From positions 620,001 through 684,000 of the forward strand of contig JAQOOI010000019.1 of assembly GCA_028554645.1 (NCBI GenBank): 64,000 bases of DNA, given 5' to 3'. The notes under the pieces are model-generated. The model had not been told where the DNA came from, made no database searches, and was given only the letters and a program-made list of their open reading frames with translations. This DNA comes from Omphalotus guepiniiformis (Eukaryota > Basidiomycota > Agaricomycetes > Agaricales > Omphalotaceae). Below, piece by piece: positions 1 through 64,000 of this stretch; position 1 is the first letter of the stretch, and each line of letters starts with the position of its first letter. The translations under genes and the position numbers were made by a program.

Positions 1-364
1 TCAGACTCATGTACATATGATATGTATGCTACGTGTGCAATGATATCTAGATTTCGTCATATTTTTATGTATTGCAAAACTTGAGTATTATTTATTATTG
101 CATTGAATGAGGTACATTTTTGGCTCAAAGTGAGGATGTCATTCTAAAAGATTTCTTGTTGTGCTGTCTTGACATAGGTTTTGTGTATTGTTGTAAATGA
201 GGTATAATAATTGTCGAAAAAAGTCCAAAGGTACAATGAGTTAAAATTCCTTACAATTCCATGTATAATATTATGGTCAGATTATTTGTGTTACATCACA
301 TTACACGTATTATGCGGACTTATAATCCGTCGCGGCAGGTCCCTGGATTTAGTGATGTCAATTG
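1..364. other. AT-rich intergenic DNA
   Basis: I see no coding exon or RNA gene here. The only open frame (211-417) has no codon or splice structure resembling the real genes of the window. Confidence 0.6.
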
Positions 365-728
365 AAAGCATTATTGTGCTAGCACCACGTCAGCTCTTCC
401 ACGTGACCAATGCCTGACAAAGTTGCAGACATGGTCACAGGATCGAATCCTGATTCCCCCACGAATACAACACCTGGCTTTGGCCGAAACCGATGACGCC
501 ACAACCGTTGACTCACACACCCGCTGCTATCAATGATCGATATTAGCTCCACACACAATCTATAGGGAAGGAAAAGAGGGGAAAAATAACAAAAAATACG
601 TCTGATTGGGATAGGCATTCTCCTTGTAGTATGTAACATGTCCCCCACGCCTTGGCACTAAGACTTGCCTGCTAGTGGTTAAATGAAGAATTTAAAAAAA
701 AAAAAAAAAAAAAAAGCATTATTGTGCT
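365..728 (+). mobile_element. SINE-like retroposon with target-site duplication
   Basis: A ~330-bp body (381-712) ends in an A-run of about 20 bases and is flanked by a perfect 16-bp direct repeat, aaagcattattgtgct, at 365-380 and 713-728. An RNA polymerase III B-box-like sequence (GGATCGAATCC, 440-450) differs at one position from the consensus GGTTCGANTCC. There is no coding sequence. Long target-site duplication, poly(A) tail and B box together are the usual signature of a tRNA-derived SINE mobilised by a LINE. I could not define an A box convincingly, so tRNA ancestry is inferred; a processed pseudogene of a small RNA is the alternative. Confidence 0.75.
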
Positions 729-846
729 TACATAAGTTATTTGGTTACGAATTAAGCGCTAAGCGCCCATTATTTGGCTAGCAAACTTGGAAATCGCTCA
801 CTCATTATTCTTTCCTCTTCCCTTTCAACCACCATCTCATTTTCAG

Positions 847-1870
847 ATGGCCGACCTTACCGTTCTTTCTTCGCTTTCTCCAGTTCCTATATACCCGTCT
901 ATTCCAGGAGCTTCACGGTCTTCTTTGTTCAGGACGTATGCTTCAGGCGCTGGCGCAAGCAGGACAGATCTTCGGAAGGAAGAATCGTCGACGCCAGTGA
1001 ATGCAGATTTTGGTGGAGATGCAAGGATTTCTCGAGTCTCGACGAGGGTGAGGCCACCTCGTATACGAACTAAACGAGAAGGGTCGGAGTCGGGGTCGGA
1101 TTTGAGTGGGCAAAGTGACGACGAAGAGCACGATAGCAGTACAACGCCAACTACTGACGAGGAGGCGCCTCGTACGGAGTCACCTACGTCTTATGTGACT
1201 GCTCAAAGTACAGGCTGGGCGAGAAATCAAATTGGATTTAGCTTGAACTCTTCAAGCTCGGCCTCACTGCACGCGACCCCGAGAGGGAGAACAGAGCAGC
1301 AACGGCATCGGCCTACGAGGTCGCGCAGTGCACCTCCCATGAAAATATCGTTTTCAGAGCCTGTGCCTAGTGCTTCTCGCACTGCTGGCCCTGATCAGAG
1401 CGCTTTTGACGTGTACAAACCCCGCCGGTCATCGACGTACAACTCTGGTTCTTCATCAGGTTATTCGTCTCCTTCGAGCTCGTTTTCGGCTCCGACTTAC
1501 GGTGGTCTGGGCTATGGGAATGGATACGGTAGAGCCAGAGGTACTGAATTACTTCGTCCGCCACCTCCTTTACGTGAGTTTTTGGTCAGTCTCTTACGTA
1601 TGTCAAATATCTTATTCTATCATTCAATAAGACCGTCCGACAACCTTTTGGCGTCATACAACTCGATCAGGTGTTACCGCCTCTTCTTACTCTCCATCAT
1701 CGCATGTCATCCGCCGCTCTACGTTCGTAGCTGCGGGGCTGACCTTTGACAAACCCATGGACGATATTAGTGCGCTGGGAGTGGAGAGCCGGATCAGGAG
1801 CGCAAGTTACGAGGAAGGTGTTAAAGCGAATGTCAGCGAGGTATTCTGGGAGGTTGTCGTGCAGCGGTGA
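847..1870 (+). CDS. Ser-rich disordered hypothetical protein (2 exons, 308 aa)
   Basis: Exons 847-1573 and 1671-1870 join in phase through a GT-AG intron ending in gatcag, giving 308 residues. The first exon is rich in Ser, Pro, Arg and Gly (residues ~20-230) and looks disordered; the second encodes a compact C-terminal segment ending FWEVVVQR. The start at 847 was chosen because it follows a pyrimidine-rich leader; an in-frame ATG at 787 would add 20 residues. I recognise no domain. The composition suggests a nuclear or scaffold protein, but no function can be assigned. Confidence 0.7.
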
Positions 1871-3276
1871 TAGGTGATAACGATCTCGTGGTCTGTTGGA
1901 GGGGAATAAAGGGCATTGTTAGTGTCACGGTTCATTGTAACCAGAAAGGTAAGCCCTCACATTTCTTTCCTTGTATTTTTGACGCTCATGAGCATCCTCC
2001 CAGCCAGCTCGCAGTGCTGATCCAGTTCGAGCAATTTTCTACTCTGCGGGCATGTAGTGTCATTGCGACGATATGTTCCCGTCTGCCTGCCGTCGTCTTT
2101 TTTGTTTGCCCATAAGCCAAAGTGTTGCGGAGTGGCTACCTTTCACGGATTCCCCTTGGGTTTGCGCGACGCATTGTCAGCATCGGCATGGTTACCCTTC
2201 GTTCTTACCCTTATACCGCGTATGTTTAATGATCATTGTATCCTCCTGACTATCGGGTCCTCGAACGTCGAACACCATGGATGTGCAATTCTGTGTCAGC
2301 ACACTGCATGTCGGGGTCTGACTAGAAAGACCTTAGTCGCATGCTGCAATGTTGCATTAGTCTTCCTGCGCGTGGATCGTTTCATGTCTGACAGGGCAAT
2401 GATCGTCTTGTTGGGATTCTACGAGAAGCGACAGCCGGGCTCAGAGCGACACCCCCGCCCCTGCTTTTTTTTCACTTAGAGCCCCTTCTTTGCCTTCGAT
2501 ATAGACTTCACCCTGCAATTTTTTTATGCTACTCTTTCACAACATCTTAAATCTTCACGATCCTTATCTATACCCCTCCATTTAAAACCCTCGCATTACT
2601 TACGCTACACATTATATTGCGAGATACCTCAGCTTTAGCTTACCGCGCATTGTGGGTAGGGCTCAACTTTTTCATATTGACACGTATATACCTTATCTGT
2701 GTTACATCGCAACGCTACGTTTGGCATACCATGTACTTGGACTTGATCAGCTATACTTGGGCTTCTGTATTTGGTTTATGTAGTGTACGTGGTATATGGT
2801 ACTTAGATCGTGAGGAATTGGTCAAATTACATATTATTACTCACTCGGATATTTCTTGCTTTGACATGCCATGTGCACAAGATAATATAAATTGTACGTG
2901 GCACCTTACGGCACCTTGAAGCTGATTCAATGTAGGCAAGTTGGTGAGAGTATCTCATCTACAGTATTCACAATGTACACAGCAATAAGCTAGGTGCTGG
3001 GATGCTGGGAAATGATCGTATCAATGAACAAGATGAACGAAAGTAGGTTTAGTATAAAGTAGTAGTACTAACAGAAATTGTGTAAGAAATAATGCATATC
3101 TGGGAAGATGACAACCAATACGAATAGTATCACGATACTACTATACCCACATAAAGCAGAATTAATTCCTTAGGCCATGATGACCTCACTTTTAAGAACA
3201 AATCGGGGCACACTTATAGGAAGTGCTAAGAAGAACGAAGGGTCTGCGAGGAACGTAACGCTTATGACATATAGAA
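1871..3276. other. Intergenic region
   Basis: No convincing exon. The open frames at 2057-2479 and 2617-2919 lack splice partners and typical codon use. The region holds the 3' flank of the disordered-protein gene and the 3' flank of the minus-strand P450. Confidence 0.5.
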
Positions 3277-5611
3277 TCATCGACGTTCTTCTGCCTGAAT
3301 AAGGCCGATAGCTTTGTTAGATCGGGATTTGATGTTACATTTGAATACGCTGGAGTGACTATGAACGATGTCGATGAAGCATAAGTTAGCACAAACGAAG
3401 GATGTTTTAGTTCAAATAAAATCTATATGTGCACGCACCTGATAGTTCCAGAGCTTTGCTCGGTATCTGGCTCAATTATTACCCCATCTTCAGAGTATTT
3501 AGAGATGTCAAAGACAGCCAAAACCATCGCGCAGGTGATAAAAATGGATGCGTCGGCTAAGACTCGGCCTTCAGGTCGGAGCGGTTTTAGTTACCCGGAT
3601 TAGCTGCGTCTTTTTGATGATAAAGAGGAAGAATTGTGCGTACCAGGGCATATCCTACATACACCCACCGGTGGCCAATCAGAATGGGGTAAAGGCAGGG
3701 GGAAGATACAGCATGATGAACTTACCGTCTACCATATCCAAAGCACATCTCTCGAGGATCTATTTCGGGCGCGTAGCCTTCTGTGGGGATAAATCTGTCT
3801 GGATTGAACGACATCGGATCGTGGTATAGCTCGGGATCATGGGCCATTTGCCTAACAATGCCTAGCATTAATAGTAGACTTATGATTTTCATAAGTCGGG
3901 CACACCATAGGTTCGGAAGAACGAGGGCTCCTTTAGGAATGAGATATCCGTTGAATATGTTATCTTCAGTCACGCGATGAGGAACGCCTTTGTTTTGTTA
4001 AAGTCAGCCCTTTCATAATGGAAAGATGTAAAGCAATCTCTTACCTGTGGGTACAACACTATGCCATCTTAGCAACTCAATCACGAGTGCATTTATATAT
4101 GGGAGTTGATCCCTATCATCAAACACTGGAAGGCGGTCGTTTCCAATTACGCGGTCAATCTCGGCTTTGGCTTTGGCTTGCACGTCTGGGAATAGCACCA
4201 TTGCTTTGAAGAATGAGTAGATCGAGGAGACAGTCTGATGACAACGGGAAAGCGCATGATGTATGATGTACACAGGAATTGAAATAATATGGCTTACTGT
4301 GTCAGCACCACCTGTGTATGGTATAGTCCAATCAGAGGGCGTAAATCGTAAGTTCAGAAAATAGAAAGATGCATTTCGTGGTGTTTCTTACCCGAGTAAA
4401 GAGAAGCAGCAGACCATTTAACCTCAAATTCTTCATTTGCGCTCAGATTTTTTCGGTCCAGCAGCCTTGAGGTGTACGACATTTCAGCCGTCCCGGCAGC
4501 CTAAATTCCCGGGAGTTTGTGTGAGCTCGATATCAAACAAAGCGGACGTCATAAGTGAGTGTGATTGACGTACCATTTGTTCTTTTACAAAACTGTACGG
4601 CAATTCGACCATCTCGCTGAGACATGCGGCCCATTCTTTCGCTGTTTTCTTGAACCCGGCACCAGGGAGCCAGCCGGGTACATGGCGCACTAGTGCGTAC
4701 AAATCAGTTAATCAGTATCTTTCAATTACCGAGTAATGTCAAGCAAATATTGGAAATACATACGGGGTGGTATCAGGTTGACGAGAAAGCCCCCAGGAGC
4801 AGTAGATAGAGCGAATTGTTCAGTCGCTTTGTCTGCTAATGTCACAAATGGATCTTCGCCTTCACGAACTTCGTATCCATGTGAGATACGAAGAATGATA
4901 GCGCCAGCGGTTCTAAAGAGAGCGGGATAGTAGCGTGATAATATGAATTGCTTGTACCCATCTTTCTCGAACGAATGTTGCTTACTTTCGAATGTGGTCT
5001 GCAAAAGCAGCAGGGGTAGCGAGCAATCGCTTCAACAGTCGATGGGTTTCGAGCTCCTCAACCGGATGGAAGACCCTCATCGTCGTATGGTTTCCGAAGA
5101 GCTGGTGAGCGAGTCGCCGATAATTGCGGAATCTCTCTCCGTAAGGAGTGAGCACCATAGTGTTCTTCCAACCGACGAGTTCACCACCCATAGTGTTGAC
5201 GGGTCTGTCGGAATAAATAGAGCTTTGCTTGTCGAGCATCTCGCTGGCAGTTTTCGCGGAGTTGACGACGACAATTACTTGTCCGAGTACTAAGTAGATT
5301 CTTAGCTTCGCGTTGTCTCGTCAGAAAAATGAGCAGGTACCGTTGACAGATACGATATCACCTAGCAGATGAATCTTCAATACAGGCAAACTGGGTACCG
5401 CCAAGAGAACGTCCTCACCAAATTTCCGTCCCCACTCCGCGAACGTCAACCACTCCTTCTCGGTCGGCATATCGAGTAGATTCCCTACTATCGGGAGCTT
5501 TCGAGGACCAGGTGGGAGCCCATATCTCGTTTTCTTGGATGAGAATAGGCGAAAACAGCAGTACAAAGCGAAGACAGCAAAGCAAAGATCAATGTAATGA
5601 ATAGTCGACAT
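3277..5611 (-). CDS. Cytochrome P450 (13 exons, 508 aa), copy 1
   Basis: A haem-thiolate monooxygenase of the type annotated as O-methylsterigmatocystin-oxidoreductase-like in basidiomycetes. Exons on the minus strand: 5611-5419, 5361-5341 (21 nt), 5289-4986, 4912-4764, 4689-4574, 4500-4392, 4311-4298 (14 nt), 4234-4045, 3987-3906, 3851-3726, 3654-3644 (11 nt), 3568-3439, 3358-3277. All phases agree and no stop intervenes. The protein has an N-terminal membrane anchor (residues ~5-25), the proline-rich PPGPRKLP hinge, I-helix GGADT, ExxR (ELLR) and the haem motif FGYGRRICPGR with Cys437 supplied by the 11-nt exon. A TATA-like TATAAA lies ~130 bp upstream (about 5743-5750). It is probably endoplasmic-reticulum bound. 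Substrate unknown; its paralogue at 12764 and a terpene-synthase-like gene suggest terpenoid oxidation. Confidence 0.93.
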
Positions 5612-7313
5612 TGTTGCGTTTAAAAAGGCAGAAGGGATGAGGGGAAACGTATGTTTGCGAGATGGGGATCTCGATCCAACCACGTTTGCAAGAGAGAGAT
5701 TAAAGATTCTAGAGATGGTTCCCACAATGCCTCCCGATACGCGTTTATATGTGAGGCCCCAGGGTCATACATGTGGAAATCGGGATCAATGGTATTCATA
5801 GAATTGAATTCGTACACCACGGATCGGCATACAGCGATTACAGCGACCCAATAATGTACTAGAGGAATGTCCTAGCACTGTCATGTGGGATCGTTGTCAG
5901 AGCTTCTTCTGGGTGCATAATCCCTTGTACGGTCGGTTCGTGGGTCAACTGTGCACTTCATCTAGAAAAGGGTCTAATTATTTGTGGCTTAGACGTGTGA
6001 CCCCATCTCAGTTTACGACGGACTGGACGTACCGGAAATATGGCCCCATCGAAAGAATTACACACGAGTTCTCAAAGATGCCAGGAAGAAGCATTCAACA
6101 GTATGTGACACCTGCAGTACACAAACACCAACATGAATAAAATGAAGTCGCACAGACCGGATCGATGAAAATATGTTCACCGTCTTGCAAGCTCTAACTT
6201 GGGTTCTCGGAACTTTACATGTTGTACGAAACCGGATTAAACCTGTTTTGGCCTAGCAATGGTGCTTGTAAAGTCAGCAGGGGTCAGCAAAAGTGACACA
6301 ATGTACTGAAACAATTTTTAAGCATGAGCTGAGAGAGAATCGATAATTTAAAGCCAGCGGAGGTCCAAAACATTGAGCTTATCCACTTGCCTGGGTCTGA
6401 AAATCGTTGCTTCATAAGAGAGCTAGTCCGCGAGGGTCTATCTCCTATCACCCCCCATACTTTCCCCTTGCAAGTTGATGCGAGGATATCGCTTTGACGA
6501 GGGAGCAGATGACAGTGATGCTTCCCATACAGACACCGAGGACAAAGTCGTGTAGTGTGAAGCTTGACGCATCATGTATACTTTCTTATTCTTCAATAAT
6601 CTGTTCTTGCAAAGTCACTAAACCAAATGAAGGAAGCTGAAAGAAAGACGACCTTACCCCGGGATTTTTCCACGTAAAGTATCATTAGTCAGCCTTGCAG
6701 GAAATCGCTGAACCCTAAAGGTCAGCAAAAGGTCAGGTACATGAACCCAAGTTGAATTGAAAAGGTGCTGGCTGGCAAAATTCATCAATTGTCCAGACTG
6801 AGCTCGAATCAGGTAAGGGCCTGTGACAGCCCTTCTTCCATCATCAGCTGCGAAATATCTCAAATCAATTCACAAGCATTAATGTTGCCTCTTCCAGGCT
6901 CATCCAATGGGTGATACGAACTATCGCATCTCAGATGGGGCGAGAATCGACGTCCTTCGATCGGTTCGCGGGTAATGCTGGCCTCGGACATCTTGAACCG
7001 AATGGTATCCTATGGTATCCTCGTAGATTGTTCGCGTGTGGGAAAAGGGTATGGTGTACAAGCTGTACATCTAATAATGACAGTACAAGGATAGTACGTT
7101 GAGTACAGAATGTCAAGATATGGAGGCGCAATGTCCGCAAGTAGAGCAACACAGTGATACCTAGAATGTTACGGTTCTTGTCAGCCAAATGAATGAGGGA
7201 ATTATCAAAAAGCATCGAACTCACAACAATAGATAACATGACGACCGGAAGTGTTCAATAGATAAGCATAAAAGAACAATCGAAAAAACCTAAAGTCCAA
7301 ATTTGAACGTCAC
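5612..7313. other. Intergenic region with possible gene debris
   Basis: Contains the P450-1 promoter (first ~250 bp). Short frames at 5883-6140, 6654-6863 and 6931-7239 did not assemble into a recognisable product. The minus-strand stretch 6930-7240 has splice-like signals and a few plausible short exons, so decayed coding sequence is possible but unproven. Confidence 0.4.
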
Positions 7314-8270
7314 CTAGTACACGGCATGTTTACGACGTAGCACGGAGAGACAGGCAACGGTAAGAACAGCGATGGCGGGAAAAAGAACAAGTCCACCGAC
7401 AACACCCGCTTTGGATGCTTCAGGAGGAGCTAACATGTCATCGAAAGCATCGGCGCTAGCCAAACAAACGGAGCCCAGCGGACCAGAGAAGGAGCCCATG
7501 AAGACCATAAGCACCGTGATGAAAATGCATCCGAGGACACCACGCCATGTCATCCATAATTCTCTAGGACCGAGAGCAGATTCATCGTCAAAGAAGTCAT
7601 CGGGACCGGAGGATTGCGGTGCCGACCTAATGCTCAAAAAGTACAAAAGGTGAAAGGCAGCAATTAAAGGGATGGTCAGGACAGCTCCCCCTGTGGCGCC
7701 GGCTTTTACGGAGGAAATTAGGGGAACGATGGTGTAAGGACTTGATGGCAAGAAGTGTGCGGCACGCTCCAAGATAGCATGTCCTATAGTGAGGTAGATG
7801 GTGGAAAGAGCGACGGGCAATGGTACGAGAAGGAAGGTGAAAGCCAATTTCTTATGCTTGATAAAAACTAACCACAGCGAGTGTTCCGAGTGACGCGAAA
7901 TAAATGTCGAGGGCGTCAACACTCGTCTCTCTGGCTGTAGTGAGTTCCCTCCAAGGTCCATCCGAGTAGGAGCAGGAGCAGCAAGATCAAAACGACTAGT
8001 TGGATGTAAAGGAGAGTCGGAGGAGATGCTAGGTGGGGTAGAGACAGTACGGAAAGTAGAAGCAAACTGGAAAGGATGTCGAACGGGCTGAGGGATCCAA
8101 GGTGCACCTCTATTTGTATCGTTGGCATGTCCCGGTGAAACGGTCGTTGATTTCTGTTCGCCTTCACCACGAGCCGTCCTCCATAACGACGCTGGACTAG
8201 AGGCCCTTGACGTTGAATTGGAATGGCGACCAAACGACGGCGCTAGTTTGAACATTTGTTCAACGTTCAA
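7314..8270 (-). CDS. Hypothetical membrane protein, four predicted helices (318 aa)
   Basis: A single uninterrupted frame. Residues 1-~125 are Ser/Pro/Arg-rich and probably cytosolic and disordered. Four hydrophobic segments follow, near residues ~138-160, ~180-210, ~238-265 and ~285-310, with a short acidic loop (DDFFDDES) between the second and third and a basic tail. I do not recognise the family. It lies between P450-1 and the DUF6534 gene, all on the minus strand, so a role in the same cluster is possible but unproven. It is the only host gene in this stretch without an apparent intron. Confidence 0.7.
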   Translation of the reverse strand: MNVEQMFKLAPSFGRHSNSTSRASSPASLWRTARGEGEQKSTTVSPGHANDTNRGAPWIPQPVRHPFQFASTFRTVSTPPSISSDSPLHPTSRFDLAAPAPTRMDLGGNSLQPERRVLTPSTFISRHSEHSLWLVFIKHKKLAFTFLLVPLPVALSTIYLTIGHAILERAAHFLPSSPYTIVPLISSVKAGATGGAVLTIPLIAAFHLLYFLSIRSAPQSSGPDDFFDDESALGPRELWMTWRGVLGCIFITVLMVFMGSFSGPLGSVCLASADAFDDMLAPPEASKAGVVGGLVLFPAIAVLTVACLSVLRRKHAVY

Positions 8271-9198
8271 CTCCCTTCAACTCCCAAAGGAGCGCGTTAC
8301 AAGCTCCTCAGCATTGTGGGAGAAGAGAAAAAGGCGGTGTGGCCGTACCTGAGCATCAGCGATCTGTCTGATGGCCGCTTCGGACGGCAGTGGGACTTTG
8401 AAGAACAATTCTTACTTCTCTATCTACCATACATACTGCACTACGTATTTTTTTCGTCAGGAAGGGGAGACAGTACTTCAGTGTTGGTTTGTAGTAAAAG
8501 CCTTTCACCGACTTCTGCTTCAAGAGGGAGTAAAAATTTCTGGCATATTTCAGTATTCTCATTATGATTCCGATAATTTATTCCAATGCGCGTATTAGTA
8601 TCAGGCTGTGTCGGAACACGGTACTATATGCTTCAAAAGCACATACAGTACGGTGAATGGATCAAAAAGCACGATCGCGATCACTGAGGACGGTACAATG
8701 CATGAAAAAAGTAAATAGGCGATGGTATACAGCTTCTGAGCTTGATCGGAAATGCATGTCGCGGGCTAATCGAGCTCGATTACTCGTCATAAAATCACCA
8801 AAGTCATAGAGGAGCCCGCGGTTGCATAGAGTATCCTCATTTGTGAGTACTACCGGACTAAGTTGAGGTACTGCCCGCAAAGAGATGGGAGAAGACGGTT
8901 ACTCGAACGCGGGAGAGCATGATGACATTGAGGAAAACGGAGGGTATTGAACGGACTCGAGTACAAGGAAAACAGAGGTAGTGAACGGATTCGAGTACAC
9001 GTACGATGACATTGGAAGGGGTATATGATGTTCCCATTACCAGCGGGTCAAGAAAGCAAACTGAAAGCAAAGCAAAATCTGGAAGCGATGCGCGAACTTG
9101 GAACGATTTGCATGTGCGACTACATTTTGACCGGAACAGCGGAATTTAGCTCCTAGTTTCATATCACGATCACCTACTGCATCTGACAGAACAAAAGT
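8271..9198. other. Intergenic region
   Basis: Holds the 5' flank of the four-helix membrane protein and the 3' flank of the DUF6534 gene. No exon or RNA gene seen. Confidence 0.5.
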
Positions 9199-11337
9199 TC
9201 ACTGTACCTCGACTTCTTGGAGCTCCCCCAACTCGATTGTATCATAATCTCGGTGAATTTCAGTTTCGACGTCTTGCTTGATAGTTATCGCATGGTGCTA
9301 GTACAAAGGTATTTAGTTTCCAGTTGAGAACTTATTCCATGAAAAACCATACCGGTGCGTTAACAGGCAGCTCGTCTCCCTGCGCCCAGGGGTGATTGAA
9401 ATGGAGCGACGTAATGAACGAATTCTGAGGAGCACGAGTTGAGGCACGAAGGTTCTCCCGAGCATTGAGACTAACAGATGTAAGTACAATGATCAAATAG
9501 CAACGGTCTACCTTACGTGGCATAGAAAGAGTTGGTATACACTAGTTTTAAACATGATCGATCAGCCGGAAAATCCAACCTCCAAATACAATCAGACTTA
9601 CGACGAGCGAGAGCGCAATAGAACGTGATATAAATGAAAGTATTGGGCCAGATGGATATCTGCCGTTAAACCGTTTAGCGTCCGTCAACGAAACATGAAA
9701 GGATATATACCCACCGAAATGAGAGAGGCGACAGCGCAAAACCTGAAGAAGTCATTAGCCTCATACTAAATATGAATGTCAGGTCTTACGTGGTAATAAG
9801 TCCAGTCTGTAGGCAATAGTAAATGAGGCGATTCATAATGGCATCCGTACTTCACGACAAAGTCAGTGAACCGGACAATCACAAAGCACTAAGGAAATCT
9901 TTACTTACCTCTTCATACCCGACTTCGACTTGCGTAGGAAGAAGACTAGTGCGAGAGTAATGAATATGTCTGCACTGAAATTTAGCACGTTTACTGCCTT
10001 AGAAATGTCCTGTGATAAAGTTAGAAACTGCCGTGACAATATAGCGGTGAACAAAGCGTACGCCAAGGGCCGGAAGTTTGGAAAAGGTTTTGATAGACCA
10101 GCTACAAGATATCAGAGTCAATCAAAATCGCACCAGAGTGATGGGTCCCCTACGATTTAGCGAAGTATGCTGTGCATACACAAGTCAGTACAGCAAAAGG
10201 TTAAAATGTGTTAAACACTTACTGATAGTCGTTCCAAAGCTCCCAAACACAACGAGGAGCTAAAAATGGAACAATCAGAGGTGACCAACCACAAAGGTGA
10301 ACGGGATAACACGCACGAGAAAAGTAATCAGGGGGATGTTCCGATTACTCACTGCGTGATCGACGAGTCAGTCATTATACACGCAGAATGCTCCATTGGT
10401 ACATACAGATCCACACTCGCCAGCACAAGAACCTATATATCATGAAGTCAATAAATTTCTTGAATACAGTCTGCGTGAGCGACACGCACATTTGTACGAT
10501 AATCGCAACGAGTCCCTTTGAAAAGTTATAAGAACATGTAATGAGAAGGAGAGGCCATTGGTGTACTTACAGAGAATAGAACCATGACCTTATTGTAATG
10601 GGAGCCGTCACGGTGAGTCGCGCGTCGCCACCTCCTTTAGAACAGGGCTTACCAAAATACTCCTGATCATGAAATATGTCAGGACGCAGAAAAGCAACTG
10701 GCACGGGAACGTTCGATACGTACCAGAGTAGAACGTCGAGGAATGCAGGGTCGCCGTAGTTGGAGACGAGGTAAGAGTACAATAGATGGGAGAGCATTAC
10801 TTGATGGCCGGTATCCAATACACTGTCCTCGAATCTGTCAGAAAGTTCACGAGTATTGAACATCACGCCCGCCGTACTATACAATGAAAACCTGACGACG
10901 AGGAATGTCAGCTTCAACGCGTGTCAATGAAACAATACTTACGAGAGATTTGAGGCGGAAGGAATCTGAATCATAGTACGTCTTTGCAATTCGTGAACTT
11001 CAAGAGACATCCTCGGACAAGCCCTTCAAGATACTTACCGAGTAATACATGTATGCCTGCATAGTTGAAATTCCCCACAGGCTGGTAGGAACCAAAGTTC
11101 CTCGTTACTCGTGGTCTAGGCTGACGCGAAGTCAACTTACGCGGCCGCAAGCCTACGAAGACACGATGTCAGTGCACTGGAAGAATACAGTGCCTTTCGA
11201 TGTACTTACAGAACCCCTACAAACAACGCTCCCATCTACGAATGAGACCAATAGTTAGACCGTACACAAAATGTTGAGACCACAGCCATCCGTACCGTGT
11301 TATCCAGTGCAGGTATAGTGATTCCGCAGCTCATCAT
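9199..11337 (-). CDS. DUF6534-family transmembrane protein (about 18 exons)
   Basis: The protein starts MMSCGITIPALDNT (11337-11296) and continues through 11235-11210, a 12-nt exon 11152-11141, 11081-11039 and many further short exons to a stop at 9199. Recognisable family blocks are the N-terminal DNT-MGALFVG, LWGISTMQAYMYY, DSVLDTGHQVMLSH-LLYSYLVSNYGDP, a WRVWI motif, and the C-terminal block KSKSGMKRTDAIMNRLIYY-TGLITTFCAVASLIS, then WPNTFIYI and FYATLNARENLR, followed by an acidic tail. The family is a large agaricomycete group of seven-helix membrane proteins of unknown function. The last exon is reached through an intron after NAP; reading through that donor would instead give a short alternative C-terminus. 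One intron in the DSVLD region (after VFI) uses a weaker acceptor and is the least certain junction. Confidence 0.82.
11141..11152 (-). other. 12-nt micro-exon of the DUF6534 gene
   Basis: GT-AG introns on both sides isolate 12 nt that complete LLAA between VGVL and LWGIST. Without it the conserved reading frame is lost. Confidence 0.75.
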
Positions 11338-12763
11338 GAAAGTGCCTAAAAAGATTTCCTAGAAACCAAGTCGCGAGTTCCTCCACCTGGTGGCGCTTTT
11401 AATCTCATTCGACTGTCCAAATAGGAAACATGACGTTCACAAGGGGGTGCGCCAGAACCTACGAAAGTCAACTTGATTTCGAGAAGCCATCATAGCCTAA
11501 AAGATACGTGAATAATCACGAAAGATGGAATGTGCGCCTGTGGCGCGTTGCGTGTCGGGAGGATGGTCAGCTCTTGAGCGTCGGGCAGCGACACTTCATC
11601 GCGCAGTTGAATTCTCGTCAGAAATACGTGATATATGTATAGTGTATGGTTTGAAGCGCTGAAACAAGACGAGATGCTCTCTACGCATATGAAACAAGTG
11701 GAGGAGCCGTAGAAAATGTAAATGACTCGAGGCTACTTTCGGAAAGGGTTCTACGTTAGCATCTTTTCCTAATTAGAAAAACGGCACTTACATACATTCT
11801 CAGATTTCTCCACCTCAATAGGTGCTGTCCATGCGATGTCAACCTAGGGTCCACATCTGTCCACGTCCCCTTACGGTCAAGATCTAACAAACAAACATGT
11901 CTCGGCAAAAAATGTAAAATGCAACCTTTTTTTTTTTTGCGATCGACATGCATGATGCTGAAAACGAGTATCCAAATGTATTCGAGAAGTTCAGAATGTT
12001 TGACATCTTAGCGGGGATAAGACAAGATTTGGATATTGTGATACGCGTCCTTGGAGACTCAGTGCCTATGTTATGTCACCTCAACACCAAGCGCGAGATG
12101 CCACTTCACGCGTCTGTGGTGGGCCGCCGAGTATTTGAAGGTGATTTCGAGTCAGAAAGATTGGTTTTGGTTGAGGATTATCCTTGAGCGAGAGTCTCAT
12201 AGTGAGGGTACGAGGAGAAGAGGGGAAAAACTCAGTAATGCTATAGCATTGCTCATACTTGTAAGTCACATGACGACCGGCGGTTGCAAATTGAAAAATA
12301 TGACCACATCCAGCGGCTCTCCATTTTTTGTTTGCAGATTGAAGCTCTCCATTCTCCATCACTCCGACTCGTTGTCGGTTCCATACGGAATTTCAGTTCA
12401 AAAAATTTCATGAAAGAATACCTCAGAAGAAATGATCACCGTTGATGGTGATGCACAGTAGATTTACCATTCAGTTCCCGACTCGGAATTCCGGATACTT
12501 ACCTCAAGAAGAACGCCGCGAGGTCGCAGTAGTAAAACAGAAGAGCGCAGAGGATTCGTTATTCTAGGGGAGACTCTATTGCAGACTTGATAAGTCTTGT
12601 GATTAGTAGAGTTCCTAGGCGACTATCGCATGGTTCATAAGTTTTCCGCGGAGACATACTCAGCGGTATTTGAACATGGGGCCGCGGACCTTATAAGCAC
12701 GCAGAGTGGGTCCAGCCATATAGTCTCTCATCTATTCTCTCACTAACATATCATTTATTCACT
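11338..12763. other. Divergent intergenic region between DUF6534 gene and P450-2
   Basis: About 1.4 kb separating divergently transcribed genes, so it should carry both promoters. A TATA-like TTATAAG (~12690) sits ~70 bp before the P450-2 ATG, followed by a CT-rich leader. Open frames at 11756-12413 have no recognisable product. Confidence 0.55.
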
Positions 12764-14988
12764 ATGGCTAGCCTGAACTATCTCGACTTGTCTCTCGCTG
12801 CTATAGGTGTATATATCGTTTGTCAATTGGTTTTCTCAAACACTTTGAAACATCCTGGGCCTCCTGGTCCCAGGAGGCTACCGTTAATTGGCAATCTCCT
12901 CGATATGCCAAAGGAAAAAGAATGGCTGACGTTTTCGAAGTGGGGTCAAATATATGGTAGGCTAGCTGCAATCTCAACGGCGTCCCATTTCTAATTGGTA
13001 TCTGGTGGTAGGAAATATCGTATCAGTGTCTGGTAAGTACAGTGAGAATTTCGACATTACACATCAGTCTTCTGAGACGAAGTATTTAGTGTTCGGCCAG
13101 AATCTTATTATTGTCAACTCGGCGCAAGTGGCGAGGGATATGCTTGAAAAACATAGCGCTATCTACTCTGACCGGCCTGTCATTCCTATGGGTGGCGAAC
13201 TCGTAGGGTGGAAGAATACCTTGGCTCTCACTCCCTACGGAGACCGATTCCGCAGCTACCGTCGTCTGGCTCATCAGCTCTTTGGTAACACAATTACTAT
13301 GAAGTCCTTCCACCCAATCGAGGAGTTGGAGACGCATCGATTTCTAAAACGACTGCTTGCTCATCCGAATGAGTTCTCAGAGCATATTCGCAAGTAAGTA
13401 ATTCTACCTCTTGCCATACATCCATGAAAAATCGTCACTGATCAAATTCCACTTCGTAGGACCGCTGGTGCAATCATTCTGCGTATCTCTCACGGCTACG
13501 AGGTCGCCGAAGGCGAGGATTCATTCGTAAAATTGGCTGACAGAGCTACAGAACAGTTCTCTTACTCTACCGCTCCTGGAGGATTCTTAGTCAACCTTGT
13601 CCCGTTCTGTGAGTTTTTGCGCGCGACAATCAAGCTGCGGTAGTAATCTAACTCGTCGCGCCACAGTACGCCACATTCCTGAGTGGCTCCCCGGTGCTGG
13701 GTTCAAACAGACAGCGAGGGAATGGGCTATCACGCTCAATGACATGGTTGAGAGACCCTTTCAGTTCGTCAAAGATCAGATGGTTAGTGAGACACGTACA
13801 CCTATTTGTCGTACCGCATTGTCATCGTTGTATTATCTAGGCATCTGGGACGGCAGAACCCTCCTATACGTTGCAGTTGCTGGAAGGAAAGGAATCTTTG
13901 ACCGCTGAGAAAGAGTTTGACATCAAGTGGTCTGCTGCATCTCTTTACTCTGGTTCGTTGTATCGTTGGTTATAAGTTTCCCTATGACTGACTTGTCCTG
14001 CCAGGCGGAGCAGACACCGCAAGTCCCATCCTCGTAACAAATCCTCCTAGCAGCTAACATTACGGTATCCATGCGCAGACTGTCTCCACAATCTACTCGT
14101 TCTTCAAAGCAATGACACTCAACCCTGAGGTTCAGGCCAAGGCTCAAGCCGAGCTCGACGCTGTCGTTGGTAATGATCGCCTTCCAAGCTTCGACGATAG
14201 AGATCAGCTTCCGTACGTGAATGCTTTAGCCCTTGAGGCTATTCGTTGGCACTCCGTGGCACCTACCGGTGAGTATATGCGTTAGGTTGCATGTTTTTCT
14301 ATATAACATTCGTTTCTCACAGGCATTCCTCATCGTGTTACCGAAGACAACATCTACAATGGCTACGTGATTCCGAAGGGCGCCCTTGTGATTGCGAACA
14401 TTTGGTATGGCATATATGACTATCGTTATTCCATCCGCTCACTGCTATGGTGATGCACGCAGGCAAATGGCTCATGATCCTGAAGTATACAAACAACCAA
14501 TGGAGTTCAATCCCGAGCGTTTCTTGGACAATGACGGACATAAGCCTGAGATGGATCCACGCGAGCTCACGTTCGGGTTTGGACGGAGGTATGTATCGGA
14601 CGAATCTCTTACTTTGTCATGGTTCTTATGCAAAGGTTCTGATGATAGGATTTGTCCTGGTACGTGTATATGACTACGTACCGTTTTTGATGTTTCGTGT
14701 TGAATGGAAGTACTAAACAGGGCGAGTCCTTGCGGATGCATCGATTTTCATTTCTTGCGCGATGGCTTTGGCTGTTTTTAACATCACCAAATACTCTGAG
14801 AACGGAGTTGTTATTGAGCCTGATACTGAGCAAACTACTGGGACTATCAGGTGAGAAGTTTTTCTATCTTCGCTATCACAAGGATACTTACATCTGTCTC
14901 ATGTAGTCATCCTAGTGCGTTCCGCTGCACGATTACACCCAGGTCGGAGAGAGCAATCGCGCTTATCCAAGCAGATGAGCATCAGTAA
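12764..14988 (+). CDS. Cytochrome P450 (13 exons, 509 aa), copy 2
   Basis: Paralogue of the minus-strand P450 at 3277-5611. Exons: 12764-12956, 13012-13032 (21 nt), 13090-13393, 13460-13608, 13667-13782, 13841-13952, 14005-14018 (14 nt), 14079-14268, 14323-14404, 14463-14588, 14649-14659 (11 nt), 14721-14850, 14907-14988. Every exon has the same length as in copy 1 except exon 6 (+3 nt). The protein has an N-terminal anchor, hinge GPPGPRRLP, I-helix GGADT, an ExxR (EAIR) and haem motif FGFGRRICPGR (Cys438). Intron 7 begins with GC (GCAAGT) where copy 1 has GTAAGC; only this splice keeps the frame. Likely an ER-bound monooxygenase acting on a secondary metabolite. Confidence 0.94.
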
Positions 14989-15873
14989 GAACTTACAAAT
15001 GTTGCGATCACATCGAAGAAGTGCTTATGGTTCTGTATTGTCTCGTCTCGTTTTACTATTCCGTTTATTATCTATCTCACACGCTCATTCTTGGTTTACT
15101 GATATTTCGTTCCATGGCTTCCTGGGACTATTCTCGCTCCTTACATCTATGAATTCCAAATTGAAATACAGATACACAGTATTGCGTTGGTTAGGATCCC
15201 CGCACTCATCCGAGGAGTTGTGACTTTCTCCGATTGTTGGATAATCAACTTGTGTTCAACTATCGTAGGTATCGACCGAAACGGGTCGGTGAAGTGTCGA
15301 CGATACCTCTGCGTAGTGTAGTTCGGAGTCTTATATCATGAGTCCGAGTTCCTTCCCGCCAACTATCCATGGTCACCACACTCGATCGCCCCAGAATTTT
15401 AGCTTGCGCTCTAAATAAGTACAGCTCAGCGACGGGACTGGGGACCTAAACTTTCGACAAGAGGCCAAGAGGCCAACGTCTCGGAAAGCTTTATCTGGAC
15501 AGCTGTGCCTTCATTCATCTTGTCGTTAGGTGATTTCTTGTTCCTCGAATCAACGGCCGGGCCTTCGAAAACTTTTGTTGAATACTTCCGTGTGTCAGGA
15601 AACAAGAAGTTCGTCTGAGAGAGTAGATACTTTACTGGCAGGTAACAACACTAGTGGCAAATCAACAGATCCTTGAGTACTTATTGGCAGTATTTGAACA
15701 AAACTGCCAAGACTTTAGATGAGGGCCTCTACTGCAGTGGCTGTGCAAACATTTCCCTTTGTCTCCGACTTCGGACCTGTAAGCGCTACTTTACGTTTTT
15801 GCTTTAAATGATGGTCCGTTTTTTCACCGTCGACTGCTTCTCATTTCTTTCTTTCTCGTGAATTGATGTACCC
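14989..15873. other. Intergenic region
   Basis: Holds the P450-2 3' flank and the promoter of the terpene-synthase-like gene. The open frame 14915-15223 overlaps the P450 last exon in another frame and is not a gene. Confidence 0.5.
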
Positions 15874-17201
15874 ATGGCCGCCAGCTATCAACTTCCTGAT
15901 CTCTTGTCCTTGACGAGCAAATTCGATTTGCGTACCAACAAACATTGTCGTTCTGTCACATTGGATTCTGAACGATGGCTCGCCTGCGAGGGTCCAGACA
16001 TACATCGAAAAGAATACTCGGCGAATATGGCGACTACGACGGTAGCATCGACGTGTCGTCCTATTTTGGACCCTCGAGACCGGGAGAAAATTCCAAGAAT
16101 GAAAGTTGGACTTCTTGCATCGCTCTGTATCCCGACTTGTGATTCTCCGCAGCTGAGGCTCGTGGTGGATTTTTGGAATCTGTTGATGTGCGAAAATGAG
16201 AAGATAGTGAGAGGTATAGGACCGGTGAAGCTTGGGTGGGATGGGGAAGAAGCTGAGCAGCAGAGTACTGCTGATTTAATTCAGATTATGGAAAGACACG
16301 CGTGGTATAGGTGGTGAGGAGTTCTTTTGTTTCCTTTTGGTGCCATGACCGGTGTTGCTGATATTCACGCAGTTTAATACCGCGATTTCGCTCCATGATT
16401 CAAATGAGGACTTCACCCTTGTGGCAGAAACGCTTCTCAAAGTCCCTGCTCGCGCTTCGTGATGCTCAATTTACGGCGCTGAAGTACCGAGAAAATGGTA
16501 TCCTGTTACCCGTCGATGAGTATATGGACCTGCGGAGAGATCTCAGTGGGTTACAACTCATATTTGATCTTGTCGAAGCCGCAGAGGGTCTGAACATCGA
16601 CGAAGTGGAGGGGTTGGATGATTTAATAATGATGAGACGGTTGGCTGCGGATATTATCGTTGCTTCTTGGGTACGTCTTAGTATTTACCGAGGGCAAAAT
16701 TTGCAACTGAAGAAGTTTTAGGATGTCTTTCTATACAACGTCGACCAGTCCTTGGATCGAAAGCTTAATCTAGTCGCCATCATCATGGCCGAGTACGGTA
16801 TCGGGATCTCTGGTGCTATTCTTCAAGCTGGGACATGGATTAAACAGAAATTCGACGCGTTCGCAGAACACGAGAAAGCATTCTTGTCACATATCAAGGC
16901 TTCAGATCCTATTTCAAGAGCAGACGCTCCCCCTGCGGGTTCACGGTCTTCCTGGTGGCAGTATTTCAACTTTGGAATGTCCACTCCGACTTCTTTGGGT
17001 ACGGATGACGATGCTACGACTATTAGTATAACGACAAGGCATGACGTTTTGCTCTTTGTACAAGGATTGAGGGACTGTATAGGAGGTTCTGTGAATTGGG
17101 CGTATGAGAGCGAGATTTTCTTTGGGACGAAAGGTGATTCGGTCAGAGGGTTTGGGTGGGTGTTTTTGCTACCTAAGCAAGAATTGGATGGTATAGAATG
17201 A
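15874..17201 (+). CDS. Terpene-synthase-fold protein with degenerate metal-binding motifs (405 aa)
   Basis: Exons 15874-16313, 16373-16670 and 16722-17201 join in phase. The architecture matches fungal class I sesquiterpene synthases: the LRLVVDFWNLL helix before the first motif, the YMDLRRDLSG helix, the LNLVAIIMAEYG helix after the second motif, and VNWAYESE near the C-terminus; length is typical. The catalytic signatures are changed. Where D-D/E-x-x-D is expected the protein has N-E-K-I-V (residues 108-112). The NSE/DTE motif reads W-D-V-F-L-Y-N-V-D (246-254), lacking the Asn, the Ser/Thr and the Glu (Asp instead). The C-terminal RY pair is not evident (EIFFG). It may therefore be a non-catalytic relative or use unusual metal ligands. 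Its place beside P450-2 suggests a terpenoid locus. Confidence 0.85.
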
Positions 17202-17463
17202 AGAAGACCTACATATTTTCATTAGGAATTTGCCTAATATTGTTTGTTGTCTACTCGTAGTAATTGTATGTTTTGTGTGTAGCCTTTTGAATTTGAGTGG
17301 TCGAGCTTGGATCTTTAGCGCTAATTTCCGGCAGGCAAAGCGCCAGCGCCAGTGTTGACACGTTCACGTCGACTCTCGCCTTCATTCACTCCTTTCCAAT
17401 CGTATATCAAGGCGTTCTTCTCCAGCTTCGTACCTGAACACTTGAAGAAACAGTAAAATCAAC

Positions 17464-18455
17464 ATGAGTGCAATGTTACAGGAATACTTTGAGGGCAAAA
17501 TTGTACGTGTATCTGGAAATGCGATATATTCACAGAAACTGACCTTCATCGTTGTTACTCCTACTTGCATTCATATTGGACGACTATTCTTGCCTGTCTT
17601 CATCGCTACCTTTCCTGGTCTTCTCTTGGGCGGAATTTTTTCGTGGTATCCAACAAATACCTGATTGCAAATACATCACTGTTTCTCTTTGACTCGTACC
17701 GACTGGTTTTACCTTACGCACTTTGACTGGTCTAGGACTTCGCTGGGCAAAAATCTGTAGATGAAATCGCCAGAGTATGGCTAATATCGAGTACGGTAAG
17801 TCAAACAATTTTTGTTTCTTCTGTGCTTTCTTTGTCTTCGGCTCATCACGAATGCCCAGGTATTAGCATTCGTTCTTGGCTTCGTGTCGCAGTCCTTGAA
17901 GGTGACCTTTGGGCTCCTTGGCATGTCTTCAGTGGTGCTGTTTGCGGTAAATATCGTTAACAAGCCATTATCATACTCCGCTTACTGATTCTTTCTTTGT
18001 CTTTTTCATTTTTCTCCGGTCCTACGCCTCTCTTCTCCGTGTCGAAATCTCATATGTATGCCATACATATGCTATCCTTACCTGCTCAATATCTTCTTAC
18101 GGATTCGTGACTCATTTGATGCGCCTTCATCGATGCCTTCATACTTTGCTATGACGCACTGCCTAATCAACATACCGCCAAATACCACCCCCTTCTGGAT
18201 GCTAACTTGCGGTCGTCCTGTCAACGCCCAACGCCATGTCCATCGTTGGGTATATCATGGGAATGCCGTTGACCGCTGTGCCTGACTATATGGGCCGGGG
18301 TGGGATGCGTTCTCATGTTACGCCTGTAACGTCTGCTCCACAACGGATGTATATACTAGGTCGTAGTACCGGCATGGCCCATGTTTAACCGTCATCCTGT
18401 GAAATGGCTGTCTGTTCTTGAATCAAACAAGATTGAGACGACGAAGAGCAAATAG
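17464..18455 (+). CDS. SPC1: Signal peptidase complex subunit 1 (93 aa)
   Basis: Four small exons, 17464-17502, 17736-17795, 17860-17946 and 18360-18455, encode a 93-residue protein beginning MSAMLQEYFEGKIDFAGQK. It has the two closely spaced transmembrane helices of SPC12/SPCS1 (residues ~24-45 and ~50-68) and the conserved tail VPAWPMFNRHPVKWL. SPC1 is a small non-catalytic ER-membrane subunit of signal peptidase that helps exclude transmembrane segments from cleavage. All exons join in phase 0. The last intron is unusually long here (413 nt) but gives the conserved C-terminus directly. Confidence 0.92.
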
Positions 18456-19201
18456 CGCGCGCGGGGTCGGTTGAGGTTTCTTAGCGATGTTCGCGTTCTG
18501 ATTGGACCCGGGGCTCGTATCTGGCAAGTAGATTCGTTTGTTCTTTTCTACCGGCCTGTCGTTAATTAGTTCTACAGAATTTACTCTGGAAAATACGTAT
18601 TGATTTCAGTCGGAGTCTGTCGACGAATACGTTTGGCACTGTTCCCGTCTGAGTTCCATCGATGCTGATGTACATCTATCTATTTATGGTCCAGGGACTA
18701 TTCTTCATGTTTTCTCGTCCGAAATACGTCTCCTAGCAGCAGCTCGATGATATTTTCTGCCCAGAATGACAGATCTAGGTAGATAGAACACAGAATGTAC
18801 CTTTTTTTGCTATGTATGTAGTTGAATATTCTGCTTCGAGGGTATCCCGAGAATTCGGAGGACGGCAAGGACTACCAAATGGGGTAAGCGTGATTTGTCA
18901 ATGGAGGTGTGACCTTTACACCCGATGTAACAAACAATCCTTCCAACTCCCCAAAATTCACCGGATTCACTGTCGCTGTCCGTTCTCTCTCTCGTCACCG
19001 TCCTTGACGTCCTCAAGCCCCATTCTCCCTCTATCCTCTGTTTCGTGGTCAAACAGGGCTTGCTAGCCATTGAGGACGACCTCAGACACATCATCTTCTT
19101 CGAACAATACGGGCGGTACCGACTTTACAACTCATACTCAGAGATCTTCTACGTGTTCAACGACAGCTACGGCATCGACGACTGACGAATAAACTCGTTG
19201 A
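18456..19201. other. Intergenic region / KIN1 5' leader
   Basis: No exon seen. The last ~150 bp before the kinase ATG is likely transcribed leader. Confidence 0.5.
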
Positions 19202-22200
19202 ATGGCAGCAGGATATCCTACGTCTCTAGCGAGACAGCTCAATCAAGTATCAGAAAACGGCCAAGCAACACCATCACACGGCGGGACAGTCGTAGCCGGA
19301 CACGAGTACGATATGCCCATTCTAGCTTCTACGCATGGGCAGCAAGCGCAGCCACAACCTCGTACAGCGACCTCAGGGAGACCAAGACCTGTTTCGATGC
19401 CCCCTCAATCTTACAGCGTCGCGACGACAAACTCGACAAATCGTGACACTGGTAGCTCGTCAGATGATAGAGGCGGAGACAGAGACAAGGATAGGGATAG
19501 GGAAAGGGAAAAAAGACATGCTTCGACGGGCAGGTCAAGTCGCTCGAATCGGATACTAGGCGATTACACACTCAGCAAGACTTTGGGAGCGGGCAGCATG
19601 GGTAAAGTTAAGCTTGCAGCGCACAATATCACAGGTGAACAGGTATGAGGTGCCTTTTTCACATCATGTCCTAGACATGTTACTGATCCACCGGCTTTCC
19701 TTGCAACAGCTTGCTGTCAAAATTCTTCCCCGGGTCAATCCCGCAGCACCGCCGTCGAGCGGGGCGACCCCGGACGCTATCGCTCGTCAGGCCTCTAAGG
19801 ACGCCTCTAAAGAGATTCGCACACTACGAGAAGCGGCCCTCTCCATGCTCCTTCACCATCCGTACATCTGCGGCATGCGTGAGATGATAGTTCATCAGCA
19901 CCATTATTATATGGTGTTCGAATATGTCAATGGTGGACAAATGCTCGACTACATCATTAGTCACGGCAGACTTCGAGAGCGTGTCGCAAGAAAGTTTGCG
20001 AGGCAAATTGGGAGTGCACTGGATTACTGTCATCGGAACAATGTGGTTCATCGAGGTGAGTTATTTATGGGCGCTTAACTGTCGAATACCTGAAGAGTTT
20101 TATCTTCTTTTACAGACCTCAAGATTGAAAATATACTCATTTCGCAGACAGGCAACATCAAGATCATCGATTTTGGCCTTTCCAATTTGTATGACCCCGC
20201 GATGCACCTATCTACATTTTGTGGCTCTCTCTATTTTGCTGCTCCCGAGCTGCTCAACGCAAAGGTATACACTGGGCCTGAAGTGGATGTGTGGAGTTTT
20301 GGTGTGGTGCTGTATGTGCTAGTGTGCGGCAAGGTGCCCTTTGATGATCAGAGCATGCCTGCACTACACGCGAAGATAAAGCGAGGGTTAGTGGAATATC
20401 CTGTATGGTTAAGTGCAGGTAAGAAGGCTCATTCATTGGTTACCAATCACACTCATTCAATTTACTTCGCTACCAGAATGCAAGCATCTGCTGTCTCGTA
20501 TGCTAGTCACCAATCCTGCCTTACGTGCCCCCCTCTCAGAAGTTCTTTCTCATCCTTGGATGGTCCGCGGCTTCTCGGGGCCACCCGAAAATCATCTTCT
20601 CCATCGCGAGCCTCTCCGAGCCGACGAACTCGATCGCCAGGTCATACATGATATGAAAGGCTTCGAATTCGGCACGGATGCGGACATTGAGAAGAAGCTC
20701 GTCAGTGTGCTCGAGAGTGATGCCTACGCAAAGGCGGTTCAGAATTGGAATCGCAAACGTGGCTTGGGTGGTGTAAACGGCTATGGTAGCTCGAGCAGCT
20801 CTGGGAGGTGGGGACAGTCATTGTCTAATTCGAGCCTTGCGATATCGTTCACGAGCGATGGAGGAACATCACATACTCCTTCCCGCAACACGAACAACGA
20901 GCCTTCGACCCCGAGCAAGAAAGCGAAACGCTTTTCTGGATTTGAATTCTACCGCCGGAAGCTGTTTTCTCCCTCGTCTGGTTCTACTTCTCCGTCGTCA
21001 TCAAGCAACCCCTTTTCTACGTCACCACCGTCGTCCCAAGCGCAACTGGTTTCCCATGGAAGCGCATTAGTTGATGGTAACGGCGAACCTCTTGATCCGA
21101 CGCAAGGCTTCCATCCTCTCATCAGCATGTACTACCTTGCCCGAGAAAAGATGGAAAGAGAGAGGGTATATGGGCCAGGAGGGTTTGCTAGCAGTCAACT
21201 CAGTGTCGCTGATGCCGGCCATGGCCAGAGATATGCAGTCAACGGGACGTCCGTCAATAATGTCAATGGTGTTGCTCCCCCGTCAAACGGAGCCATCCTG
21301 CCCGATAGACCAGGACAAATATCTGCCCCAGCTCAACCTGTTGCAGAAGTCCACATACCGCCCACAGCAGCAGGGCTAGCTCCACCCCCACCATCTGCCA
21401 ATACTAGGGCAGACTATAGTATGGCTTTACCGAGACTTCCTGCCCCTGAAACATCGCATTACTCTGGTTTGTCGTACGACACAAATAACCCTGCTACACC
21501 CTCACCCACGTCACCTTCGTTCCAAACTTCATTCCAACAAGGACCCCAGCCCCGCGCTCGCGATCCCGGTCTGCCTGCCGCGTCTCCAACGCCTACGTCC
21601 GGAAAGAAGGTGGATGTTGAGCAAGGGCGTAATGCCGCGGCCGCTGCCGGTGTTGGTATGGGTGCGGTTGGTACGCTTCCTCGTGCACCGCCAGCGAGCA
21701 CGCATAGGAGGAGTCATAGTTTGAGTCAGCGACCTGTTGCGAGTGGGACGAATACTATCGGGCGTGGGTGGGGTGGTATGTTTGGTACACCGAGTACAGT
21801 GGACGAGAGGGGTGAAAAGACACCGCCTATGCCGGTGCAAACTTTGATGGTTGGAGGGAAGGACATGCCGGTTACGGATGTAGCGGGGACGCCACAGGTA
21901 GTGCGGACTGCGGGACCTGAAGTAACGACTTTTGCTGAGCGTGAGCGACAGCGCGAGGAGGAGAGGGAGAAGGAAAGAGAGAGGGAAAGAGAGAGGGAAA
22001 AGGAAAGGGCGTATAGTAACATGCCCGCATCGCCGTTGATACACGGTGCGACCCTCGTGCGCAAGTTCGGGAGCATGTTGGTAGGGAGGGATGACAGGAG
22101 ACATCTTGGGAGGAAGGGTTTGAATATGAGTCCTAGGCCTAGTGAGGACACGAAGAGTGTGGATACGCATCGTTCTGGTGAAGGTGAAAGGTGGTCGGAG

Positions 22201-23589
22201 AAGGAGAAAGGGGTGAAGGAGGGTGGCGAGGCTGAGAAGGAGATTACTCAACAGGTCGCTGCAGGTGCAGAGTCCCCAAAGCCAATATCACACAGTCAAT
22301 CTCAGCCTTTATCCCACACTCACCGTCGGGCAGCGACTATCTTGGACCCTTCAGGATCTGGGTCGAGATCAAGGCATGAGAGACGTAGCAGCACGGGAGC
22401 TGCGTTGTTGGGCGGAACAGGGGGTTTAGGTGGGACTATTGGGCGTCATCGCAGGCCTTCAACTGGGTATAGCGGAATGACGCGGCCGCTAGCTGAGAGG
22501 CTGTTTTCGAGGACGGAAGAGGTGAATGAGGAGGAGAGGAATGAGGATGAGGAAGGCAGACTTAGGGATAGGGATGGGACTCGAGAGCATTCGGGCGACG
22601 AGGAGGCTGGAGGGGATGGTGGACACGACAATGAGCGTGCAAAGCCAGTCTTTTTGAAGGGTCTCTTCAGGTATGTAAACTCGCCGTCCTCGGTTGAGTA
22701 ATTAGTTGGTTGATTAAATTTTGGTTGTTCTTCAGCGTTGCCACCACGTCAACGAAGTCCCCGGCGATGATCAAAGCTGATATTCGGCAGGTACTCGATC
22801 GAATGCAAGTACAATATCGCGAATATAAGGGCGGATTCGAGTGTATTCACTTGCCTTCCATCGATATTTCATCTGTCGAACCTAGCATGTTGAACCAACG
22901 GCAGACACATCTTCACCAGCAAGTATCTTCTGGCTCGGGGGAGCCTTCTACGCCTCGACCCAGCATCATGAAGAAATCATCGAAGTTATCTTTCAGTATC
23001 AGAGGACGGGGCGGTGGGAAGGATCGAGACACCTCTCTAGATAAAGACCGGAGCGGAGAACATCCTGGTCGGCCATCTGGCGCGACTACATTGACTACCA
23101 CGCCCAGCACCGGTTCCTCTTCTTTCTTCAACGTTTCGGCGCACAACACTGCTGTAGAGAACGACCCGCACTCTCCGACGACTAACGGAGCGCCTGCTTC
23201 GCCCGAGATTGACGTGACACCCCCGCCGCAAACAGTTCAAACACCTGCCACCCCGACCTCGCCTTCTGGTTCAGTGAGGAGTAAAAATCTTCCTCCAATA
23301 CCTCGTGATTTCGCGCCTGCCCCACCCCGAAGTCCTAGTCCGTTGCCTACCGGTGAGGTGGACAGGGACGTGTTTGAGAGTATGGGGAATAATTCTCTAA
23401 GCGTTCGCTTCGAGATCAACATTGTAAAAGTAAGCCTTGTTCTCATATTGCCCTCGGACTGGAGAATTGATCAGTCAAATCTAGGTACCTTGGCTACCAC
23501 TCCATGGAATCCAGTTTCGCAGAGCAGGAGGAGATGGTTGGCAATATCAAATGCTTGCCAGACGGGTCCTCACCGAGCTCAAATTATGA
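19202..23589 (+). CDS. KIN1: KIN1/MARK-family Ser/Thr protein kinase (6 exons, 1360 aa)
   Basis: Exons 19202-19642, 19710-20055, 20116-20418, 20477-22670, 22736-23429 and 23485-23589. The kinase domain spans residues ~118-395: glycine loop GAGSMGKV, catalytic Lys in LAVKIL, HRDLKIEN (the Asp made by splicing exons 2 and 3), DFGLSNLYD, activation loop [13 protein letters not shown] and the terminal HPWMVRG. It is followed by ~700 residues of low complexity, including an Arg/Glu-alternating helix near 21960-22010. The C-terminal kinase-associated KA1 domain begins around [11 protein letters not shown], is split by a disordered insert and ends [16 protein letters not shown]. Fungal Kin1/Kin2 act at the plasma membrane in polarity, exocytosis and ER-stress signalling. 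The gene appears intact. Confidence 0.95.
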
Positions 23590-24279
23590 TAATTTCTGAT
23601 GTTATGGTCTTTCTTTTTCTCGATTCTCTCCTCTACGATATTATACTCGGGTTCTTTATTTTCCATGAAACAAGCTCTATGATCATCTGGCTCTCTCAGT
23701 CTGGTTTTTAGACCGGTTCTTCACGTTCGTTTTCTGCACACTTTTGTCTCTTCCTTTCAAGTATTTTTTTTTTGTCCAAAGGTCGAAAGGTTTCTCCTCA
23801 ACATCAACAGTGCTTCTTATTTATAAGTACAATACTCTTTTGTACGATGTCAAGACAGCTGCGGTAATAGGGAATCCACATTTGTCTCTTCCTGAAATAT
23901 AAAGCATGGCTCATTGTTGCAGTCATGTTGGCTATTCTGCAAATTCAAGAAATTCAAATTGCAAAATTACCCCGCATCATATGACTTCGTGACCCCACAA
24001 ATCCGGCTGTACGCTCTTTTTCTTTCACCTGACGGAACATATCCCTGCAGGAAGGTGTTGTACTCTGATAATTGATTCTACGGTGTAAACTTTCCTCGTC
24101 AAATGGTTCACCCGTACGCACGGGGTGTTGGAGGGTGTTGGTGTTTCTCGGTGTGATGACCTCATTCGTAGGAAACGCGCTATAAAAGCCGTGCGATCGA
24201 CGAGAACCTTAGGACGAACTTATTCCCTCCAACATTTACTATTACCTCCACTCTCTTTTAGCTATTCCGACACGTACAG
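23590..24279. other. Intergenic region with TATA box for the sugar transporter
   Basis: TATAAAA at 24181-24187 lies ~95 bp upstream of the transporter ATG. No other gene seen. Confidence 0.6.
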
Positions 24280-26758
24280 ATGGGGTTTCTAACGCGTAGA
24301 ACAACGTCTTCGGAAAGGCCATACTTCGGTCTCACAGGTACAAAGCTCAACATATGGGTCTCGGTAGATGATTCCTCCCTTGCTCAAGTCAATGTACCTC
24401 TTTTTCACGCGTCGAATGTAAATGTAGGTCGCGTGTACAACAGCGATGACGCTCTTTGGTGAGTGAAAGAACTTTTGGAGGTGTTCAAGCTCTAGTTTGA
24501 CGTGTTGGATCGGATAGGGTACGATCAAGGAGTGTTTGGTGGAATCATTGTTACAGAGACTTTCCTACAAACGATGGGTAATCCTGGTAAGTTTTCCCGG
24601 GGTATCTGTGTGGTTTTGACGTGACCTTATGCGCATATAATCGAAGATTCTGAATTACAAGGAACTATCGTCTCGCTATACGACATAGGATGGTATGTGG
24701 TCTTCGTATAGGTTTTTAAGGAGATATCGCTCATTGCTTTGGCACTCAGTTTCTTTGGTGCAATGTTCACCTTGGTATTCGGCGAGTTGCTCAAATTGAA
24801 TCAATGCAAACTAACCATCAGCTAATGCGACCAATTTGTGTCGGTCAATCTAGGCGAGAACTTTGGACGGAAAAAGACATTCATTATAGGTGAGCTTATC
24901 TTCACTGCAGATATTAGCTACCGGGCGTAATGCATGATCCATCCGCAGGCATCGTTATCATGTCTATTGGGGCAGTTCTACAAGCATCCGCCTTCTCAGT
25001 CGCCCACATGATCGTCGCACGTCTGATAACTGGTATGTGGCCCTCCCCGGGTCTTCCTGCAACGTAATTCCAAGGCTGAATGAATTGTCATATGACTACC
25101 TTTTAGGCTTGGGGAACGGGTAAGTACAATTCAAAGCGCCATTTTCCCCTTTCCGTGAATGTATCGTAATCCCAGAGAGTTTACGCACGCCCATTTTAGC
25201 ATGAACACTGCGACTGCACCGGTATGGCAGAGTGAAACGTCCAAGGCTTCATGGAGAGGGAGGCTCATCGTCTTCTCAATGATGTTTGTGACACCTTCAT
25301 CGGGCATTGCGACAAAACACTGACTGGGACCTGTATAGAATGAACATTGCTGGTTTCTCGCTGAGTAATTGGATGACGTACGGATTCAGTTTCGTCGATA
25401 GCAGTGTCAGCTGGCGGTTCCCTATCGCCTTCCAGCTGGTCTTCTCGGTCATCCTTATTTCCACGGTTCCCTGGCTTCCAGAAAGTCCGCGTTGGCTTCT
25501 CGCTCACGGGTATGAAGAGGAAGGAGTGAAAGTGCTTGTCGCACTGGAAGGCGAGGGCGTGACAGCCACAGATCCCAAGATTGTCACTCAGAAATACGAA
25601 ATCTTGGAAGCGGTGAGGCTAGAGCGAGAGCAATCTCCAAGTTGGTCGGATATCTTCCACGGAAGGACGGGTGACACGGGCATGGTGAAGCGTCTTGTCC
25701 TTGGCGTAGGTGAGGATACTGGCGGTGTTTATATTTGTTCCAAGACACTAAATGATGGACATTGATCAGGAACACAGTGGATGCAACAATTTGTCGGAAT
25801 CAATGTCACCAGTTACTAGTGAGCTTCTTTCGTTGTTTCCTATTACTTCTTTCCCTTTACACATATTCTTGCAGTCTTCCCCTGGTGCTCCAAAACTCTG
25901 TAGGACTATCAAACACCATGTCCCGCCTCCTTGCTGCTTGCAATTCCCTTTCATATCTGGTTTTCTCCTTTGCGGGCCTCATGCTTATAGAACGTGCTGG
26001 CCGTCGTAAGCTCATGATGTGGGGAGCTGCAGGCCAGTGCGTATGCTACATCTTGATCGCTGGCCTCTTATCGCACGCGGATGGCACTGCGACCGGAGCC
26101 AAGTTCGGTGCAGGTGCAACCGCGTTCTTCTTCGTATATTATGTGTTCTTCGGAATCTGCTGGCAGGTTTGTTTCAGCGTCACTTTGTTTTTGCCACAAA
26201 CCTTGTACTCACCTCGTCAATGTCGTTCTTAGGGTGTCCCCTGGCTGTACCCCGTGGAAATTAACTCTCTAGCTATGCGTACGAAAGGCGCAGCGCTCGG
26301 TACAGGTAGTAATTGGATCTCGAACTACATCGTCGTGCAAATTACTCCGACTGGTATAGCCAATCTCGGATGGAGGTTCTATATCATATGGGCGGTTTTC
26401 AATGCTTTCTTCGTCCCAGTAAGCTTTTATTGAACGACAACGTTGGAAGAGCCGCTTACATCCCTTGCCTTCCATCTAATTTTTCTAGCTCATATGGTTC
26501 TTCTATCCAGAGACAGCAAACAGGCATCTTGAGGATATTGACAGGCTCTATCGCGAGAACAAGAACTTGCTCGTCGTTGTCGGAAACAAAGAGGCGACCC
26601 AGACTGAAAGACCACAGAGGTTCATCGAGACTGAAAACGAGAGGGCCTCGAAAGCAAAACTGTCCGAAACAGGAAGCCTGATTTCAAGAGTTGGTACGCC
26701 GAATAGGGACGACAAGCCGGATGTGGTCCACCAGGAGATTATTGACGCGAGATATTGA
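24280..26758 (+). CDS. MFS sugar (hexose-type) transporter (14 exons, 548 aa)
   Basis: Exons: 24280-24363, 24428-24458, 24518-24586, 24647-24692, 24750-24781, 24854-24889, 24949-25032, 25107-25119 (13 nt), 25200-25283, 25339-25709, 25770-25818, 25875-26166, 26233-26418, 26489-26758. Family signatures: GYDQGVFGG in helix 1, GENFGRKKT (the D/R-G-R-R/K motif), a PESPRWLL sequence before the central loop, the WMQQFVGIN helix, ERAGRRKLM, VPWLYPVEI and the closing PETANRHLEDID. Twelve transmembrane helices are expected at the plasma membrane, working as a proton-sugar symporter. Intron 5 starts with GC (GCGAGT, 24782) and is needed to give FGENFGRK. Substrate cannot be told from sequence. Confidence 0.93.
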
Positions 26759-27029
26759 AAGCGGCCCTTGACTGAACGCGGAGATTCGATCCAATGAGCT
26801 TTGGAAGCCAGATATTGGGATACCGGGAAGTATGCTTCTTCCTTCATCGCTTGATTTTGGGTTTTTCTTCGTGTTTCTATCTTTGGCTTGACCCCCTACG
26901 AGGATAATCCTAAATCAGACCGGCTCAAACCCAAAATGATGAGAGTGTAACCCTACGTTAGAATTTTGTACCATAAAAAGAAGACTTTGAAGTGTATTCC
27001 GTAGCACGAGCTGAATTCCATGAACTTGG
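26759..27029. other. Transporter 3' flank
   Basis: Short intergenic stretch leading to the inverted-repeat element. Confidence 0.5.
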
Positions 27030-27744
27030 TTAGACTCGCGACCAGTCATTTCACCTACGTGAGCATATTTGGACGGTAAACATCCAAATTTAGTTTGTTT
27101 TGATGAACAAACAAGATGCTCATGTGAAACGACTGGTCCTGACTAGGCTCGTGACCAGCTCGTTTCTAGAAACTGAGGCCACATGGCCTATCGGACCGTT
27201 GGTTCCGAAGACGTTTCGTAGAAACGGCTGGTACAAACGGTCGCGATTTTGGCAGGCGCCGCCTAGTGTGACATTGGACTTAGGCTCAGAACTTCAAAAT
27301 TTTTGTATTTTTGAGAGTACGAAATATATACGTTTTGAAGAACGCTGATTCGATTGATACAGGTGTCAAAAAAAATTTTTTTCTAGGTATTTTCGTGCCT
27401 GACTTTGAAGAATGAGGGAGGCTCTCCCACGCTTAGGTGTGTTTTGTTGGGCTGACAGTATCGCTCCGTGGGGTCAAAAAAAATTATTTCTATGATATAG
27501 ACTGTTGCGTTCAGCTCGACAAGAGACGGTGAATGGTATAGGTCACTCAGGAACTTTTTTTTACAAGTTGGAAGCCAGGATTTCACAAAGTCCAATGTCA
27601 CAAAACCGTGACCCCGCAAATGTGATGACAGTCAGGACCAGTCGTTTCACATGAGCATCTTGTTTGTTCATCAAAACAAACTAAATTTGGATGTTTACCG
27701 TCCAAATATGCTCACGTAGGTGAAATGACTGGTCGCGAGTCTAA
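27030..27744. mobile_element. MITE-like non-autonomous DNA element with perfect 114-bp terminal inverted repeats
   Basis: Positions 27030-27143 are an exact reverse complement of 27631-27744, by base-by-base comparison. The ends read TTAGACTCGCG; a TA dinucleotide at each end is compatible with a Tc1/mariner-type TA target duplication, though flanking ACTTG on both sides leaves the exact boundary open. The ~490-bp interior has no credible coding frame. Perfect identity of the arms indicates recent movement or gene conversion between them. Confidence 0.85.
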
Positions 27745-28074
27745 CTTGAAGTTTGTACTCTGCAATCTCAACCCGACGGCACCTGGACGGCACTGTCCGA
27801 GTCCTGCTGCTGCCATTGCTCGCATTCCCCGACTACTATGGATGTACTTAATTAATCAAAACGTTAGGCTTGTACGTCCCACATCTTTTGATATATCTCC
27901 TTCACGGCCACCTCATCACATCAGATGCGTAGAATTTAGCAGGAATTCAGTGGAGCTTCTTCGAAGTCCAGGCTCGCATATGACATCGCAGGATGCTCAC
28001 GGGAAGTGCTGATAAAAAGGGATGTAAACTGCACATTTGTTTGCTCTTCAAAACCCATCAAACAATTTGTATCG
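27745..28074. other. Intergenic region
   Basis: Promoter side of the dioxygenase gene; no exon seen. Confidence 0.5.
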
Positions 28075-29781
28075 ATGGTTGTCGCACCCCCCGGACATGG
28101 AGACTTGAATATCCTAGGTTCCTTGAGCGCCTTCGAATCGATCGAGGAAACACCTTGTATAGGAACGAGCTTCCCAGACAAGACCGTTCAACTTTCGAGC
28201 TTCCTCACAGCTGCGAACTCAGACGAGCTCATCAAGGATCTCGCGACTCTCGTCGCACATCGCGGTGTTGTGTTTTTCAAAGACCAGGATCTGGAGATTG
28301 AGCAACAGAAGGAGTTGGCGCAGAGGATGGGTAGGCTTTCTGGGAAGCCGGAAAGTTCAACGTTGCATAGACATCCGATTTCGGAGGATACGCCTGAGCT
28401 TGGGGCGGATGTTTCGGTTATTTCTTCGTTGGGGTATGGTACCTTCCGTAATCATCTTGAGATGTTCGAAGCTGAGCGCTTTCTTGTAGAGGAATTTCAC
28501 GCGTTTCGAGGATTGCGGCAAATGAGATTAGGCGCGCGAGTAAGTTGGCCATGTACATCCGAGTTTGTCGTGTACTTGACCTTATCGTTACGATCTGGTA
28601 TGTTTTAGGTGAAGGTTGGCACGCTGATATCACTTTTGAGCGCGTTCCGTCGGATTACGCTGTCAGTCGCACCTTTGTCCTGATGTTACTTGCCTAATTC
28701 GAATTTGAATGAATGTACTGTAGATTCTCAAGATGCATACCCTTCCGCCAAGTGAGTCTCCATTCATTTTATGATCACGAGCGCGGCACCGTGTACCCAT
28801 CATATCGACTTATATCTTGCCGTAGCGGGAGGCGATACCCTTGTAAGTTTTATTCTGATATAGTATTGCCTTTTCCTTATTCCCTGGAATCATATCAGTG
28901 GGCGAGGCAAGTTCGCATTCCCTCCGAGATCTGAGGATCATTGAAATGTGTTAATATCTTTTGCCTCTTTCGTAGTGGATACGAAGCGTATGACAGGCTT
29001 TCACCCGCATTTCAAAAGTTCCTTGAAGGCTTGACGGCAGTCCATGATGCTATGTATTTTGTCAGGGTTCGTCGTTCATCAATGTTTCTGCGTTGAACTT
29101 GCTGATGATAATACTTGCCACTTAGCACGCTGACGCAAATGGCCTCAAGATTCAAGATCGAAGAGGTTCGCCAGAGAATACTGGGAGGGAACTACTCGCC
29201 GTGCAGTGAGTACCACAAATGTCGATTTCCGTTGAAATGCGGCACGATGCTAATTCTTTCGTTCGTGACATGCATCCTGTGATTAGAACTAATCCTGTTA
29301 CGGGATTCAAGACGATTTTCGTTAACAGAGAGTAAGTCTCTCCAATCGGTCAAGATTCACTTAGCAGCTTTTATTATTTTGCGTTTTGTTAGATTTACAA
29401 AGCGCATCGTTGAACTTGGGCCTGATGAGTCCGACGATATCCTCAACTACCTGTTCAGACACATCGCAGATAATCATGATCTTCAAGTGAGTCACCCTCT
29501 TATATGGGGCATTGTAACTCACTATCTCTGGCAGGTGAGGTATAAATGGAAGAAGAACGATATCGCGATCTGGGACAATCGTGTTGCTTTCCATACCGCT
29601 ACGTGAGTCCTTCCACCTTTCAAGCTGAGGTTGATGAGTCGTTGTTCAAGCATCATTGCATACTTGTACAAATGACTACGAAGGACATCGTCAAGGGAAT
29701 CGAGTGGTCAGTATTGGGGAGAAACCTTTCTTTGATCCCAAATCAAGGTCCAGGAGGGAAGCACTCGGTCTTAAAGCTTAA
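28075..29781 (+). CDS. TauD/TfdA-family Fe(II)/2-oxoglutarate dioxygenase, possibly splice-impaired
   Basis: Exons traced: 28075-28433, 28490-28539, 28609-28661, 28724-28751, 28826-28842, 28899-28906 (8 nt, ending at a GC donor), 28976 onward, then several to a stop at 29781. Family blocks are GVVFFKDQDL, EGWHADITFE (iron ligands His and Asp), the HTLPP block followed by GGDTL, WASGYEAYD, TNPVTGFK, FVNREFTKR, IWDNRVAFHTAT (distal His) and a C-terminal NRVVSIGE (2-oxoglutarate Arg). The family oxidises sulfonates, taurine or related compounds in the cytosol. Two introns lack the expected AG: before HPVIR (29270-29271 reads AT) and before NDYEG (29668-29669 reads AC). Downstream or alternative sites could keep the frame but change conserved residues, so the gene may be decaying. 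Confidence 0.8.
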
Positions 29782-29919
29782 AACGTGTACTAGTCAATCT
29801 TGACCTTCATTTCATTTTGTACACTATAACGAACCATTATGACACCTCCCATTTCAAGATTTTGTACAGACTTGCACAAAGACAAACATTTAAACCGCAT
29901 TCCCCCCTCCATCTACTGC

Positions 29920-32007
29920 CTACAGACCATTACTAGCACATGCAAAAGCCGAACCTACCATCTGAGCATGATAAGAGTTGATGATACTCTTGATTGAAAC
30001 CTAAAAGCAAGAAGTTGTTCAGTCTTTGAATGGCGTCGTGCAGAAAAGTTTGTTACGTATGTGCCAACAATGAGGATGTAGTAACCCAGAAGAATGAGAA
30101 AGTAATTCACGAGAGTTTCTGTAGACCTCAGGGCCCCGTTCCATCTCTCCTTCCCAGGATATAGAGATAGATAAGCCATTGCCCAGAAAAAATGAAGCTA
30201 GAACAGTAAGTTTGATGGGATGGGAACGAGATGGAACAGATACTTACCCGAACCATCCATCTTTGAAAAGCGGTAAGAGGATAAGCAATCTATCTTACAA
30301 GCAATATGATGACATTCTCACCGAATAACGAGCTCATCAAGCTGAGCATTTCTGAAAAGAAAGGAATCGCTGAAGCTATGACAAACGCAATGATCCACGT
30401 CGTAGCTATGATTCCAACCCACACTGACCAACCTACCACCGTATGCGAGTGGCGATGGTGAGAGTTACGGAAAATCCTGAAGAACGTGAAGCGCGCAATG
30501 ATAGACTGATACACATGCATGGTTAATACAAGACTTGTTTTCAGAACGAGATTTCGAAGGGAAAACTGACGGAATATAGAGATCCCAAGTAGATGATTGT
30601 CGGTATGGCGAACGAATATGCGATTTTCTTGAATGTGGGTTGTAGAGATCCGAATGCGGGTGAAGTCATATATTGGTTTCCTGGAGATTTGTATAAGATG
30701 AACTATAATAAAGAGCATATGTAGTTGAATGCGCGGACTTACCAACGTAATGGTAGATCAGTGCACCACACAATGTATACACTGTGCTGCGGCAATCATC
30801 GTTGCCCATAACGCTAAGGGGGAGATAAGCAAACGACACAATGTGTGAGGTACATATGTAAGTACGTGCCTTTAGGAAAGTCCTTGGGGTTCCTCATCTC
30901 GGCTATGAACTAAAAGATCATCTCGATATAAATGGTAATTGCGGAGTGAGAGATATTCATACCGAAGGGATGATTGCTTGACCGACAAATGTAAACGTGA
31001 TGTTCAAAAACGCGGACATCCCTATTTGAAAGCAATGAAGGAAAGCGTCATGAAATGATACATACCAGCCAGCCACATACGTTGTCCCTCTAACTGGTAT
31101 CACTGTGACAATTGGTTCTTCACCGGGAATGTACCCGAAGGGATGGTTCTGAACACCAGCGAATATGATGGCAAGCAGAACAGCAATACCCATAGTCACA
31201 GCACTGAAGACACCCAAACCGGACATTTGACTCAATGTTCTCGGCAACGATACAAAGAAGCAAATCAACGCAGTGATGACCTGCTTAAGAATTTACCAGC
31301 GTGACCTGATGAGTATCAAGTACAACTCACACCAAAGATCATCGTACAATCGGCTGAACCAGTCAATGTATTCAAGAGCTCTGTGCCCACCAATACGTGT
31401 AACACTGAGGGAAAGAGAATTAGCTTCCTCGTGGGCTTCAGGTCTGTAGGTACTAACACTTGTATGAAGAGATTGTTCAAAACGAAAAACAGGGAAGTTA
31501 TATTATACGCCAGCTGAGAGCCTCCAAACAACTTTTGGCCAATATCGCATATATCGCGCAATTCAGGATGCTTTATACAATACCGGCCAAGTATCAAGGA
31601 CGTATACAAGCAGGCTGCTGCAACAGCTAGCGGCACGATCACGCCAGGGACAAGATCGAGTATTGAAAAAGACCTATCGCGTAGTGTCATTATTGAAACT
31701 ATGCCCCGAAACAGGCAGAATATACCACGGAAAAGACAAAATTGACAGACATATGTACCCCGAGAAGAGAAGAGCTGCTGTCTGAGCTCAGGATCGTAAG
31801 AGATTCGCGCTGAGGACAAAAAAGAGAACAAACGCTCACCTTCTGCCACGAACAAGTCCTATACTTGATATCATGTCCAGTTTCTTGAGAAATCTGTGTT
31901 CCAACAATCAGAACTTCAGAATTTGCATTATCGCTGATACTAGGAGCGCTTTCTCCACTTTTGAGAGAAGATGTGTCTGCGATGTCCGGATCGTACTCGG
32001 AGGCCAT
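29920..32007 (-). CDS. AAAP-family amino acid transporter (multi-exon)
   Basis: Starts MASEYDPDIADTSS at 32007 and ends GSAFACASNGL at 29920. After a ~60-residue cytosolic N-terminus come the family hallmarks: WQKTAALLFSGYICLSILSF, LDLVPGVIVPLA, GRYCIKHPELRDICDIGQ, LNTLTGS, VITALICFFVSLPRTLSQ, MSAFLNITFTFVGQAI and FIAEMRNPKDFPKAL. About eleven helices are expected in a vacuolar or plasma membrane. One intron (near 31022-31072) shows a GGCT tandem duplication at its donor, so splicing it shifts the frame whereas retaining it keeps the frame open. The gene is divergent from the receptor-like gene at 33006. Confidence 0.85.
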
Positions 32008-33005
32008 TCCTTATCAATGAGAGTAGGGAAGAATTGGGCTAGCGCCGCGCTCTAGTACTCTCCCACTTCCTCATGCCCTGATGGGTTTTGTCAGGTCAGA
32101 AGCATATCGGAAGCCTCGTCTATTCTCTGGAGAGTTAATCGAGCTTCCCGGCTGGGATAGAGCGTATGTCAAAGAGAAGCCTTGCGTCTGTAAGCATGTA
32201 GCTTGTAAGATTTGCAAGCTCCGTAGTGCTAGGCTGCAGTTGTTTCTGGAAGTACGGAAGCGTGGCGTGGAAAAAGATTACCTATGTATGTTAGGTTACA
32301 TAACCAGACTGCCTATGCTGCCGGCACTTCTTCAGCCTGCGCAAGATTCAAACCATCCTTAAACCACTGACTATTGCTCGATTTCGCCTCAAAATTTCTT
32401 GCATGAACTCTCAAAACTCGATGCATTCACACATATACATGGGATGGATCTTTGAAAACTCGTTACTCCATAAACCATTCTGCATCCAAGAACGAGTCCA
32501 TCCCCAAGGTCCCGGTAACCATCAGAAGTAACTCAATCTCCTCAGAGGCTCAGACCCTTCACAGAACTCTATAAATCAGCGCTTCTTCCAGCTTCTCGTA
32601 AATATCAAGAACTCTGATCGTGATCTCTTTACTCTAACGCCTGGTCAGCTGTGGAATTCCTACCACACTCCGACGATCGCCGTTTTTGCTGAAACTCGCT
32701 CAATGGTACTAACGCTCACTCTCTGAAAATTTCTTCCAGATAGACATATTCACTTATCACACACTTTCCAACCTCTATGGCGAACGAGGAGCTCACGTTG
32801 GAGTCGGAAATTATCAAGAAAGGACCGACGCCTGAGAATTGTTTACAGCTCTTCTTATAATAGCTGTATCATCAATTCTATTGAAATGTCTTCCTTTTTG
32901 GAGTATGTCCGAGTATTTAGCCCAAACGAATGTCTGCAGTTTCTATCCCCGTCCGTCAGTTTGAAAGTCCACACCACTCTCGAGTCTCCGCCTTGAGTGA
33001 ACAAG
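32008..33005. other. Divergent intergenic region
   Basis: Lies between the AAAP transporter (minus) and receptor-like gene A (plus) and should hold both promoters. The frame at 32081-32362 has no supporting splice or homology signal. Confidence 0.5.
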
Positions 33006-34929
33006 ATGGCATTCGTGTTCACTCCAGAGATGGACAAAATCTCGTACGTTTATCCTTCAATGGGAGGAGGTTTGTTGCTTACAATTTTCTTATAGGAACC
33101 AGCTATGGGCAGTGACTTCGGCAGTCGGAGCTGGACTCTGCTTTTTCGTTCTGCTGGTCATTGCTGCTGTATGGTACCATCCGAAATCGCGTGCTCACCT
33201 GGACCGGGTCAGTTTTCGCATTGTGATCTATGCACTTCTTGCCAAGTACCACCCACTTTCTATTCGTCCTCGAGAAGGTCTTCATAACACTTTCGCAGTC
33301 TAATCTTTGGTATCGCAAGCGCAGTCGCAGGCTTTCTCACCGCCCCTGGTTTCCTTTGCGGCTTCTCTGTTTTCATTCTTCAAGTAAGAACCGCTGTCTC
33401 CGGAAACACGTTCCAATACTAACCCGATCTTGTCGTATAGCTAACGTTGCAACTCTCAAGTTTTCTTTTGTTCAGTATCTCTCTGAATCTTCAGTAAGTA
33501 CCAGGCGATTTGGGATGTTTCCTAGGAGTTTTTCTGAGGTGATTATAGGCTTGTCGTGGTCCATGGCATTAACGGGCAGAGGATGGAGAAGTTCTATCTA
33601 ATCGCATCAGCCTGCATTTCGGTCGTTTTAACGGTGCCGACCTATGCCGCAAAACAATACGGGTACGCGGTTCCTTCTGTTTTGACTTTAAAAAACTCAT
33701 ATTCCTACGGGTGGGACCCTCTAGTGCAAGACTGCTGGTATACCAATGATAACCCTTCGCAGCGAACTATCTGGCAGGTTAGTGCTGTTGCTTTTTCGCC
33801 TTTGCCAAGTTATCGATCAGTTCGAGCTTTATCGTAGGTTACAACACAGTTGGCATGGACTGCGTTAGCAGCCCTTGGAGAAATTATCTGTTCGACAACT
33901 GTTCTAATTTTTATGCTTAAACACTCCATGCGTTGCTGTATGATCTAAAGGCTGCGCAGATGATGGTGATGTCTGCTTTCTTCACTATAGATGCGTCTAC
34001 GACGAGTGTACATCTCAAAAAACTCGAGAACTATGTCGCATGGGCTTTCGACAATTTCTCCACAAGTCATTCACGCAAACCATCATAAGCAAATCATTCT
34101 TCGTATCGGTATGTTTTATCAATATCATTATGAATAGTGTATAAATGCTCATTCGGGGTAGCGTTGTACCCAATCGCCTCGTGCTTCGTGAATCTCTTGA
34201 GTATTGTGTGCGTTCTTCATGCGACCGTCAGAGGTGGCCTGCACAATATGAACGTGAGCGCATCCCTTCATGCGTGTGTAGATCACACCATCTCATATTG
34301 CCTTAGGATTACCGTATTGCTCTGCTCAGTAGGTTACAATCAACACAACACACTTCCTTCTCACTTACAGATTTTCACGGGGCTTCCAGGCGATTTCTTA
34401 TACGGCGGACGTGCTATAGTGTATGCTCTCTTAGCAGCAGCTGATCCGGTAAGTTTTCTAGCCAGTTTCTGTTAGACCCTTAACTGATTTAAGCAATATC
34501 CACCCTTAGGCTCTCGTCAGAGGTGTGAAGACTCTCTTCGCTGAACTGTTCTACCACACAAATTCCCAGACGACTTCAACAACGAAACATACCCCATCAG
34601 AAGATTTTCCGGACACGTCGACCACCGCGACCGTACCACCATCATCGAACCCTCTGATAGTGCACATTGAGCTCTCAACGATGCAGTTCCCGCCAGATAA
34701 AAGCCTAGCGGATAAATCTGGCAGTGAAGGCGTAGCCGTGTCCTCTGAAGCCATACATAAAACCAGCAATGAGTTTGGTTCACAGAATCGTTCCGAGGCT
34801 GAATTTGGTGATGAGTCACTGCCTGCAGTGGCGGATACGGAGAGGCAGAGAACACCTGTCCTTGATCTTCAGAGGAGATATCAAGAAACGCAGAGGCAGG
34901 AACAGGACGCTTTTAGGAGACAGATTTGA
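33006..34929 (+). CDS. Seven-helix receptor-like protein, copy A (possible pseudogene)
   Basis: Exons start 33006-33043, 33096-33245, 33299-33383 and continue to the stop at 34929. Blocks include MAFVFTPEMDKIS, NQLWAVTSAVGAG, the first helix ending WYHPKSR, APGFLCGFSVFILQ, GQRMEKFYLIAS, a WDPLVQDCWY extracellular loop, ALYPIASCFVN, DFLYGGRAIVYALLAA and a polar tail ending QEQDAFRRQI. Seven hydrophobic segments and a cysteine-bearing loop suggest a G-protein-coupled receptor (cAMP-receptor/Git3-like), but I cannot name the family firmly. Compared with copy B (37826-39728) one intron acceptor reads CGG instead of CAG near 33708-33710 (frame stays open if retained), and another donor reads AT instead of GT at 33928. 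Confidence 0.75.
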
Positions 34930-35029
34930 TATGAACATGTAATGAAACACCTGCGTAGTATATGTGCTTGTAAAGTCCGCTCGTTTAGTGTATGTAATTG
35001 TGATACTCCACTCCACTTAATAGATTGTG

Positions 35030-36895
35030 TCAACTATTCACTGGATCGTATTCGATCTTTACACCTGCTAGTGCCTCCTTCACGCTACCCATCTGCAAAG
35101 TACCGCCTCGGCTCGTGACACCTCTTCCCTCGGGCTCTACGGGCATCTCACCACGCAAATTCTCATAGAATTCTCTACTCAAACCCGCCTTCTCCCTATC
35201 CTCAGCATTAAACGGGCCTTTAATATCACCCCTCCAACAACTCCTCACTTCCTCTCTAAACGTCTTCACCGGATCGAGATTTCCTTCCTGTTCACAAATC
35301 CAACTAAACCATCGATGTCCCGCAGTGACATGAGTGACTTCATCAGCATGGATGATCTCCATGACTTTCACGCTTTCCATGTCACCGGCCTTTCTGAAAC
35401 GTTCTAGGGTCGCAGGGTTCACGTCGAGGCCTCGAGCTTCGTGTACGAGGTGGATGATGGCGAGTCTGGATCGAAAGGACTTGGAGGTGACGGTGGCTGA
35501 CTCCCATAGTGATGCATGGACGGGCATAGAACCATATGGAGTGGAGGGTGAGATTGCTGCAAGTCGAGATCGAAGTAATGTGCTGATGATAAGTCAGTGA
35601 CCCACGAGTAGCAGAAAAGAAAAACTTTTGACTCACAAATGCTTCGACTCGTCCAAAGCCATCTTGGCGAAATCGGAGAAGAAAGCAGAAGGTAAATCTT
35701 TATGCATAGGACCAAATCTTGCCATAATGTCCCATCTAGAAGGGATATCACCATGATTAATGGCAGGTAACGTGGAAAATCTGTCTTAAACTGACGCAAG
35801 ATCTATCCTACGGGACGTCAAATCAACTCGAATATGTCAAGTGAGAAACCCCACTCACGCCCATTGCTCTATATTCGCCAAAGCATGTAGCATCACCGCT
35901 CTATTCTTCCGTTTCATGACCTTGCCCGGATCGACCGTATTCATTGAGTATTGCGCTTCCCGTGTCGGAGTATCTGGTGGTCGAGGTGCCTGAGACGTTT
36001 TATGGCCTATCGATGTTATCTTGCCTGTCCGAAATGCCTGTACTGCGTACCGCGTGCGCTCCACCTATTGTAAACCCATGTCAGATTCGAACTGCCGTTA
36101 CTGATTTACGAAAGAGGGTAACCTTTAGAGTCGGATTAGGAGTATTCAGAATAAGTACGGCCCATTCCATCAAGGTTTTCGGTGGATCCTTAAGAGGTAC
36201 GACAGGTTCATCAGACTCGTGCGGCGCTATTGCTTGAGGCTGAGCATTGGCTTCTACTGGAGGCGGAGGTGGATCGGCAAACTCTTATACAAACTCAGTC
36301 GAAACTTGATTTCGTACTTCGTACAGAACTTGACATCATACCTTCAGAGACGGGTCGCATTTCAACTACACGCCAATTCGTGCCTCCTCGCGGGGCTTCC
36401 ATGTACACTTGATCGATTCCATCTGCATCGAGTTTGATCTCAACAGAATAGGTGCACGCCTGCAAACCAGTGTCGCTCTTCCCAGTCTTGAGATCGAAAT
36501 CATACCTAAAAAACGTAAGTCAAACCTGAAATCAGCACATCAGCCGGAAACCGGTACCTATGCCACGGACAGACCGCCACAACACTATCCTCATACTCTT
36601 CTATATCAGCATGGGACATTTCGGCTCCCAAATGAGGACATGTAGATTCCATGATATATATCTGTCTGTATGCGGCTTTTGAAGTCCCGGAGCTGTCGGA
36701 ATGGGTATTGAAATTTTCTGTCAACGCAGGTGACAATCGAAAAAGGATAAGTCCATGGTATTTTCCTTCCTCTGAGCGCAGAGTCAAGATGAAGCGGAAA
36801 TGCGTGAGCGTAGCTTCAGCTGAACAGATCCTTGGGGCTCATGAGCAACATGGTGTTTTATAAGACAGAGACGGAACGTACAGGACTTGCGACAT
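35030..36895 (-). CDS. Rieske [2Fe-2S] - DUF455 (ferritin-like) fusion protein (8 exons, 493 aa)
   Basis: Exons on the minus strand: 36895-36882 (14 nt), 36830-36558, 36505-36342, 36283-36123, 36064-35859, 35807-35796 (12 nt), 35735-35637, 35582-35030; phases sum exactly to 494 codons. The N-terminal domain carries the Rieske ligands C69-x-H71 and C92-x-x-H95. After a Pro-rich linker (EFADPPPPP) comes DUF455, a ferritin-like helical domain with candidate metal ligands in DESKHF, HEARGLD and the HADEVTH motif. DUF455 is related to the MiaE-type tRNA hydroxylase fold; the Rieske centre could supply electrons to its metal site in the same polypeptide. No transit peptide is obvious. Its 3' end converges with receptor gene A, 100 bp away. 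Confidence 0.88.
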
Positions 36896-37825
36896 CCCGA
36901 GGGTTTTGGAGGAAACCGCGCCCACCTTTGTTTACTTATGGTTGGCAAGAGCCTTAACGAGACAGAAAGGAACGCGGAACTTTCTTGAATTTCTTCCACC
37001 TTGCCCGCTCACAGGGAAATTGGGGTATGTACCGGCTTCAATTCGCAACGACTCAGAAAACCTTCCAGAGTATCGGGAAACCTGTTTTACAGCTTCGTAT
37101 CAAGCAAGCTCTTCTATCAGAGAGACCTCGCGCATTGTTCGTTCCTTAAGAGTTTCATCTAACATGGTTTAGTTTTTCGGAATACTCCACCTCGAATTGA
37201 TCATCATATCCGCAGAAGTGTCTTCACGGAAACATATACATGTGTACAGTATAGTTGCTGCCTTTGGTATTATCTCATGATGATGGGGGCGCCACATCTG
37301 GTATACACTCTCGCCTTGTGTTACTTTCCGTCGGAGGAAAGTGAGGTGCAAAATTCTCAGCAGCGTTACAGCTTTTGACCTATGAAAACTTTAATCACAT
37401 CACGACTTAATCATTGTATTCACTTATCTGAATGCACAGCACCCGATTTCCAAGAGATCAGCCTCTATCATCCGGGAGCAGTGGAGAGAAGGCGAGAGTA
37501 TGATATTTTCATTCCGTTATAAGGTGTAATTAGGAACAGCTGATGTTCTTCAAAGTTGATATTGCCGCGAGAGCGCGCATACGTTGCATTGGCCAATGAA
37601 AATGGTACACCATATCATACAACGAGGGTGAATACAACTGGGCAGCATCGGGTGTAAAAGCTGTTAAGTCGAAACTTGCCCAGTCTTGCCGATTGAACTT
37701 TTTACTACATTGCAAGTACAGGGCCCCATAGTCAAAGCTGTACATTTTCCAAGCGAGGATATCACAAACTACATACATATATATTTTACAAAACACTATC
37801 ATCCCTAAGCATAAATCGCAATAAA
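36896..37825. other. Intergenic region
   Basis: Promoter side of the Rieske-DUF455 gene and 3' flank of receptor gene B. Open frames at 36906-37172 and 37530-37802 are unsupported. Confidence 0.5.
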
Positions 37826-39728
37826 TTATATCTGTCTCCTGAAGGCATCTTGTTCCTGCTTGAGCATTTCGTCCCTTCTGCGAGTATCAAACGCTGGTGA
37901 TAGTATACCAGACCCCACTGTCTCTCTCGATGTATCATTCCGAGTTTCCATCTCAACATCTGAACTGTTGCGATGTCCAAAAGTATCGCCGTTGGACTTT
38001 CCGATATCTTCTACCGACGCATTTGCACACTTATCATCAGGGGCTTTAAGAGGCGGAGATTGTATCGTAGAGAGTTCAACATGAACCACCAAATTCGACG
38101 ACGTTGGGGCAGCGTAACTTGACGACTTCCGGTGTTTCAGTGATTTTTGCGATGAACTTAGTTGCGACTGGGAACCGTGAACGAGTTGAGATAAGAGTAC
38201 TCTCACTCCACGGACCAAAGCCTTGAAAGAAAGTAAATAAATGATCACGGAACCCAAATTCTGGAATACATACAGGATCAGAGGCGGCTAGAAGGGCATA
38301 TACTACGGCACGACCGCCGTACAAGAAATCACCTATGTAGAAACGAAATACGTAAGTACTCTTTGCATTTGAATAGATCATATGGTTCAAGACTTACTGA
38401 GAAGAAGGATGTTGTAGTCCTTTGGAGTACGTGTGAGACTACGGCAACGAAATATGTATAAATACCAAGAACAACTTACGGTTTCGTTGTGTATGCCGTC
38501 AGCTGCGGTCGCATGGATCACACACATGATGCTCAGTAGATTCACGCAACAAGACGCTAATGGGTAAAGTGCTAGTCCGAAGTGAGCGAGGCCTGCTGGA
38601 TTCATTGGAGAGAAAAGGGCGTACCAACACGCAGAATAATTCGTCTATAGTTATTCGCATGAACGACTTGTGGAGCGCTTGAGGAGATAGCTCGCGAAAA
38701 GGACTGAGTCGAAACAAAGACTCTTCGGATCCGCACCTTGTGAGAACCGATAGAAATGTCAGCTGAACGTTCTATCAGGACGAAAGAAGTGGGCTTACGG
38801 AGTGCTTCAACATGAAGACCATCACGGTTGCAGAGCATACGATCTCTCCGATGACCGTCAATGCAGTCCATATCAACTGTGTCATCACCTAGTAGAAGTT
38901 GAATAAGTGGGGGATACAGATAGAGCAAGTTCTGTGTTAGTTTTCACCTGCCAAATCAAACGTTGCTTTTGATTGTCGTTGGTATACCAGCAGTCTTGCA
39001 CGAGCGGATCCCAGCTGCGATCAACTTGAACGTGAGCGCATGAAATACTATAGATAGATCATGCTTGCCCATATTGCCCTGCAGCGTATGGTGGTACCGT
39101 CAGGATGATAGCCATGAATGCAGACACGACGAGATATAGTCTTTCCATTCTTTGCCCGTTGATTCCATGGACCACAACCAGTCTATTCCGAAGTCAGATA
39201 TATATTTATGTGACAGCTGAATTGTCTCCTCACTGAAGATTCAGTGCGATACTGAATAACAGGAAACTTGAGAATTCCAAAGTCAACTAGACAAAGTCAT
39301 ACTGTTAGCCGAAAAACATATCAACATGGATTCACGATGCTTACCTGCAATATAAAAACCGAGAAACCGCAGAGAAAGCCGGGACTGAATAGCGAGCCTC
39401 CAACCGCACTCGCGATGCCAAAGAACATGCTGTGTGATATGCATGAGCAAATACCAAAGCATTAAGCAGATATTTCGATTCACTTCGTAAACAGCGCATA
39501 GACCACAATGCGAAAACTAACGCGATCCAAATGAACACGCGATTTGGGATGACTCCACACTGCTGCGATAACCAGAAGAACGAGAAAGCAGAGACCAGCT
39601 CCCACACCCGAAGTCACAGCCCATAGCTGGTTCCTACGCAACAATTGACTGTGAGACTACGAGTGTTTTCATGTGAGAGATAACGCCTACGAGACTGTGG
39701 CCATATGTGAAGTGAACACGAACGCCAT
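37826..39728 (-). CDS. Seven-helix receptor-like protein, copy B
   Basis: Paralogue of 33006-34929 in opposite orientation with the same exon boundaries: 39728-39691, 39633-39484, 39429-39345 and onward to the stop at 37826. It begins MAFVFTSHMATVS and ends LKQEQDAFRRQI. Intron 5 begins with GC (GCAAGC, donor at 39068) and ends in CAG, giving QYG-WDPLVQDCWY. The remaining junctions are GT-AG and the frame is intact, so this copy looks functional. Seven hydrophobic segments and a Ser/Thr-rich cytosolic tail of ~130 residues suggest a G-protein-coupled receptor; ligand unknown. Confidence 0.8.
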
Positions 39729-41040
39729 CCTCTGTCGGTCAAGAGTGAGCAAAGCTCGGGTTTGATGGAGATAAAGACGATTTTGTACAAGACGATTCGG
39801 CTACAGCGTAAGTTATATAACGCCCCATTGGCACTGAATATATCTTGTATGTAACTTGAAATAATGGCCTGCATACATTCAGCAAAGATGGTGCATCATG
39901 GTGATGATCAAACTTTCCTAACCTTATATCTGCTAAATCGAGAACACTCCAATATTCATTTGAAACGAAGCACATACGTACTCCGATACTTCTTTGGTTA
40001 GAACCAATGCGCATTGTCTCCACGAATTCAAACGACATATGATCATCTGCGGTAACCGGCGACTCCCGAGCGGCCTGAACAGTGCCTTTGCAGTCATGTA
40101 GCCAGGCTGATTATAGGGTGTGGCTCCTGCCGTATTACTGTAACACTGGATTCGCCATGATACTGGTAGAAAGGAAACGGATTGCAGTCAGAGGATGAAC
40201 TGGAACAATTGTTGGAGCTTGCCTAGATCTCTCCAGGTTGAACATGAACGATAGATAATTCATAGAAAGCGATGACAGCTGTACAGTCTGCAGTTCTCCC
40301 ATAGTCCTCCTCGCTGCCTCAGATAGAATTGAGTCGGAGTCCGAAACGAAGACGATTCCCGTCACGTGAGCGTACTACCTTCCCACCATGAGGTGAGAAC
40401 CTCAGTAAAAACAGGTAAAGAACTCAGGTACATCCCATTGCCAATAACACTGACTAATTACCTTGCTCATAAGCATTTGGTATTGTGCTTATCATATGAA
40501 GGGACTGGCATTTTACGATACTTTTATTACCTACATAACAGTCCGGTTCGTCGAGGTCGATTATCTACCTTAGTCTCTCGTAGACGTAGACGAATATCAA
40601 CATTGAAAACATTGAAAACATTTGGTTAATTGAGAAACGAGTCGACCATCATCACTATTCAATATTCAATGGTAGAGAAGGTGAGCCCATTGAAGACAGT
40701 TTTTCACCGAGTTACACTGACTGATATATAGGACGGGTTCTGGGACGCTTTTTATACTGTGCCTGTTCCCATCAGTCAGAAAAAACTCCACATATGGAGA
40801 TCAAGGTTACGAGAGTGGCGTCAGATGGCGCGAGAAGTATAAAAATCACATCAGTCGGGCGCAGTGGATACTTTTATCGCTCTCTTTCCTCACTTGAGGG
40901 TATGGGCCAAGACTGGCATGTACGAATCCTACCCGTCTGACATAACGCGAATTCGTTCCCTTGTTGCGCTGTTACAAGTCACGCTTACGATATACTTTCT
41001 TCACGTTCTCTCGCATGTACTAGAACGCACGTATATGACA
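39729..41040. other. Intergenic region
   Basis: Promoter side of receptor gene B, then unassigned DNA. Frames at 40135-40365, 40366-40629 and 40864-41058 show no recognisable product. The 3' end of the Helitron may lie in here but I found no convincing CTRR-plus-hairpin terminus. Confidence 0.4.
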
Positions 41041-41059
41041 GAGCACGCAGACGTCTGAC

Positions 41060-41250
41060 CTTGTTGACGCAAATTCAAGCCACGCACATCAAGACTACCG
41101 TTGTAATTCACGTTCGCTGGCCCTCTTACACCGTCGTAGAACCAGATGTCACCAACAATGCGAAAAAATGGCCATTGAAATAACGAATTCTACATTTCAT
41201 CTCGAACTCGTAATTGCTGAAAGCGACGTGTAAACTATGCAAGTTAGTGA
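41060..41250 (-). pseudogene. Remnant of a Helitron C-terminal protease-like domain
   Basis: On the minus strand the segment reads IRYFNGHFF, then after a 1-nt shift at a T6 run, RIVGDIWFYDGV. This matches the block GVIYYGDYHYTARF...HTWFYDG at the end of the adjacent Helitron protein: same order of aromatic residues, the catalytic-type His and the WFYDG motif. A single-nucleotide indel would restore one frame. It appears to be a decayed copy of the same type of domain, not a direct duplicate, because the residues differ widely. Confidence 0.5.
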
Positions 41251-41376
41251 GTAAGTGCCTTCGAAAATCAAAGTACACTGATCTACCGTAGGGCAACTCT
41301 TTTCACAGAGCTAATTCTGGTGATTTCTGGTGAGCACACCTCGCGGGCATTCTTGAAAAACAGACCAACTTACCTT

Positions 41377-41847
41377 TTATCGTGTTTCAGATATGCTACT
41401 AGCACCCACGACTCGACGTTCCGTCTCATCGTTGTGAATAGGATTCTCTCCGGGGTTTGCTCTCGGTTCGCACGTATGGTCGAGAATGAGGTGGGCGAGG
41501 CGTGTATACGCGATTTCGTTCCAAGTTAACGACGTCGAAGACGCGGTGTGACCAGAAGACTGCTTTGGCTCATGCGTTTTTTCCGTCTCGCGAGGACTCT
41601 GAAGAGAATTCTCTCCGGGGTCTGGTCTCGCTTCAGGCGTCTGGTCGTGAATGAGGTGGGCGACGCGTGCATATGCGATTTCATTCCAAGTTAACAACGT
41701 CGACGACGTGGCGTGTCGTGCCTCAGGCGTTTTTTCTGTCTCGCGAGGACTCGTATTATTCGCGGCAGGAGTAACTAGGTGTTCAAGGCTCAAAGCTGTC
41801 AACGGGTTCTTCGACATGGCAGATGCGGAAAGATGGCGAGAAAGCAC
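41377..41847 (-). CDS. Small protein with internal ~50-residue tandem repeat
   Basis: The frame encodes two copies of a module, each containing SPRETEKT and, further on, LTWNEIAYxRxAHLIxD and P-x-x-N/D-P-GEN. The DNA repeat runs 41443-~41752 with a period of ~165 bp. The best start is the internal Met of MSKNPLTALS at about 41817. Its 3' side leads into the protease-like remnant at 41060-41250 on the same strand, so the two may be pieces of one decayed gene. No known domain is recognised. Confidence 0.45.
   Translation of the reverse strand: MLSRHLSASAMSKNPLTALSLEHLVTPAANNTSPRETEKTPEARHATSSTLLTWNEIAYARVAHLIHDQTPEARPDPGENSLQSPRETEKTHEPKQSSGHTASSTSLTWNEIAYTRLAHLILDHTCEPRANPGENPIHNDETERRVVGASSISETR
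41443..41752. repeat. Direct repeat, period ~165 bp
   Basis: Two copies beginning ATTCTCTCCGGGG (41443 and 41608) and both ending in a CGTTTTTTC-containing segment followed by TCTCGCGAGGACT; they encode the duplicated module of the 41377-41847 frame. Confidence 0.75.
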
Positions 41848-42137
41848 GAAATGTACTTACTTATACAAGGGGAGGTGATATCTGTGAATATTGTGAATTC
41901 CGTGAAAGTTGGCTATGTATGTTTTGTCAATTTCTGAATCTGTCATATTTGTGCTTGCTTTTAGTTGCAGGAAATTCATGGACCCGCCCTTGGAAGACCC
42001 CCCGTGACTTACACCATGTCTGTCTACGATGAATGAGATGAAGCGCGTGCTGTAGGGATGGGACCCAGACAAGCCTACACAAAGCTCATGCCGGGGGATG
42101 AGAACCTCGAGACGAAGGTAGCCGCGTAAATTATCTT

Positions 42138-45100
42138 CTACCTAGTTCTGACATAAATTGCAGCTGTTGCCCTTCGTCCTCTACATAACGTCATGTCCAG
42201 CTCGTCCGACCAGGTCTCGAAGGTCGGCCTACCCCCGTTCTGAAGTCCGTCGTAAAACCAGGTGTGTCTGCTTTCAGTGATGAACCGCGCTGTATAGTGG
42301 TAATCCCCATAATAAATGACGCCGTACAGGAAAAATATCTGCTCATCCCCGTGTATTTCTGTCGTAATGACACGGTCAATGCACATGTTCGTTACAGGGT
42401 CAAAGTTCATGACAAGCAACTCGGGAACGTGAACCATGGCAAAGGAAAACTGACAGCGCTCTCCACAGCGTTCACACCTCCACGCAGTCCGTTCAGGCGG
42501 AAGTTCAGTCACCCAAGCTGTCGTCGAAGGAATATCGATCGCGCGGTGCTCCAGCACAGCGGTACAGGAATCTCGCGTAGCAGAGGGTAAAGGTTGCGTC
42601 GAGAGGTGTAGCGAAGGACATGTTATGCTAGCGCGGACAATGACTTTGGATGACCGCAGAAGCCGTTGCAGTAGCTCGGTGAGTGAGGTGAGGTTACCAT
42701 ACCCAAAGATAGTCGGGCTCTCTTGTGCGAGCTCCTGACGCAGGTTTTCTCGAACGTCTTTTAAGGTGTTTTCGTTGTCGGAAATTCGTCCAAACCCAAT
42801 GGCAACAGTTTCCAACGCAGTGTGGCCCATCTCACCGAAGTAACTCTGCCAACGTACAACGTCCGTCTTCCATACGTTGTGAAGGATACACAGGAAAGCA
42901 TCGTAGGCGCAGCTGTTGCGATACCACTCCAAGGCCAACGGTAACGAGTGGGCTGAAGTGCCCGTACGAGTTGACTCGTTACTTGTGCGTCGACGTCGCG
43001 ACGCGTTAGATCGTGTACTCGAGACGTGGCCTTTTGTCTTTGACAATGACGACGGCTTTCGTGGGCCGCCAAGCCCGTAAAGGGACGCTAGTTTCTGCTT
43101 CTTCGCATAAGGAGGCTCGTACCCTTCATCTTCAGCCTTTCGCTTGTTGCATTTGTACGCAGCATCGGTACATGTGGCCTCGCTTTCATATTGTGCGGTG
43201 CCGAATGGGAGCTCGCCTGAATGGACTGCAGTGGCAGCGGTAGCTCCTGGCGTTCCTCCGTCGCGAGCCGAGTCTATAACTTCTTTCAACCTTTTGAAGG
43301 TTTTCTTGTCGACAATAGACCACAATTCGTCCTCTTCTGTGTCAAGGAGGTATGGATCTCGCGAACTCCACCTAACTGCAGGATGAATGTCTTTGGGAAC
43401 ATAACTCGACCCTTTCCATGCTCTGAAGGTAGTGACCAAATCTTTTCGGCGCGAACCTGTGACTGAAGAGTTTAGCTTTCCGTTGTACTTCAGCTTGTTT
43501 ATCTCGTCAAGCAGCTCTAACTCACGGAACTCCCTTCGAAGTGCACCGCTAGCACCGCCCGTGATGTTTTTTGAGCTAAACTCACGGAGTATGATAGTTG
43601 CGTCTGCCGACGTGCTTCTAGATAGGGCGGTGTAGAACGCCTGGTGAGTGCGACAGTTGTTGAGGTCAACTGCGTTCGGTGTCAGACTTTGTCCTTGGGA
43701 TGCATGTGTTGTCATGGAAAATCCAGGCAAGACATCGACTTGCTCGCGACTAATATAGAGCTTTGTATCATCAGGAAGATACACGTATCCAGACGCTTTG
43801 CGACGCGTGAGTGGTACAACGTTGAGAGGGAGTCCGTCAAATTGTACAGGAGATGGAGGATTGGTAAGTGATACAAATAGGACATCCAAAACTTGCTGAC
43901 CCCAGTGACCAACAGAGGCTGACCACCCGTACACAACTCCTCTTTGCCCTTTCGTGATGGAGAGCTCAGTGGCAGCATTGTGACGAATGATCACAGGCAT
44001 GCCGACGCAGAGCGAAAGTTTTGCGGGGGAATGATTCTCGTGCATCGCAGGCGGAAGTGACCATAGAAGCTGCTGGAGACCTTCGTTAATGAAGTGGTAC
44101 TTTGCAGCTTTCCTACGCTTACCGGAAGACTGCAGGTCATCCTTGTCAGTGACAGAGTCCTCGCAATAAAAATGTACAAGTTCCTGATTAGTGTCTTGTG
44201 CGAAACGGAGGCATCCCTGCTCGTTAATTTCGTCTTTGTGGAGATTCTCTGCAGTGATGATAGCTGCATTCCTGAAGCAGGGATCACCGATATTATTTCT
44301 CCCCTGTTGATTGGAAGAAACAAGTGTTTCGAGGAACGTGATATCTTCTGGCGTACATGCTCTGTAACGCATGTTATCCAATGCTTTTCTGAGCTTTAGA
44401 TCCTTTTCAGTAGAGGACTTAAGTCGCATGTTCTGCCGAAGTATAACGACCGTGGTGAAGTGATGCCACAAAGACTTTTCTATGGCGGCTTGCTGGTTCT
44501 TGAGCGAAGTATGAATGCTACCAATTTTCCGACCATACAGTGACGAACTTTCTCCGCCAATCACTGGTGGTAGCTGAGCAAAATCACCTGCGACAATCAT
44601 GTTTACCCCGCCGAACGAAACGTCGGGTTTACCCTTGACTCTTGCTAACTTTTCACTAATCTTGTACATGTCAACAGCTGATAGCATAGAAATTTCATCG
44701 AGAAAGAGATAATCGACGCCTTCAAGGCGTGTATAAACCTGATTGAGAGTTGTTGCGGTGGCTTCTTCTTGCCTTGCATTGATTCCGAGCAAGTAATGAT
44801 ACGTTGAACCGCCGAGCAAAGCAGCGGCGTTCCCAGTGGGTGCAACGATAACGATACGGTGCCTTTGTTCCCTGCGACCGAAAAAATCGAGCAACGCGTG
44901 CAATACTCTTGATTTACCAGTGCCACCCATACCGCCAATGTACATCTGTAGAGGTTGCTGTGATACACCAATCGAATGGTTAGCTACAATTCTGAAAGCG
45001 CGCTCCTGCTCTTCATTTAAAGTAGAACTATCAACGACACTCGTAATTAGAGACCCAGTATCTGCAAACTCACACCCAAGCTTCTCGAAATAAGATCTGT

Positions 45101-48100
45101 CACATATCTCGACCCTGTTCGGTTTCAATGTGTGAGCAGTCTGAACTCCATCGCTATTGCCAGCGTCTGGAAGTGGCGGTGGTATTCTCCGGGATTGTAG
45201 TTCACGATCTCGTAGCATCTTCGTGTGCAAAGCCCATTGGTTACCGCTCATGGCAGGGACAGAAGGTAAGTCGAACATACCGTTCACGGGGGAGGCACAC
45301 TGTGACAACCAACCAATACTATGCAAAAGCCTGCGAACATCAGCCCTTTGATTCAGCATCTGTGCATACTTCGATCCAGAGCGGATGCCTGTTGCAGGGT
45401 CAAACAGAACGACTGTCTCTGCGTCAAGTGTCGCGTCGTCGACCGAGTCGTTGGCAACGAAATCATCATTTGACGCCTGAAGCACCTGTAGCATCTGTCC
45501 ATCCCAAGAGTCAACTAATGCGCTGGTCCCGGTGGCAGCTTTGAGCTGTGCACGGAAATCGTCTCTCGCATCCAGGCATTCATATCGAATATTGAAATAT
45601 TTCATGTAAAGCAAGTGCTCGGGGTGGAACGTATAACCTTGAAATGCCTGATGCCAAGTCTCCTGGGGGCCCTTTAGAGTTTCGCCTGTCCTCCATGGTC
45701 GAAACAGCGTCAACATAGCACAGCAGTAATATTCCCTGTCGCCAAGATCTGATCGAGGTAGAGAACCACCTAGGAAGTTGGGAACAGTGCGTTTCCAGTC
45801 TCTTCGTTCCGCAACACGATGCGTGCTGTACAGAGGGTGGTTGGTAGCGAATAAAGCACCGCGTTCGGAGTCACGGATACCACGGCCCGGGTTCTTACTC
45901 TGAGGGAGGTTTATATCCGAGTCTTTCCCATGTAGGCAAGCTCTATCAAGAAAGGTCTCCAACACCGAGTTTTCGTCTCCGTCGAGCGGAAGACTGGGGT
46001 ACGTGTCGTCCTCTTCATCATCAGTAAACGTGTGCTCAGTCTTAGTCGTTCCATTTCTCCGCTTTCCTCGCTTCTCGCGATAGAACCTTCGGACCCAATC
46101 ATATAGGGAGTAATGCTCATGATCAACAGGACGGCAGGTATAGTCGTACGCTGAAGAGAGGCCAATAAACTTTCCTTGCTGTTTCACCAATACAACCTTG
46201 TCTTCAGCCGCGTTCTCTTCTGGATACCAAAATCTGCGAGCTTCTCTCACAAATGATTTCCAGTAGAAAGGAACAAATTGATGGTCGGTGTAGTGGTCTG
46301 GTCGTTGCATAAGGTAGTGGGAAATCATGGGAGCACCAAGTTCAAGTTTCGTGGATAACAAATTCACGATTTTCGTCATTAGGCTTCTTGATTTCTCCGT
46401 AGCTTTGAAGGGACCGTCCAGGATCTCCGTGTTGTTCTCAAAGACGGACCGAATAACATCAAATACAACGTGAGTCTTCAACCCACATTTTGTAATATAA
46501 TCTGAGACATAGATCACAACAGCTTTGATTGCAGTCCCAGACAACAAGCACGTCACGTCTGTATTTGACCTAAAGAGATAACTCAACGGGGGACAAACGT
46601 CGTTCATCCACGGCTCCGTTTTCTTTAAGTGCACGATGCCACTATCTTGTTCCACATATGAACTGGGAACAATTGCGCGAGGAAAACGTGCCTTACATTT
46701 CTTCCACACATTGTTAAGGCAGGACGTCGCAAAATTTTTCTTATTCGGGGTTCCGTCCTTGTTGAGACCTCTGGTGCAGTCATGCAAGTTAGATTTCGAC
46801 AGTATATCATCGACGGTGAACGTATATTGCCTGCGCCAATCAGCGTATTCGGCACAACGCGAGCATCCTGGTACCGCGCACGAGCAAGAAGGCGGGGGTG
46901 GAATTGGGAGTGTTTCAATTGGGTTGCTGTATTCAGAGTGAGCGGAAGCCTCGTTCACATTTTCAAACACTTCTGACTTAGTGCCGTTTACAAATTCCCC
47001 GACTCGAACACTTTCGAGGTACGCTATCAACCGGCGCTTGAAGTCGGAGGCAGGATCAAGCAAGCGATCTCGTATCTCCTGCGGCGTGAGCGCACTCATG
47101 ATCCACAGCATCAGATGTAAATGCAAGGTAAGTCTCCCTTGCTGCTCGCCTGTTCCGTAAAAGGCAGATGTCTCACCGAACACACCAGGATGGTCCGAGT
47201 CGACACCAAGGATGTGTTTTATGAACATTGTCACCATAAGATGAAAGAAGGTGCTACCAGCGACTGGATTCGAAGCAAGGAGATGACGACGTGCATTCCA
47301 GTCAGGGATCTCTAGAGTAAACTTCTCCTTTGAGCCTGCGTAATACATACAAATTGGACTACTGACATCTGCGATTGCAAGTGTGATGTACCATGTGGGA
47401 GCACCCTTGTGTGCTATCAACGACCATATTTCATTCCTCATGTACTTCTTGCTTGTCATTGAGCCCGGAACTTTGCCTGCAACATGATCTAGGTCCTTCA
47501 TTAAATCGAAGCATGCCTGCTCAGAGTCAGAAGCAGGTTGTACATGTTCGCCATTACGCATACGAGTTGACAGGGCTTTGAGTGTGCCAATATCAAGGTT
47601 CATCATGCGTTCAGATATCTGAGTAAATTGTTTCTTCTCTGTCATAAGCCAGCCTTGTGTTGCGGCAGTTTTCATCTGCATGTGGCTAAACGCGACAAGC
47701 ATGAACGTAGGATCAGTCTGGAATCTTTTGTCGTGATAGTGAAGGAGGTAGCTCGCATGAGCTTCAAAACTAAGGCTCGTTGAGCCAAGTGAACCTACTC
47801 CATACGGAAAGAGCCAAGGGAACATACGAGCGTATAAACCAGGATTGTTCCATAAAGACGCCGGGGAGGAATTGTTGGAGACTCGCAGAAAAGCACCGCC
47901 AGTTTCAAGGTGCGCCATCGCCTGGCTTTTTAGTGCATCCACCGACATCGTTTCCAGGTCTTTTCCGACAAGGCCATGAACTATGATCGGACATTGGCCC
48001 TCTTCAGTGCCGTCTTCATCGCCTGCATCGAAAACGCTGACGCCTTCAGGCACCTTCGTGGTGTGTCCCTTGACATACTCGACAGCCACTGCCGGTATAT

Positions 48101-49712
48101 CCTGAGGGTATTCCAGAAGGTTTTCGGGAGAGTACCTCACGTCCTCGTATTCAGAGCTATTACAAATGAGCCACTGAAGAGCGTCAGATACCTCTCTGTG
48201 TCGAACAAGGAGTGGAGTCCTCTGATAATCTTTCAAGGTAGGTTTCGACGGTCCGCTGAACAGAACAGCGATAACGTCTTCCATGTCCTCTCGGGGAGGA
48301 GGTAACTGGTCGTAAATCTTCTGAATAGGTGTAGCATGGCAAATGACATTTGCGACCATCTTTTTCTGACCGTTCATGATCTTCACAAAATTTCGAGAGT
48401 GGTGTACTCTCGCAACTAGCAAGCGTTCAAAGTAGCGCAGTTTTGCAAGAACAGGGGGGACGGCACCTATCCACAGGCCATTTGCAAGACAGATTCGTGG
48501 GACCTGAACACGGCGAATGGATTCACGGCAAGTATCACAAATATATTTACATCCAGGTTCCAATACAGGGCCTTTCATCTCATGTACCGCCTGAGTAGGC
48601 GATGTTCTAGGCAGGCGAGTCACACCCGAGACCTCCAAGATATGAAGAGATCGTTTAACGTGTCTCAGGTTAGACAAGCGGACAAGTAAGGTGAGACGAC
48701 CGCACACGGCACATCCAGCCTCTTCGATTTTAGACGGGTGAAGATCAGTGCACCACCCTCGAATGATTTTATCCTCCAGCTCTTGAGACAGCGGCGGTGG
48801 AGGAAAAGGATCTGGATCGCGGTGGGTCGAGGGCAGAGAAGACTCGTTTTTCCCAGCACCTCCGTCAGAGTCTGAAGAGGTTGTTTTGTTGACCGTTTTA
48901 TTGTTTGCCTTCATCACCTTTGGCTTGCGCCCTCGTCTCGCACCACCGAGGACATCAAATACATGAAAGCAGCTAGTAGAGGACACAGGTGGTGGAAAGG
49001 AAAGTTCGTTAACTGTTTCGAGCTGGTAGACGGGAGTGGGAGCGTTGCCGCGGGGCCCGCCGCCTATCTGGACAGAAAGAGAGGTGGATGCAGGCGAGCA
49101 CCAGCATCGCAGACCTTCGTCAAAAAGAAGCTGATAACTTTGCATATCACAGCTAGCAGCTCGACCAGCAAGAGACGGCGCTGGTGGCATGGGAAACCCG
49201 ATGAAACACTCTGTCTCCAGAGAGTCATCGAACGACATGCGCGCATTACACCAAACAGCGGGGGTGTAAGGGCACTCAGACAGGCTTTGTTGGCGACGCA
49301 ACAAAATCTTTCGAACGCGCAAGTTCGTACAGTTAACGTACGAACGGCACAAAGACGACAAAGCAAATACAAAACCCATGTAGAATTCATGGGGGTGCAG
49401 CTCAGATAGACACAATATTTCACGGTAAACATGTATTGCGGTGCGACGAACAGGGCGAAGCTGAACGGAAAAGAACGAGTCGGCAGACACAGAGAACACG
49501 TTAATCGCAGACAACGCGTCAATCGCAGAGAACACATCCAGAGATGCAGGTAACAACACATTCGATGATGCGGAAGGTAACACTGCGTATAAATACAGCG
49601 CCGTATGTACAGAGTAGCATCCATGTGCAGAATTAACCACACAGAGGGCGTTCTCCAAAGACACATCTTCAACGGGGTGGGTGGGTCCCAGGTGAAGGAC
49701 GCGCGTGGGCAT
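42138..49712 (-). CDS. Helitron Rep/helicase with C-terminal cysteine-protease-like domain (2524 aa)
   Basis: One uninterrupted frame. Order of parts: a poorly conserved N-terminus; a Cys-rich DUF6570-like region from ~residue 340; the Helitron replication-initiator domain (~650-900) with the HUH-type HLHLML near residue 862; a PIF1-type superfamily 1 helicase with Walker A GGMGGTGKS (~1592), Walker B FLDEISM, GDFAQLPPV and the C-terminal THASQGQSL and YTALSRS motifs. After ~150 basic, disordered residues a C-terminal domain contains NSCAYDAFL (~2266) and GDYHYTARF plus HTWFYDG (~2471-2486), resembling the Cys and His boxes of ubiquitin-specific peptidases; CERCGERC forms a likely zinc site between them. 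HUH nickase plus helicase drive rolling-circle transposition. No stop or frameshift is present, so the element may be autonomous. Element termini were not found. Confidence 0.93.
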   Translation of the reverse strand: MPTRVLHLGPTHPVEDVSLENALCVVNSAHGCYSVHTALYLYAVLPSASSNVLLPASLDVFSAIDALSAINVFSVSADSFFSVQLRPVRRTAIHVYREILCLSELHPHEFYMGFVFALSSLCRSYVNCTNLRVRKILLRRQQSLSECPYTPAVWCNARMSFDDSLETECFIGFPMPPAPSLAGRAASCDMQSYQLLFDEGLRCWCSPASTSLSVQIGGGPRGNAPTPVYQLETVNELSFPPPVSSTSCFHVFDVLGGARRGRKPKVMKANNKTVNKTTSSDSDGGAGKNESSLPSTHRDPDPFPPPPLSQELEDKIIRGWCTDLHPSKIEEAGCAVCGRLTLLVRLSNLRHVKRSLHILEVSGVTRLPRTSPTQAVHEMKGPVLEPGCKYICDTCRESIRRVQVPRICLANGLWIGAVPPVLAKLRYFERLLVARVHHSRNFVKIMNGQKKMVANVICHATPIQKIYDQLPPPREDMEDVIAVLFSGPSKPTLKDYQRTPLLVRHREVSDALQWLICNSSEYEDVRYSPENLLEYPQDIPAVAVEYVKGHTTKVPEGVSVFDAGDEDGTEEGQCPIIVHGLVGKDLETMSVDALKSQAMAHLETGGAFLRVSNNSSPASLWNNPGLYARMFPWLFPYGVGSLGSTSLSFEAHASYLLHYHDKRFQTDPTFMLVAFSHMQMKTAATQGWLMTEKKQFTQISERMMNLDIGTLKALSTRMRNGEHVQPASDSEQACFDLMKDLDHVAGKVPGSMTSKKYMRNEIWSLIAHKGAPTWYITLAIADVSSPICMYYAGSKEKFTLEIPDWNARRHLLASNPVAGSTFFHLMVTMFIKHILGVDSDHPGVFGETSAFYGTGEQQGRLTLHLHLMLWIMSALTPQEIRDRLLDPASDFKRRLIAYLESVRVGEFVNGTKSEVFENVNEASAHSEYSNPIETLPIPPPPSCSCAVPGCSRCAEYADWRRQYTFTVDDILSKSNLHDCTRGLNKDGTPNKKNFATSCLNNVWKKCKARFPRAIVPSSYVEQDSGIVHLKKTEPWMNDVCPPLSYLFRSNTDVTCLLSGTAIKAVVIYVSDYITKCGLKTHVVFDVIRSVFENNTEILDGPFKATEKSRSLMTKIVNLLSTKLELGAPMISHYLMQRPDHYTDHQFVPFYWKSFVREARRFWYPEENAAEDKVVLVKQQGKFIGLSSAYDYTCRPVDHEHYSLYDWVRRFYREKRGKRRNGTTKTEHTFTDDEEDDTYPSLPLDGDENSVLETFLDRACLHGKDSDINLPQSKNPGRGIRDSERGALFATNHPLYSTHRVAERRDWKRTVPNFLGGSLPRSDLGDREYYCCAMLTLFRPWRTGETLKGPQETWHQAFQGYTFHPEHLLYMKYFNIRYECLDARDDFRAQLKAATGTSALVDSWDGQMLQVLQASNDDFVANDSVDDATLDAETVVLFDPATGIRSGSKYAQMLNQRADVRRLLHSIGWLSQCASPVNGMFDLPSVPAMSGNQWALHTKMLRDRELQSRRIPPPLPDAGNSDGVQTAHTLKPNRVEICDRSYFEKLGCEFADTGSLITSVVDSSTLNEEQERAFRIVANHSIGVSQQPLQMYIGGMGGTGKSRVLHALLDFFGRREQRHRIVIVAPTGNAAALLGGSTYHYLLGINARQEEATATTLNQVYTRLEGVDYLFLDEISMLSAVDMYKISEKLARVKGKPDVSFGGVNMIVAGDFAQLPPVIGGESSSLYGRKIGSIHTSLKNQQAAIEKSLWHHFTTVVILRQNMRLKSSTEKDLKLRKALDNMRYRACTPEDITFLETLVSSNQQGRNNIGDPCFRNAAIITAENLHKDEINEQGCLRFAQDTNQELVHFYCEDSVTDKDDLQSSGKRRKAAKYHFINEGLQQLLWSLPPAMHENHSPAKLSLCVGMPVIIRHNAATELSITKGQRGVVYGWSASVGHWGQQVLDVLFVSLTNPPSPVQFDGLPLNVVPLTRRKASGYVYLPDDTKLYISREQVDVLPGFSMTTHASQGQSLTPNAVDLNNCRTHQAFYTALSRSTSADATIILREFSSKNITGGASGALRREFRELELLDEINKLKYNGKLNSSVTGSRRKDLVTTFRAWKGSSYVPKDIHPAVRWSSRDPYLLDTEEDELWSIVDKKTFKRLKEVIDSARDGGTPGATAATAVHSGELPFGTAQYESEATCTDAAYKCNKRKAEDEGYEPPYAKKQKLASLYGLGGPRKPSSLSKTKGHVSSTRSNASRRRRTSNESTRTGTSAHSLPLALEWYRNSCAYDAFLCILHNVWKTDVVRWQSYFGEMGHTALETVAIGFGRISDNENTLKDVRENLRQELAQESPTIFGYGNLTSLTELLQRLLRSSKVIVRASITCPSLHLSTQPLPSATRDSCTAVLEHRAIDIPSTTAWVTELPPERTAWRCERCGERCQFSFAMVHVPELLVMNFDPVTNMCIDRVITTEIHGDEQIFFLYGVIYYGDYHYTARFITESRHTWFYDGLQNGGRPTFETWSDELDMTLCRGRRATAAIYVRTR

Positions 49713-50516
49713 GAACCTCGCAGTAACAGAGCCAGCACCTGGACAACAAACGTTATAATCACAAAAAGGAGAAGCCAGCGAAGACTCACCATGTGTAGAG
49801 CACGGTGTTTGTAGAACCCTGGCAAGGGTTTCAGGCTGGGAGATAGGGTGGTGGAAAGGTTTGTGAACTACAAGTGGAAGAGGTTAGAAGGAATGAATAT
49901 TGCACTGAGCGAGAACAAGGCGACGCACCTTTCAAGATCACTGTTTGACAAAAAACACACATCGAGGGGGCCACAGGAGGAGCGAGCAGGCAAAGGCGAG
50001 GTCAATGCAGGGCTTGCAGCAGCGAAAGGATAGGAAAAAAGCAAGGTAAGGCGTGCTTGCATATACAAAAGGGATAAGTGTTCGAGCGGCAAGAGATGCA
50101 TCAAGTTTCTCAAGGCTGTCGTCTGGAGTTCATCATCTGCTAACGGGGACCTGAGTCGCAGAGGATGGATCGAGTGACGGACTTCTGTTGACGCGAATGG
50201 TTCGATGTAAGGAAAGGTCGGACGGAAACAAACACGAAAACCATGCCAACTGCATTTGTACACGGATGTGAAATTTGCGAAATGAAGTATGTAGAGAGGA
50301 CTGGCGTAGGCGGATGTAACACAAAAGGACAGAGCTTGAAAGGTGGCAAGGTGAATGTATGCGCCTCTGCAAAGGAACGAGCAAAGAACGAAAACGAGAG
50401 GAAAAAACACGCGATGTATCGGAATCGGAGATTTATATAAGCACATATTTACGAGTACAGTGAACACGGAGGTAGATAGATGTATGTAGTAGTGCAGCAC
50501 AAGGGGGCATATGTAG
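49713..50516. other. Helitron 5' flank / 3' flank of the dioxygenase-like exon
   Basis: Long overlapping open frames (e.g. 49868-50575 minus) lack domain content and overlap one another; I treat them as chance. The 5' TC end of the Helitron should lie here or further upstream but could not be fixed. Confidence 0.4.
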
Positions 50517-50759
50517 TCAGGGTGCGTGTCGTTGAACTTCTTCAAGAGTTGAGAACATAGCCATGGCCCATTCACGTCGACTGGCCTTCCTTTCGAGAAC
50601 TTCTTTCATCTGGTCAACAGAGCCGTTCAGTTTGATGGAGCGGTCGGTTTTACCCCCGGCGTCCAACCAACGCCAAATACCGCCGGCTGTATACTGCGTG
50701 AAGGAATATCTAGTCTCGCCAGGCTGAACGGGGAGGTTAGAGTGACGAACAAGGGCAGA
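50517..50759 (-). pseudogene. C-terminal exon resembling a basidiomycete TET/JBP-type 2OG dioxygenase
   Basis: Eighty residues in frame to a stop at 50517, preceded by a good intron acceptor (CATAG, 50760). The peptide begins SALVRHSNLPVQPGETRYSF, continues with TQYTAGGIWRW and ends in a charged helix. RHSN-x(8)-RYSFTQY looks like the last strand pair of a double-stranded beta-helix with its His and Arg. TET/JBP dioxygenases are expanded in basidiomycetes together with KDZ transposons. No upstream exon is visible; the preceding 2 kb is an AT-rich repeat element. I infer a gene end cut off by insertions. Family assignment is from memory of motif style and is uncertain. Confidence 0.45.
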
Positions 50760-50904
50760 CTATGCTGTTTAAAAGTGTCAAAAAATAATTTCAGCACAAA
50801 CTTCTATAAACATCATATCTCTCTTAGTCTTAGCTGTATACAACCCCTTGATCACATAATAGCAGATGGTGCTCACAATATTGCAGTTGTTGCTCGCACT
50901 ATGG

Positions 50905-52834
50905 CAGATAGTGCTCGCGCTAGGACAGATAGTGCTCACACTATGGCAAGTAGCGCTCGCGCTGTAATAGCGAGTGTTCGCACTATGGCAGATAGTGCGT
51001 GCGCAATCTTATATTGCTGGAGAATAACTTCAGAAAGGTGACTATTAAGTAGTATTCTAATCAAAGCAAGCATTAAGCAAATGTGTACTAGTAACACCTT
51101 GTACAACTTGGCAAGATAGGATAATATTGAGATAAGTGTCAAAGCAAGTATTAAGCAAATGAGTATGGTCAACTATATAGTGCTAAGTAAGCACTTTGCA
51201 GTAAGAATAATGATCTGATTATAGAAGAACTTTGTCCTTGCATCAATATCATCAGTAAAACAAGCTCAATATTTTGAATCCATATAGTGCATGATTTGTG
51301 GACAAGATCAATTGACTTTCAAGCATGCATATAATGGACTTCTTGTGGCTGAAGTCCAATAGAATGTTAACTTTTTTTTGGCAATTTTTATATCATATTT
51401 TGGGCTCTGAATCAATTTGTGCAGAGATCAACCTGCCCAGGGAGTCTGACTTAGAGCATGAATCAAGAAAATCTGATGGTGGATACTAGCAATCTCAGAT
51501 GTGCAAACAAGATCATAATATTCCCAACTCTGACTTTGATAGCAAAACTGGTGTGTAGCATCTATAGTTAATTTCATATCATACCAATATGTCTGATTGT
51601 AGATTCAGCCCAATTTTCTGTCTAGATCTGAAAGTCAACTTGTTTGGCTAGTATGACTACACTCCATGATAGTATCAAAGATAAACTTGCAAATATCCAG
51701 AATGGAATCTCTTGAAAATCCTAAGTATTACTTAAGCCAACTCTAATGTCATTAATATCACTGATCAGGCATAGAGCATATTCAGACCAATGTAAGACCA
51801 GTGATATAACATTTAAATGATCTCATAGTAAATCATTAGTGTACAGAAAATTATTATTGGAGCTCGTTGGTTTCAATATACAGTGATTAGTACTTGCCAT
51901 TAGTACTTCAAGTTCAAGTACATTGAACGAGATAAAATTTCACCCTGCAGAAATCAAATTGACGGTTGCAGAGGATACTGACCACTTTCACTTTACACAG
52001 GCTGGCTGTAGAGATAAAACAGAGGGGCAATAATGAAAGGGAGAATAATAAGCTGGCACTGTTACTTTTGAGAATTCATCTTCACTTACAAGATGTATAA
52101 TCTATTATACAATCCATCATAATGAACATATTTCATGTGAATCTGTATTTTGTGATAATCATACTTTATGGTCTTACATTGGTTTGAATATGCTCTAATT
52201 CAATAATGAAATGGAATTGGATCATGCAACTAGTACTGGACTTGATTTATGGACAAAAGATAGAGTGTTTGTTTTGATTCATTTTAGTCTCTGCCTTCAT
52301 CTAGGATACTTAGGATATTCTTATAGCTCAACCCACTCATTTGCTTAATATGCTTTGATCTAGAATATCACATCTTAATAGTTGACCACACTTATAAGAG
52401 ATAATACTAGTTAGTATTATCTGTATATTGAGTTATAACTTATCTATCATCTGTGAGCACAACACAGATATATTAAGTCTACATATGCTATACAGATAGA
52501 TAAATTTAAGCTACTTTTATAGGACCAGAGCCCTGTGATGCTAATAAAGACCAACAAAGAGGTTATGTGGTCATATAAATGTGATAAGATAATTGAGATA
52601 AGCATCACTTATCTCAATATTATCTTATCTGGCTAAGTTGTATGAGGTGTTACACATTTGCTTAATGCTTGCTTTGGTCTAGAACACCACTTAATAGTCA
52701 CCTTTCTGAAGTTATTTTCCAGCAATATAAGATCGCGCACGCACTATCTGCCATAGTGTGAACACTAGCTATCATAGCACAAGCACTACTTGCCATTGTG
52801 TGAGCACTATCTGTCCTAGCGTGCACACTACCTG
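50905..52834. mobile_element. AT-rich non-coding element with ~230-bp imperfect inverted arms, truncated by the LTR
   Basis: 50905-51138 and 52604-52834 are inverted copies, roughly 85-90% identical by eye. Each carries subterminal repeats such as GCACTATGGCAGATAGTGC, followed by a shared stretch containing CTTATATTGCTGG and AAAGGTGACTATTAAGT. Weaker inverted similarity continues inward (51140-51180 against 52318-52365). The centre has no coding frame and few CpG. The right arm stops where the LTR begins (52835), so the retrotransposon inserted into this element. Confidence 0.7.
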
Positions 52835-52993
52835 TGTTAGGAGTCAGTACATACAGGTACAGAGCCACAGATCAATCAGCAAATAATGGCATACACAAGA
52901 AAGACAGAAAATTTTAAATTTTCTGGTATCAACCAAATGCCTACTTGTTAACCAATCACTCTGTGGTCATACATGATGCACTACATAATTGAT

Positions 52994-53270
52994 CTGAGTC
53001 ATGTACAGCCTCCCTTCAGTCCCATGATTTCTATATCCTCTTCAGCTTGCAGTTTGAGTCATAACCAGTCATGCTGCAGCATCCATTACACATGAGTCAT
53101 AACAAGTCATCCTGAAGTTCTTATGGAAGCTTGAGTCATATATAGTCACATTATAGACTCATAGTGACTTGAATCATGCCTAGTCAAAGTGACTCATGTT
53201 CAAGAGTCATGTCTAGTCAGAATGACTCATGCTCACAGTCATCTCTAGTCAAACTGACTCATGCAGCCTC
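52994..53270 (+). promoter_or_regulatory. Cluster of seven TGASTCA (Gcn4/AP-1-type) sites in LTR U3
   Basis: Perfect TGAGTCA or TGACTCA heptamers occur seven times in under 300 bp, with near matches such as AGACTCA and AGAGTCA between them, spaced ~30-45 bp. This is the binding site of Gcn4/AP-1 bZIP factors, which in fungi respond to amino-acid starvation or oxidative stress. Confidence 0.6.
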
Positions 53271-53311
53271 ATTGTAGATACTTTCCTTTTATATCTTTAC
53301 TCAGAATTGTG

Positions 53312-53355
53312 TATATAAACCCCACCCAACTTAGTGTACCTTAGTCTAGTTATTG
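53312..53355 (+). promoter_or_regulatory. LTR TATA box and inferred transcription start
   Basis: TATATAAA at 53312-53319. AGTCTAGTTATTG at 53343-53355, about 31 bp downstream, is the inferred RNA 5' end because its first 12 nt are the exact complement of the sequence following the LTR. Confidence 0.65.
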
Positions 53356-53422
53356 TTTTCTTGTGAACCTCTACTTTGTAACCTGTCTTGTCAATACAAG
53401 TACTTCTTACTCTCTCTAGTCT

Positions 53423-53776
53423 ACTGAAGCATTCCCAGTGACTGAACCTCTAAGGCATTGAAGCATTTCCAGTGTCTTTCCCTAAGTATTGCTGAAGCAT
53501 TTCCAGCAGTATTTCCTTTGATTATCTGAAGCATTTCCAGATATTCTCCAAGGCATTGAAGCATTTCCAGTGTCTTTTCTTAAGTATTGCTGAAGCATTT
53601 CCAGCAGTATTTCCCTTGATTGTCTGAAGCATTTCCAGGCTTTCTCTTTGAATAACTGAAGCATTTCCAGTTGTTCATTCCATCCTTAGACTACTTGAAG
53701 TATCTAGATTCCCTTGGTTACTAAAGCATTTCCAGTAATCAAATTTCCTGTTCTCACTTGAAGCATTTCCAAGTGA
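53423..53776 (+). repeat. Array of ten RNA-type hairpins with invariant AAGCATTTC loop
   Basis: Loops (9 nt) at 53427, 53461, 53495, 53529, 53559, 53593, 53627, 53659, 53724 and 53761. Stems of 4-9 bp differ between units but pair, e.g. TATTGCTG/CAGCAGTA, AATAACTG/CAGTTGTT, TCACTTG/CAAGTGA. Only the first loop has a base change (AAGCATTCC) and the ninth has an A-C closing mismatch. Units 2-4 and 5-7 are a 98-bp tandem duplication in which one stem pair changed from A-T (53524/53542) to G-C (53622/53640). The array lies in the transcribed leader (R/U5). Confidence 0.85.
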
Positions 53777-53960
53777 AACCTACCTTTCTAGTGATATCTG
53801 AGACATCACTCCTTACATTTCCTTTCTCTGTGATATAGATTATCACTTCAGCTCATCTCTACATTGTGTTCTTTGAGTAGATTCTCAATTAATACAACTT
53901 AGCCCCCAACCCCCATACTGTGGATCAGAGTAACTAACCCTTACCTTCTGTTCCCTAACA

Positions 53961-53973
53961 TAATAACTAGACT
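53961..53973 (+). promoter_or_regulatory. Self-complementary primer-binding site
   Basis: AATAACTAGACT (53962-53973), directly after the LTR, is the exact reverse complement of AGTCTAGTTATT (53343-53354) at the predicted RNA 5' end; T53961 can add a G-U pair. This is the Tf1-type self-priming layout, where the RNA 5' end folds back to prime minus-strand DNA. I looked for the common tRNA-iMet type site (TGGTATC) here and it is absent. Confidence 0.75.
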
Positions 53974-53993
53974 CCCACTAAGTTACAGTTGAG

Positions 53994-56900
53994 ATGTCTA
54001 CTCAAACAACCCACACTCAGACCAACCAACAACAGGCCACTTCTCCTAGACACTATGTCCTCACCCCAGACAGCACCAATCTCAGAAGATCTGTCTCTGA
54101 AGGACCAGTCAATAGGCAATCCCAGAGTTTTACTCCATTTGAAACTCCAGGACAAACCTTAGGGAGTACACCACAACAAATTCCACCAGGAGTAGCAGTT
54201 AGAAGACCAAGGAGAAGAAGAGACAGAACTACAGGTCTCACCTTCCAAGAACTCACTCCTATTTCCCCAGTCAGACCTAGATCCACTCTTCAGACTGAGA
54301 TACTGAGAGCTGAATTGTATGGAGAACAAGGCATGACTGAACTAGCATCTGGTCCCAATACCATTGATAATTTGCTGCAAGAACCCTATCAAGATCAGTC
54401 TCAATTCCCCAGTCAAGCAGCTATCAATGTTTCAAGCTCTTCTAGTCATGAAGCTGCTGGTGATACAGGAAACATAGCAGATGATGAAGATGAGCATGCA
54501 GACATGCCTGCATTACAGGCTGTTAGTGACTCTGAATCTGAGAACGAGGAGGAGGATGAGGAGCTTGAACCACCAACCATGCAACATCTTATTGCACACT
54601 CTACACCTAGAACTCAGCATTGGCAGGAAGCCAGTATGGACACAGGTTTTCAAAGCTATAGGGAAGGCTTAAGAAATGTGTTGGGAAGCATGTATTCCAA
54701 TTCCCATGCATCAACAACAAATGCCAGAAGTGTGCAACCACATCCCAGCTCACATGGTTCTCCTCCATCAGCAAATAATACTGTCCACTCTAACAGAAGT
54801 CAAAGACATAGTGTTAGAGAAAGTATAACTTCCCAGAGAGCTTCAACAGGATCTCACACTACCAATGACCATGAGCAGGAGCGTAGTGTATCAGCTACCC
54901 AATTAGCAGGACTGGCAATTGCAAGCAGAGCCTTTCTAATCAGCATTGGAGTAGAGGATGATCCTTTAAGAGGTGATTATGGGTGGATCCGTATGATGCG
55001 CAGGCTAGCTCAAACCAACCTATCTGACTTGGCAGAGCATATAGCAGAGGCTGTGCAAATTCCCTATAATGCAAGAGAACTCACAACTCTATATCACTTC
55101 TCAGAAAGACCCATGATACTCCATCTCTTGAATATGCAAGATCCATCCAGTAGAGCCTCATCTCCAAGGAGTAATACTCCTCACTCATCCAGAACAACCT
55201 TGCTTTCAGAGGCAAATGACCAACCACACTCAACATCTCCTAGATCCTATCAACAATATCCAGAAATGGACATTTTTCAGTGGACCCTAAACTCTGCTAA
55301 CATGAATGGTAACTGGCAGGTGGTGGATGATAGATCAGTAAGGAGTTCTCAAGCCAATCTACAAGGATATACTAGAGTACCAACACATACTCCAGTACAG
55401 TCACCCCAACATGCAGTAAATTGGCCTAGCACTATTGGCAGAGTACAACAAATCATCAATACTACTCCTTCAACTGTGAGGAGTACAGTACCCCAAGCAG
55501 TGCAAGGACGTATTGCAACTCCATGGCATCCTAGTACTCAACCAATCATGGTATCCTCAGGGTCAGACTCCACTACTGTAGTAGGAATACCCAATATTCC
55601 CCTCTACAGGAATACAGAGTACAATATCCCAGACCCTGTACCACCATATCCTGGAGAGCCACCAGCACCCACCTATGAACAGATTCCAGCTTCCAGAATA
55701 TCCAATCCTTCCTCAAACAGAGCATCCAATCATGTTGAAACTCAATCATCTAATGTTCTGGTCCAAGAACTCCTACAGGAAAATATCCAGAGTGTCAACT
55801 ACATAGATGATACAGAAGTTTTTGTTCATAGATCACAACAGGAAGATGTGGAAGCAAATGAGCCTGAAACTATCTCAAGACCCAACAGGGTACCTGGTTA
55901 TAGAAATGATGAGGTACCTACAGAGAGTTCAGTGCAGGAATCTAGTGGAGAACAGAGGAGAAACAGGACACAGACTTGGAGAGAAGAATTAGAATCCAGG
56001 ATCCAAAGAGGTCAAACCAGAATTGAGCCTCAACCCAATAATTCTCCCCCACATCACCAGGAAGAACCATCCAGACCTCAGGCCCCAGTACAGTTAGGTA
56101 CCTCCAATCAGCCCCATTCAATGCAGGTGCCTACAACTAGGAACAGGATACCCTCTGGTATGGAGAGAGATGCCCCACCACATTTGGATGGTAGAAGAGA
56201 GGATCAGAACACTTCCAGGCAGTACAGACAGAATGCAGCAGGACCTTCTAGAAACCAGGAGGTAAGTCACTCACCAGGATCATCTAGGATTTCAGAGTTA
56301 AGGAGAACCCAACAATATCCTTATACTCCCAACAAAGGCAAGACTCCTGTAAGAAATGCTGGAGGATCCCCAGATGACCCCAATGACCCTGGACACTCTC
56401 ACTATGATGAGGATGATTCTGATTCTGATGATGAACACAATCAATCATCCAGAGGGGAAGGACCTAGTCATTGGACAACACCAGGAGGGCCAGGAGGACC
56501 AGGAGGACCAGGTGGGCCCCAAGGACCAAATGGTCCCCCATCTGGAGATGAAAGTGATGATGGCTATAACCATAGAAGAAATGGTAGAAATGGAAGAGAT
56601 GGTAGAGATGGTAGAGATGGAAGAGATGGAAGAGATGAAAGAGATGGCCGCAATCAAGAAGATGCAGAAGATCGTCGACAAAGGGAAGAACTCACTCGTG
56701 CTCTCAATAGAGAAGCTAAGTTGGATATTAACAAACCCAAAGAATTCTCTGGAGAGAGTCGTGCTGAATGGTCTACCTTTGTTGACAGCTGTGAGAACAT
56801 GTTTGCTGCCAAACCCACCATCTATGCCTCTGAATCTTCTCAAATCACATTTGCCGCATCATATTTCACGGGTCCAGCTTTGCGTTATTACAACAACCTC

Positions 56901-57794
56901 ATGCGCAAACGACGAAATGGCAATATCATTGCAGCTTTGAACACATGGAATGAATTCTTGAAGATGTTCAGCAAGATGTTTGGGCTACATGATGAGACTT
57001 TATACTCTCAATCCAAACTGGATACTGTATATCAGAAGTTCAAAGAAGCATTTGCTGATTTCCTTGTACGCTTTGAGGATGTGGCCAATAAGACCAACTA
57101 CAATGACCCAGCTTTACGGTTCCGATTACTCCGCCAAATCCGCTCTGACCTCAGAAATCGACTCACCAACAATGGGAAAATTCCTGATTCTTATGATGAA
57201 GTTGTTGAAAGACTTTTGGAAATTGATACCGCTCGTGAAGCACTCAATGACATGGGTCTTGGAGACAACACTTATGGTCGCAACTGGAATAATCAACAAA
57301 CAGACACCAATCAGCGTGTAGTTCAAACACGTTTTGTGTCAAACAACACTTACCGACTTCGTAATGCTAACACTCCCAATGTGGTCAGTGGGAATGCTGC
57401 AGAAACAGGAGAAACACAACCCCAATCCAATTTTCCACCCCGTATTTCACAAGAAGAGTATGAACGACGGATGAGGGAAAGGTTGTGTATGCGCTGTGGC
57501 AAACCAGGTCATTTTGGTAGAGAGTGTAGGACTTATCCAATGCCAAACTCCAATCAGAACACAAACCGCAATGGATACAATGCAGGGTCTAACAATGCTG
57601 CTAATGGCAGAGCAGTGTTTGTAGACAATGAGGAAGAAGAAAGGGATGGGGTATATTTGGAAATTGAGGGAGAAGATGGTATTATTCAGATTGAAGACAG
57701 CATCTTCCAGGAGGGCGCAAAGGAAGAGGAATATGAAGATGTAGACAACTCGGGAAACTTGCAGGAGACTCAGGATGGCAGGAGTCACATTTGA
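53994..57794 (+). CDS. gag: Gag polyprotein of the Gypsy element (1266 aa)
   Basis: The first ~800 residues are Ser/Pro/Gln/Asn-rich and low complexity, including an acidic patch (~160-195), a collagen-like GGPGGPGG segment and RDG repeats (~835-895). The conserved retrotransposon gag domain follows (~905-1105; FSGESRAEW, TFVDSCENMFAAKP and a FADFLVRFEDVA helix). A CCHC zinc knuckle, C-MRC-GKPGHFGRE-C, is near residue 1164, and an acidic C-terminus ends at 57794. Gag is several times longer than usual because of the N-terminal extension. The start is 33 bp after the LTR. CpG is scarce up to ~56640 and common afterwards. Confidence 0.92.
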   Translation: MSTQTTHTQTNQQQATSPRHYVLTPDSTNLRRSVSEGPVNRQSQSFTPFETPGQTLGSTPQQIPPGVAVRRPRRRRDRTTGLTFQELTPISPVRPRSTLQTEILRAELYGEQGMTELASGPNTIDNLLQEPYQDQSQFPSQAAINVSSSSSHEAAGDTGNIADDEDEHADMPALQAVSDSESENEEEDEELEPPTMQHLIAHSTPRTQHWQEASMDTGFQSYREGLRNVLGSMYSNSHASTTNARSVQPHPSSHGSPPSANNTVHSNRSQRHSVRESITSQRASTGSHTTNDHEQERSVSATQLAGLAIASRAFLISIGVEDDPLRGDYGWIRMMRRLAQTNLSDLAEHIAEAVQIPYNARELTTLYHFSERPMILHLLNMQDPSSRASSPRSNTPHSSRTTLLSEANDQPHSTSPRSYQQYPEMDIFQWTLNSANMNGNWQVVDDRSVRSSQANLQGYTRVPTHTPVQSPQHAVNWPSTIGRVQQIINTTPSTVRSTVPQAVQGRIATPWHPSTQPIMVSSGSDSTTVVGIPNIPLYRNTEYNIPDPVPPYPGEPPAPTYEQIPASRISNPSSNRASNHVETQSSNVLVQELLQENIQSVNYIDDTEVFVHRSQQEDVEANEPETISRPNRVPGYRNDEVPTESSVQESSGEQRRNRTQTWREELESRIQRGQTRIEPQPNNSPPHHQEEPSRPQAPVQLGTSNQPHSMQVPTTRNRIPSGMERDAPPHLDGRREDQNTSRQYRQNAAGPSRNQEVSHSPGSSRISELRRTQQYPYTPNKGKTPVRNAGGSPDDPNDPGHSHYDEDDSDSDDEHNQSSRGEGPSHWTTPGGPGGPGGPGGPQGPNGPPSGDESDDGYNHRRNGRNGRDGRDGRDGRDGRDERDGRNQEDAEDRRQREELTRALNREAKLDINKPKEFSGESRAEWSTFVDSCENMFAAKPTIYASESSQITFAASYFTGPALRYYNNLMRKRRNGNIIAALNTWNEFLKMFSKMFGLHDETLYSQSKLDTVYQKFKEAFADFLVRFEDVANKTNYNDPALRFRLLRQIRSDLRNRLTNNGKIPDSYDEVVERLLEIDTAREALNDMGLGDNTYGRNWNNQQTDTNQRVVQTRFVSNNTYRLRNANTPNVVSGNAAETGETQPQSNFPPRISQEEYERRMRERLCMRCGKPGHFGRECRTYPMPNSNQNTNRNGYNAGSNNAANGRAVFVDNEEEERDGVYLEIEGEDGIIQIEDSIFQEGAKEEEYEDVDNSGNLQETQDGRSHI

Positions 57795-60700
57795 GTCCAG
57801 AAGAAACTGATTCCATATATTTAAATGGTGCAGTGGTTGAACCAGTCACCATAACTTCTAGATCAGAACAATCCTTCATTATTTCTGCAACAATTTTTAA
57901 TTCCAACTCTGTTAACTATCATTGCCTGCTGGATACAGGTGCCACTAGAGAATTCATTGATCCTAAATTAGCAAATCTCTATCCTGAAAAACTCAAACCT
58001 TTACCCCTTCCCATTCCATTAAGACTCTTTGATGGACAATACACATCTGCAGGGAAAATCACTCACAAATTCCTTGCACCAATCACATTCACTGATGGAA
58101 CAACCCATCACATAGACTTCTTGGTTACTCAACTTCATCCTGAAACCCCTATAGTACTAGGATTACCTTGGTTCAGGAAATACAATCCTCAAGTAAACTG
58201 GACTGAGTTGAAGTTCTCTTTCAATAATAGTGTACAGCTTATGGCTGCAGAAGTATATGATCTCACACAGATCACACACTACATTGTTAGACCTTCCATT
58301 AACAAGAAGCATGGAGTAACCATAGAAGATGAAGAGGAGGAAGATGAATTTGAAAAATCAGGACTAGGGCTGGAAGATCCAATCTTGATCCACATAGAAG
58401 AGATGGATAGGTACTCCCATGAACAGCCTCAGTCCACTTCCAAATTCAAATCTCCTGAACAACACCATCATTCCATCCCTAAAGTCAAACCTCCTATCCC
58501 TGATTCTCAAATGGAAGATACCATCCCACATATATCCTTATTAGGTGCAGCCTCCTTTGCTCAATTGGTGTTGGAAGGATGTGAAGCATCAATCCTATAC
58601 ATAATGCCCAGCACTGAAGAAGCAGAAGTAGAAGCAAGAATGGCCTCTTCCAATAATGAGAATTCAGAAACTCCAGATAAACCAAAACCCAACAAACTCT
58701 CTGAGCAGGAACTACTGGACAAATTTGTACCCAAACAGTATCACCAATATGCCAAAGCCTTCTCAGCTACAGAAGCTAAAGGGTTACCACAGCATAGACC
58801 CTATGATATTAGAATTGATACTGAAGAGGACAAACTTCCACCTTATGGAAAATTATACAATCTGTCAGAAAAAGAATTGAAGGTTTTGAAGGACTACATT
58901 GATGAGATGTTGGAAAAGGGATTTATTAGGCCATCTAGTTCACCAATTGGAGCTCCAGTCTTGTTTGCAAAAAAGAAAGATGGAAGCTTAAGATTGTGTG
59001 TGGATTATCGTGCCCTAAACAAGCTTACTAGAAAAAATCGCTATCCCCTACCACTTATAGGAAACCTCATTGATCAGTTAAGAAGGGCTAAGATCTACAG
59101 CAAACTGGATCTTCGTGCAGGCTACAACAACATAAGAGTTGCTGATGGACATGAATGGAAAACTGCATTCAGGACCAGATATGGTGCCTATGAGTATCTG
59201 GTCATGCCATTTGGACTCACCAATGCCCCTTCTGTCTTCCAACACTTCATAAATGACATATTCCGTGACATGGTGGATGTATCTGTCATAGTATACCTGG
59301 ATGATATTCTCATATTCTCAGACAATGAGCAACAACATCAAGAACATGTATCCAGAGTACTTCAAAGATTGGAAGAACATGATCTGCACATCAAACCAGA
59401 GAAATGTGAATTCCATACTGACTCTGTTGAGTATCTTGGTGTCATTGTCTCTCCAAAGGGTGTTACCATGGATCCTAAAAAGATAGAAGTTATTCAGAAA
59501 TGGGAAAGGCCCACTTCTGTAAAAGAGTTGCAATCATTCTTGGGATTTGCAAACTTCTATAGAAGATTCATTGATAACTATTCTGGAATAGTCAAACCTC
59601 TCACAAGGCTTACCAGTAAAGACAAACCTTGGATTTGGACAGAAGAATGCACCACAGTCTTTGAACTTCTAAAACAAGCATTTCAAGAAGCCCCTATACT
59701 TCAGCATTTTAATCCAGAATTACCTATCATTGTGGAAGCTGATGCATCTGACTATGCCATAGCATCCATTATATCCCAACAAAACAAGGAATCTGGAGAA
59801 ATACATCCCATAGCATTCTATGCAAGAAGTATGACTGGTGCTGAATTGAATTATGATATCTATGATAAAGAGCTATTAGCTATTGTAGAGTCATTCAAGC
59901 AGTGGCGTGCATACTTAGAAGGTTCCAAATACAGGATTGAGGTCTTTACTGATCACAATAACCTACAGTGGTTTACCACCACCAAGACTCTAAGTAGAAG
60001 ACAGGCAAGATGGTCAGAATTCCTATCAGGATTTGACTTTATCATCAACTACAGGCCAGGAAAATTAGGTGGCAAACCAGATGCACTCACAAGAAGGGCT
60101 GATGTCTATCCCAAGAAGGCAGCACAGGCAGCAGTCAATGAAGAGAATCACAAAGTGCTGTTAAGCCCGGAACGTCTTTCCACTTCTCTCATTATGAATG
60201 ATGAAGCAGACCTGGCACGCATTCGTGATGTAGAGAAGGATAGATACTGGAAAGAACACAAGGTTATTGCAGAATCAGAAGAACCTGGACCATTTACAAT
60301 GGAGAATGGACTTCTACTACGTGAAGGACTGGTATATGTACCAAACAATACTCCTTTACGACTTCGAATTCTCCAAGTCCATCATGACCATAAACTAATG
60401 GGACATCCAGGAATGAGAAAAACAGCACAAATGATTCAGCGCACCTACTTCTGGCCAGGGATGCAGAAAGATGTCAAGAAGTATGTGAGAAGTTGCCATG
60501 AATGTCTACGAGCCAAGAGTAGTAGACGAAAACCTTTTGGACTACTCAAACCATTGCCAATTGGTGAAAGACCATGGAGCTCTATATCAGTTGACCACAT
60601 TGGAGAATTACCAGAGTCAAATGGGTTCAATGCAATCATGGTTGTAGTTTGCCGGTTGACTAAACAAGCAATATTCATTGCATGTCATACCACTGACAAT

Positions 60701-61693
60701 GCCTCACAACTGGCCAAACTCTTCATTAAACATGTATTCTCCAAACATGGTCTCCCAGTGGATATAGTCTCTGACAGAGGGTCTACCTTTGTATCATCCT
60801 TCTGGAGTTCTCTGTGTGATGCACTAGATGTTAATACCAACTACTCTACTGCCTACCATCCTCAAACTGATGGACAAACAGAGAGAACAAATCAAACTCT
60901 GGAACAGTACCTTAGACTGTTTGTAAACTATGACCAGGATGATTGGGAAGAATGGTTACCACTTGCAGAATTCACATACAATAATTCTCCAAGTGATTCC
61001 ACTGGGGTAACACCATTCTTTGCAAACAAAGGCTTTCACCCCAGGTTGACAATCTCTCTAAAGGGACTTCCAAATCATCAGGCACATTTAAAGGCACAAG
61101 AACTTAAAGATGTACATGAGTATTTGAAGGGAGAGATTAAAAGAAGCAATGAATCAGCCAAGAAGTTCACCAATTCTAAACGAAGAAGTACACCTAGTGA
61201 TTGGAAGGAAGGAATGTATGTATGGCTAAATGCCAAAAACATCAAAACCAAACGTCCAGCAAAGAAGTTGGATTATAAACAGTTTGGACCTTTCAAAATC
61301 ACTAAGAAGATCTCTGACCATGCTTATCGTCTGGCTTTACCACGTAGCATGGAAACCCTCCACAATGTTTTCCATGTGGACCTGTTGACTGCAGATCCAC
61401 CAGAACACTTCCCACAACGCCGACAACCACCTCCCCCTCCAATTGAAGTTGATGATGAAGAGCACTATGAGGTTGAACAGATCTTGGATAATCGTAGAAG
61501 ATGGGGTAGAATGGAGTACCTTGTTCGCTGGAAAGGCTATGATCCAGAACATGACTCTTGGGAACCAATCAGAAATGTAGTAGGTTCACAAGAGTACATT
61601 GAACAATTTCATCAAGAGCATCCAGAAAAAGAGAAACTCCATGATCAGGAATTGGAGAAGGCAGTGGAGAAGGAAAGGAGTCACACTCAATAG
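57737..61693 (+). CDS. pol: Pol polyprotein: protease, RT, RNase H, integrase, chromodomain
   Basis: Expressed by -1 frameshifting from gag; the frame has no ATG before it overlaps gag. From position 57791 it encodes 1300 residues: aspartic protease LLDTGATREF (~residue 50); reverse transcriptase with LCVDYRALN, MPFGLTNAPS and the catalytic YLDDILIFS (~500); RNase H beginning VEADASDYAIA (~650) and FYARSMTGAE; integrase zinc site H-x-H...C-x-x-C (~865-905) and the D,D-35-E core with SVDHIGELP, VDIVSDRGST and HPQTDGQTERTN; and a chromodomain YEVEQILDNRR...YLVRWKGYDPEHDSWEP (~1225-1275) that usually directs integration to heterochromatin. No stop or missing catalytic residue is seen. Confidence 0.94.
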   Translation, partial: RCRQLGKLAGDSGWQESHLSPEETDSIYLNGAVVEPVTITSRSEQSFIISATIFNSNSVNYHCLLDTGATREFIDPKLANLYPEKLKPLPLPIPLRLFDGQYTSAGKITHKFLAPITFTDGTTHHIDFLVTQLHPETPIVLGLPWFRKYNPQVNWTELKFSFNNSVQLMAAEVYDLTQITHYIVRPSINKKHGVTIEDEEEEDEFEKSGLGLEDPILIHIEEMDRYSHEQPQSTSKFKSPEQHHHSIPKVKPPIPDSQMEDTIPHISLLGAASFAQLVLEGCEASILYIMPSTEEAEVEARMASSNNENSETPDKPKPNKLSEQELLDKFVPKQYHQYAKAFSATEAKGLPQHRPYDIRIDTEEDKLPPYGKLYNLSEKELKVLKDYIDEMLEKGFIRPSSSPIGAPVLFAKKKDGSLRLCVDYRALNKLTRKNRYPLPLIGNLIDQLRRAKIYSKLDLRAGYNNIRVADGHEWKTAFRTRYGAYEYLVMPFGLTNAPSVFQHFINDIFRDMVDVSVIVYLDDILIFSDNEQQHQEHVSRVLQRLEEHDLHIKPEKCEFHTDSVEYLGVIVSPKGVTMDPKKIEVIQKWERPTSVKELQSFLGFANFYRRFIDNYSGIVKPLTRLTSKDKPWIWTEECTTVFELLKQAFQEAPILQHFNPELPIIVEADASDYAIASIISQQNKESGEIHPIAFYARSMTGAELNYDIYDKELLAIVESFKQWRAYLEGSKYRIEVFTDHNNLQWFTTTKTLSRRQARWSEFLSGFDFIINYRPGKLGGKPDALTRRADVYPKKAAQAAVNEENHKVLLSPERLSTSLIMNDEADLARIRDVEKDRYWKEHKVIAESEEPGPFTMENGLLLREGLVYVPNNTPLRLRILQVHHDHKLMGHPGMRKTAQMIQRTYFWPGMQKDVKKYVRSCHECLRAKSSRRKPFGLLKPLPIGERPWSSISVDHIGELPESNGFNAIMVVVCRLTKQAIFIACHTTDNASQLAKLFIKHVFSKHGLPVDIVSDRGSTFVSSFWSSLCDALDVNTNYSTAYHPQTDGQTERTNQTLEQYLRLFVNYDQDDWEEWLPLAEFTYNNSPSDSTGVTPFFANKGFHPRLTISLKGLPNHQAHLKAQELKDVHEYLKGEIKRSNESAKKFTNSKRRSTPSDWKEGMYVWLNAKNIKTKRPAKKLDYKQFGPFKITKKISDHAYRLALPRSMETLHNVFHVDLLTADPPEHFPQRRQPPPPPIEVDDEEHYEVEQILDNRRRWGRMEYLVRWKGYDPEHDSWEPIRNVVGSQEYIEQFHQEHPEKEKLHDQELEKAVEKERSHTQ
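57752..57797 (+). promoter_or_regulatory. Programmed -1 ribosomal frameshift signal between gag and pol
   Basis: G-GGA-AAC (57752-57758) is a canonical X-XXY-YYZ heptamer lying in the gag frame. The pol frame opens at 57737, one base back, and gag stops at 57792-57794. Eight bases after the heptamer, GACTC (57767) can pair with GAGTC (57782); GACTCA can alternatively pair with TGAGTC (57792), allowing a hairpin or pseudoknot. Confidence 0.75.
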
Positions 61694-61802
61694 AAAGAAC
61701 AACCATCACTTGTTTAACATGACATATAAAATCAACTTTGTATTGTCATAAAAGAAAACTGTGGTTATTTCTATTGTACACTATTCCTGATCCCATTCCC
61801 TC
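61694..61802. other. Junction between pol and the antisense gene
   Basis: AT-rich 110 bp with no polypurine tract next to an LTR end and no TGTTAG start, as would be expected at an element's 3' boundary. Confidence 0.6.
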
Positions 61803-62952
61803 CTAATCCTCTTCAACTTCTCCTGGGTACACAAACTCTTCCTCACCATCTTCATCCTCATCATCCTCTCCAGTAAGATCAATGACAGTTGGAGAAAGAT
61901 CAGAAGTTTCCTGCAGGTTAATGTTAACAGGCTCAATACGAGGTTCTGCTACTGCCCATGCACTTGGATAAGTTACACGAGAGATGCTAGAAAGATAAGC
62001 CAAGGGGTCCTGGATACCAAGACGTTGAAAGTTCTGAGTGACTAACTCATCACGAGTGAGATGAGCTTGCGCAATGGTGTCAGCCATCTTATCAAAACAT
62101 TCAACAATCCAGTTCTCCAAGGTAGTCACCCTTAACATACCCTCTGACAGCAGTCGTTGAGCCTGGAACACGCCCTGGACAAAGGTCTGCAAGTCCTTGC
62201 GGAGCGCATCAAAGAAAGGGGTCGGATCAGCACGAAGCTCACGGTACACCATGTCCGCCAATATACGTTGAAAGAAGGTGCTTGCCTCAAACTCATGACG
62301 AAGACGGGCAATAAGAGCATCGCGTTCACGAAGTTCACGATTGCGCTTTGTCTGAGCTGAAACCACACAGTGGTAAGAATTCTTCATGCGTGTAAAGCGG
62401 CGGACCTGTTCTTGAAGATCGGAGGCCAAACGACACATGCGGGTATTAACCCCACGAGCATCCTTCAACTCATCCTGAACCCGAGAAAGGTCACTATGGA
62501 AGGGGTGTAGGTCAATACATAAGAAAGAATGAAAGGAGACACATGTTCGTACCTCTCAAGGGTCTTACGAGCAAGTTCCGAAGCTTCCTTCTCATCCTGC
62601 AACAGCTTAATCTGCACGCGGAGACCAGCGATCAACCTACAACATGATTGTCATTACCAACAAAGAACTTTGACAGGAGAGACTACTACTTACTGTCTAG
62701 TTTCCGCTTCTACGTCTGAAGCCTCTGCCAATTCTTCACTTGACGAACATTCTTGCTCCAGCTCCAAAATACGGCTGACAAAGTGTCAGAAATGTATAAC
62801 AAATGTAAGATTAAGATTACACACGCATCTACAAGTTCACGCAAAGTCAGAGCCGGCATGACTGGCACGTTCATCCAGCTCAGAGGTTCCGCGGTGATGT
62901 GAGGAAGAAACAGAGTGCTCGAAGCCGCGTTGTTGAAAGTCTCGAAGTTCAT
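61803..62952 (-). CDS. Coiled-coil protein, antisense to the Gypsy element (4 exons, 327 aa)
   Basis: Exons 62952-62825, 62774-62694, 62636-62553 and 62493-61803 join in phase to 327 residues starting MNFETFNNAASSTLFL. Residues ~25-175 form coiled coil with heptads of Leu, Glu, Arg and Lys. A basic patch (KNSYHCVVSAQTKRNRELR) follows, then a helical part with ADPTPFFDALRKDLQTFV, and an acidic C-terminus with VIDLTGEDDEDE, which resembles a SUMO-interacting motif. A TATA box (TATAAAA, 63022-63028 on the minus strand) lies ~75 bp upstream. I do not know its function. It converges on pol with a 110-bp gap and may be cargo of the retrotransposon or a host gene. Confidence 0.78.
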
Positions 62953-64000
62953 AATACGCAATGGTGCAGAAAGTGGGATTGCAAGGGTAATAAGGACAGA
63001 AATACATAAGTGAAGACTAGGTTTTATATGAAGCCCAGAATCCCAACCAAGACCCTTCTTCGAGATCCTCAATCTACGACATTCGAGACGAGTCATAGGT
63101 CAAAAGACAGTTCCGTGTTCCTTCTGATAGGTGGCGTATGTCGACCTGAGAACATCCTAAGAAGTCAGGGAAACGATATGACAATCGAGCTCCAGACATA
63201 CCATGTGCTCAAAAGAACCCCAATGTATTGTCACCGTTCCTCCATTCTAGGTACCGTCGCTGTTGAGAATACATCCATCATCGCTCTTCGTATTGTCATT
63301 GTTGGTATTGCCGCACGCACCTCGTCTCCACGCAGTGCCAATGGTGTCCGTTTCGCCACGTCGCCCATCCGGGGTCAAAGCATTGAGATTCCTGAAGGTC
63401 CCTTCACTCTCATCCCATCTTGCGCGTATATTCTAGAACGAACAGAAGTTAAGAACGAAAAGCGCCACCCCATATGAATCTTTAACGCACCCAGATTATG
63501 AACCCGGCATAAGTCTTCTCGCTCTTCCGTTGAGCTGCTACAAAAACCTCCATCTCCACCTTGCTGGTTCCTCTTCCATTCCTTTCGTCACGGGTTTGTT
63601 GTGGTAGTCTTGAGAAAGAAGATATGATGCAAAGAAAATAGCAGTGACTCAGAGAAAGACAGGGAGCACGCACCTACGAAACCCGTGTTCTCTCCTTATA
63701 CCCGAAACTGAAGTCCAACCATTTCACACCTGCCATCTATACCTGCATGAAGAACGAAGGGTATTCTGACGAATATGCTGTTCGGTCCTACCAATCATCT
63801 ACGCTGCGCCTGCGAGAAAACCTGGACTAATGGTCAGATGTTGTCTTTGCAGAAAAACGAAGCAGGTTGAAGATAAAAAAACACGTTCCTATCGTTCCCA
63901 TTACAATCCACGTCTATTAATTCATCACATTACAAAACGCGAGACCTGGAAAATTCGAAGAGAAGATAAGAATGAGTCAGATAGACCATAGACAAACAAA
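62953..64000. other. Promoter of the coiled-coil gene and unassigned DNA
   Basis: Open frames at 63010-63477 (plus, 155 aa) and 63482-63673 (minus) are not supported by any motif or splice pattern I can recognise. No LTR copy is present. A gene running off the right edge cannot be excluded. Confidence 0.4.

Follow-up and report, generated by a model that had tools for sequence, protein, structure and literature searches.

In the packaging hairpins of retroviruses and RNA phages, which come as one or a few, the sequence of the loop is read and the stem only needs to pair; the locus described here differs from them in bearing a uniform array of ten hairpins inside an LTR. Recognition of their own RNA by LTR retrotransposons is, to our knowledge, known for few elements. 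Tf1 and Tj1 have a self-priming arrangement, in which the primer-binding site (PBS) is matched by a complementary sequence at the RNA's own 5′ end (PMC4600332, partial text). The present element resembles the fission yeast Ty3/gypsy elements Tf1, Tf2 and Tj1 by an SH3_Tf2-1 match in pol and by a predicted RNA 5′ end complementary to a PBS lying just after the LTR. It differs from Tj1, for which the partial text of PMC4600332 mentions no multi-hairpin array with an invariant loop, and its primer and PBS are 619 nt apart. In Ty1, the packaging and dimerisation domain at the RNA 5′ end is described (PMC5454406, abstract) as a pseudoknot accompanied by two hairpins whose apices are complementary to each other, and these hairpins are needed for transposition. 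A structured RNA 5′ end is thus common to both LTR retrotransposons; unlike Ty1, our element has many identical loops and no complement of the loop motif of 9 nt or more. Drosophila gypsy carries 12 Su(Hw) sites in a 340-bp cluster of its 5′-untranslated region (PMC2374998, partial text), and the likeness lies in the number of repeated motifs, about a dozen, packed into some 340 bp of untranslated sequence on the 5′ side of a Ty3/gypsy element. However, in that same text the gypsy sites are sites on DNA, flanked by AT-rich sequence and built on a different core, whereas here the arms covary as stems. By title or abstract, no such array was found among the open-licence papers searched.

The window, that is the whole stretch of 64,000 nt that was analysed (C19:620001-684000, from a genome of 42.5 Mb in 80 contigs), contains the 5′ LTR of the element at 52835..53960 on the plus strand. 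This LTR (1126 bp, TGTTAGG...CCTAACA) was delimited by sequence comparison with the 3′ LTR, which lies beyond the window (L009:1223-2348) and is 100% identical to it. The LTRs have TG...CA ends and the element is bordered by a short target-site duplication, ACCTG, common to both flanks. The gag ORF (53994..57794, plus strand), whose start codon is the first ATG in the predicted transcript, matches PF03732, and its CCHC knuckle match is weak and under the cut-off. The pol ORF (57737..61693, plus strand) overlaps gag in a different frame and has domain matches to RT, RNase H, integrase, SH3_Tf2-1 and a chromodomain, together with a weak protease match. RT, RNase H and integrase followed by a chromodomain thus occur within a single pol, as expected of a chromovirus, and these pol domains and the LTRs place the element among the Ty3/gypsy chromoviruses. 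The first-pass annotation had assigned the hairpins to a retrotransposon leader, and this is borne out. The array lies inside the LTR, just after the TATA box. Since the LTRs are identical the insertion is recent, and that the element has been active of late is also suggested by its open ORFs and target-site duplication. Among the pol matches listed (at least 120), the closest are metagenome proteins (77%), and those with a named source include the mushroom fungi Lentinula edodes (73%), Termitomyces (67%) and Trametes cinnabarina (63%); the host is probably a mushroom-type fungus.

The surroundings of the element and its U3 deserve a few remarks. A U3 segment (52995..53261, plus strand) contains seven TGASTCA sites, partly in tandem, compared with 16 across the entire window; perhaps they form a bZIP (Gcn4/AP-1-like) enhancer upstream of the TATA box. 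The retrotransposon begins at 52835, directly after the right arm of a pair of 155-nt inverted repeats (50905-51059 and 52680-52834, 90% complementary). On the minus strand, positions 42138-49883 hold a 2581-aa open frame for a Helitron-type protein with DUF6570, Helitron_like_N and PIF1 helicase.

The predicted RNA 5′ end lies 31 nt downstream of a TATATAA (53312..53318, plus strand). The sequence at this end, the putative self-primer AGTCTAGTTATT (53343..53354), is the exact reverse complement of the PBS AATAACTAGACT (53962..53973), which starts at the second base after the LTR, so that, as in Tf1, the predicted RNA 5′ end is complementary to a PBS beyond the 5′ LTR, here over 12/12 nt. The self-primer stands unaltered near the array in 30 of the family's 33 LTR loci and carries one mismatch in L034 and L040, while L051 is devoid of it; the exact PBS is found in 14 loci, the remainder being mostly 3′ LTRs or truncated copies. 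In the 655-nt leader (53342 to 53996) the sole ATG is that of gag itself, at 53994, while a first-order Markov model predicts 8.4 on average and gave an equally poor leader in 1 of 1000 simulations. This property extends to the family: 34 R-U5 sequences were taken and merged into 25 distinct ones (those of L051, L022 and L021 being partial), and 23 of these 25 have no ATG, L052 and L015 having one each. Being free of ATGs, the leader is probably scanned and translated. A strong translational block by the array is unlikely, because no ATG precedes that of gag, as in a scanned leader.

The ten hairpins span 53418-53778 of the plus strand, within the LTR and hence also in the 3′ LTR, at about 75-435 nt from the predicted start (~53343), close to the 80-430 nt first estimated. 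All ten units were delimited from sequence and folding. Unit 1 (53418..53444) has a 5-bp stem, unit 2 (53452..53478) 9 bp, unit 3 (53484..53514) 11 bp and unit 4 (53520..53546) 6 bp, a mismatch and 2 bp. Units 5 (53550..53576, 9 bp) and 6 (53582..53612, 11 bp) are duplicates of units 2 and 3; unit 7 (53618..53644), with a 5-bp inner stem, is a diverged duplicate of unit 4. They are followed by unit 8 (53649..53677, 10 bp), unit 9 (53715..53741, a closing A.C mismatch, then 8 bp) and unit 10 (53752..53778, 7 bp). The loops start at 53427, 53461, 53495, 53529, 53559, 53593, 53627, 53659, 53724 and 53761, and read AAGCATTTC in 9/10 units and AAGCATTCC in unit 1; all ten hairpins and the single variant loop that had been announced were therefore located. 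AAGCATTTC occurs 10 times in the window for 0.72 expected, nine times in the array and once in pol (59676). The proposed 98-bp duplication of units 2-4 into 5-7 also stands (92% identity), and the A-T pair 53524/53542 of unit 4 is indeed matched by G-C at 53622/53640 in unit 7. The description of the stems as paired needs one correction, the closing A.C of unit 9, where 21 of the 25 distinct copies have G-C. The remnant of a further unit (53687..53707, plus strand) has kept its stem and lost 10 nt comprising the loop and a closing base; the loss is common to the window copy and its near twin L024, and group A relatives keep these nucleotides. Two more predicted hairpins, without the loop motif, follow the array at 53790-53810 and 53830-53846.

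Permutation of the arms, covariation and conservation all support the selection on base pairing that the first-pass annotation had put forward. When the eight unit types were compared, leaving out the duplicated units 5 and 6, the cognate arms paired at 64/72 positions, against a mean of 45.5 for permuted arms (P 6.5e-5, 200,000 permutations), and by RNAfold energy the cognate set was the best of all 40,320 re-pairings (-61.9 versus a mean of -24.0). This better fit of cognate arms is evidence of constraint, because independent drift after duplication should not give it. The covariation set comprised 16 units, eight from the window and eight from relatives, several of them mutually related; its covariation score of 0.721 compares with 0.228 in shuffled sets (reached by 0/500) and with at most 0.196 when the alignment was slid. 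In the same set, 87.5% of the cells were paired (63.1% when shuffled) and 40 cells had changed on both sides (13.9 when shuffled). Two-sided change touched 7/9 stem pairs, a figure by itself not unusual, as 184/500 shuffles equalled it.

Folding leads to the same structure. The unconstrained fold of the leader, both minimum-energy and centroid, contains all ten hairpins and a 14-bp duplex between the 5′ end and the PBS around them. The array folded alone gives z = -4.2 (100 shuffles). Most stem pairs have a predicted probability above 0.9; the closing pair stands at 0.73-0.78 in eight units, while it reaches 0.96 in unit 1 and drops to 0 in unit 9. We also scanned for non-overlapping hairpins having a common 6-nt loop word, which yields a score and not a count of these ten units: the window leader scores 10, L029 12 and L038 8, for a maximum of 3 in 207 control tiles of the window, reached by 15 of them. 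Searched against 168,441 bases (the window plus 21 other loci), a covariance model of the unit had no hit up to E = 1 besides the ten units, eight of these ten hits being its own training rows and the other two their duplicates. Rfam gave no match above the gathering score in 50000-64000, and a single sub-threshold one elsewhere (60699-60745).

The array is carried by the whole family, with 7-11 units in the 33 LTR loci: 10-11 in group A, 9 in groups B and C, and 7 in the broken copies L021 and L022. These counts use a two-mismatch criterion which excludes far-off loop words and skips the variant first loop in L027, L028 and L030. Between group A (L029) and group B (L038), identity reaches 133/139 (95.7%) in stems and 78/81 (96.3%) in loops, against 53/81 (65.4%) in linkers, 67/80 in the 5′ part and 156/178 in the U5 tail; gapped columns, which include the units absent from B, were left out (37 in stems, 18 in loops, 15 in linkers, 3 in the 5′ part, 4 in the tail). 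Group C (L052) is similar (130/139, 77/81 and 52/81 for stems, loops and linkers, respectively); in L035, apparently an A copy in decay, the three classes hardly differ (154/159, 85/90 and 85/92). The loops of unit 1 and of the last unit differ in B copies. Uncompensated stem changes in other copies, named at the outset as evidence against selection, are found in part: broken units occur in some copies, L021, L022, L032, L035, L042 and L049 among them, while the stems remain far better conserved than the linkers. In the seven orthologous units without indels (u5 and u8 left out), the changed positions comprise three that stayed paired, five that gained pairing, three that broke and two unpaired in both; none of the breaks is at stem positions 1-7 and all three are at positions 8-9, and 19% of pairs would survive random single changes. 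The claim of change on both sides with pairing kept thus holds among paralogous units, and orthologous stems are mostly unchanged between subfamilies: the orthologous comparison shows mainly conservation, the paralogous one covariation.

Taken together, we hold it as almost certain that the plus-strand RNA of this locus forms an array of conserved hairpins whose loop is nearly invariant. As to its role, we propose that the array is an element of the genomic or messenger RNA of a self-priming (Tf1-like) chromovirus, in which ten short, differing stems would each present the single-stranded 9-nt loop AAGCAUUUC. The stems would only have to pair, and the loop would be the part that is read. A sequence-specific RNA-binding partner may engage many loops together, making of the array a multivalent docking platform; the RNA, its 5′ end looped by the self-primer:PBS duplex, could then be selected and condensed into the particle by Gag, the candidate reader, and self-primed reverse transcription would start in that particle. 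Kissing of identical loops was discarded, the loop not being self-complementary in sequence, and the longest complement of the 13-mer in the element's own RNA is a single one of 8 nt, none reaching 9 nt. Gag is the first candidate because the array is in the 5′ region of the RNA, inside the self-priming duplex, and because a second family of the same genome has a different motif. That the element's Gag reads the loops is nevertheless a tentative proposal, to which we give slightly less than an even chance, and we are no more confident of the full scheme, from the RNA array and multivalent loop reading to Gag-led selection and condensation.

A host RNA-binding protein could read the loops instead and so act on the element RNA, in its export from the nucleus, its localisation, its stability or its translation. 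Any sequence-specific RNA-binding protein would be suited by one loop repeated on variable stems, and the leader is probably scanned and translated. On the other hand, 239 of the 252 TGAAGCATTTCCA sites of the genome are within the 33 loci of this LTR family (the reversed pattern gives 0) and the other 13 are outside the loci examined, so that no host gene was seen to use the motif. Moreover, two families of one host bear different loop motifs, as would rather be expected if each family had its own reader than if a single host factor served both. We consider a host reader unlikely, although it fares best among the alternatives.

The second family, X, has five hairpins that share TCGTCTGG on differing stems, after a TATA box and on the sense strand of integrase (L087:1720-1890, within C48:61199-61500; from folding and arm pairing). 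Its LTRs are about 13 kb apart and at least 40 copies are 99-100% identical. An Integrase_H2C2 match on the strand of the array was found inside 12 X intervals and none is listed in at least two others (C74, C53); no RVT_2 (copia) match was found inside the X intervals. These intervals were compared by eye, from the best 40 of 109 and 150 of 352 candidates scored. As the copies pair at about 13 kb with Integrase_H2C2 inside, X appears to be another gypsy family; the TCGTCTGG array had also been considered as the leader of RT family F5, and this was dropped in view of the same pairing. Among 120 pairings of the X arms, the cognate one ranks first on both strands, though its energies are weaker on the minus strand. 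The strict shared-loop scan scores 3, equal to the control maximum of 3, the segment folds with z of -0.46, and the diverged copy L088 keeps 3/5 motifs, with most stems in its fold and not all; X therefore supports a recurring design only moderately. Two F5-type RTs (C48, C8) also have X-like arrays at about 2.8 kb on their upstream side, and just within the apparent X LTR there is an antisense open frame of 175 aa (L087:3-527, minus strand), which continues past the edge of the locus.

A further possibility is compaction: by shortening a long leader, the hairpins would bring the RNA 5′ end within reach of the PBS and allow its cutting as self-primer. Self-priming of Tf1 reportedly needs a structure of the leader RNA, which counts for this explanation, as does the predicted fold, in which the 14-bp duplex closes around the hairpins. 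The array lies between primer and PBS, which are 619 nt apart here and closer in the other self-priming elements examined. In the same genome, the 10-nt self-primer AGTTTTAAAT of family F2 (61% RT identity), as judged by eye and folding, precedes its complement by about 253 nt, and family F6 (52% RT identity) has a 13-nt self-primer 164 nt from its complement; seven self-priming loci from bacterial records have distances of 114-164 nt. However, compaction does not require an invariant loop, yet the loops are conserved like the stems, and we regard this explanation as improbable. The leaders of F2 and F6 contain no invariant-loop array (shared-loop scores of 2 and 1), and none was found in those of the seven outside loci, all shorter than the window leader. 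The array is therefore not a general need of packaging.

These seven loci belong to a set of 31 (L089-L119) with a related eukaryotic-type RT inside genome records of bacteria; this placement suggests contamination, and a single Trichormus MAG accounts for 11 of the loci. Eight of the 31 gave TATA-linked self-primer candidates, reduced to seven by removal of the low-complexity L107. No tile of the 31 loci exceeded 4 in the shared-loop scan, many of these contigs possibly missing the leader; the score of 4 was reached in L092, L107, L114 and L115, and in L092 the word responsible is absent from the leader. In viral contigs, the RT searches found no relative, and the single match to a pattern of two adjacent units (L085) was rejected as an unrelated contig with collagen-like repeats.

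Could the array act as DNA? A set of protein-binding sites, insulator or enhancer, would recall the Su(Hw) sites of Drosophila gypsy, since number, length and place are similar to those of the 12-site, 340-bp cluster reported in the partial text of PMC2374998. But a duplex needs no arm complementarity covarying among units, and the Su(Hw) core TGCATA is missing from the repeated motif, whose core is GAAGCATTTCC. Furthermore, the plus strand of the leader folds better relative to its shuffles (z = -3.92) than the minus strand (z = -1.78, 20 shuffles each). RNA thus fits better than cDNA, which narrows the earlier formulation of RNA or single-stranded DNA. Wobbles inside the stems (6 G.U versus 1 A.C in nine unit types; 21 versus 11 in non-cognate pairings) are only suggestive in favour of RNA. 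We find a DNA function highly improbable. A last alternative, in which tandem duplication is neutral and template switching (quasipalindrome correction) keeps the arms complementary, would account for the unit number varying from 7 to 11, the duplicated 98-bp block and the loop lost by a 10-nt deletion, but it is disfavoured and the least probable of all, as linkers fall to 65% while stems and loops of the same units stay at about 96%, correction would yield perfect Watson-Crick arms whereas 6 internal G.U persist, and the near-invariant loops are left unexplained.

The proposal of Gag as reader can be taken further. Families coexisting in one genome may each carry a private loop 'barcode', present on many hairpins of the leader and read by their own Gag, so that their own RNA is packaged and not that of rivals; duplication of units would make the arrays longer or shorter over time, and nothing but the pairing of the stems and the sequence of the loop would be kept. 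We regard this extension, in all its parts, as possible though doubtful. In elements with identical LTRs, a repeated near-invariant loop on freely varying stems makes a probable recognition element visible from the sequence. The partner can thus be sought with a bait RNA of defined sequence, the units make up a natural set of covariation data, and it can be asked whether different loop codes are used by families living in one genome.
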